Shown here piece by piece: positions 1-64,000 of a stretch of DNA of 64,000 bases. This DNA comes from Halostagnicola sp. A-GB9-2. GTDB lineage: Archaea; Halobacteriota; Halobacteria; Halobacteriales; Natrialbaceae. The notes under the pieces were generated by a model. It ran no database searches. It was not told the origin of the DNA and saw only the letters and a list, made by a program, of their open reading frames with translations. A program made the translations under genes and the position numbers. The stretch lies in contig NZ_JASJOC010000008.1 in NCBI RefSeq assembly GCF_030068615.1, positions 1-64,000 of the forward strand. Reading direction: 5' to 3'. Every line of letters starts with the position of its first letter. The first letter of the stretch is position 1.

Positions 1-563
1 ATGACGCCTCAAGCGACGTGATCTCCCACGGTGTAAGTCGCCGCCATATAGTGGTTCACTAGAGCCCCGTCAAGTTTAATCGGGAGATGGAAGTCAGATA
101 GCCATAGCCATCAACGAGAAGCACGGCCTCAGAGAGGTTGTTTTCTCACATAATTGGTGGAGAAACTCGCGGCCGAATCGGTGCCACGACGACCGAAGAC
201 CTCGACATCGAGAACCAACGTCGATTTAACGTCGATCGCCGCATATAGCCACCGCCACTGCTCGTTGACGCGGATCGCCGTCTCATCGACGGCAACCTGC
301 GACGGCTGCGCCATCGACGGGTCTGGCTGGCGATCGGGCAGCCGATGCGTCCACGCCCAGACGACTCTATGTGAGCGAGCTACCGCAAGACAGCGGTTGT
401 TTCTCTCACCGACAACCCGAGGAGTGCACATGTACCCTGAACACCTGACGGTTGTCGTGGTTTGATCGTTCTCCCAACCTTCAAGAAAACCCAGTCCAAG
501 GTGTCTCTGAACAGGGTTGCGAGTGTCATGGCCAGGTTTCGATTCTACCTGCTTGTCCTTCAA
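1..563 (-). pseudogene. IS6-family transposase relic
   Basis: The minus strand encodes a broken DDE transposase of the haloarchaeal IS6 type. The central part carries the segment VAVDETAIRVNEQWRWLYAA, which holds the first catalytic Asp. After about residue 125 the frame is lost. Positions 1-128 on the same strand still encode AVLLVDGYGYLTSISRLNL, which matches the region of the second catalytic Asp, but in another frame and soon followed by a stop. The N-terminal 60 residues are also not typical of the family. The element is therefore inactive and may continue to the left of the window. Family assignment is from remembered motif similarity. Confidence 0.65.
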
Positions 564-997
564 TTCCTAATCTCAGCAGCACCGAAGCGACTGCAAAGAT
601 AGTTTACTGTATGCTTGACGTTGAAAACCTCGAATATCTATTGACAATCGGATCTCTGAGTAGCTTGGGGAATTTGTATAGCGGTATATGATACACGAAC
701 AGCTGCATTGGTGATAGAGCGGTATAGATCGGAAGCAACGGACGATAGAGACAAAACCACATTCACTTGGTTAGATCCGCATTTGACCAAGTGAATATAT
801 ATGGGTCGACGCTGTACCCCAGAAGTGAATGTCTGGATCCACTGATTGATGGGCTGATCGCGGGAAAACCGCCGAGGAGACGGTTTCACGCTATATCTAA
901 CAAAGAACGTGTCAATCTATCAAAAACACCAGTAAAAGAGAGCTAAACTATACGTTTCGACTATCTGATTCCTCAATAATTCTCGTTATATACAACA
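564..997. other. intergenic, no gene recognised
   Basis: AT-rich stretch between the transposase relic and the aldehyde dehydrogenase stop codon. Only short open frames without recognisable protein features occur. I see no RNA gene or repeat. Confidence 0.5.
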
Positions 998-2500
998 CTA
1001 TATTGATGGATCTTCAAGGTTCACATAGACAGTTTTTGGTTGTCGGTAATGGTCGAGAGCTTCTACCCCAAGATCATTACCGATTCCGGAATTTTTGAAA
1101 CCAGTATATGGACCTTCCGGGAGAATAGGGCCATACTCGTTAACATAGACGACGCCTGCTTCGAGATCAGCTGCAGCATTATGAACAAGATCGGTACGTT
1201 CGGTACCAATGCCAGCCGCTAAACCGTAGTCAGTGTCGTTAGCAAGAGCGATTCCTTCCTCGTAGGTTTCGAAGGTTTGAATCGTTTGGACAGGGCCAAA
1301 TACTTCTTCTTGGGCAATGCGCATCTCATTATCAACGTCAGTAAAGACTGTTGGCTCGTAGTACCAACCACTCGCAAGTTCCGGATCATCAGGGGCTCTG
1401 CCGCCAGCAGCGAGTGTCGCCCCTTCAGTAGTCGCTATTTCAACATACTCTTTGACAGTTTCGTACTGCTCTTGAGAAGTCAGCGGTCCCATTGTGGTAT
1501 CTGGGTCGAGCGGGTCACCAAGTCTATAAGACTCTGCCTTTGCGACAAAGCGGTCGGTGAACTCTTCAGCAATATCCTCATGGACGATTGCTCGAGAGAA
1601 AGCATCACAGATCTCGCCGGTGCTATAGTAGATTCCATCAGCGGCAGCGTCAACGACTTTCTCAAGATTAGCATCGGGAAAGACAATGAACGGTGACTTT
1701 CCGCCTAACTCAAGCGTAACCGGTGCAATGTGACTTGCGGCTGACTGCATTACTTTTTCACCGACCGCTGTGCTGCCCGTGAAAGACACTTTACGGACAT
1801 CCTCGTGCTTAGTTAGCACGTTACCGGCTTCTGACCCGGTTCCAGGGACAACGTTGAGGACGCCATCAGGCAAGATCCCAGCAGAGAGCTCAGCAATTCG
1901 AAGCGTCGTCAGTGGTGCGTCTACGGAGGGTTTGAGTACGGTAGCGTTGCCTGCCGCGAGTGCAGGTCCAAGCTTCCAAGCAGCCGACCAAATTGGGAAG
2001 TTCCATGGAGTGATCTGGCCGACGACTCCGTAGGGCTCATACCGTGTATACATGTGCAGATCTGTCTGAGCTGGCACCTTCCGGCCGTCTTGAACTGGAG
2101 ACCTACAGAGCGAAGCATAGTACTCTAAGGTGTCAATCGCGCCTTCAACCTCGCCACGGGCGTCTGACTTTGGTTTCCCTGTATCAATACACTCTAGTAG
2201 AGTTAATTCCTCAACGTGCTCGCTTAAGCTATCGATCCAATCGAACAGCATCCGGGAGCGTTCGGCTGGTTCCATCTCGCTCCATACGTCATCGTAACCC
2301 TTCCAGGCAGCTTCGACGGCATTGTTGATATCGTTTTCGCGACAGCGTGCCACTGTCGTAATCAGCTCATCGACGACTGGATCAACCGTTTCGAGGGAGT
2401 CCTCGGTTTGATAGGATTTTCCGCCGACCCAGGCATCAAACCGACTAACATCGGTTGCAGCGGCGTGTGCCTGAGAGTGCTGGTGCGTATTAGCTGTCAT
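998..2500 (-). CDS. NAD(P)-dependent aldehyde dehydrogenase, betaine-aldehyde-dehydrogenase-like
   Basis: A full-length (500 aa) member of the aldehyde dehydrogenase superfamily, which oxidises aldehydes to acids with NAD(P). Visible motifs: TPWNFP with the oxyanion Asn at 167, the dinucleotide segment FTGSTAVGEKV, catalytic Glu264 in VTLELGGKSP and catalytic Cys298 in GEICDAFSR. The stretch after the Cys (SRAIVHEDIAEEF) resembles betaine aldehyde and hydroxymuconic semialdehyde dehydrogenases. Its start overlaps the stop of the upstream Rieske ferredoxin gene by an ATGA, so the two are translationally coupled in an operon with an amidohydrolase. With glycine betaine genes nearby, a betaine aldehyde role is possible; with the amidohydrolase, a muconic semialdehyde role is equally possible. 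Family certain, substrate not. Confidence 0.9.
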   Translation of the reverse strand: MTANTHQHSQAHAAATDVSRFDAWVGGKSYQTEDSLETVDPVVDELITTVARCRENDINNAVEAAWKGYDDVWSEMEPAERSRMLFDWIDSLSEHVEELTLLECIDTGKPKSDARGEVEGAIDTLEYYASLCRSPVQDGRKVPAQTDLHMYTRYEPYGVVGQITPWNFPIWSAAWKLGPALAAGNATVLKPSVDAPLTTLRIAELSAGILPDGVLNVVPGTGSEAGNVLTKHEDVRKVSFTGSTAVGEKVMQSAASHIAPVTLELGGKSPFIVFPDANLEKVVDAAADGIYYSTGEICDAFSRAIVHEDIAEEFTDRFVAKAESYRLGDPLDPDTTMGPLTSQEQYETVKEYVEIATTEGATLAAGGRAPDDPELASGWYYEPTVFTDVDNEMRIAQEEVFGPVQTIQTFETYEEGIALANDTDYGLAAGIGTERTDLVHNAAADLEAGVVYVNEYGPILPEGPYTGFKNSGIGNDLGVEALDHYRQPKTVYVNLEDPSI

Positions 2501-2862
2501 AGAGTTATTATTATTTCATCGCCTTCAACTTTAACTGAATGTGACGGGAGGCGGACCTTATCTTTTGAAAGACATGATCCATCTGTAACATCATACTCCC
2601 AACCGTGCCATGGACAATTCAACACCTCTCCTTCTTTACACCAATCAAGATCAACTGTCAGTGAGTCTCGATCGAACTCGGCGTTAGACGTGCCCGTGAG
2701 TTTTCCTTCACAAACTGGACCTGATTGGTGGGCACACCAGTTGGTGTACGCGCGATGCTCGCCGTTTACGTAGAATACGGCAATTTCACGGCCCTCAATT
2801 TCGACGAGTTTTCGTTCTCCTTGGGATAGTTCGTCAGTTGTGGCAACAACATGCTCTTCCAT
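2497..2862 (-). CDS. Rieske-type [2Fe-2S] ferredoxin
   Basis: A 121-aa single-domain Rieske protein. The cluster ligands are visible as C43-A-H45 and C83-P-W-H86, within NWCAHQSGP and LNCPWHGWEY. Such small soluble Rieske ferredoxins pass electrons from a reductase to an oxygenase, or act as accessory redox domains. An insert of about 20 residues lies between the two ligand pairs. The gene sits between an amidohydrolase (2-bp gap upstream) and an aldehyde dehydrogenase (4-bp overlap downstream). It is the only small Rieske ferredoxin in the window, so it could serve either this operon or the Rieske oxygenases further on. No reductase is encoded beside it. Confidence 0.9.
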   Translation of the reverse strand: MEEHVVATTDELSQGERKLVEIEGREIAVFYVNGEHRAYTNWCAHQSGPVCEGKLTGTSNAEFDRDSLTVDLDWCKEGEVLNCPWHGWEYDVTDGSCLSKDKVRLPSHSVKVEGDEIIITL

Positions 2863-2864
2863 GG

Positions 2865-3941
2865 TTACAGTGAGAGGTTGAATGCCTCGGCAGGCGTTTC
2901 ATAGAGAACCTTCTCTCGCTCTTCTTCTGTGAAGTAGTTGCGAAGGTACTTATCGAGTTCTTCAACATGGTCAAAGTCCCAGTGCGGATAATCAGTTGCG
3001 AACATAAGGTTGTCTGCACCAATCATTCCGATGATTTGCTTCATGTGGGCTGGGTCGTTCGGTTCTCCGAGTGGCTGCGAGCCGAAGTAAAATGAGTCCC
3101 GAAGGTACTCTTCAGGACTTTTCTCCAACAAGGGCACTTCGCTTCGGCGCATATGGTATATCTTGTTCATTCGATGCATCATATAAGGCACCCATCCGAT
3201 TCCTGATTCAAGAAATACAAAGTCTAGCTCGGGGAATTTCTCGGGGACACCTTCCCCAATTAGACTAGACATTGTTGCCATCTGTTGCCAAGGGTGGCCC
3301 AATGTCTGGACTTCAAAGTAGTTATTAAATCCTCTATTGTGAATGGGAAAATCAAACATGAACTCGTCACCGTTTCCGTGGTACACTATTGGCAGACCGT
3401 TATCCTCAGCAGCCTGGAAGATAATGTCGTATTCTGGGTCGCCGAGTGGCGGATACTCCCCACTGGTTCCTACGTACACACCGACGATCTGATCTTCATC
3501 TCCAACTCGATCCAACTCTTCGGCTGCTTTGTCGGGCTTCTGTGTGGCAATTGAGGCGAGTCCAAGGAAGTCGTGGTCATCAAGGAACTGATCGAATAGA
3601 AGATTGTTGTATGCCTGCATCAGGTTAACCGCCAAGTCTGGCTGTGAGAACTTTCCTAACGGTTCAAACATATTGATAATGGGGTATTCGATATCAAACT
3701 CCTTCTGGAACGTTAGAAGATCACCTGCCGATGTGAAAGTAGAAAAGTGATCGTCTATTTTTCCTCCCATGCGCTGATCCCAGCTGCTCGAGGGAAAGAT
3801 GGGGTGTGGGGACTCCGTTATACTGGATCGATAGGGCTCATCCATGTACTTTGCTACCGTTTCTTCTTCGACCGTAATGTGGACGTCTGCGTCGATTACA
3901 GTCGTTTCTGATGTCGCATGCTTGGCTGTCTCTGACATCAC
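2865..3941 (-). CDS. amidohydrolase-2 family metal-dependent hydrolase/decarboxylase
   Basis: A 358-aa TIM-barrel protein of the amidohydrolase-2 group, which includes ACMSD-type decarboxylases. The N-terminal metal motif is VIDADVH (Asp19-x-His21, the D-x-H variant of H-x-H). Further candidate ligands are the His in VYHGNGDE, the His in LGHPWQQM and the Asp in FATDYPHWDFD near residue 318. It is the first gene of the three-gene minus-strand operon with the Rieske ferredoxin and aldehyde dehydrogenase. An ACMSD-like hydrolase beside a semialdehyde-type dehydrogenase suggests ring-cleavage product catabolism, but the substrate cannot be read from sequence. Two adjacent ATG codons are possible starts; a TATA-like element lies roughly 25-35 bp upstream (about 3965-3975). 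Confidence 0.85.
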   Translation of the reverse strand: MMSETAKHATSETTVIDADVHITVEEETVAKYMDEPYRSSITESPHPIFPSSSWDQRMGGKIDDHFSTFTSAGDLLTFQKEFDIEYPIINMFEPLGKFSQPDLAVNLMQAYNNLLFDQFLDDHDFLGLASIATQKPDKAAEELDRVGDEDQIVGVYVGTSGEYPPLGDPEYDIIFQAAEDNGLPIVYHGNGDEFMFDFPIHNRGFNNYFEVQTLGHPWQQMATMSSLIGEGVPEKFPELDFVFLESGIGWVPYMMHRMNKIYHMRRSEVPLLEKSPEEYLRDSFYFGSQPLGEPNDPAHMKQIIGMIGADNLMFATDYPHWDFDHVEELDKYLRNYFTEEEREKVLYETPAEAFNLSL

Positions 3942-4255
3942 CTAGATATTCGAGGTGACTCTTCTTAAAGTTTTGGCTTCGGTGAAGCTACCTACAATTT
4001 ATTCAACGCTCTTGTGAAGCACGTTATTGATTTGCAGAGTGCATCATCGAGAGCATGTTTGAGCGCTTCACTACCTGGTTTTCTACTTAGCTTCGCACGT
4101 TAGACGAATATGCCTTCGATCTGGTGCATTAGCTCGTCAGTACTACGGTTGGGGCTATTGAGTGCCCAAGATAAGAGGTTTTGAACGCTTTCGCGGAAGG
4201 ATCGTTTGATCTCGTTGCGCAGCGTGGTTGTCGGTCGAGGATCGTTCCAAGGGCG

Positions 4256-4501
4256 CTATGTGAAGTACCACTCTTTGAGTGTGAGCTTCGAATGAGCGAA
4301 AATTGTGCCGGTCTTGTCGTTGAATGTGCGACCACGATTCTCACATAGATACCGGTGATATACCCGATAGCTGCCGTTTCTGACCGTCAGGTCAGAACGG
4401 TAGCGGGAGCATTCGACACCGTCACGCCAGCGGACCTGTTGGAGCAGGCCCGCGGCAGCCGATTCCGAAACGGATCGGTTCATAGGGTACATATCGGGCA
4501 C
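4256..4501 (-). pseudogene. IS1595-family transposase, N-terminal relic
   Basis: The minus strand encodes only the zinc-ribbon N-terminus of an IS1595-type transposase: SESAAAGLLQQVRWRDGVEC followed by NGSYRVYHRYLC and GRTFNDKTGTIFAHSK. The zinc ribbon is damaged: two of the expected cysteines read Ser/Tyr and Asn (ECSRYRS and CENRGR). The frame stops soon after WYFT, before any DDE residue. Positions 4083-4255 may hold further decayed coding sequence on the same strand. Confidence 0.7.
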
Positions 4502-4922
4502 CGCTGGCGCGGTGCCCTTGCTCTCTTCGACTTTGAGCCGCTGCTCTTGCCATCAATAATCTACTTCGTAAGAGCGTTATTCAATTTTTACTACTGTTTT
4601 GACACCGGATGATCTCTTAAGGCTAAAATTCCATATTATAGAAAAGGTCTATCAAACCGGATCGCCAAATCTAATAAATTACAATGGTATGTGTGTAATA
4701 GACTTCCCAAGAGTAGAGGCGTTCATAGTTGATAAGCAGGCACAGGATGTACAATCTCATAGTTGGCGACAATATATAGAAACACATGGAAGGAGTGCTT
4801 GAATCCTGTTCTATAATGTGGAATAACAGGGATTATGGTAGCGTCACTCGATGGCGAAAACAGCACTGCTATGACTCTGACCGAAAAATCAATATCACTC
4901 GTTGCAGTGTCTAGTTACACAT
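4502..4922. other. AT-rich intergenic stretch
   Basis: One open frame (4599-4802, plus strand, 67 codons) is present, but its product has no recognisable features and its base composition matches the surrounding non-coding DNA. I would not annotate it as a gene. Confidence 0.4.
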
Positions 4923-5234
4923 ATGGAAGAACGGCCCGATTGGTGGAAGCGCAATGAGAAACTTCGAGAGGAAATGGGACTCCAATCATACGAACCACCA
5001 CAGTTTGAAGACGGAGCCTATACTCATACTGTTATCACGGAATTGGAAGATGACCTGGGTTGCTCAATACGGCTCGTCGCGGAAGATCCAACGTTTCCAA
5101 GCGTTTGGGCGGTTGAGATCAATAGCAAACGGGTTCAGACCCTTCAACGGCGGAAGACAGGAGATGGAAATATAGTCTATTTATTGACTTCTGATGAATT
5201 CGTTGGAATAATCAAAGGCCATATCACCAAATAA
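4923..5234 (+). CDS. conserved haloarchaeal hypothetical protein
   Basis: A 103-aa acidic protein starting MEERPDWWKRNEKLREEMGL. The N-terminus with its two tryptophans and the following YEPPQFEDG segment are familiar from a small haloarchaeal protein family of unknown function. I chose the ATG at 4923 over an in-frame ATG 21 bp upstream because the conserved sequence begins there. It contains no cysteine pair, membrane segment or signal peptide. Its stop is directly adjacent, with no gap, to the stop of the convergent IclR gene. Function unknown. Confidence 0.6.
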   Translation: MEERPDWWKRNEKLREEMGLQSYEPPQFEDGAYTHTVITELEDDLGCSIRLVAEDPTFPSVWAVEINSKRVQTLQRRKTGDGNIVYLLTSDEFVGIIKGHITK

Positions 5235-6005
5235 CTACTGAATGGTTGGCTCACTAAGGTTCAGTTCGATTACGTTGATTGATTGCATGAGCAGCGGTCG
5301 AAGGTCCTCTTTGAGACGGTCATCATTCATTCGGTGAGCAGGTCCAGCGATACTGAGCGATCCGACAACATTATTCTCAGCCGTTGTAATCGGTGCTCCA
5401 ATACTTTTTAGTCCTGATCGGAACTCCTCTCGGTCGAACGCGACTGATTTTGACTGAACCTCCGATAGCTCTTCGAATAGTTTCTCACGGTTCGTAATTG
5501 TGTTCTCAGATTGAGCTGGAAGTCCATAATAGTCAATGATCTGTTCTACCTCTGATCTCGGCATATGAGCGAGGACAGCTTTTCCAACTGCAGAGCAGTG
5601 AAGAAGAGTCCTCTCTCCTGGTCTAGCTGGATAATCTATATCATCATTCCCCGAACTAATATCTAAATAAATCCCTTTTCCATGCTCTTCAACCAACAAT
5701 GTAATTAATTCACCTGATTCGAATGCAAGGTTCGCTATTTCCCCTTTTGCAGCGTCATAAAGTGGAAACCGATACCGTGCTTTTTCGCCTCGTTGAAGAA
5801 ATTTGAGACCCAGACGATACTCATCCCCACGGTTAACAACGTACTCTAGCTCACGAAGAGTATCCAAATGATTGTGTACAATACTCGGTGGCCGCTCAAT
5901 GTGCTGAGCGACTTCCGAAACGTTAGCTCCTTCCAGCGTTGCAAGAGCTTCGATCACATCCTCCATCGTTTTGAGGGATTTGACTGGATTCGACGCCTCG
6001 TGCAT
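5235..6005 (-). CDS. IclR-family transcriptional regulator
   Basis: A 256-aa two-domain regulator. Residues about 10-75 form the winged helix-turn-helix (ANVSEVAQHIERPPSIVHNH) and residues about 80-250 the IclR effector domain, with the typical LLHCSAVGKAVLAHMPRSEV and the C-terminal VVGSLSIAGPAHRM. IclR proteins bind small metabolites and repress or activate adjacent catabolic or transport genes. It is divergent from the betaine-type ABC transporter at 6135, with 129 bp between the starts, so it probably controls that operon. The effector is unknown; a betaine-pathway intermediate is a guess. Confidence 0.9.
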   Translation of the reverse strand: MHEASNPVKSLKTMEDVIEALATLEGANVSEVAQHIERPPSIVHNHLDTLRELEYVVNRGDEYRLGLKFLQRGEKARYRFPLYDAAKGEIANLAFESGELITLLVEEHGKGIYLDISSGNDDIDYPARPGERTLLHCSAVGKAVLAHMPRSEVEQIIDYYGLPAQSENTITNREKLFEELSEVQSKSVAFDREEFRSGLKSIGAPITTAENNVVGSLSIAGPAHRMNDDRLKEDLRPLLMQSINVIELNLSEPTIQ

Positions 6006-6134
6006 ATGCTTTCCTCTTGCTCAATCCCCATATCGTTTTCTATATTATGAAATAGAGTTTTTAGATAACTCCCTTCAGGATCCCCTATTTAGAGGGCCAC
6101 ATAAGTAACATATATATACTAGCAAGGAAACATT
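6006..6134. promoter_or_regulatory. divergent promoter region, IclR gene / ABC transporter operon
   Basis: Short AT-rich region between two divergent starts. A TATA-like run (acatatatatac, about 6108-6119) lies 15-27 bp before the transporter start. An imperfect dyad, CTATATTATGAAATAG (about 6040-6055), sits close to the regulator start and is a candidate IclR operator. The assignment is inference. Confidence 0.4.
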
Positions 6135-7085
6135 GTGAGTGGAATGGGACCACTTGACACGAAAGCAAGTCGTAGAACTATACTCAAAACATGTGGTGTC
6201 GGAGCAGCAGGCATAACCACGATGGCAGGTTGTCTCGGCGACGAGGACGAAATTGCTGTAGCTTCCATGCAATGGAGTGAGGCTCGGCTCATGGGGTACT
6301 TGGGGTACGAAATGCTCCAAGAACATACAGACTACAGCGTCGGAGATGAAACTAGTCTAGGAGGCTCGAGACAGTGCTTTGAGGCCGTGCAAAATGAAGA
6401 AGTCGACCTCTATCACATCTATACAGGTGGTGCGTGGTCGGAACTCCCACCGCAACGAGATGACCTAATTTCCGATCCAGACGAACTCTATGAACGGGCA
6501 AGGGACGACTTAGAAGAAGAACATGGACTGGCCTACCTCGAACCCGCTTCGTTCGATAACACGTATGCAATCGGAGCTAGTTCTGAGTGGGTCAATGAAA
6601 CAGGAATCGAGACACTTAGTGAACTGGCCGACCACCTCGAAAACGGCAACATCGATATCACGATCGTCCTTGGTCCTGAGTTTCAGGAACGATCTGATGG
6701 CTGGCCGGGTTTGATTGAACACTATGATATTGAGGAACCAGCGGAGGATATCGATATCCAGAGTGTTGAAGCCGACCTCACGTATGAGATTCTTGGGGAA
6801 GACGAAGCAGACCTCGGAATGGTCTTCAGCACGAATCCGAATATTCAACAGTTCGATCTCACCGTCCTGGAAGACGACGAGGAATTTTTCTTGCCCTATA
6901 ATCCTGCCCCGTTAGTACACGGAGAAACCATCGAAGAATACGATATTGAGGAACCTCTCAACGAAGTTTCACGGTCGTTGGCGTCCGAAGAGGAGGTTCA
7001 GGAATTGAACGCCCGGATCGATCTTGAGGGTGAGGACCCGCAGGACGTTGCCAGAGATCACCTCGAAGGAAACAGCCTCATTTGA
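6135..7085 (+). CDS. glycine betaine/proline-type ABC transporter, substrate-binding lipoprotein
   Basis: A 316-aa OpuAC/ProX-family binding protein. The N-terminus carries a twin-arginine sequence (SRRTILK) and a lipobox (MAGC), so it is probably Tat-exported and lipid-anchored at the cell surface, as usual in haloarchaea. The mature part has the SMQWSEARLMGYLGYEMLQ start typical of quaternary-amine binding proteins. Start is GTG 6135; an ATG at 6144 is an alternative and keeps the signal. The permease starts 3 bp after its stop, and an ATPase and a second permease follow, giving a complete four-gene importer. Ligand (glycine betaine, proline, carnitine or choline) cannot be fixed from sequence. 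Confidence 0.9.
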   Translation: MSGMGPLDTKASRRTILKTCGVGAAGITTMAGCLGDEDEIAVASMQWSEARLMGYLGYEMLQEHTDYSVGDETSLGGSRQCFEAVQNEEVDLYHIYTGGAWSELPPQRDDLISDPDELYERARDDLEEEHGLAYLEPASFDNTYAIGASSEWVNETGIETLSELADHLENGNIDITIVLGPEFQERSDGWPGLIEHYDIEEPAEDIDIQSVEADLTYEILGEDEADLGMVFSTNPNIQQFDLTVLEDDEEFFLPYNPAPLVHGETIEEYDIEEPLNEVSRSLASEEEVQELNARIDLEGEDPQDVARDHLEGNSLI

Positions 7086-7088
7086 GCT

Positions 7089-7775
7089 ATGATAGGGTCA
7101 TATATCGAGTTTACACTCGACAATTGGCAGGACCTTCTACAACTCCTTATCGAACACATTGAACTTGTCGTCCAAACACTGATAATTGCGCTCCCACTCG
7201 GGATCTCGTTGGGAATTTTCATCGCCTATTATCAGCCTGCATCGCTCAGTGTTCTATGGGGCGCCGGTGTCGCGATGACAATACCGAGTCTCGCTCTATT
7301 TGGGTTGCTTGTTCCATTTCTCGGAATTGGTAATCCACCCGTCATTGTTGCTTTAGTGTTGTACGCACAGTTGCCGATCATCAGAAATACGTATATTGGG
7401 CTAACTGGCGTTGAGAAAGACATGATTGAAGCCGGCGAAGGAGTTGGAATGACCCGCTGGCAACGACTTCGACAAATACAGATCCCAGTTGCGCTTCCAG
7501 TGATTACTGCAGGTGTACGGAACGCAACTGTGATTCTAATCGGCGTAGCAACGGTTGGAGCTTACGTCGGTGCTGGTGGTCTCGGTGACTATATTTTCAC
7601 CGGGATCTATCAGGCGAACACCGAAATGATCGTTGTCGCAACAGTTGTTGTTTCGCTGTTAGCTCTGGTTTTCGACTACGGTCTTAAAATAATTGAACAA
7701 TTCCTGCAGCTTCAAAACGGCGAAGACGTCGCTCTCACAAGAGGAACAAAAGCAATTACAAAGGTGATAACATGA
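7089..7775 (+). CDS. glycine betaine/proline-type ABC transporter permease (first)
   Basis: A 228-aa ProW/OpuCB-type integral membrane protein with about six hydrophobic segments. The cytoplasmic EAA loop that contacts the ATPase is clear: MIEAGEGVGMTRWQRLRQIQ. It lies directly between the binding-protein gene and the ATPase gene, and its TGA stop overlaps the ATPase ATG by 4 bp. It pairs with the second permease at 8760 to form a heterodimeric channel, as in OpuC-type systems. Confidence 0.9.
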   Translation: MIGSYIEFTLDNWQDLLQLLIEHIELVVQTLIIALPLGISLGIFIAYYQPASLSVLWGAGVAMTIPSLALFGLLVPFLGIGNPPVIVALVLYAQLPIIRNTYIGLTGVEKDMIEAGEGVGMTRWQRLRQIQIPVALPVITAGVRNATVILIGVATVGAYVGAGGLGDYIFTGIYQANTEMIVVATVVVSLLALVFDYGLKIIEQFLQLQNGEDVALTRGTKAITKVIT

Positions 7776-8758
7776 TCAAGTTCGATAACGTCACGAAAAT
7801 CTACGCGGATTCAACAGTAGCGATTAGAGATATCAGCTTCGAAGTAGCTGAAGGGACGACAACTGTTCTTGTCGGACCGTCTGGTTGTGGTAAGACCACA
7901 ACAATGAAACTAGTCAATCGTCTTGAAGACCCAACGGAAGGAGCCGTTTACTACGATGGGACTAACACCCAGGAGATCGGTGTTACCGAACTGCGGCGTG
8001 ACATCGGATACGTCATTCAAGAGATTGGCCTGTTCAATCATATGACCGTTGGAGAAAATGTCGCTACAGTCCCGAAACTCAAGGGATGGGACGACGGGCA
8101 GATTGACGATCGGGTTGATAAACTACTTGAGTTGATGGCACTCTCACCAGAGGAATATCGGGATCAATATCCGCGCGAACTATCTGGTGGCCAGCGACAG
8201 CGTGTCGGCGTAGCACGAGCACTGGCTGCGGATCCGGATGTTCTGCTTATGGATGAACCGTTCGGTGCTTTAGACCCAATAACTCGTGCAGACTTGCAGG
8301 ATGAGTTCCTTGAGATTCAAGCAGAGATCAACACGACGATCCTCTTTGTCACACATAGTATTGACGAGGCACTGAAGATGGGTGATAAAATTGTGATTTT
8401 TGATGTTGGTGAATTAGTCCAGTACGATACACCGCGAAATATTTTGGAGAATCCGAATAGCGAGTTCGTACGCGACTTTGTCGGCGAGGACATTACGCTC
8501 AAGAAATTGAGCCTAATAAACGTCGATGAGATCATGAGGCCAACCAATGTTATCGAGGATACGACTGACCAAGATAGCAAGACCGCAGTGACGAACGGAG
8601 GTGAGGTGATGCACCATCTCGCTCCAGGGGACTCACTAAAGTCAGCACTGTCCACATTTGTCGAGTCAGACATCCAATCGCTTCCAGTTGTCGAAGATGA
8701 AGAAACCATTGGGGTCATTGACCGAGACGAGATCTACGAGATATACAACGGTGGCTGA
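7772..8758 (+). CDS. glycine betaine/proline-type ABC transporter ATP-binding protein
   Basis: A 328-aa ProV/OpuCA-type ATPase. Walker A is GPSGCGKTT, the ABC signature is LSGGQRQRVGVARAL and Walker B is DVLLMDEPFGALDP. The C-terminal region after about residue 245 includes one recognisable CBS-like unit (SLPVVEDEETIGVIDRDEI); in bacterial homologues CBS domains gate transport in response to ionic strength. The tail is shorter than in tandem-CBS relatives. It overlaps the first permease by ATGA and is followed after 1 bp by the second permease. Confidence 0.92.
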   Translation: MIKFDNVTKIYADSTVAIRDISFEVAEGTTTVLVGPSGCGKTTTMKLVNRLEDPTEGAVYYDGTNTQEIGVTELRRDIGYVIQEIGLFNHMTVGENVATVPKLKGWDDGQIDDRVDKLLELMALSPEEYRDQYPRELSGGQRQRVGVARALAADPDVLLMDEPFGALDPITRADLQDEFLEIQAEINTTILFVTHSIDEALKMGDKIVIFDVGELVQYDTPRNILENPNSEFVRDFVGEDITLKKLSLINVDEIMRPTNVIEDTTDQDSKTAVTNGGEVMHHLAPGDSLKSALSTFVESDIQSLPVVEDEETIGVIDRDEIYEIYNGG

Positions 8759-8759
8759 G

Positions 8760-9434
8760 ATGTCTGAACTTTACACACTAGTGGAAGGCGGGCAGTATTT
8801 GATAGAGAACTTTGATGAGTTCCTTACGCTCCTTCGTGAGCACATCATATTGGTCTTAGTCTCTGAACTGGCAGCAATTACCGTTGCAGTGCCACTCGGA
8901 GTTATTGCTGTCCGATACAACCGATTGAAGAGCTCCATCCTCTCAGTAGGAAATGTTGCACAGACAATTCCGACATTAGCAGTTATCGCACTAGCTTTCC
9001 CGATTTTTGGATTGGGATTTAATTCTGCAGTTATTGCGCTGTTTGTGTATGCACTACTACCTATTCTAACTAACACGATAGCTGGCCTGGAGCAAGTTGA
9101 TGAGAATACAATTGAGGCAGCAGAGGGAATGGGTATGACAAAATGGGAGGTATTACGAAAAATCCAGCTGCCAATGGCACTTCCAGTGATTTTCGCTGGC
9201 ATTAGAACAAGTGTGGTTATCACCGTTGGGACCGCGTACTTGGCGTTTTTCATCGGTGGGGGCGGACTTGGTGTTTGGGTTATTAGCGGTATTAACCTAT
9301 TCAATACTCCACAGATCCTTGCAGGAGCAATTCCAGGAGCACTTCTTGCGATTACACTTGATAGTGTGTTCGCTTTCATCGAACACCAAATTGGCGGAGA
9401 AGGACATCATGATCAATCGATAGCAACAGGATAA
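8760..9434 (+). CDS. glycine betaine/proline-type ABC transporter permease (second)
   Basis: A 224-aa membrane protein homologous to the first permease, with about six hydrophobic segments and the EAA loop NTIEAAEGMGMTKWEVLRKI. I chose the ATG at 8760, 1 bp after the ATPase stop; the open frame extends upstream to 8658, but that part overlaps the ATPase coding sequence and has no membrane character. It is the last gene of the importer operon. Confidence 0.9.
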   Translation: MSELYTLVEGGQYLIENFDEFLTLLREHIILVLVSELAAITVAVPLGVIAVRYNRLKSSILSVGNVAQTIPTLAVIALAFPIFGLGFNSAVIALFVYALLPILTNTIAGLEQVDENTIEAAEGMGMTKWEVLRKIQLPMALPVIFAGIRTSVVITVGTAYLAFFIGGGGLGVWVISGINLFNTPQILAGAIPGALLAITLDSVFAFIEHQIGGEGHHDQSIATG

Positions 9435-9468
9435 CCGACATCCCAGCACACTCCCAAATTGAGGATAT

Positions 9469-9531
9469 TCAGTACTTCACAAAGCCGGTTAGTTAGAACG
9501 TCTACTTGTTGTGGATATGCACTTGCCTTGT
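9469..9531. mobile_element. relic of an ISH3-type element terminus
   Basis: The 19 bases TCAGTACTTCACAAAGCCG at 9469-9487 also occur, in inverse orientation, at the right end of the ISH3 element (59895-59913). The following 20 or so bases match, with one mismatch, the ISH3 sequence just beyond the ISH8-like insertion (58478-58500 read on the minus strand). After about 9531 the similarity fades. This is a solo IS end left by an old insertion or deletion. Confidence 0.6.
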
Positions 9532-9642
9532 TTTGCCGCCGAGTGACGACAGTCTCAGGCGGTCTCATTGTAATATTTTGCCATATTAACCGGGAAATGG
9601 ACGCCGTCTGACGATATCGCATCGCTCAGACGGCTAGCGTGG

Positions 9643-9777
9643 ATGTATCGTAACCTTGCTAAACAGCACATTGACGATCCGGACGTACCCGCCGCGTCGG
9701 ACGGCGCGGACGGGTACGCCGAGTGGGTACCGATCGTCTATAGGAAATTTCATTACGACATCGATATCGTTCACTGA
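9643..9777 (+). pseudogene. short coding remnant of unknown family
   Basis: A 44-codon frame encoding an aromatic- and Asp-rich peptide including WMYRNLAKQHIDDPDVPAAS. It has better coding character than its surroundings, but no start signal is visible and it is flanked by an IS relic. It may be the tail of a truncated gene. I do not recognise the family. Confidence 0.25.
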
Positions 9778-9822
9778 CGCCGCGACCGGCCATATAATGG
9801 GATTCTATATACCTGGTCAACT

Positions 9823-9832
9823 CTTTTTACTA
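9823..9832 (+). promoter_or_regulatory. TATA-like promoter element of the first Rieske oxygenase gene
   Basis: CTTTTTACTA lies 23-32 bp before the ATG at 9855, the spacing expected for a leaderless haloarchaeal transcript. Its presence suggests the cluster-less copy is still transcribed. Confidence 0.4.
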
Positions 9833-9854
9833 ATTCGCTCGATTGTGCTACTGT

Positions 9855-10865
9855 ATGACGCAGTGGAATGACGCCAAGACGAAGCCAGTTAGTTCGGACA
9901 TCACGGAGAAATCGAACGCGCTGCCGGCCCGATACTTCATCGACGACGATGTCTTCGAAATGGAGAAAGAGAAGGTGTTCGGCCAGTATTGGGTGTACGC
10001 CGGCCACGCCAACAGCATCAAGGAAGCAGGCCAGTACTTCACCCGGACCATCGGCGGCCGCGATCTGATCGTCGCTCGAGACGACAGCGGTGAGATCTGC
10101 GCCGTCGAGAACTTCTCGGCCCGCGATGGCGAGGAGCTCCTCGAAGACGCACCGATGACCGATCCCGAACACGTCGATCCGGACGCCCTCGTCGAACCGG
10201 AGTCGATTCATGTGGACAGTATCGGCCCGCTACTGTTCGTGAACCTGCGCAAGAATCCGATGCCACTGGCCGAGCAGGCCGGCGTAATGAAAGACCGCCT
10301 CGAGGCACTGCCCCTCGAGGAGTACGAACACGCGACTCGAATCGTTTCAGAAGTAGAGTGTAACTGGAAGGTGTTCTCGAGCAACTATTCGGAGTGCGAC
10401 CACTGCCAGGCCAACCATCAGGATTGGATCAAGGGTATCTCGCTCAACGAGTCCGAACTCGAGGTAAATGATTACCACTGGGTGCTCCACTACACGCACG
10501 CCGAAGACGTCGACGACGAGATGCGGATCCACGACGAACACGAGGCGCAATTCCACTACTTCTGGCCGAACTTCACGGTCAACATGTACGGCACCGCCGA
10601 CGGTTACGGCACCTACATCGTCGATCCGATCGACACCGACCGTTTCCAGCTCATCGCGGACTACTACTTCCGCGACAGTGAACTCTCCGAGGAGGAACGC
10701 GAGTTCGTTCGCACGAGCCGCCAACTGCAGGAAGAGGACTTCGAACTGGTCGAACGACAGTGGGAAGGGCTCAAAACCGGCGCGCTCGCACAGGCCCAAC
10801 TCGGCCCCAACGAACACACCGTCCACAAGTTCCACCAACTCGCACAGGAGGCCTACAACAGCTAA
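9855..10865 (+). CDS. Rieske-oxygenase-like protein lacking its [2Fe-2S] site
   Basis: A 336-aa paralogue of the intact Rieske oxygenase at 22781-23914. The N-terminal domain is present, but where the intact copy has its two cluster ligand pairs (CAH and CPYH) this copy reads ENFSARDGEELLEDAP and is about 41 residues shorter. The non-haem iron site survives: ECDHCQANH supplies the E-x2-H-x4-H pattern. From about residue 130 to the end the two proteins differ at only about five positions, while the N-terminal part is far more diverged, which suggests gene conversion. Without the cluster it should not be able to act as a normal Rieske oxygenase. It could be a decaying gene with an open frame, a regulatory or structural partner of the intact subunit, or a protein fed by a separate ferredoxin. 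ATG at 9855 matches the paralogue's start. Confidence 0.85.
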   Translation: MTQWNDAKTKPVSSDITEKSNALPARYFIDDDVFEMEKEKVFGQYWVYAGHANSIKEAGQYFTRTIGGRDLIVARDDSGEICAVENFSARDGEELLEDAPMTDPEHVDPDALVEPESIHVDSIGPLLFVNLRKNPMPLAEQAGVMKDRLEALPLEEYEHATRIVSEVECNWKVFSSNYSECDHCQANHQDWIKGISLNESELEVNDYHWVLHYTHAEDVDDEMRIHDEHEAQFHYFWPNFTVNMYGTADGYGTYIVDPIDTDRFQLIADYYFRDSELSEEEREFVRTSRQLQEEDFELVERQWEGLKTGALAQAQLGPNEHTVHKFHQLAQEAYNS

Positions 10866-11664
10866 GCTGAAGGACGCTGTTTTTTCGGATATCAAGGAGA
10901 GAACTAGAGCTAAACGTAAGTGAAGAACGCCGATCGGCGTTGTGGTGCAGTAGGTCGGACGAAAGTTGACTCTGCATGATTTCGCTTTCGCCACCGAGTC
11001 CGTCGCGAGAAGACGGAGAGATCAGTCCAAAGTAGGTACTGATTCGGCCGTCTTTTCGATGTTTGCCATGGAGTATCTTGCTCTCGCTGGAACTGAAGCC
11101 GACACGTGGCGATAGAGAGCGTTCAGATGGTCCGTTCCAGTCCATCGTTCCGACCGGACGTCTGGATAGGAAGAACATTTCGAGAGTAGTAGAGTCAGTT
11201 GGGGCTCGATGGCAAATATAATGATTATGCCGGACTAGGCAAAGCAACATCTTCTCACGCTACGACCTCCGCTTGTGTTTCTCGGTGTAAGTGCTGCCCA
11301 CCGGTGACCAGAAAGTTCGACAGAGATCATGTGAGGCCACAGTAAATTTCCGCGGCTCAAACAGGACCTTCACTATTGTCTGGACTAATCTGTCCGCCGT
11401 CGTCGTCATGAAAGCGGTAGACAAAAACACGTCTATGCTGCTGTCGCTGACCCGCCTCCTGCCAATGCATCATATACGACTCGAATAGCTACGCTCTTCC
11501 CCCATCATATTAGTAAATCTAGGGGTCTGCGTGAAACTCACGGGAACTGTAAACCGTTCTCTACCACTATCAATTGGAAATTTTATATATTATGTTTTAA
11601 CCAATTTCATAGACATTGAATATAAATACTGCCCACTCGAAGGTGATAGTGGAGATATCGATCA
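10866..11664. other. 800-bp gene-free stretch
   Basis: A T-run shortly after the stop (about 10877-10882) may end transcription of the Rieske-like gene. The rest holds only short frames without recognisable products. A TATA-like element (TATAAATACT, about 11621-11630) lies 35-44 bp before the dehydrogenase start at 11665, and a short GGAG at 11651 could serve as ribosome binding site. Confidence 0.5.
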
Positions 11665-12828
11665 ATGTCAATGAATGCTGTTGTTTACAAAGGCGAACGC
11701 GAGGTATCGGTCGAAGAAGTCGAGGAACCTCAAATCGAGCACCCGAACGATGTCGTGATCGACATCACGACGACGTGCATCTGCGGGTCCGACCTCCACA
11801 TGTACGAGGGGCGGACGGCCGCGGAGCCAGGGATCGTGTTCGGGCACGAAAACATGGGGACCGTAACCGAGGTCGGCGATGCGGTGAGTTCCCTCGAGGT
11901 GGGTGACCGCGTCGTCGCGCCGTTCAACGTCGCCTGCGGATTCTGTGAGAACTGCGAGAACGGCTACACGGGCTTCTGTACGAACGTCAATCCCGGGTTC
12001 GCCGGCGGCGCGTACGGGTACGTCGCGATGGGACCGTACCAAGGCGGTCAGGCCGAGAAACTCCGAATTCCGTACGCGGACTTTAACGCACTCAAACTGC
12101 CCGACGGAGACGTACACGAAGACTCGCTTGCACTGCTCGCGGACATCTTCCCGACCGGCTGGCACGGTACGGAACTCGCCAACCTCCAGTCCGGTGACTC
12201 CGTCGCTATCTACGGTGCCGGTCCGGTGGGCCTGATGGCGGCCTACAGCGCGAAGCTGAAGGGTGCCGCGGAGATTTATGTTGTCGACCGCGTTCCCAGC
12301 CGCCTCGAACTGGCTGAGGAACACTGTGACGCGACGCCGATCAACTTCGAGGAGGGCGATCCGGTCGAACAGATCAAGGACATCCACGGCGGGGGCGTCG
12401 ACAAGGGCGTTGACGCCGTCGGATACCAGGCTATCGACCCGGATAAGGAAGGCGACGATGCGTATGACCCCGCTCGTGAGAATCCTGCTGTCGTCATCAA
12501 TAATCTCATCAAGACGGTCCGCCCGACCGGTGAGCTCGGGATTCCGGGATTGTATGTCCCCGATGACCCCGGCGCACCTGACGACATGGCCGCACAGGGG
12601 CGTCTCGGCATCGACTTTGGCCTCCTCTTCGAGAAGGGGCAGGCGCTCGGTACCGGCCAGTGCAACGTCAAGGAGTACAATCGCGAACTCCGCGACATGA
12701 TCATTGAAGGGCGCGCCGATCCCAGCTGGGTCGTCTCACACCGCGTCGACCTGGAGGAAGCGCCGGAGATGTACGAGAAATTCGACAACCGCGAGGAAGG
12801 TGTCACGAAGGTCCTGCTGGAACCGTAA
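11665..12828 (+). CDS. zinc-dependent dehydrogenase, glutathione-independent formaldehyde dehydrogenase type
   Basis: A 387-aa medium-chain zinc alcohol dehydrogenase. Catalytic zinc ligands are visible in TTCICGSDLHMYEG (Cys38 or Cys40) and GHENMG (His61, Glu62); the structural zinc lobe has four cysteines in ACGFCENCENGYTGFC. The Rossmann motif is GAGPVGLMAAYSAKLKGA. The GGAYGYVAMGPYQGGQAE stretch and overall length match the dismutating, glutathione-independent formaldehyde dehydrogenases. In the context of N-demethylation it would oxidise free formaldehyde to formate, which the formate dehydrogenase at 31833-36685 could finish. A second ATG at 11671 is an alternative start. Other alcohol substrates remain possible. 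Confidence 0.85.
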   Translation: MSMNAVVYKGEREVSVEEVEEPQIEHPNDVVIDITTTCICGSDLHMYEGRTAAEPGIVFGHENMGTVTEVGDAVSSLEVGDRVVAPFNVACGFCENCENGYTGFCTNVNPGFAGGAYGYVAMGPYQGGQAEKLRIPYADFNALKLPDGDVHEDSLALLADIFPTGWHGTELANLQSGDSVAIYGAGPVGLMAAYSAKLKGAAEIYVVDRVPSRLELAEEHCDATPINFEEGDPVEQIKDIHGGGVDKGVDAVGYQAIDPDKEGDDAYDPARENPAVVINNLIKTVRPTGELGIPGLYVPDDPGAPDDMAAQGRLGIDFGLLFEKGQALGTGQCNVKEYNRELRDMIIEGRADPSWVVSHRVDLEEAPEMYEKFDNREEGVTKVLLEP

Positions 12829-12852
12829 CCCACGCACAATCAGACGCCTCCG

Positions 12853-12858
12853 TTTTTT
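12853..12858 (+). terminator. T-run terminator after the formaldehyde dehydrogenase gene
   Basis: A run of six T, 25 bp after the stop codon, in otherwise GC-rich DNA, as expected for archaeal oligo-T termination. No strong hairpin precedes it. Confidence 0.4.
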
Positions 12859-13055
12859 AGCATTACTACGCCTCCCCGTGTCATAAAGTAACGAACTATT
12901 GCGTAGAGTTCTTCGTACCCTAGACGCCAGGGAACGAGTACGAGACATGGACAAAGACGATGGCAAACCTGACAGTCACCGCGGTGGTCAACGTCGACTG
13001 CGGGGACTTTATCGGCGTTGGATCGACCAGCAAAGGGATCGGGTCCGGGCGGAGA

Positions 13056-14174
13056 TCAATCAGATCCGTGGGGGAAGGGATCAGTAGAGTACTCTCCGGT
13101 CTGTTCGTCAGATGTCGCCAGACAGTCGTCGAGTTCGTTGGTTACGGCCGCTTCGTCGAGGTCGCTACCGATGAACACTAACCGTGTCGCCGGGTCGTCG
13201 TCTCCCCATTCGCCGATCGGGCCAGCCTGGACGGACGGGCCGGCCTGACTCACCCCGAGAACCGTCCCCGGGCGACTCACTACCCACGCGAACCCTTTTG
13301 CGCGGATGATATCGCCGTCCCAGTCGTCGAGCCATGCGTCGAACCGCTCGGGGTGGAAGGGACGCTCTCGCCGATAGACGAACGACTCGACGCCGTGCGC
13401 CTCGGCCGCCGAAACGGCATCGTCACCATGGTCGTGACCCGGATCCTCGTTTGCTGCTTCTTCGGCCAAGGCTTGCTTCCAGCCTTGCTGCCGCCGTGTC
13501 GCTTCGAAGTCGAACAATTCGGTGTCGAGAACGGCACTCGGGTCGACATCGCTGTACGTCGTTCGATGAAGCGTCGCACGCGGCTGGAGTTCGCTGATAG
13601 CGTCCTCGATAGATTCCACCGCATCCTCAGGCACCATATCACACTTATTCAACAGCAACACGTCGCAGAACTCGATCTGGTCGACTAACACCTCGGTCAG
13701 CGGCCGCTCCGGGTCCGGGGCAGCATCCGGGAGGGATTCTTTCGAATCGAACGCTTTCCAGAAGCCGTAGGCGTCGACGACCGAAACTGTCGTATCGAGG
13801 CGGAACCGGTCCGGAAGGCTGTCCTCTTCTGTCCCCGTCGTGAGCGTACGGGCGATGGGAACCGGTTCACTGATTCCTGACGCCTCGACGACGAGATAGT
13901 CGACCGAGCGCTCCTCGGCTAATCGCGTCGCCTGAGCGACGAGGTCGTCCTGGAGTCGACAGCAGATACAGCCATTCGAGAGGTCGACGACGCCTTCCTC
14001 CGTCTCGTCGGCGATCAACTCCGCGTCGACGTTGATCTCGCCCATGTCGTTAACGATGACGGCAATTCGCCTCCCGTTGGGGTTGTGCAGCAGTCGATTG
14101 ACCAGCGTCGTTTTGCCCGCACCCAGCGGCCCGCTGATAACGGTGATCGGAATCTCGGATGTAGACGTGACCAT
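13056..14174 (-). CDS. CobW/COG0523-family GTPase, putative metallochaperone
   Basis: A 372-aa G3E GTPase. Walker A is GPLGAGKTTLVNRLL, the metal-binding motif is GCICC (C-x-C-C), and LLNKCDM gives the guanine-specific NKxD. A His-rich linker (DPGHDHGDD) precedes the CobW C-terminal domain. Members deliver zinc or other metals to client enzymes, or supply cobalt for cobalamin. It faces the zinc formaldehyde dehydrogenase gene convergently; a role in metallating that or another enzyme of this region is inference. A TATA-like element lies about 25-35 bp upstream of the start (about 14198-14206). Confidence 0.85.
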   Translation of the reverse strand: MVTSTSEIPITVISGPLGAGKTTLVNRLLHNPNGRRIAVIVNDMGEINVDAELIADETEEGVVDLSNGCICCRLQDDLVAQATRLAEERSVDYLVVEASGISEPVPIARTLTTGTEEDSLPDRFRLDTTVSVVDAYGFWKAFDSKESLPDAAPDPERPLTEVLVDQIEFCDVLLLNKCDMVPEDAVESIEDAISELQPRATLHRTTYSDVDPSAVLDTELFDFEATRRQQGWKQALAEEAANEDPGHDHGDDAVSAAEAHGVESFVYRRERPFHPERFDAWLDDWDGDIIRAKGFAWVVSRPGTVLGVSQAGPSVQAGPIGEWGDDDPATRLVFIGSDLDEAAVTNELDDCLATSDEQTGEYSTDPFPHGSD

Positions 14175-14482
14175 TCCATCTGTAATCTCGTGTCGACGTA
14201 TAATGAATCTCCCGTCGACAGCGAGAGTAGTGGTTCGTCATCTCCTTCGATATCGGAGATACAGGGGCCGTTATCGTAGTTCTGTGTTCGTGGCCGGCAT
14301 AGCGGTCCGAACGATGGCACGTCCCCACAGACTCGCTCGCACCATCCTCAACAGATGATATAACTGATGTGTTACGGAGAACGAGAAAAACGACCCAGTC
14401 CGTTTAGCGCAACAGGGGAACGCAATCCCATCTCGTCGCCTCTACGACGGATTTCGGTGTCGGAGTTGAAAGACATCGTGAG
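14175..14482. other. intergenic, promoter of the CobW-type gene
   Basis: Contains the TATA-like CATTATACG upstream of the minus-strand GTPase gene. Otherwise no gene, RNA or repeat was recognised. Confidence 0.4.
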
Positions 14483-15460
14483 TCAGTCATCCGCCGTCGC
14501 CGTCTCATCCGGTTCGCTGGCAGCCACCACATCGAAGCCGTCAACCGGCTGATCGGGAATCAGTCGGTCGAGTTCCTCGGGAGCGCCGAGCTGCGCGTCA
14601 GTCTCGTCGGGATTTTCGAGTTCGGTGCGTCCGAACTGTACCGCGAGCTCGTCGTCGAGATGAAGCTTTATGGCTTCGAGGAGGGCCTCGGCTTCGAGCG
14701 GCTGGCCTCGATTCTTGAGGTCTGCCTCCGTGGCATCCGCAGGGATGTTGAACGCCCGCTGGGTGATGATCGGTCCCTGGTCAAGATCGGTCGTGACGTA
14801 GTGGGCGGTGACACCGGCGATACGGGCACCCTCTTCGAGAGCCTGTCTGTACGCGGCGGCACCGGGGAACGCCGGGAGTAGACTCGGATGGACGTTGATG
14901 ATCCGACTCTCGTAGCGGAAGACGACTTCGGGCGAGAGGATACGGATGTAGCGAGCCAGCGCGATCAGGTCAATGTCGTAGTCGGAGAGCCGGTCGAGAA
15001 GTTCTTCTTCGTCTGGGGCTCCCTTCTCGTCTCCGATATCGTGGAAGGGAACGTCGTACTGCGCCGCGAGCGGCTGAAGATCGTCATGGTTCCCGATGAC
15101 AACCTCGATGTCAGCGTCCAGTTCGTCTCTGTTCCAGGCCTCGAGCAACGCTTCGAGACAGTGGCTCTCCTTTGTGACGAGGACGGCAATGGATTGGTTC
15201 TCGCAGTCGGATGGGAACCGTACCTGAACGTCAACGCCGAACCCGTCGCAGAGGTCCTCAAGGTCCTCCTGAAACTTCAGTTGAGTAGTGACCATGTCCG
15301 ACGTATCGACCTCCATAGTCATCCGGAACGTACCGTCCCGAACGGCCTGATCGAGGTCCACGATGTTGGCGTTGCGCTCGAAGAGGAAGGAGGTTACCTC
15401 GGCGATGAGGCCGGTATCGTCTTCGCCGACGACCGTTATCTCAGTCCACTCGCGAGTCAT
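14483..15460 (-). CDS. purU: formyltetrahydrofolate deformylase
   Basis: A 325-aa PurU homologue that hydrolyses 10-formyl-THF to formate and THF. The N-terminal ACT domain (about residues 5-85, VVGEDDTGLIAEVTSFLFE) is followed by the formyltransferase fold with the catalytic triad region: Asn-His in IINVHPSLLPAFPGA, His in GVTAHYVT and Asp in TDLDQGPII. A C-terminal acidic tail of about 40 residues exceeds the usual length. A strong GGAGG precedes the ATG at 15460. In this region it would release formate from C1-loaded folate for oxidation by the formate dehydrogenase and regenerate free THF for further demethylation. Confidence 0.93.
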   Translation of the reverse strand: MTREWTEITVVGEDDTGLIAEVTSFLFERNANIVDLDQAVRDGTFRMTMEVDTSDMVTTQLKFQEDLEDLCDGFGVDVQVRFPSDCENQSIAVLVTKESHCLEALLEAWNRDELDADIEVVIGNHDDLQPLAAQYDVPFHDIGDEKGAPDEEELLDRLSDYDIDLIALARYIRILSPEVVFRYESRIINVHPSLLPAFPGAAAYRQALEEGARIAGVTAHYVTTDLDQGPIITQRAFNIPADATEADLKNRGQPLEAEALLEAIKLHLDDELAVQFGRTELENPDETDAQLGAPEELDRLIPDQPVDGFDVVAASEPDETATADD

Positions 15461-15780
15461 ACCAGCTCCCTCCGGCTACTGCGGTCGGTCGTTCCACTCG
15501 TCTTCCATCGGTGCGATTCGAGAGGAGCTTTGCAGTTACGTAGCAGTGATCTGTAGTCCACCGAAACGGACGTCTCGCGGTTTTCGAGAGGCATTTCAGA
15601 CATTACTTCCCGTCCTCCGGTAATTAACTTTGTTCCTCTTGAAAGGGCAGGGATACGATGTGTTTCGGGGTTGCAATATGTGGAATAATTCTGACACCAC
15701 GAGAAGGAAGGCGTACGGTGTCCGGGACACCGAGCGACGGCGGAAACGCAGTCGCTCCAGACAGGGGTGCGCCGAAGCGA
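15461..15780. other. intergenic, no gene recognised
   Basis: 320 bp between two minus-strand genes. Only the ribosome binding site of purU (GGAGG, about 15465-15470) stands out. Confidence 0.4.
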
Positions 15781-16986
15781 CTACGGCTGCTCCCGAAGAT
15801 ATTCGACGACGGTCGCCGGTTCTTCGTCCAACCCACCGCCCTGCGCAAAGGTCGAACCGCCGCCGCCGCCACCGTCGAACTCCGCCGTGACATCGTCGAC
15901 GACCTCGCTGGCGTCAGGTTCGCCGGTCGTTGCGACGACCAGGAACGAATCACCGTTGACGCCGGTAAGTGCGATCACGTCCCCCGCGTCTCCAGCGAGG
16001 TTTCTGACTCGCTCGGAAACGTCGTTCGGACCCATCCCCTCGACTTCGCCGACTATCCAATCGTCACCGTTCTTCGATACGGCTTCCTCCGCTAGGGTCT
16101 CTATGTGTTCTTCCAACAGACGCTCGTGTAACTGGTCGATCTCCTCCTTGAGGGAAGCCTTCTCCTGTACGAGACTGGTAGCGCATTCCGAAAGATCCTC
16201 GACGCTCGTATCCATCGCGTCCGCCGCACGCTTGGCGTTCTTTCTCTCATCAATCCGCGTCTGGATGGCTGTGGGGCCGACAGCGTATTCAACGCGGACG
16301 AGGTCAGAACCCGGATTCGAGACGTCCAACACCGCTATTGGCCCGGCCTCGTTGGTATTTTGTACGTGCGTACCGCCACAGGCTGCGATATCCCACTCAT
16401 CGATCTCGACCACGCGAACTGTATCGGACTGTTCGCTGTTGTCGGTCAGATTGAAAATCACGTCGTCGCGCTGACGGGCGCGCTCACTGTCCATTTCATC
16501 CCACGTGATGTCCCGAGAGTCCCAGACTACTTCGTTTACCATTCGCTCGAACGTGATCGCGTTCACGTCGTCGGGATCGAGGTCAGTTTTGAAGTCCAGG
16601 CGAACTTTCTCCAATCCGATATCGAACCCGCCGTATCCGGGATCCACGAACAGTCTTCGTCCCGCACCGTACACCAAGTGACTCGCCGTGTGCGCTCGCA
16701 TACAGTAGGTCCGGAACTCTTCGTCGATGCGACCCGTGACAGCCTCGTCTGCCTCGAAGCCAGGCTCGGTTTCGAGAGTATGGATGATTACACCGTCCCG
16801 TTTCTGCACGTCGATGACGTCGATACCGTCCAGAGTTCCGCTGTCTGCCGGTTGCCCGCCTCCCTCCGGGTAGAAATACGTCTGGTCCAAGCGGACCCCA
16901 CGACCGTTTACGGAACGAACACTCGCCTCGAACTCCGTCACGTACGGCTCTTTGGCCGCTAGTTTGTTCGTCGAGTCGGTGGCCAT
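15781..16986 (-). CDS. alanyl-tRNA editing protein, AlaX-L type
   Basis: A 401-aa stand-alone editing protein that hydrolyses mischarged Ser- or Gly-tRNA(Ala). It has the AlaRS-like editing core with YFYPEGGGQPADSG, the zinc-binding His pair in RAHTASHLVYG and the Cys/His pair in ACGGTHV. A coiled region of about 60 residues (about 245-305) and a C-terminal DHHA1-like domain with the GGGGGGS run follow. I chose ATG 16986 because a TATA-like element lies 25-33 bp upstream; the frame extends to 17148 without typical sequence. High intracellular serine and glycine during betaine catabolism would increase alanyl-tRNA mischarging, so its presence among these genes makes sense, but that link is inference. 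Confidence 0.88.
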   Translation of the reverse strand: MATDSTNKLAAKEPYVTEFEASVRSVNGRGVRLDQTYFYPEGGGQPADSGTLDGIDVIDVQKRDGVIIHTLETEPGFEADEAVTGRIDEEFRTYCMRAHTASHLVYGAGRRLFVDPGYGGFDIGLEKVRLDFKTDLDPDDVNAITFERMVNEVVWDSRDITWDEMDSERARQRDDVIFNLTDNSEQSDTVRVVEIDEWDIAACGGTHVQNTNEAGPIAVLDVSNPGSDLVRVEYAVGPTAIQTRIDERKNAKRAADAMDTSVEDLSECATSLVQEKASLKEEIDQLHERLLEEHIETLAEEAVSKNGDDWIVGEVEGMGPNDVSERVRNLAGDAGDVIALTGVNGDSFLVVATTGEPDASEVVDDVTAEFDGGGGGGSTFAQGGGLDEEPATVVEYLREQP

Positions 16987-17005
16987 AGTATGGTATCGCC
17001 ATACT
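16987..17005 (-). promoter_or_regulatory. 19-bp palindrome between TATA element and start of the editing gene
   Basis: AGTATGGTATCGCCATACT has perfect 7-bp arms around a 5-bp centre and ends directly at the start codon. The TATA-like ATAAATAAC (17011-17019) lies on its other side, so the dyad fills the whole space between promoter element and probable transcription start. That is the classic place for a repressor operator. The cognate regulator is unknown. Confidence 0.45.
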
Positions 17006-17280
17006 TTCTCATAAATAACACGGTGCTCGTAAAGCGTGAGATCCAGTTTGCCGACAGAGAGTTGCACTATTTCAGAAGATGTAGCCGGTGGACCAGTAGG
17101 GGCGGTGCGAAAAGCGACTTCGGATGGGTGGTGGGACAACGATGGCACTCCAAACCCAATATATGAGACAAATCATCTTTTGTGGATGCGTGAGCAGAGC
17201 CGACCGTGAATCGAGGGATATTTTCTCGGTAGAGACGCCTGATTATGGACGTTGCCGGCCGAAATAGCGGTATGGCAATA

Positions 17281-17290
17281 CATTAATACC
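17281..17290 (+). promoter_or_regulatory. TATA-like element of the folC-folP gene
   Basis: CATTAATACC lies 22-31 bp before the ATG at 17312. It is flanked by CGGTAT (about 17268-17273) and ATACCG (about 17292-17297), a spaced dyad partly like the palindrome upstream of the divergent editing gene. Confidence 0.4.
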
Positions 17291-17311
17291 GATACCGTAC
17301 CCGTATTTGAC

Positions 17312-19726
17312 ATGGAGTACCACGAGGCAGTCAACTATCTGGAAAGTCTGGACCGCTCCCGCCCAAAACTCGGGACGGAGACGACCGCTCGGATGCTATC
17401 CGCTCTCGGAAACCCATCCGAGAGAGTCGACTGCGTCCAGATAGCGGGATCAAACGGGAAAGGGAGCACGGCGGTGATGCTCGAACGGGTACTGCGGGAG
17501 GCCGACCTCGACGTTGGTCTGTACACTTCGCCGGACTTGAACGACTTCCGCGAGCGGATCCGGACCAACGGGCAGAAAGTCTCGAAGGACCGCGTCCAAT
17601 CGTTCGCCGAGGAAATCAAACCGTGTGTCTCTCGACTGCGCGGCGAAGGTGACTGCCCTACATACTTCGAGGTGCTTACCGTACTCGCAATACAGCATTT
17701 TGCCAGCCAAGACGTCGACGTAGCGATCCTCGAAGTCGGTATCGGCGGTCGGCACGACGCGACGAGCGTCGTCGATCCGGTGGCCAGTGCCGTCACGAAC
17801 GTGAGCCTAGAGCACACCGACGTCCTCGGCGAGACGGTCGAAGAGATTGCCCGAGACAAAGCCCAAGTCGCACCGGATGGGGAACGGCTCGTAACGAGTG
17901 CAGTTGGCGAAGCGCTTGAGGCGATCAGAGCCGAAACGGAGGTCGTCACTGTGGGCGAAGCAGAGACCGACATCATCGCCCGAGAGGGCAAAATGATCTC
18001 ACAGGTCGAAACAACCGTATTGATACGTGGCCCGGAGTGGGATGTCTCGACGAATCTTCCGTTGCTCGGCCAGCATCAGGCGACGAATGCCGGAATTGCG
18101 GCGACTCTTGCCCGCCAAGTAGCGAACGTCGAGACCGCGGCGATCGAGCGGGGACTCCGCAGCGCCCACTGGCCTGGCCGGTTCGAAGTGATGTCGACCG
18201 ACCCGCTGGTGATCCTGGACGGTGCTCATAACCCGGCCGCGTGCGAAACGCTCACCGATCTCGTCGACCGGTACGAGTTCGATGGATTTCACCTTGTCTT
18301 CGGCGCGATGAAAGAGAAGGACCACTCGAGAATGGCAGCAGAGCTCCCAGAATCGGACGTTCTTCGCCTTTGTCAGCCGGACGTGAGTCGGGCCGCGTCC
18401 TTCGACACGCTGACGGGCGCGTTCGAGACGTTTGCAACTCAGATTGAGCGGGACAAGACGGTACAGACGGCGGTCGAACGGGCGCTCAACTCGGCAGACG
18501 GCGACGACTGCGTGCTTGTCACCGGTTCGCTGTACGTCGTCGCTGAAGCCCGCGATCGGTGGACGCAGCTCCAGATCCCAAAACAAGCTGAGACACTCGA
18601 CGCTGCGCGATCTATGCTCTCCGAAGTGTCCGTTCAGGACGGATTTACTAACCACGTCGCTAAAGACACCGTCACCTATACGTTCAAAACTCGGTTGCGC
18701 AAGCGGCAGGCAGAGTATCTACAGCAGACGATGCAATCCATCGGTGGGACGTGTGCCGTCTCGGAGATCGATTCTCCCGGTAGACATGTATCCGTCGTTC
18801 TATCTGGAACTGCCGCTCAGTACGAACGTCTAGCCGACGCGATCCAGAACAGTGATCTGGGACTTTCGTACGCTTCGGAACGGTTCAGAGAGGTCATCAG
18901 CGATGGCGAGGAGGTCGACCAGTATCCATGGGATGCTGACACGGCAGTCATGGGTATCTTGAACGTCACTCCGGACAGTTTCTATGACGGTGGCCGGTAC
19001 GATCAGGTGGAGGACGCCGTACGACGAGTCTGTGAAATGATTTCCTCGGGCGCGGACATCGTTGACGTCGGCGGCGAGAGTACTCGACCAGGAGCCAATC
19101 CGGTCACGGTCGAGGAGGAGATCGAGCGCGTGGTCTCGGTTATCGAACGCATCTCCGGGATAGACGTGCCAATCTCTATCGATACGAGAAGGGCAGCTGT
19201 CGCAGACGCCGCCTTGGAGGCGGGTGCAGACATAATCAATGATGTCTCCGGACTGGCGGATCCGGACATGCGATTTGTCGCTGCCGACCACGACGCGCCG
19301 GTCGTCGTGGTGCACAGCGTAGATGCCCCAGTCGATCCGGACCGATCGACGGCGTACGATGATGTCGTCGAGGATGTCATCTGTGAACTCGGCCAACGAG
19401 TGTTGCTCGCCGAACGGGCAGGACTTGATCGCGATCAGATCATCGTCGATCCCGGACTCGGCTTCGGAAAGTCCGCCGCAGAGTGCTTCGAGTTAGTCGA
19501 CAGGCTGGGAGAACTCCGTGCTCTCGGTTGCCCGATCATGGTCGGCCATTCCCACAAGTCCATGTTCAAGCGCATTGACTGCAGTATCAACGAGCGATTA
19601 CTGCCGACGGTAGCAACGACGACCATGGCGGCCGAGCGAGGCGCGGATATCGTCCGCGTCCACGACGTCGCAGAGAACGCCATTGCGATCCGGACGGTTC
19701 GAGAAATGACCAATACAGACAGATAG
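17312..19726 (+). CDS. folCP: bifunctional folylpolyglutamate/dihydrofolate synthase - dihydropteroate synthase
   Basis: An 804-aa fusion typical of haloarchaea. Residues about 1-420 are FolC: ATP loop AGSNGKGSTAVML, EVGIGGRHDAT and DGAHNPAACE. Residues about 430-535 form a linker domain. From about residue 545 the FolP part shows MGILNVTPDSFYDGG, GGESTRPGA, ISIDTRR, IINDVSG, VDPGLGFGKS and MVGHSHKS. It joins pterin to p-aminobenzoate and then adds glutamate, two steps of folate synthesis in the cytosol. I chose ATG 17312, 22-31 bp after a TATA-like element, over the upstream frame start at 17252. With PabB/PabA in the same window it provides folate for the C1 enzymes. Confidence 0.93.
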   Translation: MEYHEAVNYLESLDRSRPKLGTETTARMLSALGNPSERVDCVQIAGSNGKGSTAVMLERVLREADLDVGLYTSPDLNDFRERIRTNGQKVSKDRVQSFAEEIKPCVSRLRGEGDCPTYFEVLTVLAIQHFASQDVDVAILEVGIGGRHDATSVVDPVASAVTNVSLEHTDVLGETVEEIARDKAQVAPDGERLVTSAVGEALEAIRAETEVVTVGEAETDIIAREGKMISQVETTVLIRGPEWDVSTNLPLLGQHQATNAGIAATLARQVANVETAAIERGLRSAHWPGRFEVMSTDPLVILDGAHNPAACETLTDLVDRYEFDGFHLVFGAMKEKDHSRMAAELPESDVLRLCQPDVSRAASFDTLTGAFETFATQIERDKTVQTAVERALNSADGDDCVLVTGSLYVVAEARDRWTQLQIPKQAETLDAARSMLSEVSVQDGFTNHVAKDTVTYTFKTRLRKRQAEYLQQTMQSIGGTCAVSEIDSPGRHVSVVLSGTAAQYERLADAIQNSDLGLSYASERFREVISDGEEVDQYPWDADTAVMGILNVTPDSFYDGGRYDQVEDAVRRVCEMISSGADIVDVGGESTRPGANPVTVEEEIERVVSVIERISGIDVPISIDTRRAAVADAALEAGADIINDVSGLADPDMRFVAADHDAPVVVVHSVDAPVDPDRSTAYDDVVEDVICELGQRVLLAERAGLDRDQIIVDPGLGFGKSAAECFELVDRLGELRALGCPIMVGHSHKSMFKRIDCSINERLLPTVATTTMAAERGADIVRVHDVAENAIAIRTVREMTNTDR

Positions 19727-19804
19727 GTGGACGATACGAGTGCCAAGGAAGGAGACCGATCGATACGACGCTCGTACTTAGGTCACCGTATCGAACGACG
19801 AGGT

Positions 19805-20174
19805 GGTAAGAATAAAAGGAAACGTGGCTCCGAGTTCGTCGGCTTCCTCGGGGAGAACCGCCGCGACGACTAGTCTGTATGCTGTTCAAAATACGTCAGG
19901 AGGCCGTAGATACGATCTGTTCGAGCATCTCTACGGCATCGATGACGATGATCGGAAGTTCCGAGCTAACGTCGTGTGCCATATACCCCGCGAGCGCGAC
20001 GACGAGACCGACAACTTCGCGTTCGCTTTTATTCAGAGTGTCTATGCTTCTTCCGTCCCATTCCTGTAGAAAGCCGCTCAGAGGAGATAATACGCAGCTG
20101 ACGCTTGCGAGCGCACTAGTACCGTTCCAAGCGTCGACTGCTGAGTGAAATCGGAGACACACCATCGATTTCAC
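19805..20174 (-). pseudogene. C-terminal relic of an archaea-specific SMC-related ATPase
   Basis: The minus strand encodes TLNKSEREVVGLVVALAGYM followed by PIIVIDAVEMLE, matching the signature and Walker B region of haloarchaeal SMC-related (Sph/ASRP) proteins. Downstream, LLTYFEQHTD and, after a frameshift, VAAVLPEEADELGATFPF continue the family's C-terminus. The remaining several hundred N-terminal residues are missing. Inactive. Confidence 0.55.
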
Positions 20175-21468
20175 CCATCAGTTCAGGCTTGGACCGCCAA
20201 TAGACACTGCTGTGGAACATAACATCTTTGAAATCGTACCTTTCGTTGATGGAGCGCAATATCTCCGGACTACGTCTTAGTAACGGGAACTCCGACTTCG
20301 ATGCGAAAGAGGCGGAAATAGAACTATCGACAGGTACGCATGATTGAAGATGAGCGACGCAATATCGCATGTACTTTTCGAGTTATACGTGAAAGCCGAC
20401 GGTGGAATCGTAGTTTCGTTGTCGCAGTCCGCTACGATCTATCAGACTACCACACCATCGATGGCACTCTTTCGGACGCTGCAGTTCGGTACGTGATGTG
20501 GGGAATCAGCGGCAGGTAGTAGCCTATCACGCCGACGAAGAGGAGCAGTTCCATGGCCGATGAGAACGGTCGAGTCGGTTGAATGCCGAACTCACGACTG
20601 GATTTCGGCTGGCCCATCTGTATTCGGTCTCGATATTGGGACAGCAGTCGCAAACGCACTGAATTACGAACATATGCCTGTAATATACTTATTGAGGCGA
20701 ACCGGTACATCGTAGTTGGATGGGAGAGACAACCAAATAGAAGGCCGGTCAACGTATCTAAAAACGAAAGCCGGGAGAAGAGCGCAACGTCGCCCGCCGA
20801 CTGTTCGGCCCGATCCTCGCCGCCTGATTCGGCGCGACGATTGAAAATCGGGGTCTCCGAGCCGCGAGTTCCCCATGCGTAGGAGTTATAGCGGTGCTTC
20901 ACGGTCGATCATGGCGTTATGTTACCAGCCGCGACCGACGAATCGATTTCGTAATTTAAGATCACGGCGGCGTCGTCACGATCTCGGAATCGTATCATAA
21001 GTGGGTAAAATATCCCGGCGAAAGCGATTCGAATTGCTACCGTGCTCGAATGGGGACGTATTACCCCATGCACGCTGTCGCTTCCAAAATCAGTACGGTT
21101 TCGTCGAACTCGGATCGGCTGCCGCGCCCATGTTTTCGAGGGAAGCGAGGCGTTACCGAGACCGCTGACTGCTTCGTGGCGTTCGTAAACTTAAAAAATA
21201 ATTTGTCTAACACGATGGGTTTTACGAGCGCACCCGATCCGCTTGACCCGTCCGCGAGCTCGGTCAGTTCACGACCAGCGCGATGGCGACCCTGGCCAGG
21301 AGGATTCCCGCGGTATCATGATTGGGATGACCGCCGCGACGACGAAATAGAGGGCGCTGATCGTCGTAACGATCCCGATCGTCGGGTACGGTCGGCCGGC
21401 GTGAGTTGTCCGCCCGGCCGTCTGTCGGAGCAGTCAGCTATTTCGGTTGACGGGCGAGAGAACCGAGT
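20175..21468. other. 1.3-kb stretch without a recognisable gene
   Basis: Several open frames overlap on both strands (for example 20447-20902 minus and 21050-22132 plus), but none has a recognisable domain or start signal. The longest is the shadow of the gene at 21469. The stretch probably contains decayed DNA continuous with the SMC-type relic. Confidence 0.4.
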
Positions 21469-22266
21469 ATGGACGACGGAAAACAGGCCACGTTCGGCAC
21501 CGAAGGCGAACTCCGAACCGACGAGACGAACGCAACCGACGACGGCTCCGGCGCCGGGCCCGAGCACGACGACTTCGGCGACGAACTCGATGAGAACGAG
21601 ACCAAATCCGGGGCGAACCGCTACGTCGTCTCGAGTCTCCTCCAGAAGGCGGTTCGGCGATCCGACGAGGAAGTCGCGGCGTGGGCCGCATGGGAACTGG
21701 TCCGTTCGGGATACGCCTGGAACTTCTGGGACCGAATCACCCTCTACGTCGTCGAGGACTTGCGCGCCGGACACCAGGTCGCTCTCACGGTGGCTCGGTA
21801 CGAGGAACTGGCCCGCGAACGGTGGTCGGCGGACTCCTGGCGCGGACGGCTCTGTGCGGTCCACGCGGCATTGGCGGCCGCTCGAGCACCGTCGTCTCGG
21901 GAGGCCGCACACGCCGATGATTACTTCGGCGAACTCTCCGAAGAACGTGCGGTCGCACTCGAGGAGGGCCGCGAGCCCCGCTACGACTATCCCGTCGACA
22001 AACTCGAGCCCGGCGGAAAGTACGACGCTGTCTTCGACCAACACACCTACGAGGGGAAGCGGCTCGGCCGCGACGGAGCGTTCTTCAGGACTCACGGCGC
22101 GCGAGTCGGGCCCGAGGGCGAACCGGAACTGAGCCGCCAGTGGCGGATCCGGAGCATGCGACTCGAGGACCGTGACTACACCGAAGACGAACTCATTCGA
22201 GCGGTGGAACCGATCGATCCCGACGAGAAGTGGCTCAAGACGGACACGACCGATCGAGAGGAGTAA
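21469..22266 (+). CDS. conserved hypothetical, resembles the helical C-terminal part of RarA/MgsA
   Basis: A 265-aa acidic protein. After a low-complexity acidic N-terminus (about 45 residues) it has SSLLQKAVRRSDEEVAAWAA, LVRSGYAWNFWDRITLYVVE and ALTVARYEELARERW, a helical-pair pattern reminiscent of the oligomerisation region of replication-associated recombination protein A, but without the AAA+ domain. The rest (HADDYF, RYDYPVDKLEPGGKYDAVFD) is unfamiliar. It stands alone between decayed DNA and a zinc-ribbon protein gene. Function not known; the RarA likeness is weak. Confidence 0.55.
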   Translation: MDDGKQATFGTEGELRTDETNATDDGSGAGPEHDDFGDELDENETKSGANRYVVSSLLQKAVRRSDEEVAAWAAWELVRSGYAWNFWDRITLYVVEDLRAGHQVALTVARYEELARERWSADSWRGRLCAVHAALAAARAPSSREAAHADDYFGELSEERAVALEEGREPRYDYPVDKLEPGGKYDAVFDQHTYEGKRLGRDGAFFRTHGARVGPEGEPELSRQWRIRSMRLEDRDYTEDELIRAVEPIDPDEKWLKTDTTDREE

Positions 22267-22359
22267 CTGTCGCGACGAGCGGCGACGGAGAGCCGAGACA
22301 TCTGGCGTTTCGAATCGAACGCAAGCTGGTGATTCCGGGAGACGAACGGAAACAGTCGA

Positions 22360-22719
22360 TCAGAACGCACCGAGGTGATCGTCCTGGGGTTCGTACAGGC
22401 CGCCGGTCATCCGCACCTCGTGGATCTCGTCTAACGTTTCGCCGATCGATAGTCCGCGGTCGGACATCACCGCCGCGATGACGCCGACCGGGACGCCGTT
22501 CTCGTATCGGTCTTGCAGCTGCCAGACGACGTCCTTGATATCGCCGCTTGTGACGTCCTCGTCTAAACCCATCTGTGCGCGTTCGAACTCCACGTCGTGG
22601 CCCGTCACGCGATAGTGACGGCGGTAGAACTCGACGATCTCGTTCGGCGTCTCGGTTCGCAGATCGACGTCACACTCCGGACAGACCGCGACGTACGGCG
22701 CTTGGTCTTGCGTGCTCAT
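22360..22719 (-). CDS. small zinc-ribbon/winged-helix-like haloarchaeal protein
   Basis: A 119-aa protein starting MSTQDQAPYVAVCPECDVDL. One C-P-E-C pair plus HYRVTGH could bind zinc. The C-terminal half (DVVWQLQDRYENGVPVGVIA and HEVRMTGGLYEPQDDHLGAF) looks like a winged-helix element of the kind found at the end of haloarchaeal MCM and related proteins. I chose ATG 22719; the frame extends upstream only over the antisense of the neighbouring oxygenase gene. It is 61 bp downstream of the Rieske oxygenase stop and on the same strand, so it may be cotranscribed. Function unknown. Confidence 0.65.
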   Translation of the reverse strand: MSTQDQAPYVAVCPECDVDLRTETPNEIVEFYRRHYRVTGHDVEFERAQMGLDEDVTSGDIKDVVWQLQDRYENGVPVGVIAAVMSDRGLSIGETLDEIHEVRMTGGLYEPQDDHLGAF

Positions 22720-22780
22720 AGGTGTCGAATTTCGGATTCCGTTTTGGGTACTTGTGAGCGCTGGTCGGTGGGCAGTGCGA

Positions 22781-23914
22781 TCACGAGTCGTAGGCCTCCT
22801 GAGCGAGCTGGTGGAAGCGGTGGACGGTGTGTTCGTTGGGGCCGAGTTGGGCCTGTGCGAGCGCGCCGGTTTTGAGCCCTTCCCACTGTCGCTCGACCAG
22901 TTCGAAGTCCTCTTCCTGCAGTTGGCGGCTCGTGCGAACGAACTCGCGTTCCTCCTCGGAGAGTTCACTGTCGCGGAAGTAGTAGTCCGCGATGAGCTGG
23001 AATCGATCGGTGTCGATGGGGTCGATGATGTAGGTGCCGTAGCCGTCAGCAGTGCCGTACATGTTCACCGTAAAGTTCGGCCAGAAGTAGTGGAACTGCG
23101 CCTCGTGTTCGTCGTGGATCCGCATCTCGTCGTCGACGTCTTCGGCGTGCGTGTAGTGGAGTACCCAGTGGTAATCGTTTACCTCGAGTTCGGACTCGTT
23201 GAGCGAGATCCCCTTGATCCAGTCCTGATGGTTGGCCTGGCAGTGGTCGCACTCCGAATAGTTGCTCGCGAACACCTTCCAATTACACTCTACTTCCGAG
23301 ACGATTCGAGTCGCGTGTTCGTACTCCTCGAGAGGCAATGCCTCGAGGCGGTCTTTCATTACGCCGGCCTGCTCGGCCAGTGGCATCGGATTCTCGCGCA
23401 GGTTCACGAACAACAGTGGGCCAATGGTGTCGACGTGAACGTCGTTCAGGGAGTTCTCTTCGGCGTCGTACTCTTGTACTTCCTCGTCCTCAAGATCGGG
23501 GTTCAGACTGGCTTCATCGAAGCTCTTGGGTGTGCTTTTGAGCTCCCCCTCGAGGTCGTACGTCCAGAGATGGTATGGACATTTGATTCGCTTTGCATCA
23601 CCGGGGTCGGTCATCGGCGTATCCTCGACCATCTTCGAGCCGCGGTGGGCGCAGACGTTGTCGAATGCCTTGATATCACCGTCGTGACCGCGGACGATGA
23701 TCAGTTGCCGGCCGCCAATCGTCCGGGTGAAGTACTGGCCTGCTTCCTTGATGCAGTTGGCGTGGCCGGCGTACACCCAGTACTGGCCGAACACCTTCTC
23801 TTTCTCTATCTCGAGGACCTCCGGGTCAGTAAAGTACTTCGCCGGTAACGCGTTCGACTTCTCCGTGATATCTGAACTCACTGCTTGCGTTTGTGATTCG
23901 TCCCACTGTGTCAT
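22781..23914 (-). CDS. Rieske non-haem iron oxygenase alpha subunit, candidate glycine betaine monooxygenase
   Basis: A 377-aa oxygenase with both redox sites. Rieske ligands: Cys88/His90 (NVCAHRGS) and Cys112/His115 (KCPYHLW). Non-haem iron site: Glu221, His224 and His229 in ECDHCQANH. The length and the EC-x2-C spacing fit the group that includes glycine betaine (GbcA-type), carnitine and choline oxygenases rather than ring-hydroxylating dioxygenases with separate beta subunits. It would demethylate glycine betaine to dimethylglycine plus formaldehyde, using electrons from a reductase that is not encoded in this window. Substrate is inferred from the surrounding demethylase, folate and transporter genes. 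ATG 23914 lies 23-32 bp after a TATA-like element. Confidence 0.85.
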   Translation of the reverse strand: MTQWDESQTQAVSSDITEKSNALPAKYFTDPEVLEIEKEKVFGQYWVYAGHANCIKEAGQYFTRTIGGRQLIIVRGHDGDIKAFDNVCAHRGSKMVEDTPMTDPGDAKRIKCPYHLWTYDLEGELKSTPKSFDEASLNPDLEDEEVQEYDAEENSLNDVHVDTIGPLLFVNLRENPMPLAEQAGVMKDRLEALPLEEYEHATRIVSEVECNWKVFASNYSECDHCQANHQDWIKGISLNESELEVNDYHWVLHYTHAEDVDDEMRIHDEHEAQFHYFWPNFTVNMYGTADGYGTYIIDPIDTDRFQLIADYYFRDSELSEEEREFVRTSRQLQEEDFELVERQWEGLKTGALAQAQLGPNEHTVHRFHQLAQEAYDS

Positions 23915-23936
23915 ACAAGACAGCAAATGACATACC

Positions 23937-23946
23937 TATAAAAAAC
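23937..23946 (-). promoter_or_regulatory. TATA-like element of the intact Rieske oxygenase gene
   Basis: On the minus strand TTTTTTATAG lies 23-32 bp before the ATG at 23914, fitting a leaderless transcript. The sequence between it and the start is not conserved with the other copy. Confidence 0.45.
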
Positions 23947-24235
23947 AGTTCACCTGTGATATTGAACCTCACTATAAACTAGTGAAAACTTAGGGTGGGG
24001 ACGAATGGACGGGACATGATCCACAGAGGTGGGCGGAAGCGGATTTTCGATCTCGGTTCGTGATCAGTCGACGTGGTCCGAATGTAGTTACAATTTCTAT
24101 GACGGAGTTGCAGCGACAGTCATCCAGGGAGGGATCTCAGAACAGATCTGTCTCGTCGAGCGTGGTCCTCCTCAGCGAAAACCCCGTCGCTGATGGACAC
24201 ACTGCGGCGGTGGACGAGCACGGAGAATCGCGATA
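23947..24235. other. intergenic, no gene recognised
   Basis: About 290 bp between a gene start and the stop of the next minus-strand gene. No recognisable feature beyond the oxygenase promoter. Confidence 0.4.
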
Positions 24236-25465
24236 TCAGCCGCTGATAGCACTGCTGTGAATCCGGTTGGCGATCTCTTCACGAGTGACTTCCTGACCAG
24301 GGTCGTGCGAGATTCTATGCATGGCGAGATCTATCAGATCCAGTTGTTTTAGCAACTCCTTCGTACGTTCCCGGTCAAGGTCCAGTTGTCGCTGTATGTC
24401 GTACAGCGTCATCGACGACTCTATGGCACTTACCACCTTTTCGATCGTGAGGCCGTCCGGGAGACCGAGCCCGTCGGCGGCGAGCTGTGTGTTGGAGACG
24501 CTTTCGATCGGGTCATCTTCTTTCGCTGCTAGATCCTGTTCTGATGTCGATCCGGATGACGATTGTGCGTCCCCGGAACACTCTTTAGCGGCTGTCTGCT
24601 CGTCTGGCTTGTCGACTGTGTTATCAGCGTCTGTCGCCGCTATACTGCTGTTTGCCGTGGAGTCGTTCGTTTCGTCCTCGTCAGCCGTCTCGTACGACAC
24701 CGGTTGGTGGATGCCGGCCTCGGTCATGTATCGACGAACGGTCTCTGAGGTAACATCCATCTCGATGTGTTCAGCCATCTCTGCGAATGTGTCGCAGGAA
24801 TCGTACAAACACTGTAGATATTCGTCGTCTTCATACGGTGGGAGGTTCGCTGACCGTGCGGCGTCGAGTTTCTCCTCTACCTTGCTCTGATCGCTCGCCG
24901 ACTCATCAGTTGTTGCTTGGGTGTCCTCATGTTCACCGATACCGTCTGAGTCGTCAACTGCTTCTCCGCGGGTGACCGTCGCAGTACTCGCGTCGGCCGG
25001 TTCTGGATCGTCGCCGATCGCTTCGTCGCTCTCGGTAGTGACTGCCGCTGGATGGGATCGAGAGTTGAAGTCATGGGGGGATGATGATTCGGAACGCCGG
25101 TGCCCCTCCTCTGCCTCGAAAGTGAGTGTGAGCGTCGCCACCACGGTGCCGTCGTCGGTGACGCGGGCGTCTTTCCTGATAGTCGATGCATTTTCGGGAA
25201 CGTATTCGTCTAACTCCGGTAGCATCGACGGGGAGAACTCTATTTGTACCCCACCGTCGTCTGTGATCGCTGCTGCCTGCGGTGATGGTTCAGTTCCTGA
25301 TTTCTCTCCCGAACACAGGGAGAGGGGAACGTCGAGTGTGACCGTTAGCCCGGCTTCGGATTCCCGGTCGGACGTCTCCGCTTTGATACGTTGGATTCTC
25401 CCGCCATCCGATTCGTATCGCCCAATCACTTGGGAGAGTTCTTTGAATGAGGTACTTAATCCCAT
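24236..25465 (-). CDS. putative DNA-binding protein, haloarchaeal, function unknown
   Basis: A 409-aa protein in three parts. Residues 1 to about 120 form a beta-rich N-terminal domain (MGLSTSFKELSQVIGRYESD). The middle is an acidic low-complexity linker interrupted by YEDDEYLQCLYDSCDTFAEM and MDVTSETVRRYMTEAGIHQP, which looks like a helix-turn-helix. The C-terminus (MTLYDIQRQLDLDRERTKEL) looks like a second one. I chose ATG 25465 because a TATA-like element (25492-25503) lies 27-38 bp upstream. It resembles haloarchaeal proteins described only as hypothetical. A role as a transcriptional regulator is plausible but unproven. Confidence 0.6.
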   Translation of the reverse strand: MGLSTSFKELSQVIGRYESDGGRIQRIKAETSDRESEAGLTVTLDVPLSLCSGEKSGTEPSPQAAAITDDGGVQIEFSPSMLPELDEYVPENASTIRKDARVTDDGTVVATLTLTFEAEEGHRRSESSSPHDFNSRSHPAAVTTESDEAIGDDPEPADASTATVTRGEAVDDSDGIGEHEDTQATTDESASDQSKVEEKLDAARSANLPPYEDDEYLQCLYDSCDTFAEMAEHIEMDVTSETVRRYMTEAGIHQPVSYETADEDETNDSTANSSIAATDADNTVDKPDEQTAAKECSGDAQSSSGSTSEQDLAAKEDDPIESVSNTQLAADGLGLPDGLTIEKVVSAIESSMTLYDIQRQLDLDRERTKELLKQLDLIDLAMHRISHDPGQEVTREEIANRIHSSAISG

Positions 25466-25491
25466 GGTATTGTCAACCACTCTCTTCTTTG

Positions 25492-25503
25492 GGTATATAA
25501 GCA
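25492..25503 (-). promoter_or_regulatory. TATA-like element
   Basis: GCTTATATACCC on the minus strand, a near-ideal haloarchaeal TATA box, 27-38 bp before the ATG at 25465. Confidence 0.5.
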
Positions 25504-25638
25504 TAAATGCGGAATAAAGAATCTCTTTATATAGGGGGAGAAACTCAAGTAAAGATGATTCCCCTACTCCGTTTCGGGTGCGTGCTTCCCGGGCTGGACG
25601 AATACGGTGGCGGTCGCTGCAGGTCTTGCAGGAGGCTC

Positions 25639-25794
25639 CTATGAGCTAATCTTCTCTACTCCAGAATTGGCGAAGAACTCGAAAAGGCAGTCCTGACACA
25701 GTTCTAATTCTTCCGTGATTTCCTGTGTCTCCTCGCTGGTAAATCGAAGGGAGTGGCTCTCAGTGGTGTCTCGTCTACAGTGGACGCATCTCAT
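25639..25794 (-). CDS. small zinc-ribbon protein
   Basis: A 51-aa protein starting MRCVHCRRDT with a second pair in LCQDCLFEF. Two C-x2-C pairs about 30 residues apart predict a zinc knuckle, as in many haloarchaeal micro-proteins. The start at 25794 puts the first cysteine pair at the N-terminus; an upstream in-frame start would add nine residues. It follows a broken deacylase gene on the same strand. Function unknown. Confidence 0.55.
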   Translation of the reverse strand: MRCVHCRRDTTESHSLRFTSEETQEITEELELCQDCLFEFFANSGVEKISS

Positions 25795-25811
25795 GTGAGA
25801 ATTAGTACATG

Positions 25812-26297
25812 TTATGCACAAATCATGTATGGTTGATGATTCGAGTCGTCGTCTTGGAAGCGAACGTGCTCAAGCATGTCTACGGCCCTGGTGTGGAGAT
25901 CGATTACGGCGTCGGAACCTTCGAACAGACACGACAGTCGTCTGGCTGACCGTTCCTGTAGCGTTCCCTCGTTGTCGCCAGGCCAGATGAGATTCATATT
26001 CGAGTTGACCGCGTCGAGAGCATGCGGGGTGACGTACGACTGATGGTCGAACGCACGCGGATTCGCAATGGGCACTACGAGAACTGCCCCTGCGATATCG
26101 GTAGACATCAGGTGATCGTGGAGTCATTGTAGCGCGGCAGTTCCGTTACGTCCGATTCCGTGCTGTGCGGCCTGAACGTACACCGTCGGACCGGGGCCGC
26201 CCTCGTCTCGGTGGACGGTAACAGAGACATCGAATCCGGATGGCAATTGAGCGAGACAGCGCTCGGTAGCCGTGTGCGTAACGCGTTTGCGGTTCAT
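25812..26297 (-). pseudogene. broken succinylglutamate desuccinylase/aspartoacylase-family deacylase
   Basis: The minus strand encodes the N-terminal half of an AstE/AspA-type zinc deacylase: GPTVYVQAAQHGIGRNGTAA, then in the same frame VVPIANPRAFDHQSYVTPHA and AVIDLHTRAVDMLEHVRFQ. A TGA at 26124-26126 interrupts it after ALQ, where related proteins have Arg in ALRRLHDHL, so it looks like a single nonsense change. The second piece then ends early and the C-terminal catalytic half is missing. It is divergent from the creatininase-family gene with 80 bp between starts, which suggests the two once formed a divergent amide-hydrolysis unit. Confidence 0.75.
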
Positions 26298-26377
26298 ACT
26301 GTATCTCCCGGGTGTCACGGCTTGTAAGTGTCGGGAAGGACGGGTTTTTATGCGCTTCCACGAACAGCAGCCAGTAC
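26298..26377. promoter_or_regulatory. divergent promoter, deacylase relic / creatininase gene
   Basis: Eighty base pairs separate the two starts. TTTTTATGCG (about 26345-26354) lies 24-33 bp before the creatininase ATG, fitting a leaderless transcript. Confidence 0.4.
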
Positions 26378-27115
26378 ATGCACCTCGAGAGCACAACGTG
26401 GACCGACGTCCATAGTATAGAGACGGATCTGGCGATGGTACCGATCGGCAGCACGGAACAGCACGGTCCTCACGCCGCGCTGGGTACCGACACGCTCAAC
26501 GCCGAAGCGGTCGCTGAGATCGCCGCCGAACGACTTGACGACCCCGTCGTCGTATCTCCGGCAGTCCCAGTCGGCATCGCTGAGGAACACAGACAGTTTT
26601 CCGGAACGCTCTGGACGTCCGAATCGACGTTCAGGTCGTACGTCCGTGACATCGTCAGGAGTCTGGCATCACACGGTTTCGATCGCGTCGTGCTGGTGAA
26701 CGGTCACGGTGGAAACGTAGCTGCGCTCCGGGAAGTCGCCGGAACGATCACACGCCACGACGATGCGTACGCGGTCCCGTTCACCTGGTTCGACGAGGTC
26801 GGTGATCACGCTTCCCGCATGGGACACGGCGGTCCGCTGGAGACGGCTTTGCTCCAGCACGCGAACCCGGAATGTGTGTGCGAGGGTCGCATCGACGACG
26901 TGGCAGCGGAAGCCAGCGATCGGTGGGGTGATTGGCAGGGACGGGTCAATCTTGCGTTCGACTCGGCTGAGTTCACCGAGAACGGCGTCGTCGGCGATCC
27001 GCGCGAGGCAAGCGCCGACCTGGGTGAGGAACTTCTCGATGCCACGAGCGAAGCGCTCGTGGAGCTGCTCGAGACCGTGGCCGAGCACGATGCGGAACGT
27101 CCTCCCCATCGGTAA
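26378..27115 (+). CDS. creatininase-family metal-dependent amidohydrolase
   Basis: A 245-aa member of the creatininase family (creatinine amidohydrolase, ArfB and MftE relatives). Metal and substrate residues are visible in GSTEQHGPHAALGTDTL, NGHGGNVAAL and GHGGPLETALL. Family members hydrolyse cyclic or linear amides, or act on peptide or pterin/flavin intermediates. If this one is a true creatininase it would open creatinine to creatine, a source of sarcosine, which fits the demethylases nearby; no creatinase is present to complete that route. I chose ATG 26378 because the conserved sequence begins there and a TATA-like element precedes it at the right distance. Substrate uncertain. Confidence 0.85.
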   Translation: MHLESTTWTDVHSIETDLAMVPIGSTEQHGPHAALGTDTLNAEAVAEIAAERLDDPVVVSPAVPVGIAEEHRQFSGTLWTSESTFRSYVRDIVRSLASHGFDRVVLVNGHGGNVAALREVAGTITRHDDAYAVPFTWFDEVGDHASRMGHGGPLETALLQHANPECVCEGRIDDVAAEASDRWGDWQGRVNLAFDSAEFTENGVVGDPREASADLGEELLDATSEALVELLETVAEHDAERPPHR

Positions 27116-27328
27116 CACGGCCGTACACAGGCGAATCGTCCCGAATACCGCTTCTAGCAGTGTTTCAGAGGGACAGCGAAATTCGACAATAGGAACGTCT
27201 GGCGTACTCCGAGCAATCTCCAGCGTAACCCGTAGAGAACTGCACGTCATCGGAGACACAAAGGAGCAACTGGGTGCCGTCAGGAATTCAGTCGCTTACC
27301 GGCTGAATGTCTCCGAGGCTCTCGCCGA

Positions 27329-27772
27329 TCAGTCGTCTGCCGTGACCGCTTCTTCTTTGATGAGTTCGTTCCACCGTTCGACGCCAGCTTCGGCGACCTC
27401 CTGGTCCTGGCTCACGGCGCCGCCGGAGACACCAATCGAGCCGACGACTTCACCGTCTCGCTCGAGCGGATAGCCGCCACCGAAGATGACGATCTGATCG
27501 TCGTCGGTCGTCTGGAGGCCGTACAGCGAGTTGCCCGGCTCGGAGGGCTCCGCCAGTTCGTGTGTCGGCATCTCTAGGGCAGCCGACGTGTACGCTTTGT
27601 TACGCGAGATGCTCACGGAGGCCAGCCAGCCGCCGTCCATGCGGTGCTGGGCGATGAGGTTCCCCTCGCTGTTTGCGATCGTGATCACCATCGGGTTGTC
27701 GATCTCGTCCGCTTTCTCTTCTGTCGCTTCTATCAACTCTGTCGCTGTCTCCAGCGGAATGGACTCTACCAT
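27329..27772 (-). CDS. GlcG/HbpS-family (DUF336) protein
   Basis: A 147-aa protein of the heme-binding-protein-like GlcG/HbpS fold. Typical segments are VITIANSEGNLIAQHRMDGG, SRNKAYTSAALEMPTHEL and VVGSIGVSGG. Family members occur beside glycolate, diol and amine catabolic genes; HbpS binds haem and senses oxidative stress, but most members are uncharacterised. It lies between the creatininase gene and the first demethylase, divergent from the latter. It has no signal peptide, so it is cytosolic. Confidence 0.85.
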   Translation of the reverse strand: MVESIPLETATELIEATEEKADEIDNPMVITIANSEGNLIAQHRMDGGWLASVSISRNKAYTSAALEMPTHELAEPSEPGNSLYGLQTTDDDQIVIFGGGYPLERDGEVVGSIGVSGGAVSQDQEVAEAGVERWNELIKEEAVTADD

Positions 27773-28212
27773 GCAAGCGGAAGGTGGGGAGTTATCATGA
27801 AATAAGTTGTCGTTATTTCTTCGACAGACGCTATAATTTCGGGAAACTGGTGGAGAATTATGTCTTACTGGAGTCTCTATATGTGAATATCTCAGGATTC
27901 GGTTGATGGTTCGAGTAGCTGGAAAGGGAAGCCGTCACCCCGCGATTCAGCGTTACTACCGCTAAAAGTGATTCCGAAATACCATTTTGTGCTTCTTCGC
28001 GGCCTTGCCGATGCCTCTGACGACCGTTGGCGTGTCCATGCACGGAACCGAGCGCCGTCGCTTGGCGATGGTGCCCTAGGATAACAGCGATATTATGGGT
28101 ATCCACAGCCATCTCGAAACTCTAATCATAATCCTTCTACCAAGTTTTTGGTGAAGATCCGAGTGAGCGATAATTATATTTGTACTCGACTGGCACCACG
28201 AAGTGTACAATT
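27773..28212. promoter_or_regulatory. divergent regulatory region before the first demethylase
   Basis: 440 bp without a gene. TAATTATATT (28171-28180) is the probable TATA element of the demethylase gene at 28213, giving a short leader. No convincing operator palindrome was found. Confidence 0.4.
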
Positions 28213-30786
28213 ATGAACGCAGACGACAGTTTGCCGGACCAAGCGGACACTGTTATCGTCGGTGCCGGTATCGTCGGGTGCAACCTGGCGTATCAGCTCA
28301 CTGAACTTGGCCGAGACGACGTCGTCGTCGTCGATCAGGGACCGATGCCAACCACTGGTGGATCTTCCAGCCACGCACCGGGGATCATGTTCCAGACCTC
28401 CGAGTCGAAGATCCTCTCGAAGTTCGCCAAGTACAGCCGTAACCTGTACTCGGACCTGGAGGACGACAACGGCGTTCAGGCCTACAAAGAAGTCGGCGGC
28501 ATCGAGGTCGCGCGGAGCGACGAGCGGATGGACTACCTCCAGCGCCGTGTCGAGTGGGCCAAATCTTGGGGGCTCCCGAACCCGGAGATCCTTTCGCCCG
28601 AGGAAGTAGAAGAAAAGCTGCCGCTCGTCGACAGCGACGTGATCCAGGGTGGGTATTACTCCCCGACTGACGGCCAGGTGTCTGGCGTCGTCGCCTGCGC
28701 TGCCCTCGCCAGAGAAGCCATGGACCGGGGAGCGAAGTTCGTTCCGCACACCCGCACCGAAGACATCGAGACCGAGAACGGCTCGGTCAGCTCGGTTATC
28801 ACCGAAAACGGGACGATAGAGTGTAACGAAGTCGTCATCGCGACGAACATCTGGGCGCGTCAGCTGGGCGAGAAACTCGACGTTCACTTCCCGGTGACGC
28901 CGGTCGAGCACCAATACACGATGACCGAGTCGCTCGAGGAGCTCGCCGACAACCAGATCGACGTCAGCGATCACCCGCTGTACGAGAACTATAAGGGCGT
29001 CTCCGGTGATAAAGTCGACCGCCTGCTCGCGGGCCCCGACCGGCCGATCCTCCGCGATCAAGACAACGCGATGTACTTCCGGACGCACGGGGACTCCTAC
29101 GGAATCGGGTCGTACAACCACGAACCCGTCGTGCCCGACCCGCGGGAGCTCGGCGGCAACGAGGAAGACGCCGAACAGGGCTCGATCCACGAGTTCACCG
29201 AGTACCATATGAACAACGCGACGCACCCGGACCGGCCGGACAAGGCGCCCCGCCAGGCCAGCGACGAACTGCTGCCAGCCACGGAGGGGAGGGAACTCGA
29301 ACACAAGTACAACGGCATGTTCGCGGAGTCCCCCAACGGTCTGCCAGTGATGGGTCCCGTCCAGAAGTACGACGGTCTCTGGTCCGCGGCCGCCATCTGG
29401 GTCACTCACGCCGGCGGCGCCGGCAAGGTGCTCGCCGAGTGGATGGAAAACGGTATCCCCCGCCTTCCCGACGGACCGATCGACCTCCGGCACTGCAACG
29501 TCAATCGGTTCGACGCCCACGAAGGCAGCTGGGACTTCGCGCGAGACATCGGCGGCGAGGAGTACCGCATCGTCTACAACATCATGCACCCGAAGTGGGT
29601 CTGGACAGATCATCAGCGCGATATCCGCCGCACGCCGATGTACCACAGCCACAAGGAACTCGATGCCGAGCTCTGGGCGGAAGCCGGTTGGGAGGAACCG
29701 CAGTGGTTCGAGTCCAACACCGACCTGCTCGCTGAGTACGGCGAGCAGATCCCAGACCGTGAGGGCTGGGAGGGCAAGTACTGGTCACCCATCGAGGGCG
29801 CGGAGGCGCTCCACGTCCGCAATAAGGTCGGCCTCCACGACATGACGTCGTTCAACAAGATGGAGGTCGTCGGAAGCGACGCCGGAGACTTCGTCCAGTG
29901 CCTCTCTACGAACGACATGAACCTCGACGTTGGCGACGTCCGATACACCTTGATGTGTAACGAGGAAGGCGGCGTCCGCGCCGACATCACCGTCACGCGC
30001 GTTGACGACGACCGTTACCTCCTCCTGACGACGGGTCGCGAGGTCGGAAACAACCACGTCGCGTGGGTTCGCGAGCAGTCCCCCGAGGACGTGGTCGTCA
30101 ATGACGTCACCTCCAGCCTGGCGGCGATGGTTTGTACCGGTCCGAACGCGCGGAAGGTACTCTCGAAGGTGACGGACGCAGATCTCTCTGACGAGGCGTT
30201 CCCGTTCTTCACGGGTCAGCAGTTCTTCATCAAGAACGTGCCCGTCACCGCGCTCCGGGTGTCCTACGCCGGCGAACTCGGCTGGGAGCTGTACACGCCC
30301 TCCGAGTACGGTGAGCAGCTCTGGGAGCACCTCATGGATGCCGGTGAAGAGTACGACCTTCGCCCGTACGGCAACGGCGCGTTGAACGCCTTGCGTATCG
30401 AGAAGGGCTTCCGGCTGTGGGGCGAGGATCTCCACACCGAGCACAATCCCTACGAAGCGGGCCTCGGGTGGGCCACCGATCTGGAGACCGACTTCATCGG
30501 GAAGGAGGCGGTCGTCGAAGCGGCTGAGGGGAACAACATCGACCACAAGGTCGCGTGTCTGACCCTTGACGACGAAGCGGCGACGATCCTCCCTCACCGT
30601 CCGATTTTCGACGGTGATGAACGGATCGGCTACGTACACAGCACCGAGTACGGGTACACGGTCGGCGCCTGCGTCATTTACACGTACCTCTCACCGGAGT
30701 ACGCGGAGCCCGGGACCGACCTCGAGATCCTGTACGAGGGCGAACGGTACGACGCCACCGTTCGCGAGGAACCCCTACTCGATTAA
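28213..30786 (+). CDS. dimethylglycine/sarcosine dehydrogenase-like FAD-GcvT protein (first copy)
   Basis: An 857-aa fusion of a DAO-type FAD oxidoreductase (about residues 1-430) and a GcvT-like THF-binding domain (about 430-857). The dinucleotide motif is VIVGAGIVGCNLAYQL. His54 in TGGSSSHAPGIMFQT sits where dimethylglycine and sarcosine dehydrogenases carry covalently bound FAD. The GcvT part ends with RVSYAGELGWELYTP and EKGFRLWGEDL. These enzymes oxidise an N-methyl group and transfer it to THF as methylene-THF. A paralogue lies at 50165; together they could handle dimethylglycine and sarcosine. ATG 28213 is chosen by homology of the N-terminus and the TATA spacing. Which substrate each uses is not readable. 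Confidence 0.9.
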   Translation: MNADDSLPDQADTVIVGAGIVGCNLAYQLTELGRDDVVVVDQGPMPTTGGSSSHAPGIMFQTSESKILSKFAKYSRNLYSDLEDDNGVQAYKEVGGIEVARSDERMDYLQRRVEWAKSWGLPNPEILSPEEVEEKLPLVDSDVIQGGYYSPTDGQVSGVVACAALAREAMDRGAKFVPHTRTEDIETENGSVSSVITENGTIECNEVVIATNIWARQLGEKLDVHFPVTPVEHQYTMTESLEELADNQIDVSDHPLYENYKGVSGDKVDRLLAGPDRPILRDQDNAMYFRTHGDSYGIGSYNHEPVVPDPRELGGNEEDAEQGSIHEFTEYHMNNATHPDRPDKAPRQASDELLPATEGRELEHKYNGMFAESPNGLPVMGPVQKYDGLWSAAAIWVTHAGGAGKVLAEWMENGIPRLPDGPIDLRHCNVNRFDAHEGSWDFARDIGGEEYRIVYNIMHPKWVWTDHQRDIRRTPMYHSHKELDAELWAEAGWEEPQWFESNTDLLAEYGEQIPDREGWEGKYWSPIEGAEALHVRNKVGLHDMTSFNKMEVVGSDAGDFVQCLSTNDMNLDVGDVRYTLMCNEEGGVRADITVTRVDDDRYLLLTTGREVGNNHVAWVREQSPEDVVVNDVTSSLAAMVCTGPNARKVLSKVTDADLSDEAFPFFTGQQFFIKNVPVTALRVSYAGELGWELYTPSEYGEQLWEHLMDAGEEYDLRPYGNGALNALRIEKGFRLWGEDLHTEHNPYEAGLGWATDLETDFIGKEAVVEAAEGNNIDHKVACLTLDDEAATILPHRPIFDGDERIGYVHSTEYGYTVGACVIYTYLSPEYAEPGTDLEILYEGERYDATVREEPLLD

Positions 30787-30787
30787 A

Positions 30788-30835
30788 AAGAGCACACTCG
30801 ACGGTGCAATGTGCTCTTGGGTCTGACTTTTTATT
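30788..30835 (+). terminator. hairpin plus T-rich terminator
   Basis: AAGAGCACA (30788-30796) and TGTGCTCTT (30810-30818) form a perfect 9-bp stem right after the demethylase stop, followed by a T-rich tract to about 30840. A clear transcription end for the demethylase gene. Confidence 0.65.
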
Positions 30836-30942
30836 TTCTTCCGATGGGATCAATGCCCTGTCGTGCGATTAGAGAGACCATCGTCAGCAAAATCAGATAG
30901 TAACTTCACACCCCGATCGGGGAACCCTAGCCCGCCCGGCAG

Positions 30943-31348
30943 TTGACCATAAGTTCGTCAGTGACAGTGGCGGCCCGATCCGCGACGCGACGTCTCAGCG
31001 GAGTCTCCGGCAAGGTCGGTGACCGTCTTGTGCCGACGGTTGAGGCGATGGAACTGCCCGCGTACGATCCCCGGGGCGCCGAAAGCATGGCGCTAGCATA
31101 CGCCACAAGCGATCGCGGCGCCTGCCACCGGCGAGCGATCCCGATCGAGCGGGAGATCTTTGAGGACTGAAAGTCCCGGGCGGGCCGCCCGCATCGTCGC
31201 GACTGAACAGGACCAGCAATCGATTCTCTGGAGCCTGATCGTCGACGACTTCGTCGGCGATGTCTTCGAGGAGCTCGGTGCCGAGTGGCTAGACGCCGTG
31301 GGGTTGGACACCGACGGTCGACCGGCCCCCGAGACGGTCCAGTCGTAA
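30943..31348 (+). pseudogene. aldehyde:ferredoxin oxidoreductase C-terminal relic
   Basis: The plus strand encodes VEAMELPAYDPRGAESMALA and YATSDRGACHRRA, diagnostic of the tungsten-dependent aldehyde:ferredoxin oxidoreductase family, then after a frameshift near 31165 QQSILWSLIVDDFVGDVFEE. The several hundred upstream residues are absent. It is a dead fragment, perhaps of a former formaldehyde- or aldehyde-oxidising enzyme lying next to the formate dehydrogenase. Confidence 0.7.
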
Positions 31349-31367
31349 AATCACAGCTATCGGGCGC

Positions 31368-31643
31368 TCACCGAAGCTCCATTTGCTCGGCGCGTTCGAC
31401 TGCGAGTTCGGCTATCTCCTCAACACGGCTGTCGGAACGATCGGCGAGTACACGCACCAGCATGCCGACCTGAATCGCTGCAGCCTCCCGAAGTTCGGCC
31501 GCTTCCTCGGTATCGTTACCGAAATAGTACTCGTGGCGGCCGTTTTCGTGGACAATCCCAGTGTACACCGAACGGAGGTCGTCGCCGGAGACTGCCTCCG
31601 TCGCTTCCGTTTTGACTTCCTCGAATCGAGGGTTCGTCATCAT
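31368..31643 (-). CDS. small acidic hypothetical protein
   Basis: A 91-aa acidic, helix-rich protein (MMTNPRFEEVKTEATEAVSG, then YTGIVHENGRHEYYFGNDTE). Its start lies 189 bp from the formate dehydrogenase start, divergent. Two consecutive ATG codons are possible starts. It may belong to a haloarchaeal family linked to formate dehydrogenases, but I do not recognise it with certainty. Function unknown. Confidence 0.5.
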   Translation of the reverse strand: MMTNPRFEEVKTEATEAVSGDDLRSVYTGIVHENGRHEYYFGNDTEEAAELREAAAIQVGMLVRVLADRSDSRVEEIAELAVERAEQMELR

Positions 31644-31799
31644 ACCTGATATTTGCCCAGAGGATCCTAATCTCTTCGATAACCTAAGTGAACAGAGCAT
31701 ATCGAACCCTGAAAGCTCGGTTATGGTACCCTCACGAGTTCAGTCGTGGGTTTTGTGCCCGCATTATATAAAAATGAGTACAGTAGTCTGGTTATGAGA

Positions 31800-31809
31800 G
31801 TTTTTATCC
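31800..31809 (+). promoter_or_regulatory. TATA-like element of the formate dehydrogenase operon
   Basis: GTTTTTATCC lies 24-33 bp before the ATG at 31833, fitting a leaderless transcript. A second TATA-like run (ATTATATAAA, 31763-31772) upstream could give a longer transcript. Confidence 0.45.
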
Positions 31810-31832
31810 CCTGCGATTCAACGTTATAACCA

Positions 31833-33356
31833 ATGAAACGGTGTACAAGTACCGCTGGTCGCTCACCTCTTGTCCGCGTCGCGACCGACCTCGCGGCGAA
31901 CGGCAACGAACAGGTCGTGACGGCGATGCGAGACGAAGCCGATTCGATACCGGTGGTCCGTACGGGACCGACCGGTGTGACGGGGAGCGAACCCCTCGTC
32001 ATGGCGACGCGTGAGGGCCAGACGGCGTTCTTCGCCAAACCGGAGCCGTCGATCGCTCGAGATGTCGTCGACACGCTGGAAAACGGACCCATCCCAGCGG
32101 ATAACGCTGATGTGGTCGTCGAACACGGGCCCGAGACGACGTCGCTCCCGATCCCGAACACGGGACCACTCTCGATCGGGCAGCGGTCGGTGCTCGGTCG
32201 GTGTGGATGGGCCGATCCGCTCAGTCCGAACGAGTGGCCGATCGTCTCGTCTGATCGAGCCGCCGAAGCGGTGACCGATACCGGACTCCTCGGTCGGGGG
32301 CGCGGCGACGCCGCCACCGATGACCCTGTCGCCGACGGGTGGGAGACCGTGCGGGACACGGACGGAGACCCCGTCGTGGTTGCCAATGCGAACGAGACGC
32401 GCGACGAACAGCGAGCGGACGAGGTGCTGCTCGGTGGAGCGCCGATAGCCGTCCTCGACGGGATAGCCGCCGTCGCCGAGTACGTGGGTGCCGACGACGC
32501 CGTTGTCTACCTCAACGAGGCCGATAGCCACCTGCATCGGTACCTCCGCAAAGCGATCGATGCAGTCGCCAGCGAGCTGCCGATCGTTCCCCAGCTGGTG
32601 GCCGGCCCCGACGAGTACCGGGCCGGCGCCCCGACGGCCACGCTCGAAGCGATGGAAGGCGCCGACCGCATCGAACCACGTCTCCAGCCGCCGTCACCCG
32701 CCAAGCACGGTCTCTACGGACGGCCGACGATCATCCACACGCCGCGGACGTTCGCACAGGTACGGCAGGCTATCCACGATCCGGACGCGTTCGACGCGGA
32801 CGGCGCCGATCCGGGCACCCGGCTGATCACCGTCGCCGGCGATGTCGCTGATCCAGCGACCATCGAACTCCCGTCAGACAGCAGTCTTTCGGTGGTACGA
32901 GATGCCGTCGAACTAACAGGATCGTTCAAGATGGCATGCGTCGGCGGGATCCTCGGTGGTATCACGCGGGATCTCGACACTACCCTGGCCGCACAGTCGT
33001 TCGCTGCAGCCGGTCTCGGGACCGACGGCGTGGTCGAACTGCTGAATGACGACCGGTGCGTAGTCGCCGATGTCGGCGAGCGCACCCGATTCGCGTCCAC
33101 CGAGAACAGCGGCCGCTGCGTGCCCGGCCGCGAAGGAACGAAACAGCTCACCGAACTCCTGCGAGACGTCTACCAGGGATCGCTCGAGACCGAAACGATC
33201 CGCGAGCTGGCTCGAGTGATGGAACGGTCGAGCAACTGCCAGATCGGCGCTCACGCGCCCCGTCCCGTGACGACCGCGATCGACGAGTTCGAACCGGAAT
33301 TCCGCGCACACGCCGACGGTCGCTGCCCCAGCGGCACCTGTACTAAGAAACTATGA
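31833..33356 (+). CDS. NuoF/FdsB-like subunit of formate dehydrogenase with degenerate cofactor sites
   Basis: A 507-aa protein aligning with NuoF-type NADH-binding subunits, including an N-terminal thioredoxin-like part and the GLYGRPTIIHTPRTFAQVRQ segment. Its cofactor motifs are changed. The thioredoxin-like [2Fe-2S] motif G-C-x-G-x-C reads GPTGVTG. The FMN/NAD glycine-rich loop reads GRGRGDAATDD. The [4Fe-4S] motif C-G-x-C-x-P-C reads SGRCVPGRE (about residues 426-434), keeping one of its three cysteines plus the distant Cys469. The C-terminus retains RCPSGTC. It overlaps the catalytic subunit gene by ATGA and so is translated with it. NAD reduction by this subunit looks unlikely; it may be structural or use another acceptor. 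Confidence 0.8.
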   Translation: MKRCTSTAGRSPLVRVATDLAANGNEQVVTAMRDEADSIPVVRTGPTGVTGSEPLVMATREGQTAFFAKPEPSIARDVVDTLENGPIPADNADVVVEHGPETTSLPIPNTGPLSIGQRSVLGRCGWADPLSPNEWPIVSSDRAAEAVTDTGLLGRGRGDAATDDPVADGWETVRDTDGDPVVVANANETRDEQRADEVLLGGAPIAVLDGIAAVAEYVGADDAVVYLNEADSHLHRYLRKAIDAVASELPIVPQLVAGPDEYRAGAPTATLEAMEGADRIEPRLQPPSPAKHGLYGRPTIIHTPRTFAQVRQAIHDPDAFDADGADPGTRLITVAGDVADPATIELPSDSSLSVVRDAVELTGSFKMACVGGILGGITRDLDTTLAAQSFAAAGLGTDGVVELLNDDRCVVADVGERTRFASTENSGRCVPGREGTKQLTELLRDVYQGSLETETIRELARVMERSSNCQIGAHAPRPVTTAIDEFEPEFRAHADGRCPSGTCTKKL

Positions 33357-36300
33357 GTACTGACGACATACTTCCAGGCGTTCCCGATATCGAGGATTCG
33401 CAACCGAATACGCCGGTTACGGCTGAATTCGAGACCGGCACTGCGAACGATCCCGTCGTCGGTACCGACGGCGACGAACCGACGACGGTGACGATCAACG
33501 GCAAACCGGTGACTGTTCCACCCGGGTCGACCATCATCGACGCGATGCAGACCGTCGACGACGAGACGGTTAACGTCAATCCCGGAGCGGACGCCATCGA
33601 CGACGCCGATGTTCCAGCGCTGTGTTACTACGACCGGGACGGGGATTGCAGCGGTGAGATCGGCCCGCGAAGCGAGTGCCGGACGTGCATGGTCGAGACC
33701 GACGAACACGGCCTCGTTCCCTCGTGTTCGTTCCCGGCCGACGAGGGGCTCACCGTGCAGACGGACACCCCCGACGCCGAAGAGACGCGCAGCGTCAACC
33801 TCGATCTGGTCCTCTCGAACCACAACCTCCGGTGTACGACCTGCAACGGCAACGGCCGCTGCGAACTACAGGATACCGCAATCAGCGAGGGCGTCGACCA
33901 TCCGCGATATGGCGTCTTCGACGACCGTGACGAGTACGAACCCCTCGACGACAGTTCGTCGTTCATCCAGATCGACCGGAACAAGTGCATCCTCTGCAAC
34001 CGGTGCGTCGAGGGGTGTAACGACGTGCAGGTCGAGGGCGTGCTCCGCATCGAGGGCCACGGCGAGGACACGCGCATCGGCTTCCAGTCCGACGCCGAGA
34101 CGATGGCCGACTCCGACTGCGTCTCCTGTGGTCACTGTGCGACCGTCTGTCCGACAGGCGCGCTGACAGAGAAGGACATCGGCGGTGCCGCGACCCTCCC
34201 GCTGCCCGGCTTCACCCAGCGTAACTCCGTCGGGACGGTTATCGAGCATGAGGAAGTCGAAACGCTCGACAACACGGCGGCACCGAATCGCTCGCCCGAC
34301 CCCGGCGGAGAGAGTCGGATCGGAGCCAGCCCCAGCGTGAGTCCGGACGATCGAAGCGGCGTCGCCGGATTCATGGCCCAAAGCAGGCGCCGTGCACTGG
34401 ACCTCGCCACAGGGTACGGTCACAAAGCCATGCTGGCTGGCGAACACACCGCCGAGAACGTCGCCGCTACGGTGCTCCCCGAGGGACGACTGTTCGACAT
34501 CGCGTCGGCGGTGAGCGGCTACCGACTCGGCAAGATCGACAAGAAGGAGACGACGTGTGGATTCTGTGCTGTTGGCTGTCGGTTCGAGATGTGGGGCAAA
34601 GACGGCGACGCGATCGGTGTCCAACCCGTCGAAGATCCCGCGAAGGCGCCCGCCAACAACTTCTCGACCTGCGTGAAAGGGAAGTTCGGACACGAGTTCG
34701 CCAACAGCGACGAGCGGATCACGGAACCGCTCGTGCGTAACGACGACGGCGAGTTCGAGACGGCGTCCTGGGACGAAGCGCTCGACCGCGTCGCAAGCGA
34801 ACTGCGCGCAATCCAGGCTGAACACGGCGTCGACGCGGTTGGCTGTCTCGCGTCGTCGAAGGGGAGCAACGAAGAGGCGTATCTCGTCCAGAAGTTCGCC
34901 CGACAGGTTCTCGGGACGAAAAACATCGACAACTGTGCACGGCTCTGTCACTCGACGACGGTGGCGGCGCTGCAACAGACCCTCGGGTACGGCGCGATGA
35001 CCAACCGTATCAACGAGGACATCGGCGAGGCCGACGCCTACCTCATCTCCGGGTCGAACACGACGGAGTCGCACCCGGTTCTGGCAACCCGCATTAAGCA
35101 AAACGTCCGAGACGGGGCCGACCTGTTCGTCTTCGACCCCCGTGAAGTCGGTATCGCCGAGCACGCAGACCAATACACGCGGACCAAACCCGGGTACGAC
35201 GTCGCCTGGATCAACGGTCTCATTCGATATATCGTCGAGAACAATCTCCACGACGAAGCGTTCATCGAGCGCAACACGAAGGGGTTCGAGAAAGTCAAGG
35301 AGAAGGTCCAGGCATTTACGCCCGAGAAAGTCGAAGAACTGTCGGGCGTTCCGCCCGAAGAGCTGAAGACCGCCGCCGAGGCGCTCGCCGACGCCGAGAC
35401 CGTCGTCTTCGGCTGGGCAATGGGGATGACCCAGTCCAGCCATGGCACGCAGAACCTCCTCGCGATGGCCGACCTCGCCCTCGCGCTCGGCCAGATCGGC
35501 AAGCCCGGTGCCGGACTCTCACCCTTCCGGGGACAGAACAACGTACAGGGCGGCGGTGGCGACATGGGGACCCTCCCCGGGAGCCTTCCAGGGTATCAGG
35601 ACCCAGCGAACCCCGAGGTCGCCGAGAAGTTCGAAGAAGTATGGGGCGAGCGTCCGCCCGAGGAGCCGGGGCTCAAGGTGCCGGAAATGCTCTCGGAGGC
35701 GCACGAAGGTAACCTGCGGGGAATGTACGTCGTCGGAGAAAACCCCGCGCTGTCCGAACCTGACATCCAGCACGCCGAAGCGGCACTCGAGAAACTGGAA
35801 TTCCTCGTCGTCCAGGACATCTTCGTGACGGAGACGGCGACTCACGCGGACGTGATCCTGCCCGCAGCGACGTCGCCAGAGAAACACGGCACGTTCACTA
35901 ACACCGAGCGCCGCATCCAGCGGGTGCGCCCAACTGCGACACCGCCCGGGACGGCGCGCCAAGACTGGGCGATCACTCAGGACCTGGCCAACCGGCTCGG
36001 GTGTGACTGGGACTACGACCACCCGCGGGAAGTCATGGACGAAATCAGTGACCTAGTCCCGATTTACGGCGGTGTCAGCTACGACCGCATCGAGTCGGGC
36101 GACGAGCACGGACTCCAGTGGCCCTGCTGGGACGAAGATCACCCCGGAACGCCATACCTCTACGATTACGAGGACGGAGCGTTCAACTTCGACGATGGTA
36201 TGGCGCGCTTCGTGCCTGCGGACGGTGGACATCCCGGCGAGCTGCCCGACGAAGAGTATCCACTCACGCTCACCTCCGGGCGGGTGCTCTACCACTGGCA

Positions 36301-36685
36301 CACCGGCCAGATCACCCGACGCGTCGAGGGACTCATGAACCACGTCGGCGAGAGCTTCGTCGAAATCAACCCGTCGACGGCCGACCAACTCGGCGTCGCC
36401 GACGGCGAGTACGTCCGGGTCGAGTCCCGTCGTGGAGACATCGTCGTCAAGGCGACCGTGACCGACCGCATCGGCGAGGGGACGCTGTTCATCCCGATGC
36501 ACTTCGCTGCCGGCGCGGTCAACAAACTCACTCAGGAGAACTTCGACCCGCACACCGGTATTCCCGAGTACAAGGTGTCCAGTGTCCGCGTCGAACCGCT
36601 CGGGTTGAACGCCGATCCGGACGTGCTGCAGGCACCCGACGCCGGAATCGATAACGACGGCGGAACCGCAGTCAGCGACGACTGA
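33353..36685 (+). CDS. molybdenum-dependent formate dehydrogenase catalytic subunit (NuoG-like fusion)
   Basis: An 1110-aa protein. Residues about 40-135 form a NuoG-type [2Fe-2S] domain (LCYYDRDGDC, SECRTC), followed by LRCTTCNGNGRCELQD and two 4Fe-4S motifs, CILCNRCVEGC and CVSCGHCATVCPTGAL. From about residue 400 the bis-MGD domain begins with its own cluster (TTCGFCAVGC). The molybdenum ligand is the Cys near residue 531 in NCARLCHSTTVAAL, followed by the conserved His. The C-terminal pterin-binding part has LTSGRVLYHWHTGQITRR. It oxidises formate to CO2, ending both the formaldehyde and the 10-formyl-THF branches. It is the downstream partner of the NuoF-like gene. No signal peptide is seen, so it is cytosolic. 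Confidence 0.92.
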   Translation: MSTDDILPGVPDIEDSQPNTPVTAEFETGTANDPVVGTDGDEPTTVTINGKPVTVPPGSTIIDAMQTVDDETVNVNPGADAIDDADVPALCYYDRDGDCSGEIGPRSECRTCMVETDEHGLVPSCSFPADEGLTVQTDTPDAEETRSVNLDLVLSNHNLRCTTCNGNGRCELQDTAISEGVDHPRYGVFDDRDEYEPLDDSSSFIQIDRNKCILCNRCVEGCNDVQVEGVLRIEGHGEDTRIGFQSDAETMADSDCVSCGHCATVCPTGALTEKDIGGAATLPLPGFTQRNSVGTVIEHEEVETLDNTAAPNRSPDPGGESRIGASPSVSPDDRSGVAGFMAQSRRRALDLATGYGHKAMLAGEHTAENVAATVLPEGRLFDIASAVSGYRLGKIDKKETTCGFCAVGCRFEMWGKDGDAIGVQPVEDPAKAPANNFSTCVKGKFGHEFANSDERITEPLVRNDDGEFETASWDEALDRVASELRAIQAEHGVDAVGCLASSKGSNEEAYLVQKFARQVLGTKNIDNCARLCHSTTVAALQQTLGYGAMTNRINEDIGEADAYLISGSNTTESHPVLATRIKQNVRDGADLFVFDPREVGIAEHADQYTRTKPGYDVAWINGLIRYIVENNLHDEAFIERNTKGFEKVKEKVQAFTPEKVEELSGVPPEELKTAAEALADAETVVFGWAMGMTQSSHGTQNLLAMADLALALGQIGKPGAGLSPFRGQNNVQGGGGDMGTLPGSLPGYQDPANPEVAEKFEEVWGERPPEEPGLKVPEMLSEAHEGNLRGMYVVGENPALSEPDIQHAEAALEKLEFLVVQDIFVTETATHADVILPAATSPEKHGTFTNTERRIQRVRPTATPPGTARQDWAITQDLANRLGCDWDYDHPREVMDEISDLVPIYGGVSYDRIESGDEHGLQWPCWDEDHPGTPYLYDYEDGAFNFDDGMARFVPADGGHPGELPDEEYPLTLTSGRVLYHWHTGQITRRVEGLMNHVGESFVEINPSTADQLGVADGEYVRVESRRGDIVVKATVTDRIGEGTLFIPMHFAAGAVNKLTQENFDPHTGIPEYKVSSVRVEPLGLNADPDVLQAPDAGIDNDGGTAVSDD

Positions 36686-36816
36686 TCGTCGTGGACGTCT
36701 CGCCCGTCGACTGCTGCTATTCGAGCAAACTTCTCGTATCGGATCCGTCACGGAGGCACCGAATCACCGCCCAGTTCGGGCACCTCGAGTCAAACGAGTG
36801 GAAAAACGAACGCTGG

Positions 36817-36902
36817 CTATAGTAGCCACTGCAAGTCATTGCACATCTGATCGCCAGACGGTTCGGCGATCAGTGTGTGAATCGTTGCAGTTGTTACTAT
36901 AG
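36817..36902. repeat. 86-bp imperfect inverted repeat, MITE- or IS-end-like
   Basis: CTATAGTAGCCACTGCAA at the left and TTGCAGTTGTTACTATAG at the right begin long imperfect arms of about 38 bp ending in GATCGCC/GGCGATC around a 9-bp centre. No coding sequence is inside. A related single arm occurs at 42061-42095. The shape fits a non-autonomous transposable element. Confidence 0.55.
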
Positions 36903-37110
36903 CGAACCTCTCGTCGACCGCGTCGCGAGAATCAGTCTTCCGGTTCGTTCGACGAACTCCCCGTACGGCCTCGTCTCGCGTCTGGTCGGGAGTCAGCTCG
37001 GTTCTCTCGAGACTATGACGCTGGCGACAGCGCCAGCGACCGGACCGACCACGTAGATCGCCGCGTACACCCAGAAGCTCGGATACGGGAACTTCAGCCG
37101 AGTTGACTTA

Positions 37111-37272
37111 TCAGGGCGTGCCGTAGCCGACTTCCTCTCGAAGTTCGTCCCACGATTCGTGGAATCCGTACGTCGCCTCTGACTCTGTACTGATGGTGTT
37201 CTGGTACACAGTATCGTATTGCAATAACTGCGTCCAGCCGTCGTGGTACCGATAGCTACAGTACTGACACAT
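37111..37272 (-). CDS. possible 53-aa micro-protein with N-terminal CxxC
   Basis: A short minus-strand frame encoding MCQYCSYRYHDGWTQLLQYD and ending in EEVGYGTP. The C-x2-C at the very N-terminus and the acidic, aromatic-rich composition are typical of haloarchaeal micro-proteins. No partner gene is adjacent and the promoter is unclear. Without comparison this stays tentative. Confidence 0.35.
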   Translation of the reverse strand: MCQYCSYRYHDGWTQLLQYDTVYQNTISTESEATYGFHESWDELREEVGYGTP

Positions 37273-37503
37273 GGACGATCATATACTGCCAGCTGAAAAA
37301 GGAGTATCGGTAAAACCGAGCAACGACCGACTGTACCGGAGTCGATAACCCGGTGATTCCCTCGTTGTCAGCAACCCGCTGGGTGGCGTCCGTGTGGACG
37401 TGTTGCCGACCAATATGCGAAGTCGATCCGGAGTTCGACCGTATGAATGCGGCGAAATCTCGCTACACGCTACGGACGATCGATCCTTCGTACTCGACCG
37501 AGA

Positions 37504-37884
37504 CTACTCGATTACCGCCAGAGCTTCGATCTCGACCGCCGCCCCCTTGGGAACGCGGCCGACCTCAACGGCGCTTCTGGCAGGCGGCTCTTCGTCGAAG
37601 AATTCGCTGTACGCCTGGTTGAACTCGTCGAAGTCATCGATATCGTCGAGGAACACGGTCGTCTTGAGGACGTCGTCCATCGATCCCTCCTCGGACTGGA
37701 GAATCGCTCTGACGTTTTCGAGACACTGCCGAGTCTGTTCACTGACCGGCGCGTCGGCGAGGAGTTCGTCGTCTGTTGTAAGCGGGAGCTGACCTGCGGT
37801 GAAAAGCAGCTCACCGCTCGTAGTTGCCTGACTGTACGCGCCCACGGCTGCCGGAGCATCGTCGGTACTGATTGCGCGCTTCAT
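37504..37884 (-). CDS. RidA/YjgF-family enamine/imine deaminase
   Basis: A 126-aa Rid protein. Typical segments: APAAVGAYSQATTSGELLFT, AGQLPLT, the DDIDDFDEFNQAYSEFF stretch and PPARSAVEVGRVPKGAAVEI, which carries the Arg that binds the carboxylate. RidA hydrolyses 2-aminoacrylate and related enamines released by PLP-dependent serine/threonine dehydratases; such a dehydratase is encoded at 52745. It is divergent from glyA with 138 bp between starts. ATG 37884 is preferred over GTG 37890. Confidence 0.9.
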   Translation of the reverse strand: MKRAISTDDAPAAVGAYSQATTSGELLFTAGQLPLTTDDELLADAPVSEQTRQCLENVRAILQSEEGSMDDVLKTTVFLDDIDDFDEFNQAYSEFFDEEPPARSAVEVGRVPKGAAVEIEALAVIE

Positions 37885-38022
37885 AGACACCGATATCCGC
37901 TCCTGTCTCTTAAAGCCATGTAGTGCGCGGGCTCCTCACCATATAATATCACATGGTTTACTATTTGGGGTTGGAGCCCCGCTGCACGCAAGATACTTAC
38001 CGTCCATAATCGACGTATAGAT
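37885..38022. promoter_or_regulatory. divergent promoter, RidA gene / glyA
   Basis: 138 bp between divergent starts. TATA-like GATACTTACC (about 37989-37998) lies 25-34 bp before glyA. Shared regulation of both genes is plausible but no operator was identified. Confidence 0.35.
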
Positions 38023-39273
38023 ATGGCGTTCAAACAGTCACTCGAGCAGATAGATCCGAATACGGCCGAGGCCATCGACCTCGAGCGTGAGCGGCAGGAA
38101 TCGACGCTAGGGATGATCGCCTCGGAAAACCACGTCTCGAAAGCTGTGCTCGAAGCACAGGGGAGCGTCCTCACGAACAAGTACGCCGAGGGATACCCCG
38201 GCGGGAGATACTACGGCGGCTGCCAACACGTCGACACCGTCGAAGAACTCGCGATCGACCGCGCAAAGGAACTGTTCGGAGTCGACCACGCCAACGTGCA
38301 ACCCCACAGCGGTACGCAGGCCAACATGGGCGTCTACTTCTCCGTGCTCGAACCGGGCGACAAGATATTGTCGCTGTCACTCTCGCACGGCGGACACCTC
38401 TCTCACGGTCACAACGTTAACTTCTCGGGACAGCTCTACGACGTCGAACAGTACGAGGTCGACCCCGAGACGGGCTATATCGATTACGACGAACTCGAGA
38501 GCCACGCGAGCGAGTTCGACCCGGACATCATCGTTAGTGGGTCCTCGGCGTATCCCCGCGAATTCGAGTACGAACGTATCGGCGATATCGCGGATACGGT
38601 CGACGCGTACCACCTCGCGGATATCGCTCACGTGACGGGGCTCGTCGCTGCCGACGTCCACGAGTCGCCAGTCGAACATGCGGAGTTCGTCACCGGGAGC
38701 ACGCACAAGACGATCCGCGCCGGCCGCGGCGGCATCATCATGTGCGAGGAGGAATACGCCGACGCCATCGACTCGGCGGTCTTCCCGGGCGCGCAGGGAG
38801 GTCCGCTAATGCACAACGTCGCCGGCAAGACCGCCGGCTTCGCGGAGGCCCAAACCGCCGAATTCGAAGAGCACGCCGAACAAGTCGTCGCGAACGCGAA
38901 GCGACTCGCCGACGTGTTCCACGAACGGGGCCTGTCGCTGGTCAGTGACGGGACCGACAAGCACCTCCTGCTCATCGACCTTCGCGAGTCGTACCCCGAT
39001 CTCACGGGCAAAGAAGCCGAAGCGCTACTGAGCGACGTTGGTATTATCGTCAACAAAAACACCGTCCCAGGCGAGACCAGATCGCCGATGGTCACGAGCG
39101 GGATCCGCATCGGTACGCCGTCGCTGACCACGCGCGGCTTCGAGGAAGCCGAGATGGAGACCGTCGCCGACCTAATCGTCGACGTGCTCGATGATCCGGA
39201 CGACGAGGACGTCGACGATCGCGTCGACTCGCGGGTCAACGAACTCTGCGAGGAGTTCCCGATCTACGGGTAG
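38023..39273 (+). CDS. glyA: serine hydroxymethyltransferase
   Basis: A 416-aa SHMT interconverting glycine plus 5,10-methylene-THF with serine plus THF. The PLP lysine is K229 in VTGSTHKTIRAGRGG; other conserved segments are IASENHVSKAVLEAQGSVLT, YPGGRYYGGC, QPHSGTQAN and RSPMVTSGIRIGTP. In the glycine betaine route it condenses the glycine backbone with a recovered methyl carbon to give serine. Its 3' end overlaps a convergent damaged RidA-like gene by about 100 bp. A decayed second SHMT copy lies at 42099-42318. Confidence 0.95.
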   Translation: MAFKQSLEQIDPNTAEAIDLERERQESTLGMIASENHVSKAVLEAQGSVLTNKYAEGYPGGRYYGGCQHVDTVEELAIDRAKELFGVDHANVQPHSGTQANMGVYFSVLEPGDKILSLSLSHGGHLSHGHNVNFSGQLYDVEQYEVDPETGYIDYDELESHASEFDPDIIVSGSSAYPREFEYERIGDIADTVDAYHLADIAHVTGLVAADVHESPVEHAEFVTGSTHKTIRAGRGGIIMCEEEYADAIDSAVFPGAQGGPLMHNVAGKTAGFAEAQTAEFEEHAEQVVANAKRLADVFHERGLSLVSDGTDKHLLLIDLRESYPDLTGKEAEALLSDVGIIVNKNTVPGETRSPMVTSGIRIGTPSLTTRGFEEAEMETVADLIVDVLDDPDDEDVDDRVDSRVNELCEEFPIYG

Positions 39274-39690
39274 TTCTTCCGACTCCTCTCCGCGCGACGT
39301 TTTGTCCCTCGCGAGAGCGATCGCCACGGCTTCGATCTCGAGTGTGGCCCCTTTCGGGACGGCGCCGACTTTGATCGCGCTTCTGGCGGGCGGTTCGTCG
39401 TCGAAGAATTCGGCGTAGGTCTCATTCATCTCCTCGAAGTCGTCGATATCGCCGAGGTGGATCGTCACCTTCAGCGGGTCCGAAATCTCGACGCCTTCGC
39501 TCGCAAGAATCGCTTCAACGTGCTCGAGACACTGTCCGGTCTGGACGGCCACGGATTCCTCCTCGAGGAGGTTGCCGTCGGGTGTCAGCGGGAGCTGCCC
39601 CGCTGTAAAGAGGAGGTCGCCGTTCTAGGGTGCCTGGCTCTCCGCGCCGACCGCTGCTGGTGCGTCGGTAGTGCTAACGAGTCGTTTCAT
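39172..39690 (-). pseudogene. second RidA-family gene, interrupted by a stop codon
   Basis: The minus strand from ATG 39690 reads MKRLVSTTDAPAAVGAESQA, then a TAG at 39625-39627, then NGDLLFTAGQLPLTPDG and, in the same frame, the rest of a RidA protein with PPARSAIKVGAVPKGATLEI. The normal RidA end is passed without a stop and the frame continues about 45 residues into the antisense of glyA, stopping at 39172. Both the internal stop and the run-on tail mark it as non-functional, unless the downstream part is translated from an internal start. Confidence 0.75.
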
Positions 39691-40224
39691 CCGTTCGAGT
39701 GTCTCTCTGTACAATCATATACGTACTGATAGGTACAAACTAACCTATTCTATTCTGGGTATTGACAGGTTGTGAACGGTTGGTTGGGGGTATCGATGCG
39801 GACAAAACAACTCACTCGTCTCGCGCGTGAAATGGAGACCGCAAGCAGGCGGTAACGCTTCCAATCTGGTGTCACACGGCATCTGCAATACCTCAAACTT
39901 TATATTGTGTCATGGTAGCCATTAACCCAGTAGTACGATGAGAGCCAGCCAACCGACGAGACGAGAACGAACGGACACAAGGTTGCGACTGATGGTTCGA
40001 TCGACCAACTCAAATCCATCGGTAGTGAAAACCGCGACGAAACGTGGGTGTGATCCACCCGGCCGGGATCGACGGAAAGAGTGTCACGATGAGCCGGGAC
40101 GATGCGGATCGACGCTACTCGAGCGACACAGCACCGTCGGTTTCGTCCCGGTGTGGTTGCGAAGACGACCGGTCGCCACCGAACGTAATGTGTGCCAACT
40201 GAATTCACGACCTTACACATCATC
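39691..40224. other. intergenic region before the BCCT gene
   Basis: 534 bp, AT-rich at its start. One small plus-strand frame (40089-40202, 37 codons, MSRDDADRRYSSDTAPSVSS with CGC later) ends 22 bp before the transporter start and could be a leader peptide, but support is weak. No clear promoter was identified. Confidence 0.35.
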
Positions 40225-41841
40225 ATGAGTCAGAGCAATCAAACGACGTTAGAAAAGTTCACGAGCGAACTCGATACGATCGTCTTCGGTATCGGCGTAG
40301 TGGTAGCAACACTCGCAGTCGTGGGGTTCATCCTCCGTGAAGAAGCGGCGTCGGAACTGATGTGGGACATAAACGACTTCCTGTGGATCGACCTCGGCTG
40401 GGCGTACCTGTTGATCATGTTCGTCCTCGTCCTGTTCGTGTTCTTCCTCATACTGGGGCCGTGGGGGAACATCAGACTCGGCGGCGAAGACCAGGAGCCG
40501 GAGTTTGGCTTCCTGTCGTACTTCGTCATGCTGTATTCGGCGGCCATCGCCGCAGGGATCGTCTTCTGGGGACCGGCCGAGGCGATCTTCCATTACGACG
40601 CGCCGATGCCGTTCGTCGGTGCCGAATCCCAGACGTCCGAAGCGGCCGTCGGTGCCCTCCAGTATACCTTTTTTCACTGGGGCATCTCGGCGTGGTCGGC
40701 GTACGTGATCATGGCGATCCCGGTCGCGTACCTCGCCTACAAGTACGACGCGCCGCTTCGCATCTCGACGGTAATCGCTCCCTGGGTCGGCTTCGACAAT
40801 CTCGACGGGTTCTGGGCGAAATCCATCGACATCATCGCGGTCTTCGCGACGATTGGCGGCGTCGCGACGACGCTGGGACTGGTGGGCTCGCAATTTCTCA
40901 TCGGTCTCGATTACACGATGGGGATCAACCTAGGTGACTTGGGGACCGTCATCGTCATCACCGGACTGACGATCGCGTTTACCCTTTCGGCTGCGGCAGG
41001 TATCAAGCGCGGAATTCGTCGGATATCGTACTTCAACATGGGACTGTTCACGTTGTTGATGATCGCTGTCTTTCTGCTAGGGCCGACGCGATACATCCTG
41101 GCGTTCGGTACCGAGGCGGTCGGCAACTACGTGAACCAGTTCATCGCGATGAGTCTCTTCACCGGGGCCGGTGGCGAAGCGGCCGGTGTCGACGCGTTCG
41201 TAGGCGACTGGACGGTGTTCTACTGGGCATGGTGGTTCTCCTGGGCGCCGTTCGTCGGCTTGTTCATCGCACGTATCTCCAAAGGACGCACTGTTAGGCA
41301 GGTCGCGTTCACCGGCGTCTTCGCCTCGACCGGCGTGACGATTCCGTGGTTCGCCGCGATGGGCGGCACTTCAATCTGGATGCAAGACACCGGCGGAGCC
41401 GATGTCCTCGGCGTCGTCGGCGAGTACGGTGGCGACGAGGCAGCGGCGGGGTACCCGATGTTCGAAGCACTACCGCTGGGTGAGGTATTGATGTTCCTGT
41501 TCCTCCTCCTCATCACGACGTTCTTCATCACGTCGGCTGACTCCTCGACGCTCGCGCTTGGCATGTTGACGACCGGCGGTGTCGAGAGCCCCTCGACGAT
41601 CAACCGCGTCATCTGGGGCGGACTTATCGGTCTGTTGGCGTCGATGCTGATGGTCGTTGGTGGCGTCGACGCACTCCAGGCTGCGGCGATTATTACAGGC
41701 GGCCCGTTCGCTATCGTCTTGTTGATCGCGATCGTGTCGATGTCGGTCATGTTCGGGAAACAACGGGCAGTGTTCCTGCAAGAAGACGAGTCGATGCCAG
41801 CAACCTCAGGGGCCGACAAGCTCGCACAGGACGACGACTGA
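40225..41841 (+). CDS. BCCT-family betaine/carnitine/choline transporter
   Basis: A 538-aa membrane protein with about 12 hydrophobic segments. The BCCT signature FYWAWWFSWAPFVGLFIARI with the following SKGRTVRQ is present, as are GPAEAIFHYDAPMP and HWGISAWSAYVIMA. It couples uptake of quaternary amines such as glycine betaine to sodium or proton gradients. I chose ATG 40225 because the N-terminus of the family begins there. It provides a second, ATP-independent import route beside the ABC system. The tail is short and acidic, without a large osmosensing extension. Confidence 0.92.
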   Translation: MSQSNQTTLEKFTSELDTIVFGIGVVVATLAVVGFILREEAASELMWDINDFLWIDLGWAYLLIMFVLVLFVFFLILGPWGNIRLGGEDQEPEFGFLSYFVMLYSAAIAAGIVFWGPAEAIFHYDAPMPFVGAESQTSEAAVGALQYTFFHWGISAWSAYVIMAIPVAYLAYKYDAPLRISTVIAPWVGFDNLDGFWAKSIDIIAVFATIGGVATTLGLVGSQFLIGLDYTMGINLGDLGTVIVITGLTIAFTLSAAAGIKRGIRRISYFNMGLFTLLMIAVFLLGPTRYILAFGTEAVGNYVNQFIAMSLFTGAGGEAAGVDAFVGDWTVFYWAWWFSWAPFVGLFIARISKGRTVRQVAFTGVFASTGVTIPWFAAMGGTSIWMQDTGGADVLGVVGEYGGDEAAAGYPMFEALPLGEVLMFLFLLLITTFFITSADSSTLALGMLTTGGVESPSTINRVIWGGLIGLLASMLMVVGGVDALQAAAIITGGPFAIVLLIAIVSMSVMFGKQRAVFLQEDESMPATSGADKLAQDDD

Positions 41842-41854
41842 TCGAATCTATTCG

Positions 41855-41860
41855 TTTTTT
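41855..41860 (+). terminator. T-run after the BCCT gene
   Basis: Six T, 14 bp after the stop, in GC-rich surroundings; a likely oligo-T terminator. Confidence 0.4.
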
Positions 41861-42024
41861 GCGCCGTAACGGATCGTCCCAAGGCGTCGACACGAGTCCC
41901 GAAAATCAGTACCGATGGGACTCGAAGCCGAATCGACCGGCAAAAATACCCTCGAGGCGACCGACCGTCACTTTCGGACGGTCAGCACTGGTACCCACTG
42001 AACGTTACGCACACGCGATCGAAG

Positions 42025-42074
42025 GACGGCGTTGCGATCGGTGTGTAAAGACGGTGTTGCGATCGGTGTGTAAA
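42025..42074. repeat. 25-bp tandem direct repeat, two units
   Basis: Two adjacent 25-bp units, each with the core GTTGCGATCGGTGTGTAAA and differing at one base (42025-42049 and 42050-42074). The second unit runs into a sequence resembling one arm of the inverted repeat at 36817-36902. Confidence 0.6.
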
Positions 42075-42098
42075 TCGTTACAATGGCTTCGATAGATT

Positions 42099-42318
42099 TC
42101 ATCGATCGTATACGGGGAACGCTGTACACAACCGGTCGACGTCGGCTCGAACCTCGGCCGCGACCGCGTCGTCGTATGGGCATCCAGCACGGAGACGATC
42201 AGTTCGTCGACCATTCTGAGCTGGTCGGGACCGAATCCGCGCGTCGTGACGGCTGGCGTCCCGATCGGATGCCGCTCGTGACCATCGGCGAGCGCGTCTC
42301 GCCAAACCGGGCGAGACG
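42099..42318 (-). pseudogene. C-terminal relic of a second serine hydroxymethyltransferase
   Basis: The minus strand encodes FGETRSPMVTSGIR, then after a frameshift IGTPAVTTRGFGPDQLRMVD and ELIVSVLDAHTT, and after another frameshift EVRADVDRLCTAFPVYD and a stop. These are the SHMT C-terminus in order. The 5' part is missing and an IS1595-type relic begins exactly where it should continue, so the gene was probably cut by that insertion. It is diverged from glyA at 38023, hence an independent paralogue rather than a fresh duplicate. Confidence 0.8.
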
Positions 42319-43116
42319 GTGACGTGTCTCCATTGCCAGAGCGACACAGTTGTGAAGCGAGGAACCACCGGGAAAGATGCTCAGCAGCACTGGTGCAAGA
42401 ACTGCAAGACGTACTTTAATGACCTTACAAACACGATTTTCGGCCAGCATCGCTTCGCACTCGAAGAGATGTTCTACATCGTCAAGGAGATGCGATCTGA
42501 GTTGACCGCTCAATCGCTCGTGACCTCGCTCGTGACTACAAGGCCGTTCTGGACTCCGTCCACGAAGTCCAGAACGTGAGTGGTGACATCGGCGAGTTTG
42601 ACCTCTATAACGTGTGAAGCCGACGAAATCTACGTGACTGCTGGTGGGAAGGGACGCGAAGACGAGGAAGCAAGTTCGCGCAAGCGCGGACTCTGAAAAA
42701 GGGGCGAGGAGACTTCGCCTCAGACAAACCACCAGTCCTAACACTCGTCCGCCGGGATGACGGACGAGTTCGATTTCTAGTCTGCAAGAATCTCCAAGAC
42801 GCTGACGACGATATCGCCGAGTACGGCGACGGCAGCGTCATCCTCTGTACCGACGACTACACGATCTACGACGATATCGAGACCAAGGAGGGGGTGGACG
42901 GCCATCTGGCCGCCAACCACTCTGACTCCTACTTCATCGGTGACGCTCACACAAACACGTGCGAGAACCGCCACAGCTTCCTTCGCCAGCAACTGGCGAA
43001 GTTCCGAGGTGTCTCCAAGCATCCCCTCCAGAAGTATCTGAACTTCCTTGCGCTGAAACTCAATTCACCAGATAATTGGTTCGAAAAAACCCTATGTTAT
43101 AATGTATTGGGATGAG
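42319..43116 (+). pseudogene. IS1595-family transposase, frameshifted
   Basis: The zinc ribbon is intact (CLHCQSDTVVKRG and HWCKNCKTYFND), followed by NTIFGQHRFALEEMFYIVKE. Catalytic segments are present in other frames: EADEIYVTAGGKG (first Asp) and ILCTDDYTIYDDI (second Asp), then HTNTCENRHSFLRQQLAKFR and the C-terminus. At least three frameshifts are needed to join them. It lies directly against the SHMT relic. No clear terminal repeats were found. Confidence 0.75.
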
Positions 43117-43195
43117 CGTCGAAAGGATGCCTTCTGATCTGTGCCGGAAACTAGCGAACAACTCTCAATTCGTCACGATCCGCCTGCTGCCTACC

Positions 43196-45886
43196 TCATC
43201 CCGTATTTTTCATTCCAGCTGCGATCCCTTTGACCGTCAATCGGAGCGTTCGTTCTTCGATATCCGTTCGGTGATTCTGATCGAGCAGGTGTACCTGCAG
43301 TATGTTCAGGGGATCGACGTACGGGTTCCGCCGCTCTAGATTTTCACCGAGCCAGTCACGGGTGTGCAGTTGGTCGCGCTCGCCGATTTCGGTGATCAGA
43401 TCCGCTGCCCGCTCGTACTCGTCGGTCACCCGCGGGAAGAACCGGTCGCGGAGATCCGGCTCGGCCAGGTCAGCGTATCGGTTGGCGATCTCGAGTTCCG
43501 TCCGCGACAGCGAGAGCGCAGCGTTGTCGAGCGTCGTTCGAAAGAACGGCCACTCGTTGTACATCGTCTGTAGGATATCCATCGACCCGCCATCCTCGAG
43601 ATACGCCTCGATGCCGGTTGCAAGGGCATACCAACCCGGAAGAATACACCGCGACTGGGTCCACGAGAACACCCACGGGATCGCCCTCAGGTCCTCGACT
43701 GTGCGCTCACCGCTGCGGGAGGCCGGCCGTGAACCGAGGTTGAGGTCTTCGATGACGGTGATCGGCGTCGCCTGCTCGAAGTACTGGACGAATCCCTCGC
43801 TCTCGAGGAGGTCCCGATATTCCTGTCGAGCGGTATCAGCCATGATCTCCATGGCGTCGACCCACTCCTCGCGAACCTCTTCTTCGGGCTGGTCAATCGC
43901 TTGCTTGCGCGCCCGCAATTGGGCGTTGAGCATCTGTTCGATGTTACGCTCGGCAATGCGCGGGTTGGCGTACTTCTCGGCGATGGCTTCGCCCTGTTCG
44001 GTGAACTTGACCTGACCGGTCACGGTGGAGTTCGGCAGCGCGAGCAGTGCTTCGTTCATCGGGCCGCCGCCCCGCGAGATGGAACCGCCGCGACCATGGA
44101 ACAACCGCATCGTTACGTCGTGGTCGTCGCAGATCTCACCCAACCGGCGCTGGTTCTTGTACAGCGACCAGTTCGCCGCCAGAAAGCCGTTTTCTTTGTT
44201 CGAGTCCGAGTACCCCAGCATGATCTCTTGGGTTCGCCCGCGGGCTTCGAGCACTTGCGCGTAAGCCTCGTTCTCGAAGAGCGTGCCCATGATCCGTCGG
44301 GCTCCCGAGAGCGCGTATTCGGTCTCGAGTAGCGGAACGATGTCGATGCCTGCGTACTCGGGTAGGGAGACGACGCCGGCCTGATCTGCCAAGAACAGCA
44401 CCTCGAGGACGTGACTGGGTTCCTCGGTCATCGAGATGCAGTAGGTGTCGATGGCGTGGACACCGTACTCGGTCTGCCAGTCGGCGAGGCTATCGAAGAG
44501 TTCGAGGACGCGCACTGAGTCCTCCGAGAGGTTGGCGGTCGCAGCGAGATCGATCACCGACTCGTCTTGTAAGACGGCGTTAGTCAGGAGTTCGACACGC
44601 TCGTCCTCTGAGAGGGCGCGGTAGTCGATCCCTTGGCGCTCGAGGGCTTCGGCGATGGCGTCGGTGTGTTTCTGCTGGTGGTTGCGCAGGTCGAGACTTG
44701 CAAGCGAGAAGCCGAACGTGGCGACCTGCCGGCGGATCGGATCGACGTGAGCGTCGGCGACGCTGTCGGCGTCATTGGCGCGCAAGCTCTCGGCAATTAT
44801 CTCGAGATCGGCGCGGAGTTCGTCGGCGTTATCGTAGCCGCCCGGGCGAACGTCGCCGACAAGGCGGAGCCGCTCGCGCATGAGTTTGAGTTTCTGGCGG
44901 TAGGGTTCGTCCGGATACCGCTCCTCGGCCGTGCGAGCGCTGCCCGGCAGGCGCTCGCGGTCGCGCTCGAGGGAGGCCTGAAATTCGGAGCCAGCATCGA
45001 TCCGGTTACCGTCTTGGCTCAAGACGCCAGAGAGTCGCTTGAACTCGGCCTGATAGCGCTCGAAGATCAGCGAGCGCTGGCGCTCGAGAGTATTGGCGGT
45101 TACGTCGGGAGTGACGTAGGGGTTGCCGTCGCGGTCGCTGCCCGCCCACGAGCGGAACTCGAAGAGCTTCGGAATCTCGAGATCGCCGGGGACTTCGGCG
45201 TCGATCGCCTCGTTGAGTCCGTCGTAGATCTCGCCGACCACGTCGAACAGCGTGTTCTCAAGGTACCACTGGACGTTGCGGGCCTCGTCTTCGGGTTCGG
45301 GCTGGCGGTTGCGCACCTGTGGGGTCTGCCAGAGGCTCGTTATCTCGGCATCGATGTCCTGCCAGACCTGACGCTTCTCTTTGTCTGTCAACAGTTGTTC
45401 GTCTAAGCTCTCGAGCGAGGTCGAAATCTCTCGAAGTTTGGATTTGACGGTCTTGCGGCGGGCCTCGGTCGGATGGGCGGTGAACGTCGGCTCGATCAAG
45501 ACGTTATCGAGGATCTGTCGGACGGTCTCGACGTCGGCCTCGCCGAGTTCCTCGGCTGCGGTCTCGAAGCTGTCCTCAAGCGTACCCGCTTGCGATTCCG
45601 TCCGGATCGTTCGGATCCGCTCTTGTTCTTCCGCCAGATTGATCAACTCGAAGTAGGTCGTAAACGCCCGGGCGATGATCTGCTGATTATGGTGCGACAG
45701 CCGCTCGATTTCCGTGATCAAGGGCTCGCGGGAGTCGCGTTCACCGGAGCGATACTCGATCGCGGCCTGTCGGCCCGACTCGACCGTTTCGAACGCTTCG
45801 CTTGAGGTTTGCTCTTCGAGGACGGTTCCCAGTAGCGCGCCGAGTTCTCGGACGTCTTGACTAATCTCTCTCTTCTGAAGACCCAT
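43196..45886 (-). CDS. ppc: phosphoenolpyruvate carboxylase
   Basis: An 896-aa bacterial-type PEP carboxylase, which converts PEP plus bicarbonate to oxaloacetate. Catalytic regions are TAHPTEARRKTVKSKL (the His), GYSDSNKENGF and FHGRGGSISRGGGP. The C-terminus ends MKNTG, matching the family's conserved NTG end. Its start has a TATA-like element about 25-35 bp upstream (about 45910-45920). On a C2/C3 substrate such as betaine-derived pyruvate it would replenish the TCA cycle. PEPC plus SHMT are also two enzymes of the serine cycle, but the other serine-cycle genes are not in this window. Confidence 0.95.
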   Translation of the reverse strand: MGLQKREISQDVRELGALLGTVLEEQTSSEAFETVESGRQAAIEYRSGERDSREPLITEIERLSHHNQQIIARAFTTYFELINLAEEQERIRTIRTESQAGTLEDSFETAAEELGEADVETVRQILDNVLIEPTFTAHPTEARRKTVKSKLREISTSLESLDEQLLTDKEKRQVWQDIDAEITSLWQTPQVRNRQPEPEDEARNVQWYLENTLFDVVGEIYDGLNEAIDAEVPGDLEIPKLFEFRSWAGSDRDGNPYVTPDVTANTLERQRSLIFERYQAEFKRLSGVLSQDGNRIDAGSEFQASLERDRERLPGSARTAEERYPDEPYRQKLKLMRERLRLVGDVRPGGYDNADELRADLEIIAESLRANDADSVADAHVDPIRRQVATFGFSLASLDLRNHQQKHTDAIAEALERQGIDYRALSEDERVELLTNAVLQDESVIDLAATANLSEDSVRVLELFDSLADWQTEYGVHAIDTYCISMTEEPSHVLEVLFLADQAGVVSLPEYAGIDIVPLLETEYALSGARRIMGTLFENEAYAQVLEARGRTQEIMLGYSDSNKENGFLAANWSLYKNQRRLGEICDDHDVTMRLFHGRGGSISRGGGPMNEALLALPNSTVTGQVKFTEQGEAIAEKYANPRIAERNIEQMLNAQLRARKQAIDQPEEEVREEWVDAMEIMADTARQEYRDLLESEGFVQYFEQATPITVIEDLNLGSRPASRSGERTVEDLRAIPWVFSWTQSRCILPGWYALATGIEAYLEDGGSMDILQTMYNEWPFFRTTLDNAALSLSRTELEIANRYADLAEPDLRDRFFPRVTDEYERAADLITEIGERDQLHTRDWLGENLERRNPYVDPLNILQVHLLDQNHRTDIEERTLRLTVKGIAAGMKNTG

Positions 45887-46450
45887 GTTCCAAGAATGTT
45901 AGTTTGAAGTTAAAAGTCCTCTGCAGACGTACCTCGCTTCATCAGTGAGGTCGATAGACGCGCGCTCTCATCGATAATTCCCACTCGCCCTAAGATGCAT
46001 GGCACCACCCTGGCTTCATTTCAGTCTCAAACTGTTTCAGTTGCATCAAGGCCACAATAGCCAACAAGTATCTTAGTTTGTTTACTTTCCAACTCAGCTA
46101 TTCACGTTGTTCCGGTGACATATTCGTTGTGCAAACAGCCACGAGAGGTTATCTACTGCCTTACCTTCCCGATGTGCGGAACGATAAGTTGATCTCTACA
46201 AGAGCGATCGACCCGTGTTTTCGCACCGATCGATGCGTTATCGATGTGGTCGGTTGCTTGAACGGAGTCGGAATACTGTTCCACAGCGACTCTTCTGCTG
46301 ATCTGCCGACTCAAATTGTAGGACATCCAACGTGCAAAGCCGAGTAACTAAACACGACCGTCGCGGCAGCACTAACCTTTTAGCCCCACACCCGCTCTAT
46401 CTACACTGGACTGCGGGACTGGGAGTTCCCCGGCGGAGGAGATACGTAAG
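45887..46450. other. intergenic, no gene recognised
   Basis: 564 bp between the divergent ppc and pabB-like genes. It holds their promoters and a strong GGAGGAG (about 46434-46440) before the latter's start. An 89-codon frame at 46078-46347 has no recognisable features. Confidence 0.45.
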
Positions 46451-47959
46451 ATGAGCCAACTGACAGTCGTTACCGAGAGGGAGTCGTTCCTCGCTACTGC
46501 CGAGGCTGCACCGCCCGAAGCGAGAGTACCGATCGAGGTCTGCGTCTCCGTTTCGGACCCGTTCGCGGCGTATCGGCGCGCTCGCGATGGCTCCAACGGG
46601 TTCTACTTGGAGACGACCGGCGGACAGTCCGGGTGGGGGTACTTCGGCGTCGCTCCGGTCGAGCAGATTCAGGTTCCTCACGACGCCGTATCGGGGGATG
46701 AAAAAAGCCCGTCGATAGCCGCAATCGATACTGTTCTCGATCGTGAACAGCTAGTCCGCGGAGGATGTTCGGTCCCGTATCCTTGCGGCGCATTCGGATG
46801 GCTGTCCTACGATGTCGCCCGCGAATTGGAGACTCTTCCGGACACCACCGTCAACGATCGGAAGCTACCGCGTCTGCAACTGGGCGTGTTCGATCGCGTG
46901 GCTGCCTGGAAGGAACCTCGTGATGACGGATCGGTTACCGTACACGTTACCGCGTGTCTCGTCGTCGGCGACGATCCGACCTCTGCATACGAATCGGGCC
47001 TCGAGGATGCGATCGAACTCGCACGGGCGGCGATAGAGGGGACAGAACGACAGTGCGCTCCGCCCACAACGGCAGATCGGGCTACGTTCGAGAGCGAGTG
47101 TGGCAGAGAGGAGTTCGCAGATCGTGTCAACGCTATCAAACAGTACATCCGCGATGGGGATACATTCCAGGCGAACGTCTCTCACAGACTGGTCGCGCCC
47201 GCCGCCGTTCATCCGGTCGACGTGTTCAGCGCCGTCCGACAGGTGAACCCTGCTCCGTATTCGGGCGTACTGGAGTTTCCCGGGATCGATCTGGTGAGTG
47301 CGAGCCCCGAACTTTTGCTTGAAGTTCGCGGCGACGAGCTCGTTACGGAACCGATCGCGGGAACTCGTCCTCGAGGGACGACGACCGAGGAGGATCAGAC
47401 TCTCGAAGCAGACCTCCAGGACGACGAGAAAGAACGCGCCGAACACGCGATGCTCGTCGACCTGGAGCGAAACGATCTGGGCAAGGTGTGCGAGTACGGA
47501 TCGGTCGAGGTCGAAGGATACAGGCGAGTAGACCGTTACTCGGAGGTCATGCACCTCGTCTCCGTGGTATGTGGCCAGCAACGAGACGACGCGACGATCG
47601 CCGACGCGGTTTCGGCGGTGTTCCCAGGCGGGACGATAACCGGTGCACCCAAACCCCGTACGATGGCGATCATCGACGAAGTCGAAGCAACCCGACGAGG
47701 GCCCTATACGGGCAGTATCGGTATGTTTGGGTTCGATGACCGAGCAACGCTCAACATTATCATTCGAACACTTGTGCGCCACCACGACGAGTACTCGCTC
47801 CGCGTCGGTGCGGGGATCGTTCACGATTCCGATCCCACTCACGAGTACGCTGAAACGTTAGACAAGGCTCGCGCGCTCGTTGCCGCTGTCGACGAAGCGC
47901 TCGGCGACCAAACGTCGTTCACTGTCGAAACAGCGCCCGACGTGATGAGGAAACTCTGA
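46451..47959 (+). CDS. pabB: chorismate-utilising enzyme, probable aminodeoxychorismate synthase component I
   Basis: A 502-aa member of the TrpE/PabB family. Conserved segments: DGDTFQANVSHRL, ELVTEPIAGTRPRG, LVDLERNDLGKV, FPGGTITGAPKPR and LRVGAGIVHDSDP. It would convert chorismate plus ammonia to aminodeoxychorismate, the precursor of p-aminobenzoate for folate. The PIAGT motif has Ala where E. coli PabB has the nucleophile Lys (PIKGT); anthranilate synthases have Ala, so sequence alone leaves TrpE possible. The folate setting and the absence of other trp genes favour PabB. A strong GGAGG precedes ATG 46451. The stop overlaps the amidotransferase start by 1 bp. Confidence 0.75.
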   Translation: MSQLTVVTERESFLATAEAAPPEARVPIEVCVSVSDPFAAYRRARDGSNGFYLETTGGQSGWGYFGVAPVEQIQVPHDAVSGDEKSPSIAAIDTVLDREQLVRGGCSVPYPCGAFGWLSYDVARELETLPDTTVNDRKLPRLQLGVFDRVAAWKEPRDDGSVTVHVTACLVVGDDPTSAYESGLEDAIELARAAIEGTERQCAPPTTADRATFESECGREEFADRVNAIKQYIRDGDTFQANVSHRLVAPAAVHPVDVFSAVRQVNPAPYSGVLEFPGIDLVSASPELLLEVRGDELVTEPIAGTRPRGTTTEEDQTLEADLQDDEKERAEHAMLVDLERNDLGKVCEYGSVEVEGYRRVDRYSEVMHLVSVVCGQQRDDATIADAVSAVFPGGTITGAPKPRTMAIIDEVEATRRGPYTGSIGMFGFDDRATLNIIIRTLVRHHDEYSLRVGAGIVHDSDPTHEYAETLDKARALVAAVDEALGDQTSFTVETAPDVMRKL

Positions 47960-48528
47960 TGATCCTGATCATCGACAACTACGACTCTTTCGTCTACAAT
48001 CTCGTCCAGTACGTCGGCGAGTTTACCCCCGTTGAAGTCCGCAGAAACGACCAAATCGACGTCGAGGGGATTCGGTCGCTCGATCCGGACGGGATCGTCG
48101 TCTCGCCAGGGCCGGGGAAACCCGAGGACGCGGGCATTTCCGTCGACGTGTTCGCCGAAACTGACTACCCAACGCTGGGAGTGTGCTTGGGACACCAGGC
48201 GCTGTGTGCCGCTCATGACGTGTCAGTTGGCCACGCCCCCGAAGTGATACACGGGAAGCCGTCCGAGGTTCGCCACGTCGGCACTGGACTGTACACTGGC
48301 CTCCCCGAGCCGTTCGAGGTGGGGCGATATCACTCGCTTGCCGTCGAACGAGAGTCGTTGCCGTCTCGTCTCGTCGAGACGGCCTGGACGGACGACGACC
48401 GCGAGATTCTGATGGGCGTCCGGCACGCGGGCCGACCGCACGTCGGCGTCCAGTTTCATCCCGAGAGTATCCTCACCGACGCCGGCAGGCGAATCATCGA
48501 GAACTTCTGCTCGATGGCCGCCCGATAA
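47959..48528 (+). CDS. pabA: glutamine amidotransferase subunit, probable aminodeoxychorismate synthase component II
   Basis: A 189-aa class-I glutamine amidotransferase. MILIIDNYDSFVYNLVQY opens the protein; the nucleophile elbow is GVCLGHQAL and the catalytic His-x-Glu is in QFHPESIL. It provides ammonia from glutamine to the partner encoded just upstream, with which it overlaps by 1 bp. The separate aminodeoxychorismate lyase (PabC) that usually follows in haloarchaea is not present downstream. Confidence 0.85.
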   Translation: MILIIDNYDSFVYNLVQYVGEFTPVEVRRNDQIDVEGIRSLDPDGIVVSPGPGKPEDAGISVDVFAETDYPTLGVCLGHQALCAAHDVSVGHAPEVIHGKPSEVRHVGTGLYTGLPEPFEVGRYHSLAVERESLPSRLVETAWTDDDREILMGVRHAGRPHVGVQFHPESILTDAGRRIIENFCSMAAR

Positions 48529-49090
48529 CTGGTCTTTTCTACGGTATCTCGTTCGACGCGCCGGTCACGGTCAAGAACGAATCGCCGACTACCTTATAGG
48601 GTTTTCACAGTGATATCACTGTTATCCTATCGCTCTTAGACTATCGCCAGCGCGCACCTGATTAGAGGCTGTTTCGTCGCTACGACTGAGGATGAGGGGG
48701 TCCAGTTACCGAGACCCGTGTTGGTCCGTGGCTGAGGACAGAGCTACGAAATTCGGGACAGTCCGGGTCGGGAACGACCGTTGAAAGGGCCCATATACCT
48801 CATCCTGTGTAGGGCACCCGGGTCAGGCGCCGTGTTAAATGTTACTGTATCACTTAAAATATCTTCACGTGAATAGTTCCGGGAGTTTATACAATCTTGC
48901 CAGCAGCGGTGCGCACTCCACCCCGATTTTCCCGCAGACGGGGTGTAGAATCCGGTCGTTCCCGCTACCCGTAAATTAATTACTTCTACCGGATGACCCT
49001 GCAACCGCTGCACTGCGGCTAAAGGCTCAGCACCTACCGGCAGCCGTGGGAAGGTTACGGTCACTGCAGGTGACACTCGAAGGTAAACCA
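48529..49090. other. 562-bp leader/intergenic region before folD
   Basis: No protein gene recognised; a 115-codon minus-strand frame (48744-49091) has no familiar domain. The region has several potential stems, for example CACCCCG (about 48929) with CGGGGTG (about 48949). It ends with a GAAGG 8-12 bp before the folD start, so the transcript may carry a structured leader. Whether this is a riboswitch, an RNA gene or only DNA between genes cannot be told here. Confidence 0.35.
48607..48622. promoter_or_regulatory. 16-bp perfect palindrome next to a TATA-like element
   Basis: ACAGTGATATCACTGT is a perfect dyad. CCTTATAGGG lies just upstream (about 48592-48601), so the dyad sits near the expected transcription start of a plus-strand promoter for the folD leader. 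Candidate operator. Confidence 0.4.
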
Positions 49091-49984
49091 ATGACAGAAA
49101 TCATCGATGGAAACGAGATTGCGGATCGAATCAAGACAGAATTGGAAGTGTGCGTCGAAACACTCGGCAATCACGGCGTCACACCCGGTCTCGCGACGGT
49201 ACTGATGAGCGACGACAGCGCGAGCGGGACGTACGTGAACATGAAACAGCGGGCGTGCGAGGAGATCGGGATCAAAGGGCGCCACCACGAACTCGATCCC
49301 GGAACGTCCTCGGACACGCTAGAGGACCGGATAGAGGCGTTGAACGAAAACCCGGACGTACACGGGATTCTCGTCCAGATGCCGATCCCCGACCACGTTG
49401 ACGAGCAAACCATCCTCGAGCGGATCGATCCGATGAAGGACGTCGACGGGTTCCATCCGGAGAACGTCGGCAAACTCGTCACGGGCGATCCCCGGCTCAA
49501 GCCGTGTACTCCGCACGGGATCCAACGACTACTCGCCGAAACGGGCGTGGAGACGGCAGGAAAAGACATCACGGTCGTCGGCAGGTCCAACATCGTCGGG
49601 AAACCGATGATGAACCTTCTCGTCCAGAAGGACAATCTAGGTAACGCAACGGTGACTACCTGTCACTCCCGAACGAATAATCTCGCAGAAAAAACGAGAA
49701 ACGCGGACATCGTTATCGCTGCTGCCGGCGTCCCAGAACTGATCGACGGATCGATGCTATCGGAAGACACCGTTGTCATCGACGTGGGCGTCAATCGCGT
49801 CGACGCGGACACCGGCAAGGGATACGAACTCGTGGGCGACATCGAGTTCGAGAGCGCTGTGGAGCAAGCCGATGCCATCACACCGGTGCCTGGCGGCGTT
49901 GGCCCGCTGACGATTGCGATGTTGCTCTACAACACCGTCAAGGCGGCCAGCCTGCAGGAGAACGTCGACGTTGATCTTCCCTGA
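49091..49984 (+). CDS. folD: methylene-THF dehydrogenase/methenyl-THF cyclohydrolase
   Basis: A 297-aa FolD. Key segments: SGTYVNMKQRACEEIGI with the catalytic Lys and the Tyr of YVxMK, ILVQMPIPDHVDEQ, KDVDGFHPENVGKL, PCTPHGIQRLL and VVGRSNIVGKPMMNLL, and the C-terminal TPVPGGVGPLTIAMLL. It oxidises methylene-THF to 10-formyl-THF with NAD(P), linking the demethylases to PurU and formate dehydrogenase. I chose ATG 49091 because the conserved sequence and a ribosome binding site (GAAGG) are placed there. It is 180 bp upstream of the second demethylase. Confidence 0.95.
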   Translation: MTEIIDGNEIADRIKTELEVCVETLGNHGVTPGLATVLMSDDSASGTYVNMKQRACEEIGIKGRHHELDPGTSSDTLEDRIEALNENPDVHGILVQMPIPDHVDEQTILERIDPMKDVDGFHPENVGKLVTGDPRLKPCTPHGIQRLLAETGVETAGKDITVVGRSNIVGKPMMNLLVQKDNLGNATVTTCHSRTNNLAEKTRNADIVIAAAGVPELIDGSMLSEDTVVIDVGVNRVDADTGKGYELVGDIEFESAVEQADAITPVPGGVGPLTIAMLLYNTVKAASLQENVDVDLP

Positions 49985-50127
49985 TTATCAGTGGCTCGCG
50001 CTTCCCAAAAGTAACACATACATCTCATTTTGTGTAGTTTTTGTAAAATTACTAACCTCTAGTGGAGTCTCCTGCCGCTATGCCGCAACTCAGTGCCTTC
50101 AGCCGGTTTTGACTTAAATGACCGTTG

Positions 50128-50138
50128 CACTTATAAGA
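50128..50138 (+). promoter_or_regulatory. TATA-like element of the second demethylase operon
   Basis: CACTTATAAGA lies 27-37 bp before the ATG at 50165, so the operon has its own promoter separate from folD. Confidence 0.5.
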
Positions 50139-50164
50139 GAAACCACCGGATTGGGATGTGTCAT

Positions 50165-52717
50165 ATGAGCACAGATAGCGTTCCGTCACGAGCAGATACT
50201 GTCGTCATCGGTGCGGGTGCCGTCGGTTGTAGCGTCGCATACCACTTGACTGAACTTGGGGCGGAGGACGTCGTTGCTCTCGATCAAGGACCGCTTCCGG
50301 TGACCGGTGGCTCCTCCACGCACGCTCCGGGGATCATGTTCCAGACGTCACCGTCGAAAATCCAGACGAAGACGGCTCACTACACGAGCCGACTCCTGAA
50401 AGACGCCGGCGTGTACAAGGAAGTCGGCGGGATCGAAGTTGCGCGATCGGAAGACCGTATGGACTTCCTCGAACGTCGTGTCGAGTGGGCGAAGTCCTAC
50501 GGGCTCCCCGATCCGCAACTCCTCGAGCCCGGGGAAGTCGCGGAGCATCTGCCGCTCGTCGACGAGGACGAGATCGTCGGTGGGTACTATTCGCCGACGG
50601 ACGGCCAAGTGGCCAGCACTGACGCTCTCCAGTGGTATATCAACGAGTCGGCGGCCGACTTCTACGGGAACACCGAGGTGACGGACATCGAGACGGCCGG
50701 CGGCGAAGTGACGGCTATCGAGACGGACCGAGGGCGCATCGAATGCGAGCGATGTGTTCTCGCGACAAATAACTGGGCGTACCAGACCGGACAGATGGTC
50801 GATCTCGACCTCCCGATTGCGCCTGTCGAACACCAGTACGTCGTCACCGAATCGTTGGCGGAACTCGAAGGGAACACCTCGTCGCTCGGTGACGCTACCG
50901 CCGGTCTCGAGGTTCCTGGAGACCGAAAAATCACCGAGTTCATGTCCCAGCCACCAGATCGGCCTGTCGGCCGCGATCAGGATAATTCGTTGTACTTCCG
51001 CACTCACGGAGACGGGTACGGACTCGGTTCCTACAATCACGAACCCTTGGTTGTCGACCCCGACGAGATGGGGAAAAACACCGACGAGAGTCAGGCATCG
51101 GTTCACAGTTTCACCGAGAAACACTGGACGAAGGCGACCCATCCAAATCGGGACAAGTCACCGCAACAGGCATTCGACGAGCTCCTACCTGCCACGCAGG
51201 ACAAAGAATTCCAGGTTACCGAGAACGGTATCTTCGTCTACACGCCCGACGGGATGCCCGTTATCGGCGAGACGCCCGATATCGACGGCCTCTGGACCGG
51301 ATTGGCGATCTGGTGGACGCACTCGGGCGGGTACGGTCGGATTCTCGCGGAGTGGATGGAAAACGGCGTCCCCCGTCTTCCGTCCGGGCCGGTCGACACC
51401 AGCGGCATCCACGTCGCACGGTTCGCACCCCACGCGGGTAACAAGGAATTCTTCATGGACCGTGGTGGAAAGCGGTACGAGCAGGTGTACAGCATTGTCG
51501 AACCTCGCTGGCAACCGGACGAGCATCGAGGTCTGCGCGAGAGTCCCTTCCATCCGCAGCAGGCGGAACTCGGCGCCGAGTTCTTCCAGAGCGGCGGCTG
51601 GGAATCCCCACAGTGGTACGAGTACAACGAGGACCTCGTCGAGGAGTACGAGGACCAGATCCCGGAGCAAGACGGGTGGCAGGGGATCAACCGGTCGCCG
51701 ATCGAGGGCGCAGAGCACCTCCATACCCGAGAGAACGTTTCGATGTACGATATGACATCGTTCAGCTCGATCATGGTGGAGGGCGACGACGCCGGCGAGT
51801 TCCTCCAACAGGTCTGTAGCAACGACATGGAGATCGGCGTCGGGCGAGTTCGCTACACCACGTTGCTGAACGAGGGCGGCAACGTGATCGCGGACCTAAC
51901 CGTGGCTCGCCTCGATGACGACGAATACATGGTGACCACGGGCGGCGGCAACTCGCCGGGGATCCACGGCTCCTGGCTTCAGGAGCACGCCACGGATACC
52001 GTCTCCGTCACCATCGAGGAGTCGGCGAAGTGCACCGTTGGACTATGGGGGCCGAAGTCTCGACTACTGCTCCAGCGAGTCACGGATGCTAACGTCTCTA
52101 ACGACGACTTCCCGTACTTCAGCTGTAAGCGCATGTACGTCGGCGATGTGCCGGTCATCGCACTCCGGGTGTCGTACGCCGGCGAACTCGGCTGGGAACT
52201 GTGGGCCCCATCGGCATACGGTCGGAAGCTCTGGGAGATTCTGTGGGGGGCCGGACAGGATCTCGATGTCAGGCCGATCGGCGACGGCGCGCTCGAATCG
52301 ATGCGACTCGAGAAAGGGTTCCGCCTGTGGGGGACTGACATCGACACGGACGTCAACCCGCTCGAGGCTGGCCTTCCCTTCGCCGTTGACCTCGACACCG
52401 ACTTCATCGGCAAGGAGGCGCTCGTCGAGGCCAAAGAGGTGGGCATCGACACTGAGGTCGCCTGTCTGACGCTGAACGATTCGACCGACGCGATGCTCGG
52501 CGGTCGGCCGGTGGTCGCGGACGGCGAGGTTCTCGGATACGTACAAGCCGGCGACTTCGGCTACTCGGTCCAGGAGTCGATCGCCTACACGTACCTGCCC
52601 AGCGAGTACGCCGAGGCTGATACCGCGGTCCAGATCCAGTGTGAGGGCGAAACGTACGACGCGACGGTCCGCGACGAACCGCTGTTCGACCCCGGGCGCA
52701 ATAAGATCATCCGGTGA
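50165..52717 (+). CDS. dimethylglycine/sarcosine dehydrogenase-like FAD-GcvT protein (second copy)
   Basis: An 850-aa paralogue of the protein at 28213, with the same DAO-type FAD domain followed by a GcvT-like domain. Motifs: VVIGAGAVGCSVAYHL, His53 in TGGSSTHAPGIMFQT at the covalent FAD position, RVSYAGELGWELWAP and EKGFRLWGTDI. It should transfer an oxidised N-methyl carbon to THF. It has its own promoter and is followed after 27 bp by the serine/threonine dehydratase gene, so the demethylation and the final deamination are transcribed together. Which of dimethylglycine or sarcosine it prefers is unknown. Confidence 0.9.
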   Translation: MSTDSVPSRADTVVIGAGAVGCSVAYHLTELGAEDVVALDQGPLPVTGGSSTHAPGIMFQTSPSKIQTKTAHYTSRLLKDAGVYKEVGGIEVARSEDRMDFLERRVEWAKSYGLPDPQLLEPGEVAEHLPLVDEDEIVGGYYSPTDGQVASTDALQWYINESAADFYGNTEVTDIETAGGEVTAIETDRGRIECERCVLATNNWAYQTGQMVDLDLPIAPVEHQYVVTESLAELEGNTSSLGDATAGLEVPGDRKITEFMSQPPDRPVGRDQDNSLYFRTHGDGYGLGSYNHEPLVVDPDEMGKNTDESQASVHSFTEKHWTKATHPNRDKSPQQAFDELLPATQDKEFQVTENGIFVYTPDGMPVIGETPDIDGLWTGLAIWWTHSGGYGRILAEWMENGVPRLPSGPVDTSGIHVARFAPHAGNKEFFMDRGGKRYEQVYSIVEPRWQPDEHRGLRESPFHPQQAELGAEFFQSGGWESPQWYEYNEDLVEEYEDQIPEQDGWQGINRSPIEGAEHLHTRENVSMYDMTSFSSIMVEGDDAGEFLQQVCSNDMEIGVGRVRYTTLLNEGGNVIADLTVARLDDDEYMVTTGGGNSPGIHGSWLQEHATDTVSVTIEESAKCTVGLWGPKSRLLLQRVTDANVSNDDFPYFSCKRMYVGDVPVIALRVSYAGELGWELWAPSAYGRKLWEILWGAGQDLDVRPIGDGALESMRLEKGFRLWGTDIDTDVNPLEAGLPFAVDLDTDFIGKEALVEAKEVGIDTEVACLTLNDSTDAMLGGRPVVADGEVLGYVQAGDFGYSVQESIAYTYLPSEYAEADTAVQIQCEGETYDATVRDEPLFDPGRNKIIR

Positions 52718-52744
52718 CCGAACGACTTCGATAGAATCTACAAT

Positions 52745-53983
52745 ATGAGTGAATCACGCGAACGACAGGTACGATACGAGGACATTAAGGAGGCGCACGA
52801 CCGGTTGGACGACGACACGGTCGTCAAGCGCACGCCGGTCGAACAGAGCACGTCGCTCGGCGAGATGGTCGGCGGCGAGGTGTACCTGAAGATGGAGCAC
52901 CTCCAGTGGACCGGGTCGTTCAAGACGAGAGGCGCCTACAACAAGGTCTCTCAGTCTGTCGAGGAAGGCGTCGACGAGTTCGTCGCTGCCAGCGCCGGGA
53001 ACCACGCACAGGGCGTGGCGCTGGCGGCGACAGAGTGTGGCGCGGAGTCGACCATCGTCATGCCAAAGACCGCCCCGCAGGCCAAGATAGACGCGACCCG
53101 CGGCTACGGTGGGACCGTTGAACTCGTCGGCCAAGACTTCCAGGACGCTATGTCGTACGCCCAGTCGGAGGCTGAAGACGGCGACGCGGAGTTCGTCCAC
53201 GCGTACGACGATCCGCACATCGTCGCCGGGCAAGGGACACTCGGGATCGAGATGTACGAGGACTGCCCGGACTTGGACACCGTCGTCGTCCCGATCGGCG
53301 GCGGTGGACTCATCAGCGGGATCGCGACTTCCTTCGATCACCTTTCACCCGACACGCGGATCGTCGGCGTCCAGGCAGAGGGAGCTTCGACGGTCCACGA
53401 GAGCCTAGACAAGGGGATTCCGGTCACGCTCGACGAAGTCGACACGATCGCTGACGGGATCGCAACCGGCGGCATCTCTGACTTGACGCTCGATCTCATC
53501 GACGCGCACGTCGACGAGATCGTGACCGTCTCCGACACGGAGATCGCACAAGCGATCTTGCTACTGCTCGAGCGCGCCAAGCAGGTCGTTGAAGGCGCTG
53601 CGGCGGCGTCCATCGCGGCAGTTCTGAGCCCCGAACTCGACGTTCGGGGCGAGACTGTCATGCCGCTGCTCGGCGGCGGGAACCTCGACATGACAATGCT
53701 TCAAACGGTCCTTATCCACGCTCTCACCGACCGAAAGCAGATCCTTCGGCTGCGCGTACGGATTAACGACGCACCGGGCAAGATGGAAGAGATCTCCGGA
53801 ATTATCGCGAACCACGGCGCAAACATTCACGATGTCCGCCATGACCGGGCGGTGGAGAATCTCAGCGTTGGTGATTCCTATCTTGTCTTCCGGATCGAAA
53901 CGAGCGGCGCCGAACACGCCGAGTCGATCATCCGGGCGATCGAATCCGGAGGTTACACCGTCGAAGACATCAACCAAAAGTAA
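52745..53983 (+). CDS. PLP-dependent threonine/serine dehydratase with ACT domain
   Basis: A 412-aa catabolic-type dehydratase. PLP Lys60 is in WTGSFKTRGAYNKV; SAGNHAQGVALAA and PIGGGGLISGIA follow. The C-terminal ACT domain (about residues 335-412, LRVRINDAPGKMEEISGIIA) suggests allosteric control. It converts serine to pyruvate (or threonine to 2-oxobutyrate) plus ammonia via 2-aminoacrylate. Cotranscription with a demethylase, and GlyA elsewhere in the window, argue for serine as the physiological substrate. RidA at 37504 would clear the released enamine. Confidence 0.9.
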   Translation: MSESRERQVRYEDIKEAHDRLDDDTVVKRTPVEQSTSLGEMVGGEVYLKMEHLQWTGSFKTRGAYNKVSQSVEEGVDEFVAASAGNHAQGVALAATECGAESTIVMPKTAPQAKIDATRGYGGTVELVGQDFQDAMSYAQSEAEDGDAEFVHAYDDPHIVAGQGTLGIEMYEDCPDLDTVVVPIGGGGLISGIATSFDHLSPDTRIVGVQAEGASTVHESLDKGIPVTLDEVDTIADGIATGGISDLTLDLIDAHVDEIVTVSDTEIAQAILLLLERAKQVVEGAAAASIAAVLSPELDVRGETVMPLLGGGNLDMTMLQTVLIHALTDRKQILRLRVRINDAPGKMEEISGIIANHGANIHDVRHDRAVENLSVGDSYLVFRIETSGAEHAESIIRAIESGGYTVEDINQK

Positions 53984-54320
53984 AAAGTAAGATTACATAT
54001 TCTGGAAGCATCGCCACGAAACGGAACGATATTCTTATGATTCATTGTCAGATTTGGTACCATTCACTACCGGAGTTATACGCCACTACGAAATCTTGGG
54101 AAATGGGAGTGACCCAAATGCTATCGCGAAACAAGGGTATCGCACGAGCGAGAAGACCACGAGTTAAGAATGCACGAGAGAACAGCGTCGCGAGATCGGA
54201 CGGATTCGTATCGGCACGGACGGCCCGTCAGTCTTCTCGCACGAACAATTGCCACGATATGGAATCGCGTGAACTAATACTCTTCACCACATTTCGTACA
54301 CGCGGTTCGTGATCTCAGCG
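53984..54320. other. intergenic, no gene recognised
   Basis: 337 bp after the dehydratase; AT-rich. A 91-codon frame at 54037-54312 shows no recognisable features. Confidence 0.4.
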
Positions 54321-54860
54321 TCACTGCTGGTTTGCTGATCGACAGGCGACCAGCGAAACGGAGTCAATCGATCGTTTGCCCGGTAATCGCCTCGGTTCGA
54401 GACCGCAGTTTGAAGAAGGTGCTCTTCGCATCAGTTGTATCAAATTCTGTGTTTCGATGCGTCTCGATCCCAAACAGTCTTTCAGGTGTATTCGAATTGT
54501 CTGACAACTCACAAAATGGCTCAGAATCGTATCCGGATCAAGTCCGTTTCGTTCAAAACGGGATCGCGCGTCCACTTTCGTCCCTGCGCTGGTTTCCGCG
54601 TCGGTGAGAAGATGATACAGATTTTCGACCTCACCGTCCAGCATTCCAACACCGGAATCCCGCATCACTGCGTCGAGTATCTGTTGATTGTAGTATGTTT
54701 TGAGTTCTCTGAGACTAGCGCCTGCATTTCACCGCTCGAGCAACCGGTCGTCGAGATTTCACTTCCAAAAAATTCGGTCAATCTTGCAACCCATCCCGGT
54801 TTCGTCAACTCCCATGGACGTAGTGCTGAGGTCGCCACCAATTTTCTTCCTGCATGTATA
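54321..54860 (-). pseudogene. rod-determining-factor (RdfA)-like relic
   Basis: The minus strand encodes GVDETGMGCKIDRIFWK, then after a break SLRELKTYYNQQILDAVMRD and, continuing, LDGEVENLYHLLTDAETSAG and RSRFERNGLDPDTILSHFVS. This is the order of the haloarchaeal RdfA family, a small protein involved in cell-shape control. A frameshift and early stop near the N-terminus, and a frameshift towards the C-terminus, make it a pseudogene. Confidence 0.65.
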
Positions 54861-55024
54861 ATGCTATCGATCGGTACGGACCAGTCCTGGCCATACTCTT
54901 ATAATGGTTCCCGAATAGTGAGAGACATGCCCATCCTTTCGGGTAACCCCGATTCGCTACGAGAACGATTCGATTCCGATCAGAGACAGCTGTCGAAAGA
55001 CCGTTGCCGATCAGTTCCGAAGAG

Positions 55025-55684
55025 ATGCTAATAACAGTAAAATCTTACGCAGAACACGACGAACTTGCCCTGGTCCCGACGCTACAGAGCGCGGAGGATA
55101 TCGAGATCGAAGTGATTACACAGGCGAACACCGATCCGGATTCCAACGTGTTCCCGTTTCTCATCAAGTATCCCGATCTCGACGAACTCGAGACGTTTCT
55201 CGTGGAGGATCCGACGGTCAAGAGCTACGAACTCATCGACGAGGGAGAGAACCAGCACATCTACTACATCGAACACTCCGGCGGCACCGAACTGCTGAGC
55301 CCTATTGTGACGTACGTGAACGGATTTATGCTTCGTGCGGAGACCAAATGTCGCGGATGGTTTATCCAACTCCAGCTTCCGGACCGAGAGGCACTCACCA
55401 CGATTTGGGAGTACGCGAAAGAGCAGGATATACATTTCGACATCGTTGAAGTCTACGGACGGTCTGGAAGTGAAACTGACGTCGCGTACGGATTAACGGA
55501 TGAACAAGTCGAAGCGCTAAAAGTAGCGTACAAGAGCGGTTACTTTAGCGAACCACGGGAGATGGCACTGAACGACGTCGCCGACGAAATCGACATTTCG
55601 TCAACCGCGATGAGCGGGCGGCTCCGACGGGGAATGCGGAACCTGATCTCCGCGGCGCTGATGGATGATGAGGATATCGATTGA
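55025..55684 (+). CDS. HTH_10 (bacterio-opsin activator-type) transcriptional regulator
   Basis: A 219-aa regulator. The C-terminal Bat-type helix-turn-helix is clear: YGLTDEQVEALKVAYKSGYF, EPREMALNDVADEIDIS and TAMSGRLRRGMRNLI. The N-terminal 150 residues resemble the sensor-like half of this haloarchaeal family. ATG 55025 is preferred; a TTG seven codons upstream is possible. It stands alone in a decayed region; a target cannot be assigned. Family members often control neighbouring catabolic genes. Confidence 0.85.
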   Translation: MLITVKSYAEHDELALVPTLQSAEDIEIEVITQANTDPDSNVFPFLIKYPDLDELETFLVEDPTVKSYELIDEGENQHIYYIEHSGGTELLSPIVTYVNGFMLRAETKCRGWFIQLQLPDREALTTIWEYAKEQDIHFDIVEVYGRSGSETDVAYGLTDEQVEALKVAYKSGYFSEPREMALNDVADEIDISSTAMSGRLRRGMRNLISAALMDDEDID

Positions 55685-55920
55685 TTCCTCTCGTCGGAAC
55701 GGCTCGTTCGAACCTTGCTCACGGTCCTCTTCGAAGAGATACACTCCATGTTCGCTCATAGAATAAATTCCACTATAGTTTGTTGATGAATATCATATAT
55801 TCTCAACTATCTGTCCTGGTATATTCATATACAGTAACGCTCTTGTGTAGCACACCTGTGAAAATCCTGCGACCTAGATTATTGGCTAAATCATCATAAC
55901 TGTTCGGGTCAGAGCTGGCT

Positions 55921-56364
55921 CATCCAATCGTATGGGCGAAAACGATCGAAGGCATTGGAACACGGAAGGCGAACACAGGGGCCTACCCCGGTCTCAGGAC
56001 GCTGATCCACAGCCACGCCGCCGGCAAAGTGTTGTTTGCCGAACTCCCCGACGACCAGGTCGAACAGATACTCGACACCCACGGGCTCGCCGAAGTGACC
56101 GACGAGACGATCACCGACGAGGCGGAACTCCAAGCGGAGCGCGACCGAATCGCCGAGGACGGCTATGCCGTCGACTGGAACGAACAAGTCATTGGCATCG
56201 GGTTCATCACGGCTCCGGTCGTCGCCAACGGAGAGTTCCTAGGCAGCGTCTCGGTCGCGAGTCCGCAAGGGCGATTCCAGCACGAGGCATACCGCGAGAA
56301 ACGTATCCAAGACATCATCGCTGCAGCCGAGGAAATTGCCATCAACTACCAATATGATCGTTGA
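55921..56364 (+). pseudogene. IclR-family effector-domain fragment
   Basis: The plus strand encodes KTIEGIGTRKANTGAYPGLR followed by HSHAAGKVLFAELPDDQVEQ and GFITAPVVANGEFLGSVSVA, i.e. the C-terminal half of an IclR regulator. The DNA-binding domain is missing; no start codon precedes the fragment in frame. Third IclR sequence in the window, left over from a deleted or rearranged regulator gene. Confidence 0.7.
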
Positions 56365-56827
56365 GGTTATTGGTGATGTGAACACCGAAACCAGAGACCG
56401 CAGATATTGTCCGTTTTTTCCGGGCATGGAGATGAGTAATATATTATCTTTAATGGGTTTTGATTTGGTTTTTAACCAGAAGTATTATATCAAATATCTG
56501 TAGATGAATGTTAGTGAGGGAAAGAATACGTTCGACGTACACGGTCAAATACATCGGTGAAACCCTGCCTAATTACTGGACTTTGAAGGCAACAACATGA
56601 GCCAGCTATGTATGCAATCGTGAACGAACCATTTCTCGACCATAAGAATGAGAACAAACACTGCCTGCGCCGGACAAATTGCTGTGTAAGTCAAAGGTCC
56701 TGTTCTTGTCGAACAATCTCACTGGCTATTCTCGACGTTCACTGTACGATCAAAAATGTCATGACAAATGTCATGATACACGATCGGTTGGTAACTCGTC
56801 TGGCACAACGTAGGCAAGTTACCTAGC
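56365..56827. other. AT-rich intergenic stretch
   Basis: No gene recognised. Two near-identical tandem motifs AATGTCATGA (about 56756-56777), the first forming the palindrome TGTCATGACA, lie 50-70 bp before the ISH3 end. Confidence 0.4.
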
Positions 56828-56947
56828 TTCAGTACCTCACAAAGCGTCATCTCCTAATTCAAGCTGAAGCCGTAATTCTGTCCTAATCGGTAGCGATTGA
56901 CGTGGTTCTGACTGAATATCGAGTAGAGCCGTCGCTGTCGGAGGCGA

Positions 56948-58485
56948 TCAGCCGCCGACGCGACAGCGTTGCCACTCGCAGGGACGCTGGCTCGGTCGGG
57001 CGTTAGCGGTGGAACCGGTCGTCAGGTGGCCGATTTTCGGGGACGGCCCGACGCACCGCGAGGGCCGTCCACGCTGCCCGGCATAGCATCTTGATGAACT
57101 CCTTGAACGACCAGGACCAGAGACGATGCCCGCTACGGCGGGGCGTCGCCACATATTCCCAGTGCAGGTACCGCCAGACGTTCTATAACAGCAAACTCAC
57201 CACAACGTACAACAGCCGAACCACCGGATTTTGCGTTGTCGTCGTTGGAATGCTTTGCTCAGAGAGCCGGTAGCTGGCCTCGATACCCAAGAGTTTTGCG
57301 TAGTGGTATCGAGCATCGCGTGGTGAGTCGATGAACGGCGCGTCAGCGGCGTAGCCGTGACGCGCCACCCCGTATTCGTCGTATCGTCCGTTCTGGTAGG
57401 TACAGTCGATGTAGACGGGAAACTCGACGGTCACAGCTGGACCGTCGAGTTTCCCTGTCAGATCGTGTTGGATGGCGCAACTCCAGCCTTCCGAGAGTTC
57501 CTGCTTGATCGCCTTTCCCCAGCGGACGATCGGCATCACGTAGGCGTGGTTGTACGCCTAAAGCAGCGTGAGGCACTTTCTGTCGTAGTTTCACGGTCAA
57601 GATAAACGCCCTTGTGCCTAAGATTAAAGATATCAAGAGTGGCGAAAAACTCGGCGAGGACGCTACTGCCGGTGTCGCCGTCTTCGAGACGGCGCACTGC
57701 CAGCGTATACCGTTTGTTCTTTACACGCGCGTACAGCGTCGCATAGGCCTGGAACGTGGTGGTTCCACGCTTTGCTTCTAAATGATAGAGACCATCTGTC
57801 TCGTCTTCATCACCATAGTATGGCCGCAGGTGGAGGTCGCCGTGGACCTCCACCTGCTCGGGGAGAACGTCGAGGACGTCCTTCTTGAAAAGTGCGTTTC
57901 CAACTCGTTCAACCGATTCAAGATCGAATTTCCCACGGAGATGGTACAGGACCGTGTTTTCGTGGGGTGAATCTTCGCTGTTCTCACAGAGCTTAGAGAC
58001 CGAGGTTCCGTCGGCGCACGCGCCGACGAGAATCTCGTAGATATCCTCAGCATCGGTTTCAGCGTTGTTACCGAGATCGAGTACAACTTCCTCGTCAAGG
58101 TAATGATTCAGACGCGCTTTGAAAGCTAGCTCAGAATTTGTGGCGTAGAAGTCTTCTCCAGGAAGATCTCAAGAAAGGTGTCAGCAGCGAATGTGGATTT
58201 ATATGATGGTTGGCAAAACGTCCGTCAAAGAGTATTACTGCCTATCTTCAGCACCAAATTCATCAGTCGAGCGAACCACCAGAAATTATACCGTCTCATA
58301 GAAACAGCTTTAGATCGCTGTGCACCCGGTTCAAGACTCTCTTAGCCCGTTATATTCCATGCTCGAATTAGCTTTCAAACCTTCTCTAAGCCATTAATGT
58401 TGACGAGGAAGTTGAGAAGCTGGTCCTCGTGGAGCTCACTGTCTGCTTGTTGTTTGGAGTGCACATCCTCAGCAAGCAGACGTTC
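56948..58485 (-). pseudogene. ISH3-family transposase, frameshifted
   Basis: Read on the minus strand, pieces of the ISH3 transposase follow in order but in several frames: QADSELHEDQLLNFLVN (58385-58435 region), DLHLRPYYGDEDETDGLYHL and YTLAVRRLEDGDTGSSVLAE, then MPIVRWGKAIKQELSEGW, EFPVYIDCTYQNGRYDEYGV and SYRLSEQSIPTTTTQNP, and a C-terminal relic near 57000-57150. Multiple frameshifts and stops make it inactive. Confidence 0.8.
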
Positions 58486-58500
58486 TAACTAAGCGGCTTT

Positions 58501-59889
58501 ATCCGTCTTTAGCTAAGCGGAGAACCACGTGACAGCGGCGGCTTATCGAGGCATTTTTTTTTGAGAGGAATGAGGAGGCAACGGTTGTGTCCACCAATGC
58601 CTCCTCATCCCGAATTATGCGTTGGCTCACTACACTGTTTCCCTCCGAGTTCCTCGAAGAGCACGCCGAGGAACTCGGCGTGGTCGAACGTGACCGCAAG
58701 CTCCAGATCCCCGCCTTCGTCTGGGCATTCGTGTTCGGCTTCGCCGCAGGCGAAAGCCGAACACTCGCTGGCTTCAGACGCAGCTACAACTCCACAGCTG
58801 ACGAACCGATCTCTCCCGGCGGCTTCTATCAGCGGTTGACGCCGTCACTCACAGAGTACTTCCGCGACCTCGTCGAGCGCGGCCTCGACGAGGTCGCTGT
58901 CCCTGACACCGTTGACACCGATATCGACCGATTCAGGGACGTGATGATCGCTGATGGAACCGTCCTTCGGTTGCATGAATTTCTCTCCGAGGAATACGAA
59001 GCCCGAAAAAAGGAGCAGGCTGGAGCAAGACTCCACCTGCTCCACAATGCCACCAAGCAGACGATAGAACGGCTCGACGTTGCTAACGAGAAAACGCACG
59101 ACAGCACATTGTTTAACACAGGATCGTGGCTCGAAGACCGGCTCGTTCTTTTCGATCGAGCCTACTTCAAGTACCGCCGCTTCGCGTTGATCGATGAGAA
59201 CGATGGTTACTTCGTGAGTCGGCTGAAAGAGAGTGCGAACCCGGTCGTAACGGAGGAATTACGGGAATGGCGCGGCCGCGCCATTCCCTTGGAAGGTGAG
59301 CAGATCCACGATGTTGTTGATGACCTACACCGCGAGTACATCGACGTGGAAGTCGAAGTAGCGTTTGACTGACGACCGTACGCGGGCACGCAGTCACGTG
59401 ATATGAAGCGGTTCCGTGTCGTCGGCGTCCGCAACGAGGACGTCGACGACCATCACCTGTATATCACGAATCTGCCGAGAGATGAGTTCCTGCCGTCGGA
59501 TCTAGCGACGCTCTATCGCTGTCGGTGGGATGTGGAGTTGTTGTTCCGTGAGTTGAAGACGCAGTACGAACTGGATGAGTTTGACACGACGAAGCATGTC
59601 GTCAAAATTCTGCTGTACGCGGCGTTGCTGTCACTGCTGGTAAGTCGTGATTTGCTTGATCTGGTCACCGAACAGGCGGACGATGAGATCGTGTTTCCGC
59701 CAGAACACTGGGCGGCGACCTTTCGGTCGCACGCCTAGCTCATCCTCCACGAACTCGGAGAGTATCTCGGCTACTCGCCGCCACCGCTACTCGAACGATT
59801 GATCGAAGATGCACCAACAACGGCCAGTATTACAAGAATGCTCGCTACTGCCACACAACCGAGGTGCGAGTCTTAGCTAAAGACGAATG
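58501..59889 (+). mobile_element. ISH8-like (IS4-family) element with 12-bp target duplication
   Basis: The 14-bp ends CGTCTTTAGCTAAG (58504-58517) and CTTAGCTAAAGACG (59872-59885) are perfect inverted repeats. The 12 bases CTAAGCGGCTTT flank it on both sides (58489-58500 and 59890-59901), a fresh-looking target duplication inside the ISH3 element. Length about 1.39 kb, close to ISH8. Confidence 0.75.
58617..59876 (+). pseudogene. IS4-family (ISH8-type) transposase with two premature stops
   Basis: The frame reads MRWLTTLFPSEFLEEHAEEL, FVFGFAAGESRTLAGFRRSY, VMIADGTVLRLHEFLSEEY (with a catalytic Asp), LFDRAYFKYRRFALIDENDG and YRCRWDVELLFRELKTQYEL (the Y-(2)-R-(3)-E-(6)-K signature). A TGA at 59370-59372 and a TAG at 59736-59738 interrupt an otherwise continuous frame ending at 59876; a small indel near 59810 alters a short segment. 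Recently inactivated. Confidence 0.85.
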
Positions 59890-59914
59890 CTAAGCGGCTT
59901 TGTGAAGTACTGAG

Positions 59915-60371
59915 TGTAGTGATCCGACGCATAATTCTTGTTGAGGGAGCATCTTAATGTACACTTGTCGCCTCCTCGTTCCTTTCAAAAGTAGCCTCGA
60001 TAAGCCGTCGCTATCACATGGTTCTTCTCTTAGCTAAAGACGGATGCGCGACCGATATAGCCACTCTCTAATCCCCGCATTCTCCTGTTTGCGTAGAGCC
60101 ATCAGTATGCAACCACTCGATCTTACCGTGATTTTGGTCTCAGATCCGCTTTTGACAAGAAAATAATTATCTTCACCGTGATCGTCGAGTGATTTGGCCG
60201 GAAGCTGGGAATTCCGTACAGCAAAATGGAGCATTTGCAACTATAGCACAACCATTCCGTATAGCGAACGGTCTCTCCATGTTTACCTGACCTGACAGTA
60301 GACACTCGAGAGAGCCGGAGTGAATTTACGTATGTATTTTTGTAAAATATAGCCGTCACCATTCCGCTGAC
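59915..60371. other. intergenic with a solo ISH8-type end
   Basis: No gene recognised. CTTAGCTAAAGACG at 60029-60042 is a third copy of the ISH8-like terminal repeat without a partner, so an earlier element probably sat here and was deleted. Confidence 0.5.
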
Positions 60372-61130
60372 TTACAAATGCGACATATTGAGTTCGAACT
60401 CCTTTGCCGCACCGAGAAGATACTCCGGGAGTTCATCCTCCAACTGTTCGCCGCGCATTCGATACGTCGGTGCAGCGACGAGTAGCCCGCCAGCGATTCC
60501 GCCGTCGACATCGTGAACCGGAACGCCGACCGCCCACAGCCCTTCCGTGTGCTCGCTGTGAGCGTACGCGTAGCCGCGTTCTCGAATCGTCTCGAGGTTC
60601 CGCTCGAGTTCATCGCGGCTCGTTATCGTTTCCGGAGTCCGTTTCGGTAGACCGTGTTTGTCGATGATCGCTGCGGTTCGTTCTTCGGGAAGGTGTGCGA
60701 GAATCGCTTTTCCCGCGGCGGACTGGTGAAGGTGGATCCGGCGACCGATTCGTACGTCGTTCCCGACGCCCTCGGAACCCCACTCGCTGTAGATGTAAGT
60801 TCCGAGGCCGTGTTCTTCGACGAGAAAGCCGACGAACTCCCCGGTTTCTTCCGCAATATTTCGCACGAGTGACTTTACCTGCTTGTAGATTGGATCGCGG
60901 TGGCGGACGTGCCCGCCGAGATCCAAAAACCGAAATCCGAGGGCGTACTCGGTGCCTTCCTTCGTCACGTAATTGTGTTTTTGCAGCGTTGCGAGGTGTC
61001 GATGAACGGTGCTCTTCGAGACGTCGACGGCGTCAGTGACTTCCGTGACCGTCGTACGGCCTCGATTATACAGCACGTTGATAATCCCGAGGAGCGTTTC
61101 ATCCGATTTGATCGTGTCCGATTCGGTCAT
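60372..61130 (-). CDS. IclR-family transcriptional regulator
   Basis: A 252-aa regulator with an N-terminal winged helix (TTVTEVTDAVDVSKSTVHRH) and an IclR effector domain (IHLHQSAAGKAILAHLPEER, GLWAVGVPVHDVDGGIAGGL). It is on the same strand as, and downstream of, the adenylate-forming ligase gene, with 435 bp between. By position it most likely controls that module, possibly in response to an aromatic acid or its CoA ester; this is inference. Confidence 0.9.
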   Translation of the reverse strand: MTESDTIKSDETLLGIINVLYNRGRTTVTEVTDAVDVSKSTVHRHLATLQKHNYVTKEGTEYALGFRFLDLGGHVRHRDPIYKQVKSLVRNIAEETGEFVGFLVEEHGLGTYIYSEWGSEGVGNDVRIGRRIHLHQSAAGKAILAHLPEERTAAIIDKHGLPKRTPETITSRDELERNLETIRERGYAYAHSEHTEGLWAVGVPVHDVDGGIAGGLLVAAPTYRMRGEQLEDELPEYLLGAAKEFELNMSHL

Positions 61131-61565
61131 ACGCTATGTATCGGATCGACCGTGTTAATTGTTCCGTCTCATAGAACAGCCATCAACGTCTATCACAATC
61201 CTTTCGAATAGATTCTCGTTGTTGCATGATGTGGAACGTACGTTTTGAACGTGAACTGCGTGATGGTGGAATATAATATGGGTAGATATTGAAGGTTCGT
61301 ATAATACACCACCTTTTTAATTATATTTCGAATCTTCTCCCCATTATTAATGATCGATGATTGCAGTGATGGTTCCCGTCACGGTGTAAGGTAACTAATT
61401 ACACCACCCGGAAAAGGAAAGGGCTGTTGCTCTCGTCCAATTCCTTCTTGTCACTACCCCCGTAGATGTAGACGAAAACAGATTCAGCGGAGCGATTCGC
61501 ATCGATCCAGAACTCGCAGTTCGATTGTCGCCTCGACCACGCGAGTCCGTCCGAGGCGGTCCCGT
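61131..61565. promoter_or_regulatory. intergenic with candidate operator of the IclR gene
   Basis: TGTTCCGTCTCATAGAACA (61160-61178) has 5-bp arms (TGTTC/GAACA) and lies 30-48 bp before the IclR start, a plausible autoregulatory site. The rest is AT-rich with no gene recognised. Confidence 0.4.
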
Positions 61566-63260
61566 TTAGTAATCGTCCGGCAGTTTGTCCTCTCGCTTGA
61601 GTTCCTCTATGATTCGTTCTTCAAGGTTGACCTTCGCAATCTTCCCGACTTCCGTCCGCGGAAGTTCGTCGATGACCTCCAGTCGCTCCGGTCGTTTGAA
61701 GACGGCAATGCCACGGTCACTGAGGAACGACTGCAGGTTCTCGAGCGTAAACTCGTCTGTGCTCTCGCGCAGTTCGACGAATGCCGCGGGTCGTTCGCCC
61801 AGTCGCTCGTCGGGGATACCGATCACCGCGACGTTCTCGATTGCCTCGTGCTCGATGATTACGTCCTCGAGATCCGGTGCGTAGATGTTCTCTCCGCCGC
61901 GGATAATCGTCTCCTTGATTCGACCGTGCACGCGGTATTTTCCGTCGGTATCGACCGAGAGTACGTCCTCGGTGTAGAACCAGCCGTTGTCATCGAAGTT
62001 TTCGGCGTTCTCCTCCGGCGTCCGGAAATAGCCGGTGAAATAGCCAGGTCCGCGGACGGAGAGTTCGCCCTGTTCACCCTGTTCGACCTCCGCTTGACGG
62101 TCGGTGCCGACGATTCTGACTTCGTCCGCGTCGGGAGCGATGGGACGACCGACGGTGTTCGCCTGTGTATCGACGTCGTCGTCGGGGCGCGTACAGATAA
62201 GCGGCCCTTCGGCCATCCCGAAGATGTTGCAAAAGCCGATCCCGTACTCGTCGACCAGTTCGTAGACGACGCGAGGCGGAACTTTCTGTCCGCCGCTGAT
62301 GAGGGCCTCGAGCGATGACAGGTCGTAGGAGTCTCGGTCGGGATGCTCGAGGATGTCGACGAGTTGCGTCGGGACCGGCAGCGAGTACGTTCCGCCGACA
62401 TCCTCGATGAGTTGCATCAGTCGGTCTGGTTTGAGCACCGGTTCGACCGCGACCGTCGCTCCCGCCCAGAACGCCGAGCCGACGACGCAACACAGCGAGG
62501 CGTTGTGACCGATCGGGACGCTCGGGAAGCCGACCCAGTCGTCTTCGACGCCGACCGCGTCGGCCATCTGCCCCCACTGGAAGACGTAGTCGTTGTGCGT
62601 TCGCGGGATTCCCTTCGGAAGCCCCGTCGTCCCGCCGGACAGCAACATAACGCCGGGATCGCTCGGGTTAACGTCGACCGGCGACAGATCCTCGGGTTCG
62701 GACGCCGATCGCAGGCTATCGAACGCCGTCCAGTGTTCGGGAAGCTGCTGGTCCTCGCCGGCGACGGCCACGAGCCGTTCCAGATCCGGGTACTCGCCGG
62801 CGAACTCGTCAACGAACTCGACGAAATCGAACCCGAGGTCGTACCGCGAACCGGTCGTAACGAACGCCTTCGCGTCGGTTAGTTCGATCACGTGGCGAGC
62901 TTCGCTCTCGCGGTGGCGGGGCAACAGCATGACCGGAACGACGCCGAGCCGGGAGCAGGCAAAAAATGCCTCGACGAATTCCACCGTATTGGGAAGCTGG
63001 AAGACGACCCTGTCGAGTCGCTCGAGGGTCGTTTCGCGCTGGAGGGACGCGGCGATCCGCGCGGAGTTTTCGGCGAGTTCTGCGTAACTCAGCTCCCTGT
63101 CGGGACCGATGAGTGCGGTTCGGTTGGGATGGTGTTCGACTCGCTCGTCGAGTACGGCGTGGAACGGTCGTTCCTTCCAGTGCCCCTCTTCGATGTACGA
63201 CTCTGCCCGATCGTCCGGAAACGGTACGTAGCCCTCGATCTCCGCTGACGGTAGTTGCAT
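61566..63260 (-). CDS. adenylate-forming aryl/acyl-CoA ligase (EntE/DhbE-like)
   Basis: A 564-aa ANL-superfamily ligase that activates a carboxylic acid with ATP. The P-loop-like motif is LLSGGTTGLPKGIPRTHNDY, the hinge is YRVHGRIKETIIRGGENI and the catalytic Lys lies in PRTEVGKIAKVNL. The N-terminal PFPDDRAESYIEEGHWKE and overall length resemble 2,3-dihydroxybenzoate and salicylate AMP ligases. It is divergent from a flavin monooxygenase resembling salicylyl-CoA 5-hydroxylase, which suggests an aryl-CoA route to gentisate. ATG 63260 is 26-35 bp after a TATA-like element. Confidence 0.85.
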   Translation of the reverse strand: MQLPSAEIEGYVPFPDDRAESYIEEGHWKERPFHAVLDERVEHHPNRTALIGPDRELSYAELAENSARIAASLQRETTLERLDRVVFQLPNTVEFVEAFFACSRLGVVPVMLLPRHRESEARHVIELTDAKAFVTTGSRYDLGFDFVEFVDEFAGEYPDLERLVAVAGEDQQLPEHWTAFDSLRSASEPEDLSPVDVNPSDPGVMLLSGGTTGLPKGIPRTHNDYVFQWGQMADAVGVEDDWVGFPSVPIGHNASLCCVVGSAFWAGATVAVEPVLKPDRLMQLIEDVGGTYSLPVPTQLVDILEHPDRDSYDLSSLEALISGGQKVPPRVVYELVDEYGIGFCNIFGMAEGPLICTRPDDDVDTQANTVGRPIAPDADEVRIVGTDRQAEVEQGEQGELSVRGPGYFTGYFRTPEENAENFDDNGWFYTEDVLSVDTDGKYRVHGRIKETIIRGGENIYAPDLEDVIIEHEAIENVAVIGIPDERLGERPAAFVELRESTDEFTLENLQSFLSDRGIAVFKRPERLEVIDELPRTEVGKIAKVNLEERIIEELKREDKLPDDY

Positions 63261-63466
63261 TCACTCACTAGTATTCGGGTATCGGCATTTAATTGCTGTG
63301 TTGCTGGGAAGACACGTCCGCCTTACTGAACGAATTTCGCCCTTCAACGTCTTCACCGCGTCCACGGCACGTTCGCGCCCGCCTCTGTGAGCCGCTCCGC
63401 GATCGGTACTCCTGCGTTGCGCTACACGAAATAATTAAGAAGCACCGCGGGCCATGTGTAGACGTT
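63261..63466. promoter_or_regulatory. divergent promoter region, ligase / flavin monooxygenase
   Basis: TATA-like CAATTAAATG on the minus strand (about 63286-63295) serves the ligase. ATAATTAAGA (63431-63440) on the plus strand lies 27-36 bp before an ATG at 63467. No strong dyad recognised. Confidence 0.4.
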
Positions 63467-63535
63467 ATGTGCCCAACGGCGACCATGAGCCAGTGCGACC
63501 AGTGTATGCCACGTCCCGACGAGGTGACCGTGTGA
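63467..63535 (+). CDS. possible 22-aa leader peptide with CxxC
   Basis: MCPTATMSQCDQCMPRPDEV followed by two residues and a TGA that overlaps the monooxygenase ATG by one base. It starts at the right distance from a TATA-like element for a leaderless message. It may be a leader peptide, or just the 5' untranslated region of the monooxygenase. Confidence 0.3.
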   Translation: MCPTATMSQCDQCMPRPDEVTV

Positions 63536-64000
63536 TGGATGTCTCGGTAATCGGCGGCGGGCCGGGTGGACTCTACGCGGGCATCCTCCTCCAGAGTGCG
63601 AATCCCGACTGGGAGATCATCGTCCACGAGCGCAATCCACAGGGCGTTACGTACGGCTGGGGGATCGTCCTGCCGAATCGGACGCTCTCCAACCTGCGGG
63701 AGGCTGACAAACCCTCTTACGAAGCCATCGACGAGCGGTCGACCCAATGGGAACCGTTCGACCTCTACTACGGGAACGAGCGTTACCGCTCGTCCGGCCA
63801 CTCGTTCGCGAGCATGCTGCGGACGGATCTCCTGGAACTCCTCCAGGAACGCTGTCGCGACCTCGGCGTGACGCTCGAGTTCGAGAGCGAGATCGACGAC
63901 CCCCAGTCGCTGGCCGCGGCGTCAGATCTAGTGATCGGTGCCGACGGAATCCACAGCGAGACGCGGTCCGAATTCGCCGACGAATTTGGCTCCGAGACCA
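63535..64000 (+). CDS. FAD-dependent monooxygenase, salicylyl-CoA 5-hydroxylase-like (partial)
   Basis: The first 155 residues of a flavoprotein hydroxylase; the gene runs off the right edge. The FAD motif VIGGGPGGLYAGILLQ and the later LVIGADGIHSETR are clear. TYGWGIVLPNRTLSNLREAD and SMLRTDLLELLQERCRDLG are typical of hydroxylases that act on aryl-CoA thioesters. With the divergent ligase it would hydroxylate the CoA-activated aromatic acid. The start at 63535 overlaps the small upstream frame by one base. Confidence 0.85.
   Translation, partial: MDVSVIGGGPGGLYAGILLQSANPDWEIIVHERNPQGVTYGWGIVLPNRTLSNLREADKPSYEAIDERSTQWEPFDLYYGNERYRSSGHSFASMLRTDLLELLQERCRDLGVTLEFESEIDDPQSLAAASDLVIGADGIHSETRSEFADEFGSET

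Follow-up and report, generated by a model that had tools for sequence, protein, structure and literature searches.

Rieske oxygenases are thought to pass an electron between neighbouring subunits, and those of the group V type, of which Stc2 is a further member, assemble head to tail into trimers, the iron of each subunit being reduced by the cluster of the adjoining one. For CntA, the distance between cluster and iron is 44 Å within a subunit and 12.2 Å across the interface, where E205 forms the bridge (PMC7948474). In this group a tyrosine binds the quaternary ammonium, a glutamate bridges the two metal sites, and a CxxC pair lies by the iron site (PMC7948474, PMC10952381). An oxygenase component without a Rieske domain is represented by NdmC of the methylxanthine N7-demethylase NdmCDE, which draws on a cluster carried by a separate polypeptide (PMC4408171, PMC10380055), namely the reductase NdmD, and which needs the GST-like protein NdmE. 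Two distinct alpha-type subunits per assembly are found in NdmA/NdmB and other alpha3-alpha'3 oxygenases (PMC10380055, PMC12445004), and a second subunit lacking a Rieske cluster is a feature of the alpha3-beta3 ring-hydroxylating dioxygenases. NdmC and NdmAB are partial precedents for the locus described here, whereas reciprocal loss of metal sites between paralogous subunits appears to be new; no description of it for paralogous alpha subunits was found in the searchable open-access literature.

The window (the whole analysed stretch of 64,000 nucleotides from the haloarchaeon Halostagnicola sp. A-GB9-2) contains two paralogous oxygenase genes. The gene at 9855..10865 on the plus strand encodes a clusterless oxygenase subunit of 336 aa, composed of a reduced, ligand-free Rieske-like N-terminal domain and an intact catalytic domain. 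Its sister, at 22781..23914 on the minus strand, encodes an intact Rieske oxygenase of 377 aa with four Rieske ligands and the iron site. The first-pass annotation had given the location of this intact copy correctly, without a strand; the plus-strand reading of the interval is not the gene. It had also reported that both cluster ligand pairs and about 41 residues are missing from the shorter protein, with which translation and alignment agree. The net difference between the paralogues is 41 residues, and in their alignment the ligands C88 and H90 of the sister correspond to S88 and R90 of the clusterless protein (residues 86-91 at 10110..10127, plus strand, read N-F-S-A-R-D versus N-V-C-A-H-R in the intact copy), while C112 and H115 fall inside the deleted stretch. 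The canonical alpha-subunit signature CxH...CxxH is absent from the clusterless protein. The Pfam model Ring_hydroxyl_A matches both proteins; the Rieske model scores above its cut-off for the sister only (19.3 bits for the clusterless protein, cut-off 20.3).

The catalytic domain was likewise found as first described, with E-x2-H-x4-H kept and the C-terminal region almost unchanged. The iron-site motif Y178-S-E180-C-D-H183-C-Q-A-N-H188 (10386..10418, plus strand) and D295, the carboxylate ligand of the mononuclear iron (10737..10739, plus strand), are invariant across the clusterless genes. The window's protein thus retains the complete 2-His-1-carboxylate site (H183, H188, D295) with its bridging carboxylate (E180), as well as the group V cysteine pair C181/C184 and the substrate-binding Y178; the motif contains the counterparts of Y203, the bridging E205, C206, C209 and the two histidine ligands of CntA (PMC7948474, PMC10952381). 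At the DNA level the last 653 bp are 94% identical to the sister, and the first 375 bp, a segment starting about 60 bp before the ATG, are 75% identical. A single-chain AlphaFold2 model of the clusterless protein (pLDDT 84, pTM 0.86) has the oxygenase fold, and its best match in the PDB was CntA (TM 0.78), as for an alpha subunit.

CntA and the group V quaternary-ammonium oxygenases are the nearest solved structures to both subunits by sequence and fold, sharing the motif Y-x-E-C-x-H-C-x3-H, the bridging glutamate, the cysteine pair and a betaine-type context. CntA is, however, a homotrimer with both metal sites in each subunit, whereas here the sites are divided between paralogues, fully so in Natronococcus. 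As in NdmC, the oxygenase component lacks a Rieske cluster; in contrast to NdmC, part of the Rieske fold is retained, the conserved neighbours include neither a reductase bearing an additional Rieske domain nor a GST-like partner, and the part of candidate donor falls to a paralogous alpha subunit, which in one genus reciprocally lacks the iron site. The likeness to NdmA/NdmB would lie in the two different alpha-type subunits of one assembly, but NdmA and NdmB each retain both metal sites. The beta subunit of alpha3-beta3 enzymes is an unrelated structural protein without catalytic iron, whereas the clusterless protein is a paralogue of the alpha type whose iron site is intact. Judged from sequence, the clusterless gene would encode the subunit that carries out catalysis at a mononuclear iron, within a hetero-oligomeric Rieske oxygenase built from two paralogous alpha-type subunits, a reading to which we assign a probability of roughly 0.73; the heteromer itself is what we infer.

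Wherever the clusterless gene is intact, the genome also has a Rieske-bearing sister no more than about 15 kb away; many loci have it on the same strand, a few kb upstream. The two genes of the window are about 12 kb apart and convergent and do not form one operon, which counts against a common enzyme. In Haloarcula amylovorans a sister-type gene occurs alone. The pair in the window shares a promoter element, ATATNNCNGGTNAACNNTTTTT, located just upstream of the clusterless gene (9807..9828, plus strand) and, in the same pattern, upstream of the sister (23941..23962, minus strand). A TATA-box-like sequence (9792..9799, plus strand) has a conserved position in the orthologues, and the TATA-like box and the element behind it keep a near-constant spacing to the start codon in both clusterless and sister genes; some loci vary. 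The exact pattern (one optional base allowed) had just two matches across the 4.68-Mb genome, one upstream of each gene of the pair; the reversed control pattern gave no match in the same genome. The retained promoter, at first called plausible, is therefore better founded than had been stated.

In a set of 125 genomes from the same family, 15 contain a full-length clusterless orthologue (75-100% identity) and one, Haloterrigena salina, contains a frame-broken copy. A class-wide sample yielded three further genomes, and searches of named genomes added Halegenticoccus soli, Halogranum amylolyticum and Haladaptatus halobius. The first-pass annotation had named a lack of homologues elsewhere among the signs that would speak against its reading; in total, at least 21 haloarchaeal genomes from several families carry a full-length orthologue. 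Full-length genes are also present on plasmid records of six species (Haloterrigena turkmenica, H. salifodinae, Natrinema sp., Natronococcus sp. CG52, Halocatena salina and Haloprofundus salinisoli), which overlap partly with the genomes already counted, are in several cases finished megaplasmids, and rule out an artefact of a single strain or assembly; their annotation is merely 'SRPBCC family protein'. Regarding the 18 orthologues that were aligned, S88, the same deletion and the complete iron site were found in all, R90 in 17 (H90 being kept in one) and a length of exactly 336 aa in 17, the remaining one being longer at its C-terminal end.

The broken copy of Haloterrigena salina shows that at least one strain can do without the clusterless gene, which counts against the proposed role. 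In the same genome (JCM 13891 contig_57; L109, L051:16440-17384) the sister has a separate in-frame deletion that joins YFTR to HLWTYD and removes both Rieske ligand pairs; this is either an independent origin of a clusterless protein or a draft-assembly artefact at recombining paralogues.

Selection was estimated as pairwise Nei-Gojobori dN/dS using our own script, and medians are given. The clusterless genes gave 0.08-0.14 for the catalytic half and 0.27-0.29 for the remnant of the Rieske domain, compared with 0.067 and 0.136, respectively, for the intact sisters; a short stretch at the deletion gave about 0.5 from few sites and is near-relaxed. The Rieske remnant is thus under weaker constraint than a working Rieske domain, yet is far from neutral. 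The homologue search and dN/dS estimate proposed with the first-pass annotation therefore yielded clusterless homologues under purifying selection instead of neutral decay. An early pseudogene, one of the three options raised at that stage, would be expected to evolve neutrally and to show a disrupted frame; it is rejected on the conservation of the gene, its constant reading frame and the regional dN/dS of 0.08-0.29 (the short linker excepted), a single broken copy being the only one seen.

Regarding phylogeny, the N-terminal columns place the clusterless genes in a single clade in every bootstrap tree (support 99/94; 99/93 with an outgroup). In the catalytic columns they intermix with the sisters of the same genomes, and well-supported branches force at least four changes of label. 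Synonymous distances agree: in all 11 genomes compared, the two catalytic halves of one genome lay closer together (dS 0.20-0.56) than the clusterless one did to its counterpart from any other genome (0.36-0.99), and for the N-terminal part the pattern was reversed in 10 of 11. Gene conversion therefore homogenises the catalytic halves while the N-terminal domains stay distinct. The near-identical C-terminal halves had the appearance of a recent duplication, which is ruled out by the one old N-terminal clade; the similarity is due to conversion.

Conversion also bears on the option of a regulatory partner in the oxygenase trimer, according to which the clusterless subunit would be non-catalytic, entering trimers of the intact enzyme to lower or tune its activity, with a catalytic half that is largely a by-product of conversion. 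The sister is intact in most genomes, and conversion alone would be enough to give the clusterless protein an apparently intact iron site. It could not do so in Natronococcus, because the catalytic half of the sister is degenerate there. In six genomes of this group (L045-L050, including N. jeotgali and N. amylolyticus) the sister's motif ECDHCQANH is deleted or replaced, while C88, H90, C112 and H115 are all present and the linker is almost invariant. The dN/dS of these six sisters was 0.14 for the Rieske domain, 0.12 for the linker and 0.615 for the catalytic half. The clusterless genes of the same six genomes have an invariant iron site and a dN/dS of 0.139 in the catalytic half, so that catalysis there, if there is any, must fall to the clusterless protein. 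A purely regulatory subunit is on this evidence quite improbable. Of the three options first raised, that of a partner in the trimer is best supported, by the Natronococcus sisters without an iron site; the regulatory part of it gives way to a catalytic division of labour.

A search of the six Natronococcus genomes for a third close homologue (E<=1e-8) returned none beyond the pair, save a partial match of 35% in one genome; the missing iron site is therefore not made up for by another close relative. The catalytic halves of the six sisters have open frames without any stop codon (0 of 6). Neutral simulation of a 188-codon stretch left no stop codon in about 1.5-7% of runs per lineage when 0.2-0.3 substitutions per site were allowed, a level about half that of the pairwise dS (0.46-0.66) between most of these sister genes. 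The six sisters form one clade, however, so that loss of the iron site is a single event, which counts against the proposed division of labour; in a further genome of the genus (G094) the sister is still intact.

These data also bear on the broader possibility that the clusterless gene, together with the Natronococcus sister, is decaying after duplication. Such decay would account for the lost cluster ligands, for the relaxed selection on the catalytic half of the Natronococcus sister, and for Haloterrigena salina with one frame-broken copy and a second copy carrying its separate deletion. It is made very improbable by the constant length, invariant iron site and purifying selection, by a promoter and synteny kept across several families, and by the absence of stops in the Natronococcus sisters set against the simulated frequencies.

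In the catalytic reading, a cluster-free subunit can work beside a cluster-bearing one because the electron passes between subunits in the trimer. The clusterless subunit would bind substrate and O2 at its own iron, and the sister (23914-22781) would deliver the electron from its Rieske cluster across the interface by way of the bridging glutamate E180. In the window's organism, where the iron site of the sister is intact, mixed trimers would be optional additions to a self-sufficient homotrimer. In Natronococcus each homotrimer would be short of one metal site and the mixed form would be the only possible active form, and apparently obligate. It is rather more probable than its opposite that this amounts to a complementary split, in which an iron-only and, in Natronococcus, a cluster-only paralogous alpha subunit would allow catalysis solely at their interface, the window's organism representing an intermediate stage. 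Two points count against the mixed enzyme. A trimer of cluster-only and iron-only subunits would be wasteful, because a 2:1 or 1:2 composition gives just one productive interface, and the self-sufficient sister of most genomes leaves the benefit of the clusterless subunit there unexplained.

If true, a natural pair with one metal site per subunit would be an evolutionary test of the inter-subunit electron rule, and would offer mechanistic work an enzyme whose electrons follow one defined route. The series from a self-sufficient enzyme, through an enzyme with an added clusterless copy, to a complementary pair would illustrate how homo-oligomers become obligate hetero-oligomers.

The clusterless subunit might instead need no Rieske cluster and use hydrogen peroxide directly. 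With NADH and reductase left out, CntA can run such a peroxide shunt (PMC10952381), and the clusterless protein has a complete iron site. This is nonetheless highly unlikely, as it leaves unexplained the constant Rieske-bearing sister, the shared promoter and the strong purifying selection on the Rieske half of the Natronococcus sister.

The proposed hetero-oligomeric oxygenase is surrounded by genes that suggest its reaction. An OpuAC-type quaternary-ammonium ABC transporter (binding protein, permeases and ATPase; 6135..9434, plus strand) precedes the clusterless gene, and a zinc dehydrogenase (11665..12828, plus strand), nearest to glutathione-independent formaldehyde dehydrogenase and probably serving formaldehyde disposal, follows it. 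A fusion of an FAD oxidoreductase with GcvT, of 868 aa and resembling dimethylglycine and sarcosine dehydrogenases (28180..30786, plus strand), has relatives near the pair in most loci; BCCT transporters, a formyltetrahydrofolate deformylase, a FolC-FolP-like fusion and FolD are further neighbours in the window or related loci. This context and the group V signature (PMC7948474, PMC10952381) suggest N-demethylation of a betaine-like quaternary ammonium compound with release of formaldehyde as the probable reaction, and the locus would accordingly point to a probable haloarchaeal breakdown route for such compounds. Two neighbours gave no match in Pfam and NCBIfam searches: a protein of 265 aa (21469..22266, plus strand), encoded between or beside the oxygenase pair in 11 loci examined, and one of 422 aa (24236..25504, minus strand), whose gene adjoins the sister in 19 loci examined, including those of Natronococcus.

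The neighbourhood also bears on the remaining option, that of an external ferredoxin, for which the stand-alone Rieske ferredoxin at 2497..2862 (minus strand) had been named. More generally, the clusterless subunit could be a stand-alone oxygenase in which an external carrier, either a Rieske ferredoxin or a Rieske-bearing reductase, replaces its own cluster in the manner of NdmC. A Rieske-less oxygenase fed by the Rieske domain of a different protein is already established in NdmC (PMC4408171, PMC10380055), the genome encodes other Rieske proteins besides the ferredoxin in the window, and the Natronococcus sister itself could serve as carrier. The ferredoxin is, however, not conserved with the clusterless gene. 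Close relatives (67% or more) were found in 2 of the 15 other clusterless-gene genomes of the family (3 of 16 including the window's), no match at E<=1e-20 was found in 6 of the 16, and the ferredoxin is absent from the conserved neighbourhood. This distribution rules it out as a general partner and weakens the original suggestion. A stand-alone enzyme is unlikely in any form, since no GST-like NdmE, NdmD-like or Rieske-reductase gene is among the conserved neighbours and the constant companion is the paralogous sister. The ferredoxin belongs to a tightly packed block (998-3941, minus strand) with an aldehyde dehydrogenase and an amidohydrolase, in which the ferredoxin frame shares 4 bases with that of the dehydrogenase; the block probably serves some other system.

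Further observations concern the wider family. A related clade of single-copy intact oxygenases (L053-L071 and L110-L131), about 72-77% identical to the sister, occurs in other haloarchaea without a clusterless partner and has its own, different upstream sequence. An AlaX-like gene by the pair is intact in the window (15781-17148) and appears to be in pieces in Haloterrigena genomes (L034 4758-6031, L051 4768-5223). Elsewhere in the genome of the window's organism, a fragment that shares 79% identity with residues 219-274 of the clusterless subunit and contains an in-frame TGA (G000:C33:143652-143819, plus strand; L004) is a degenerate remnant of the family.
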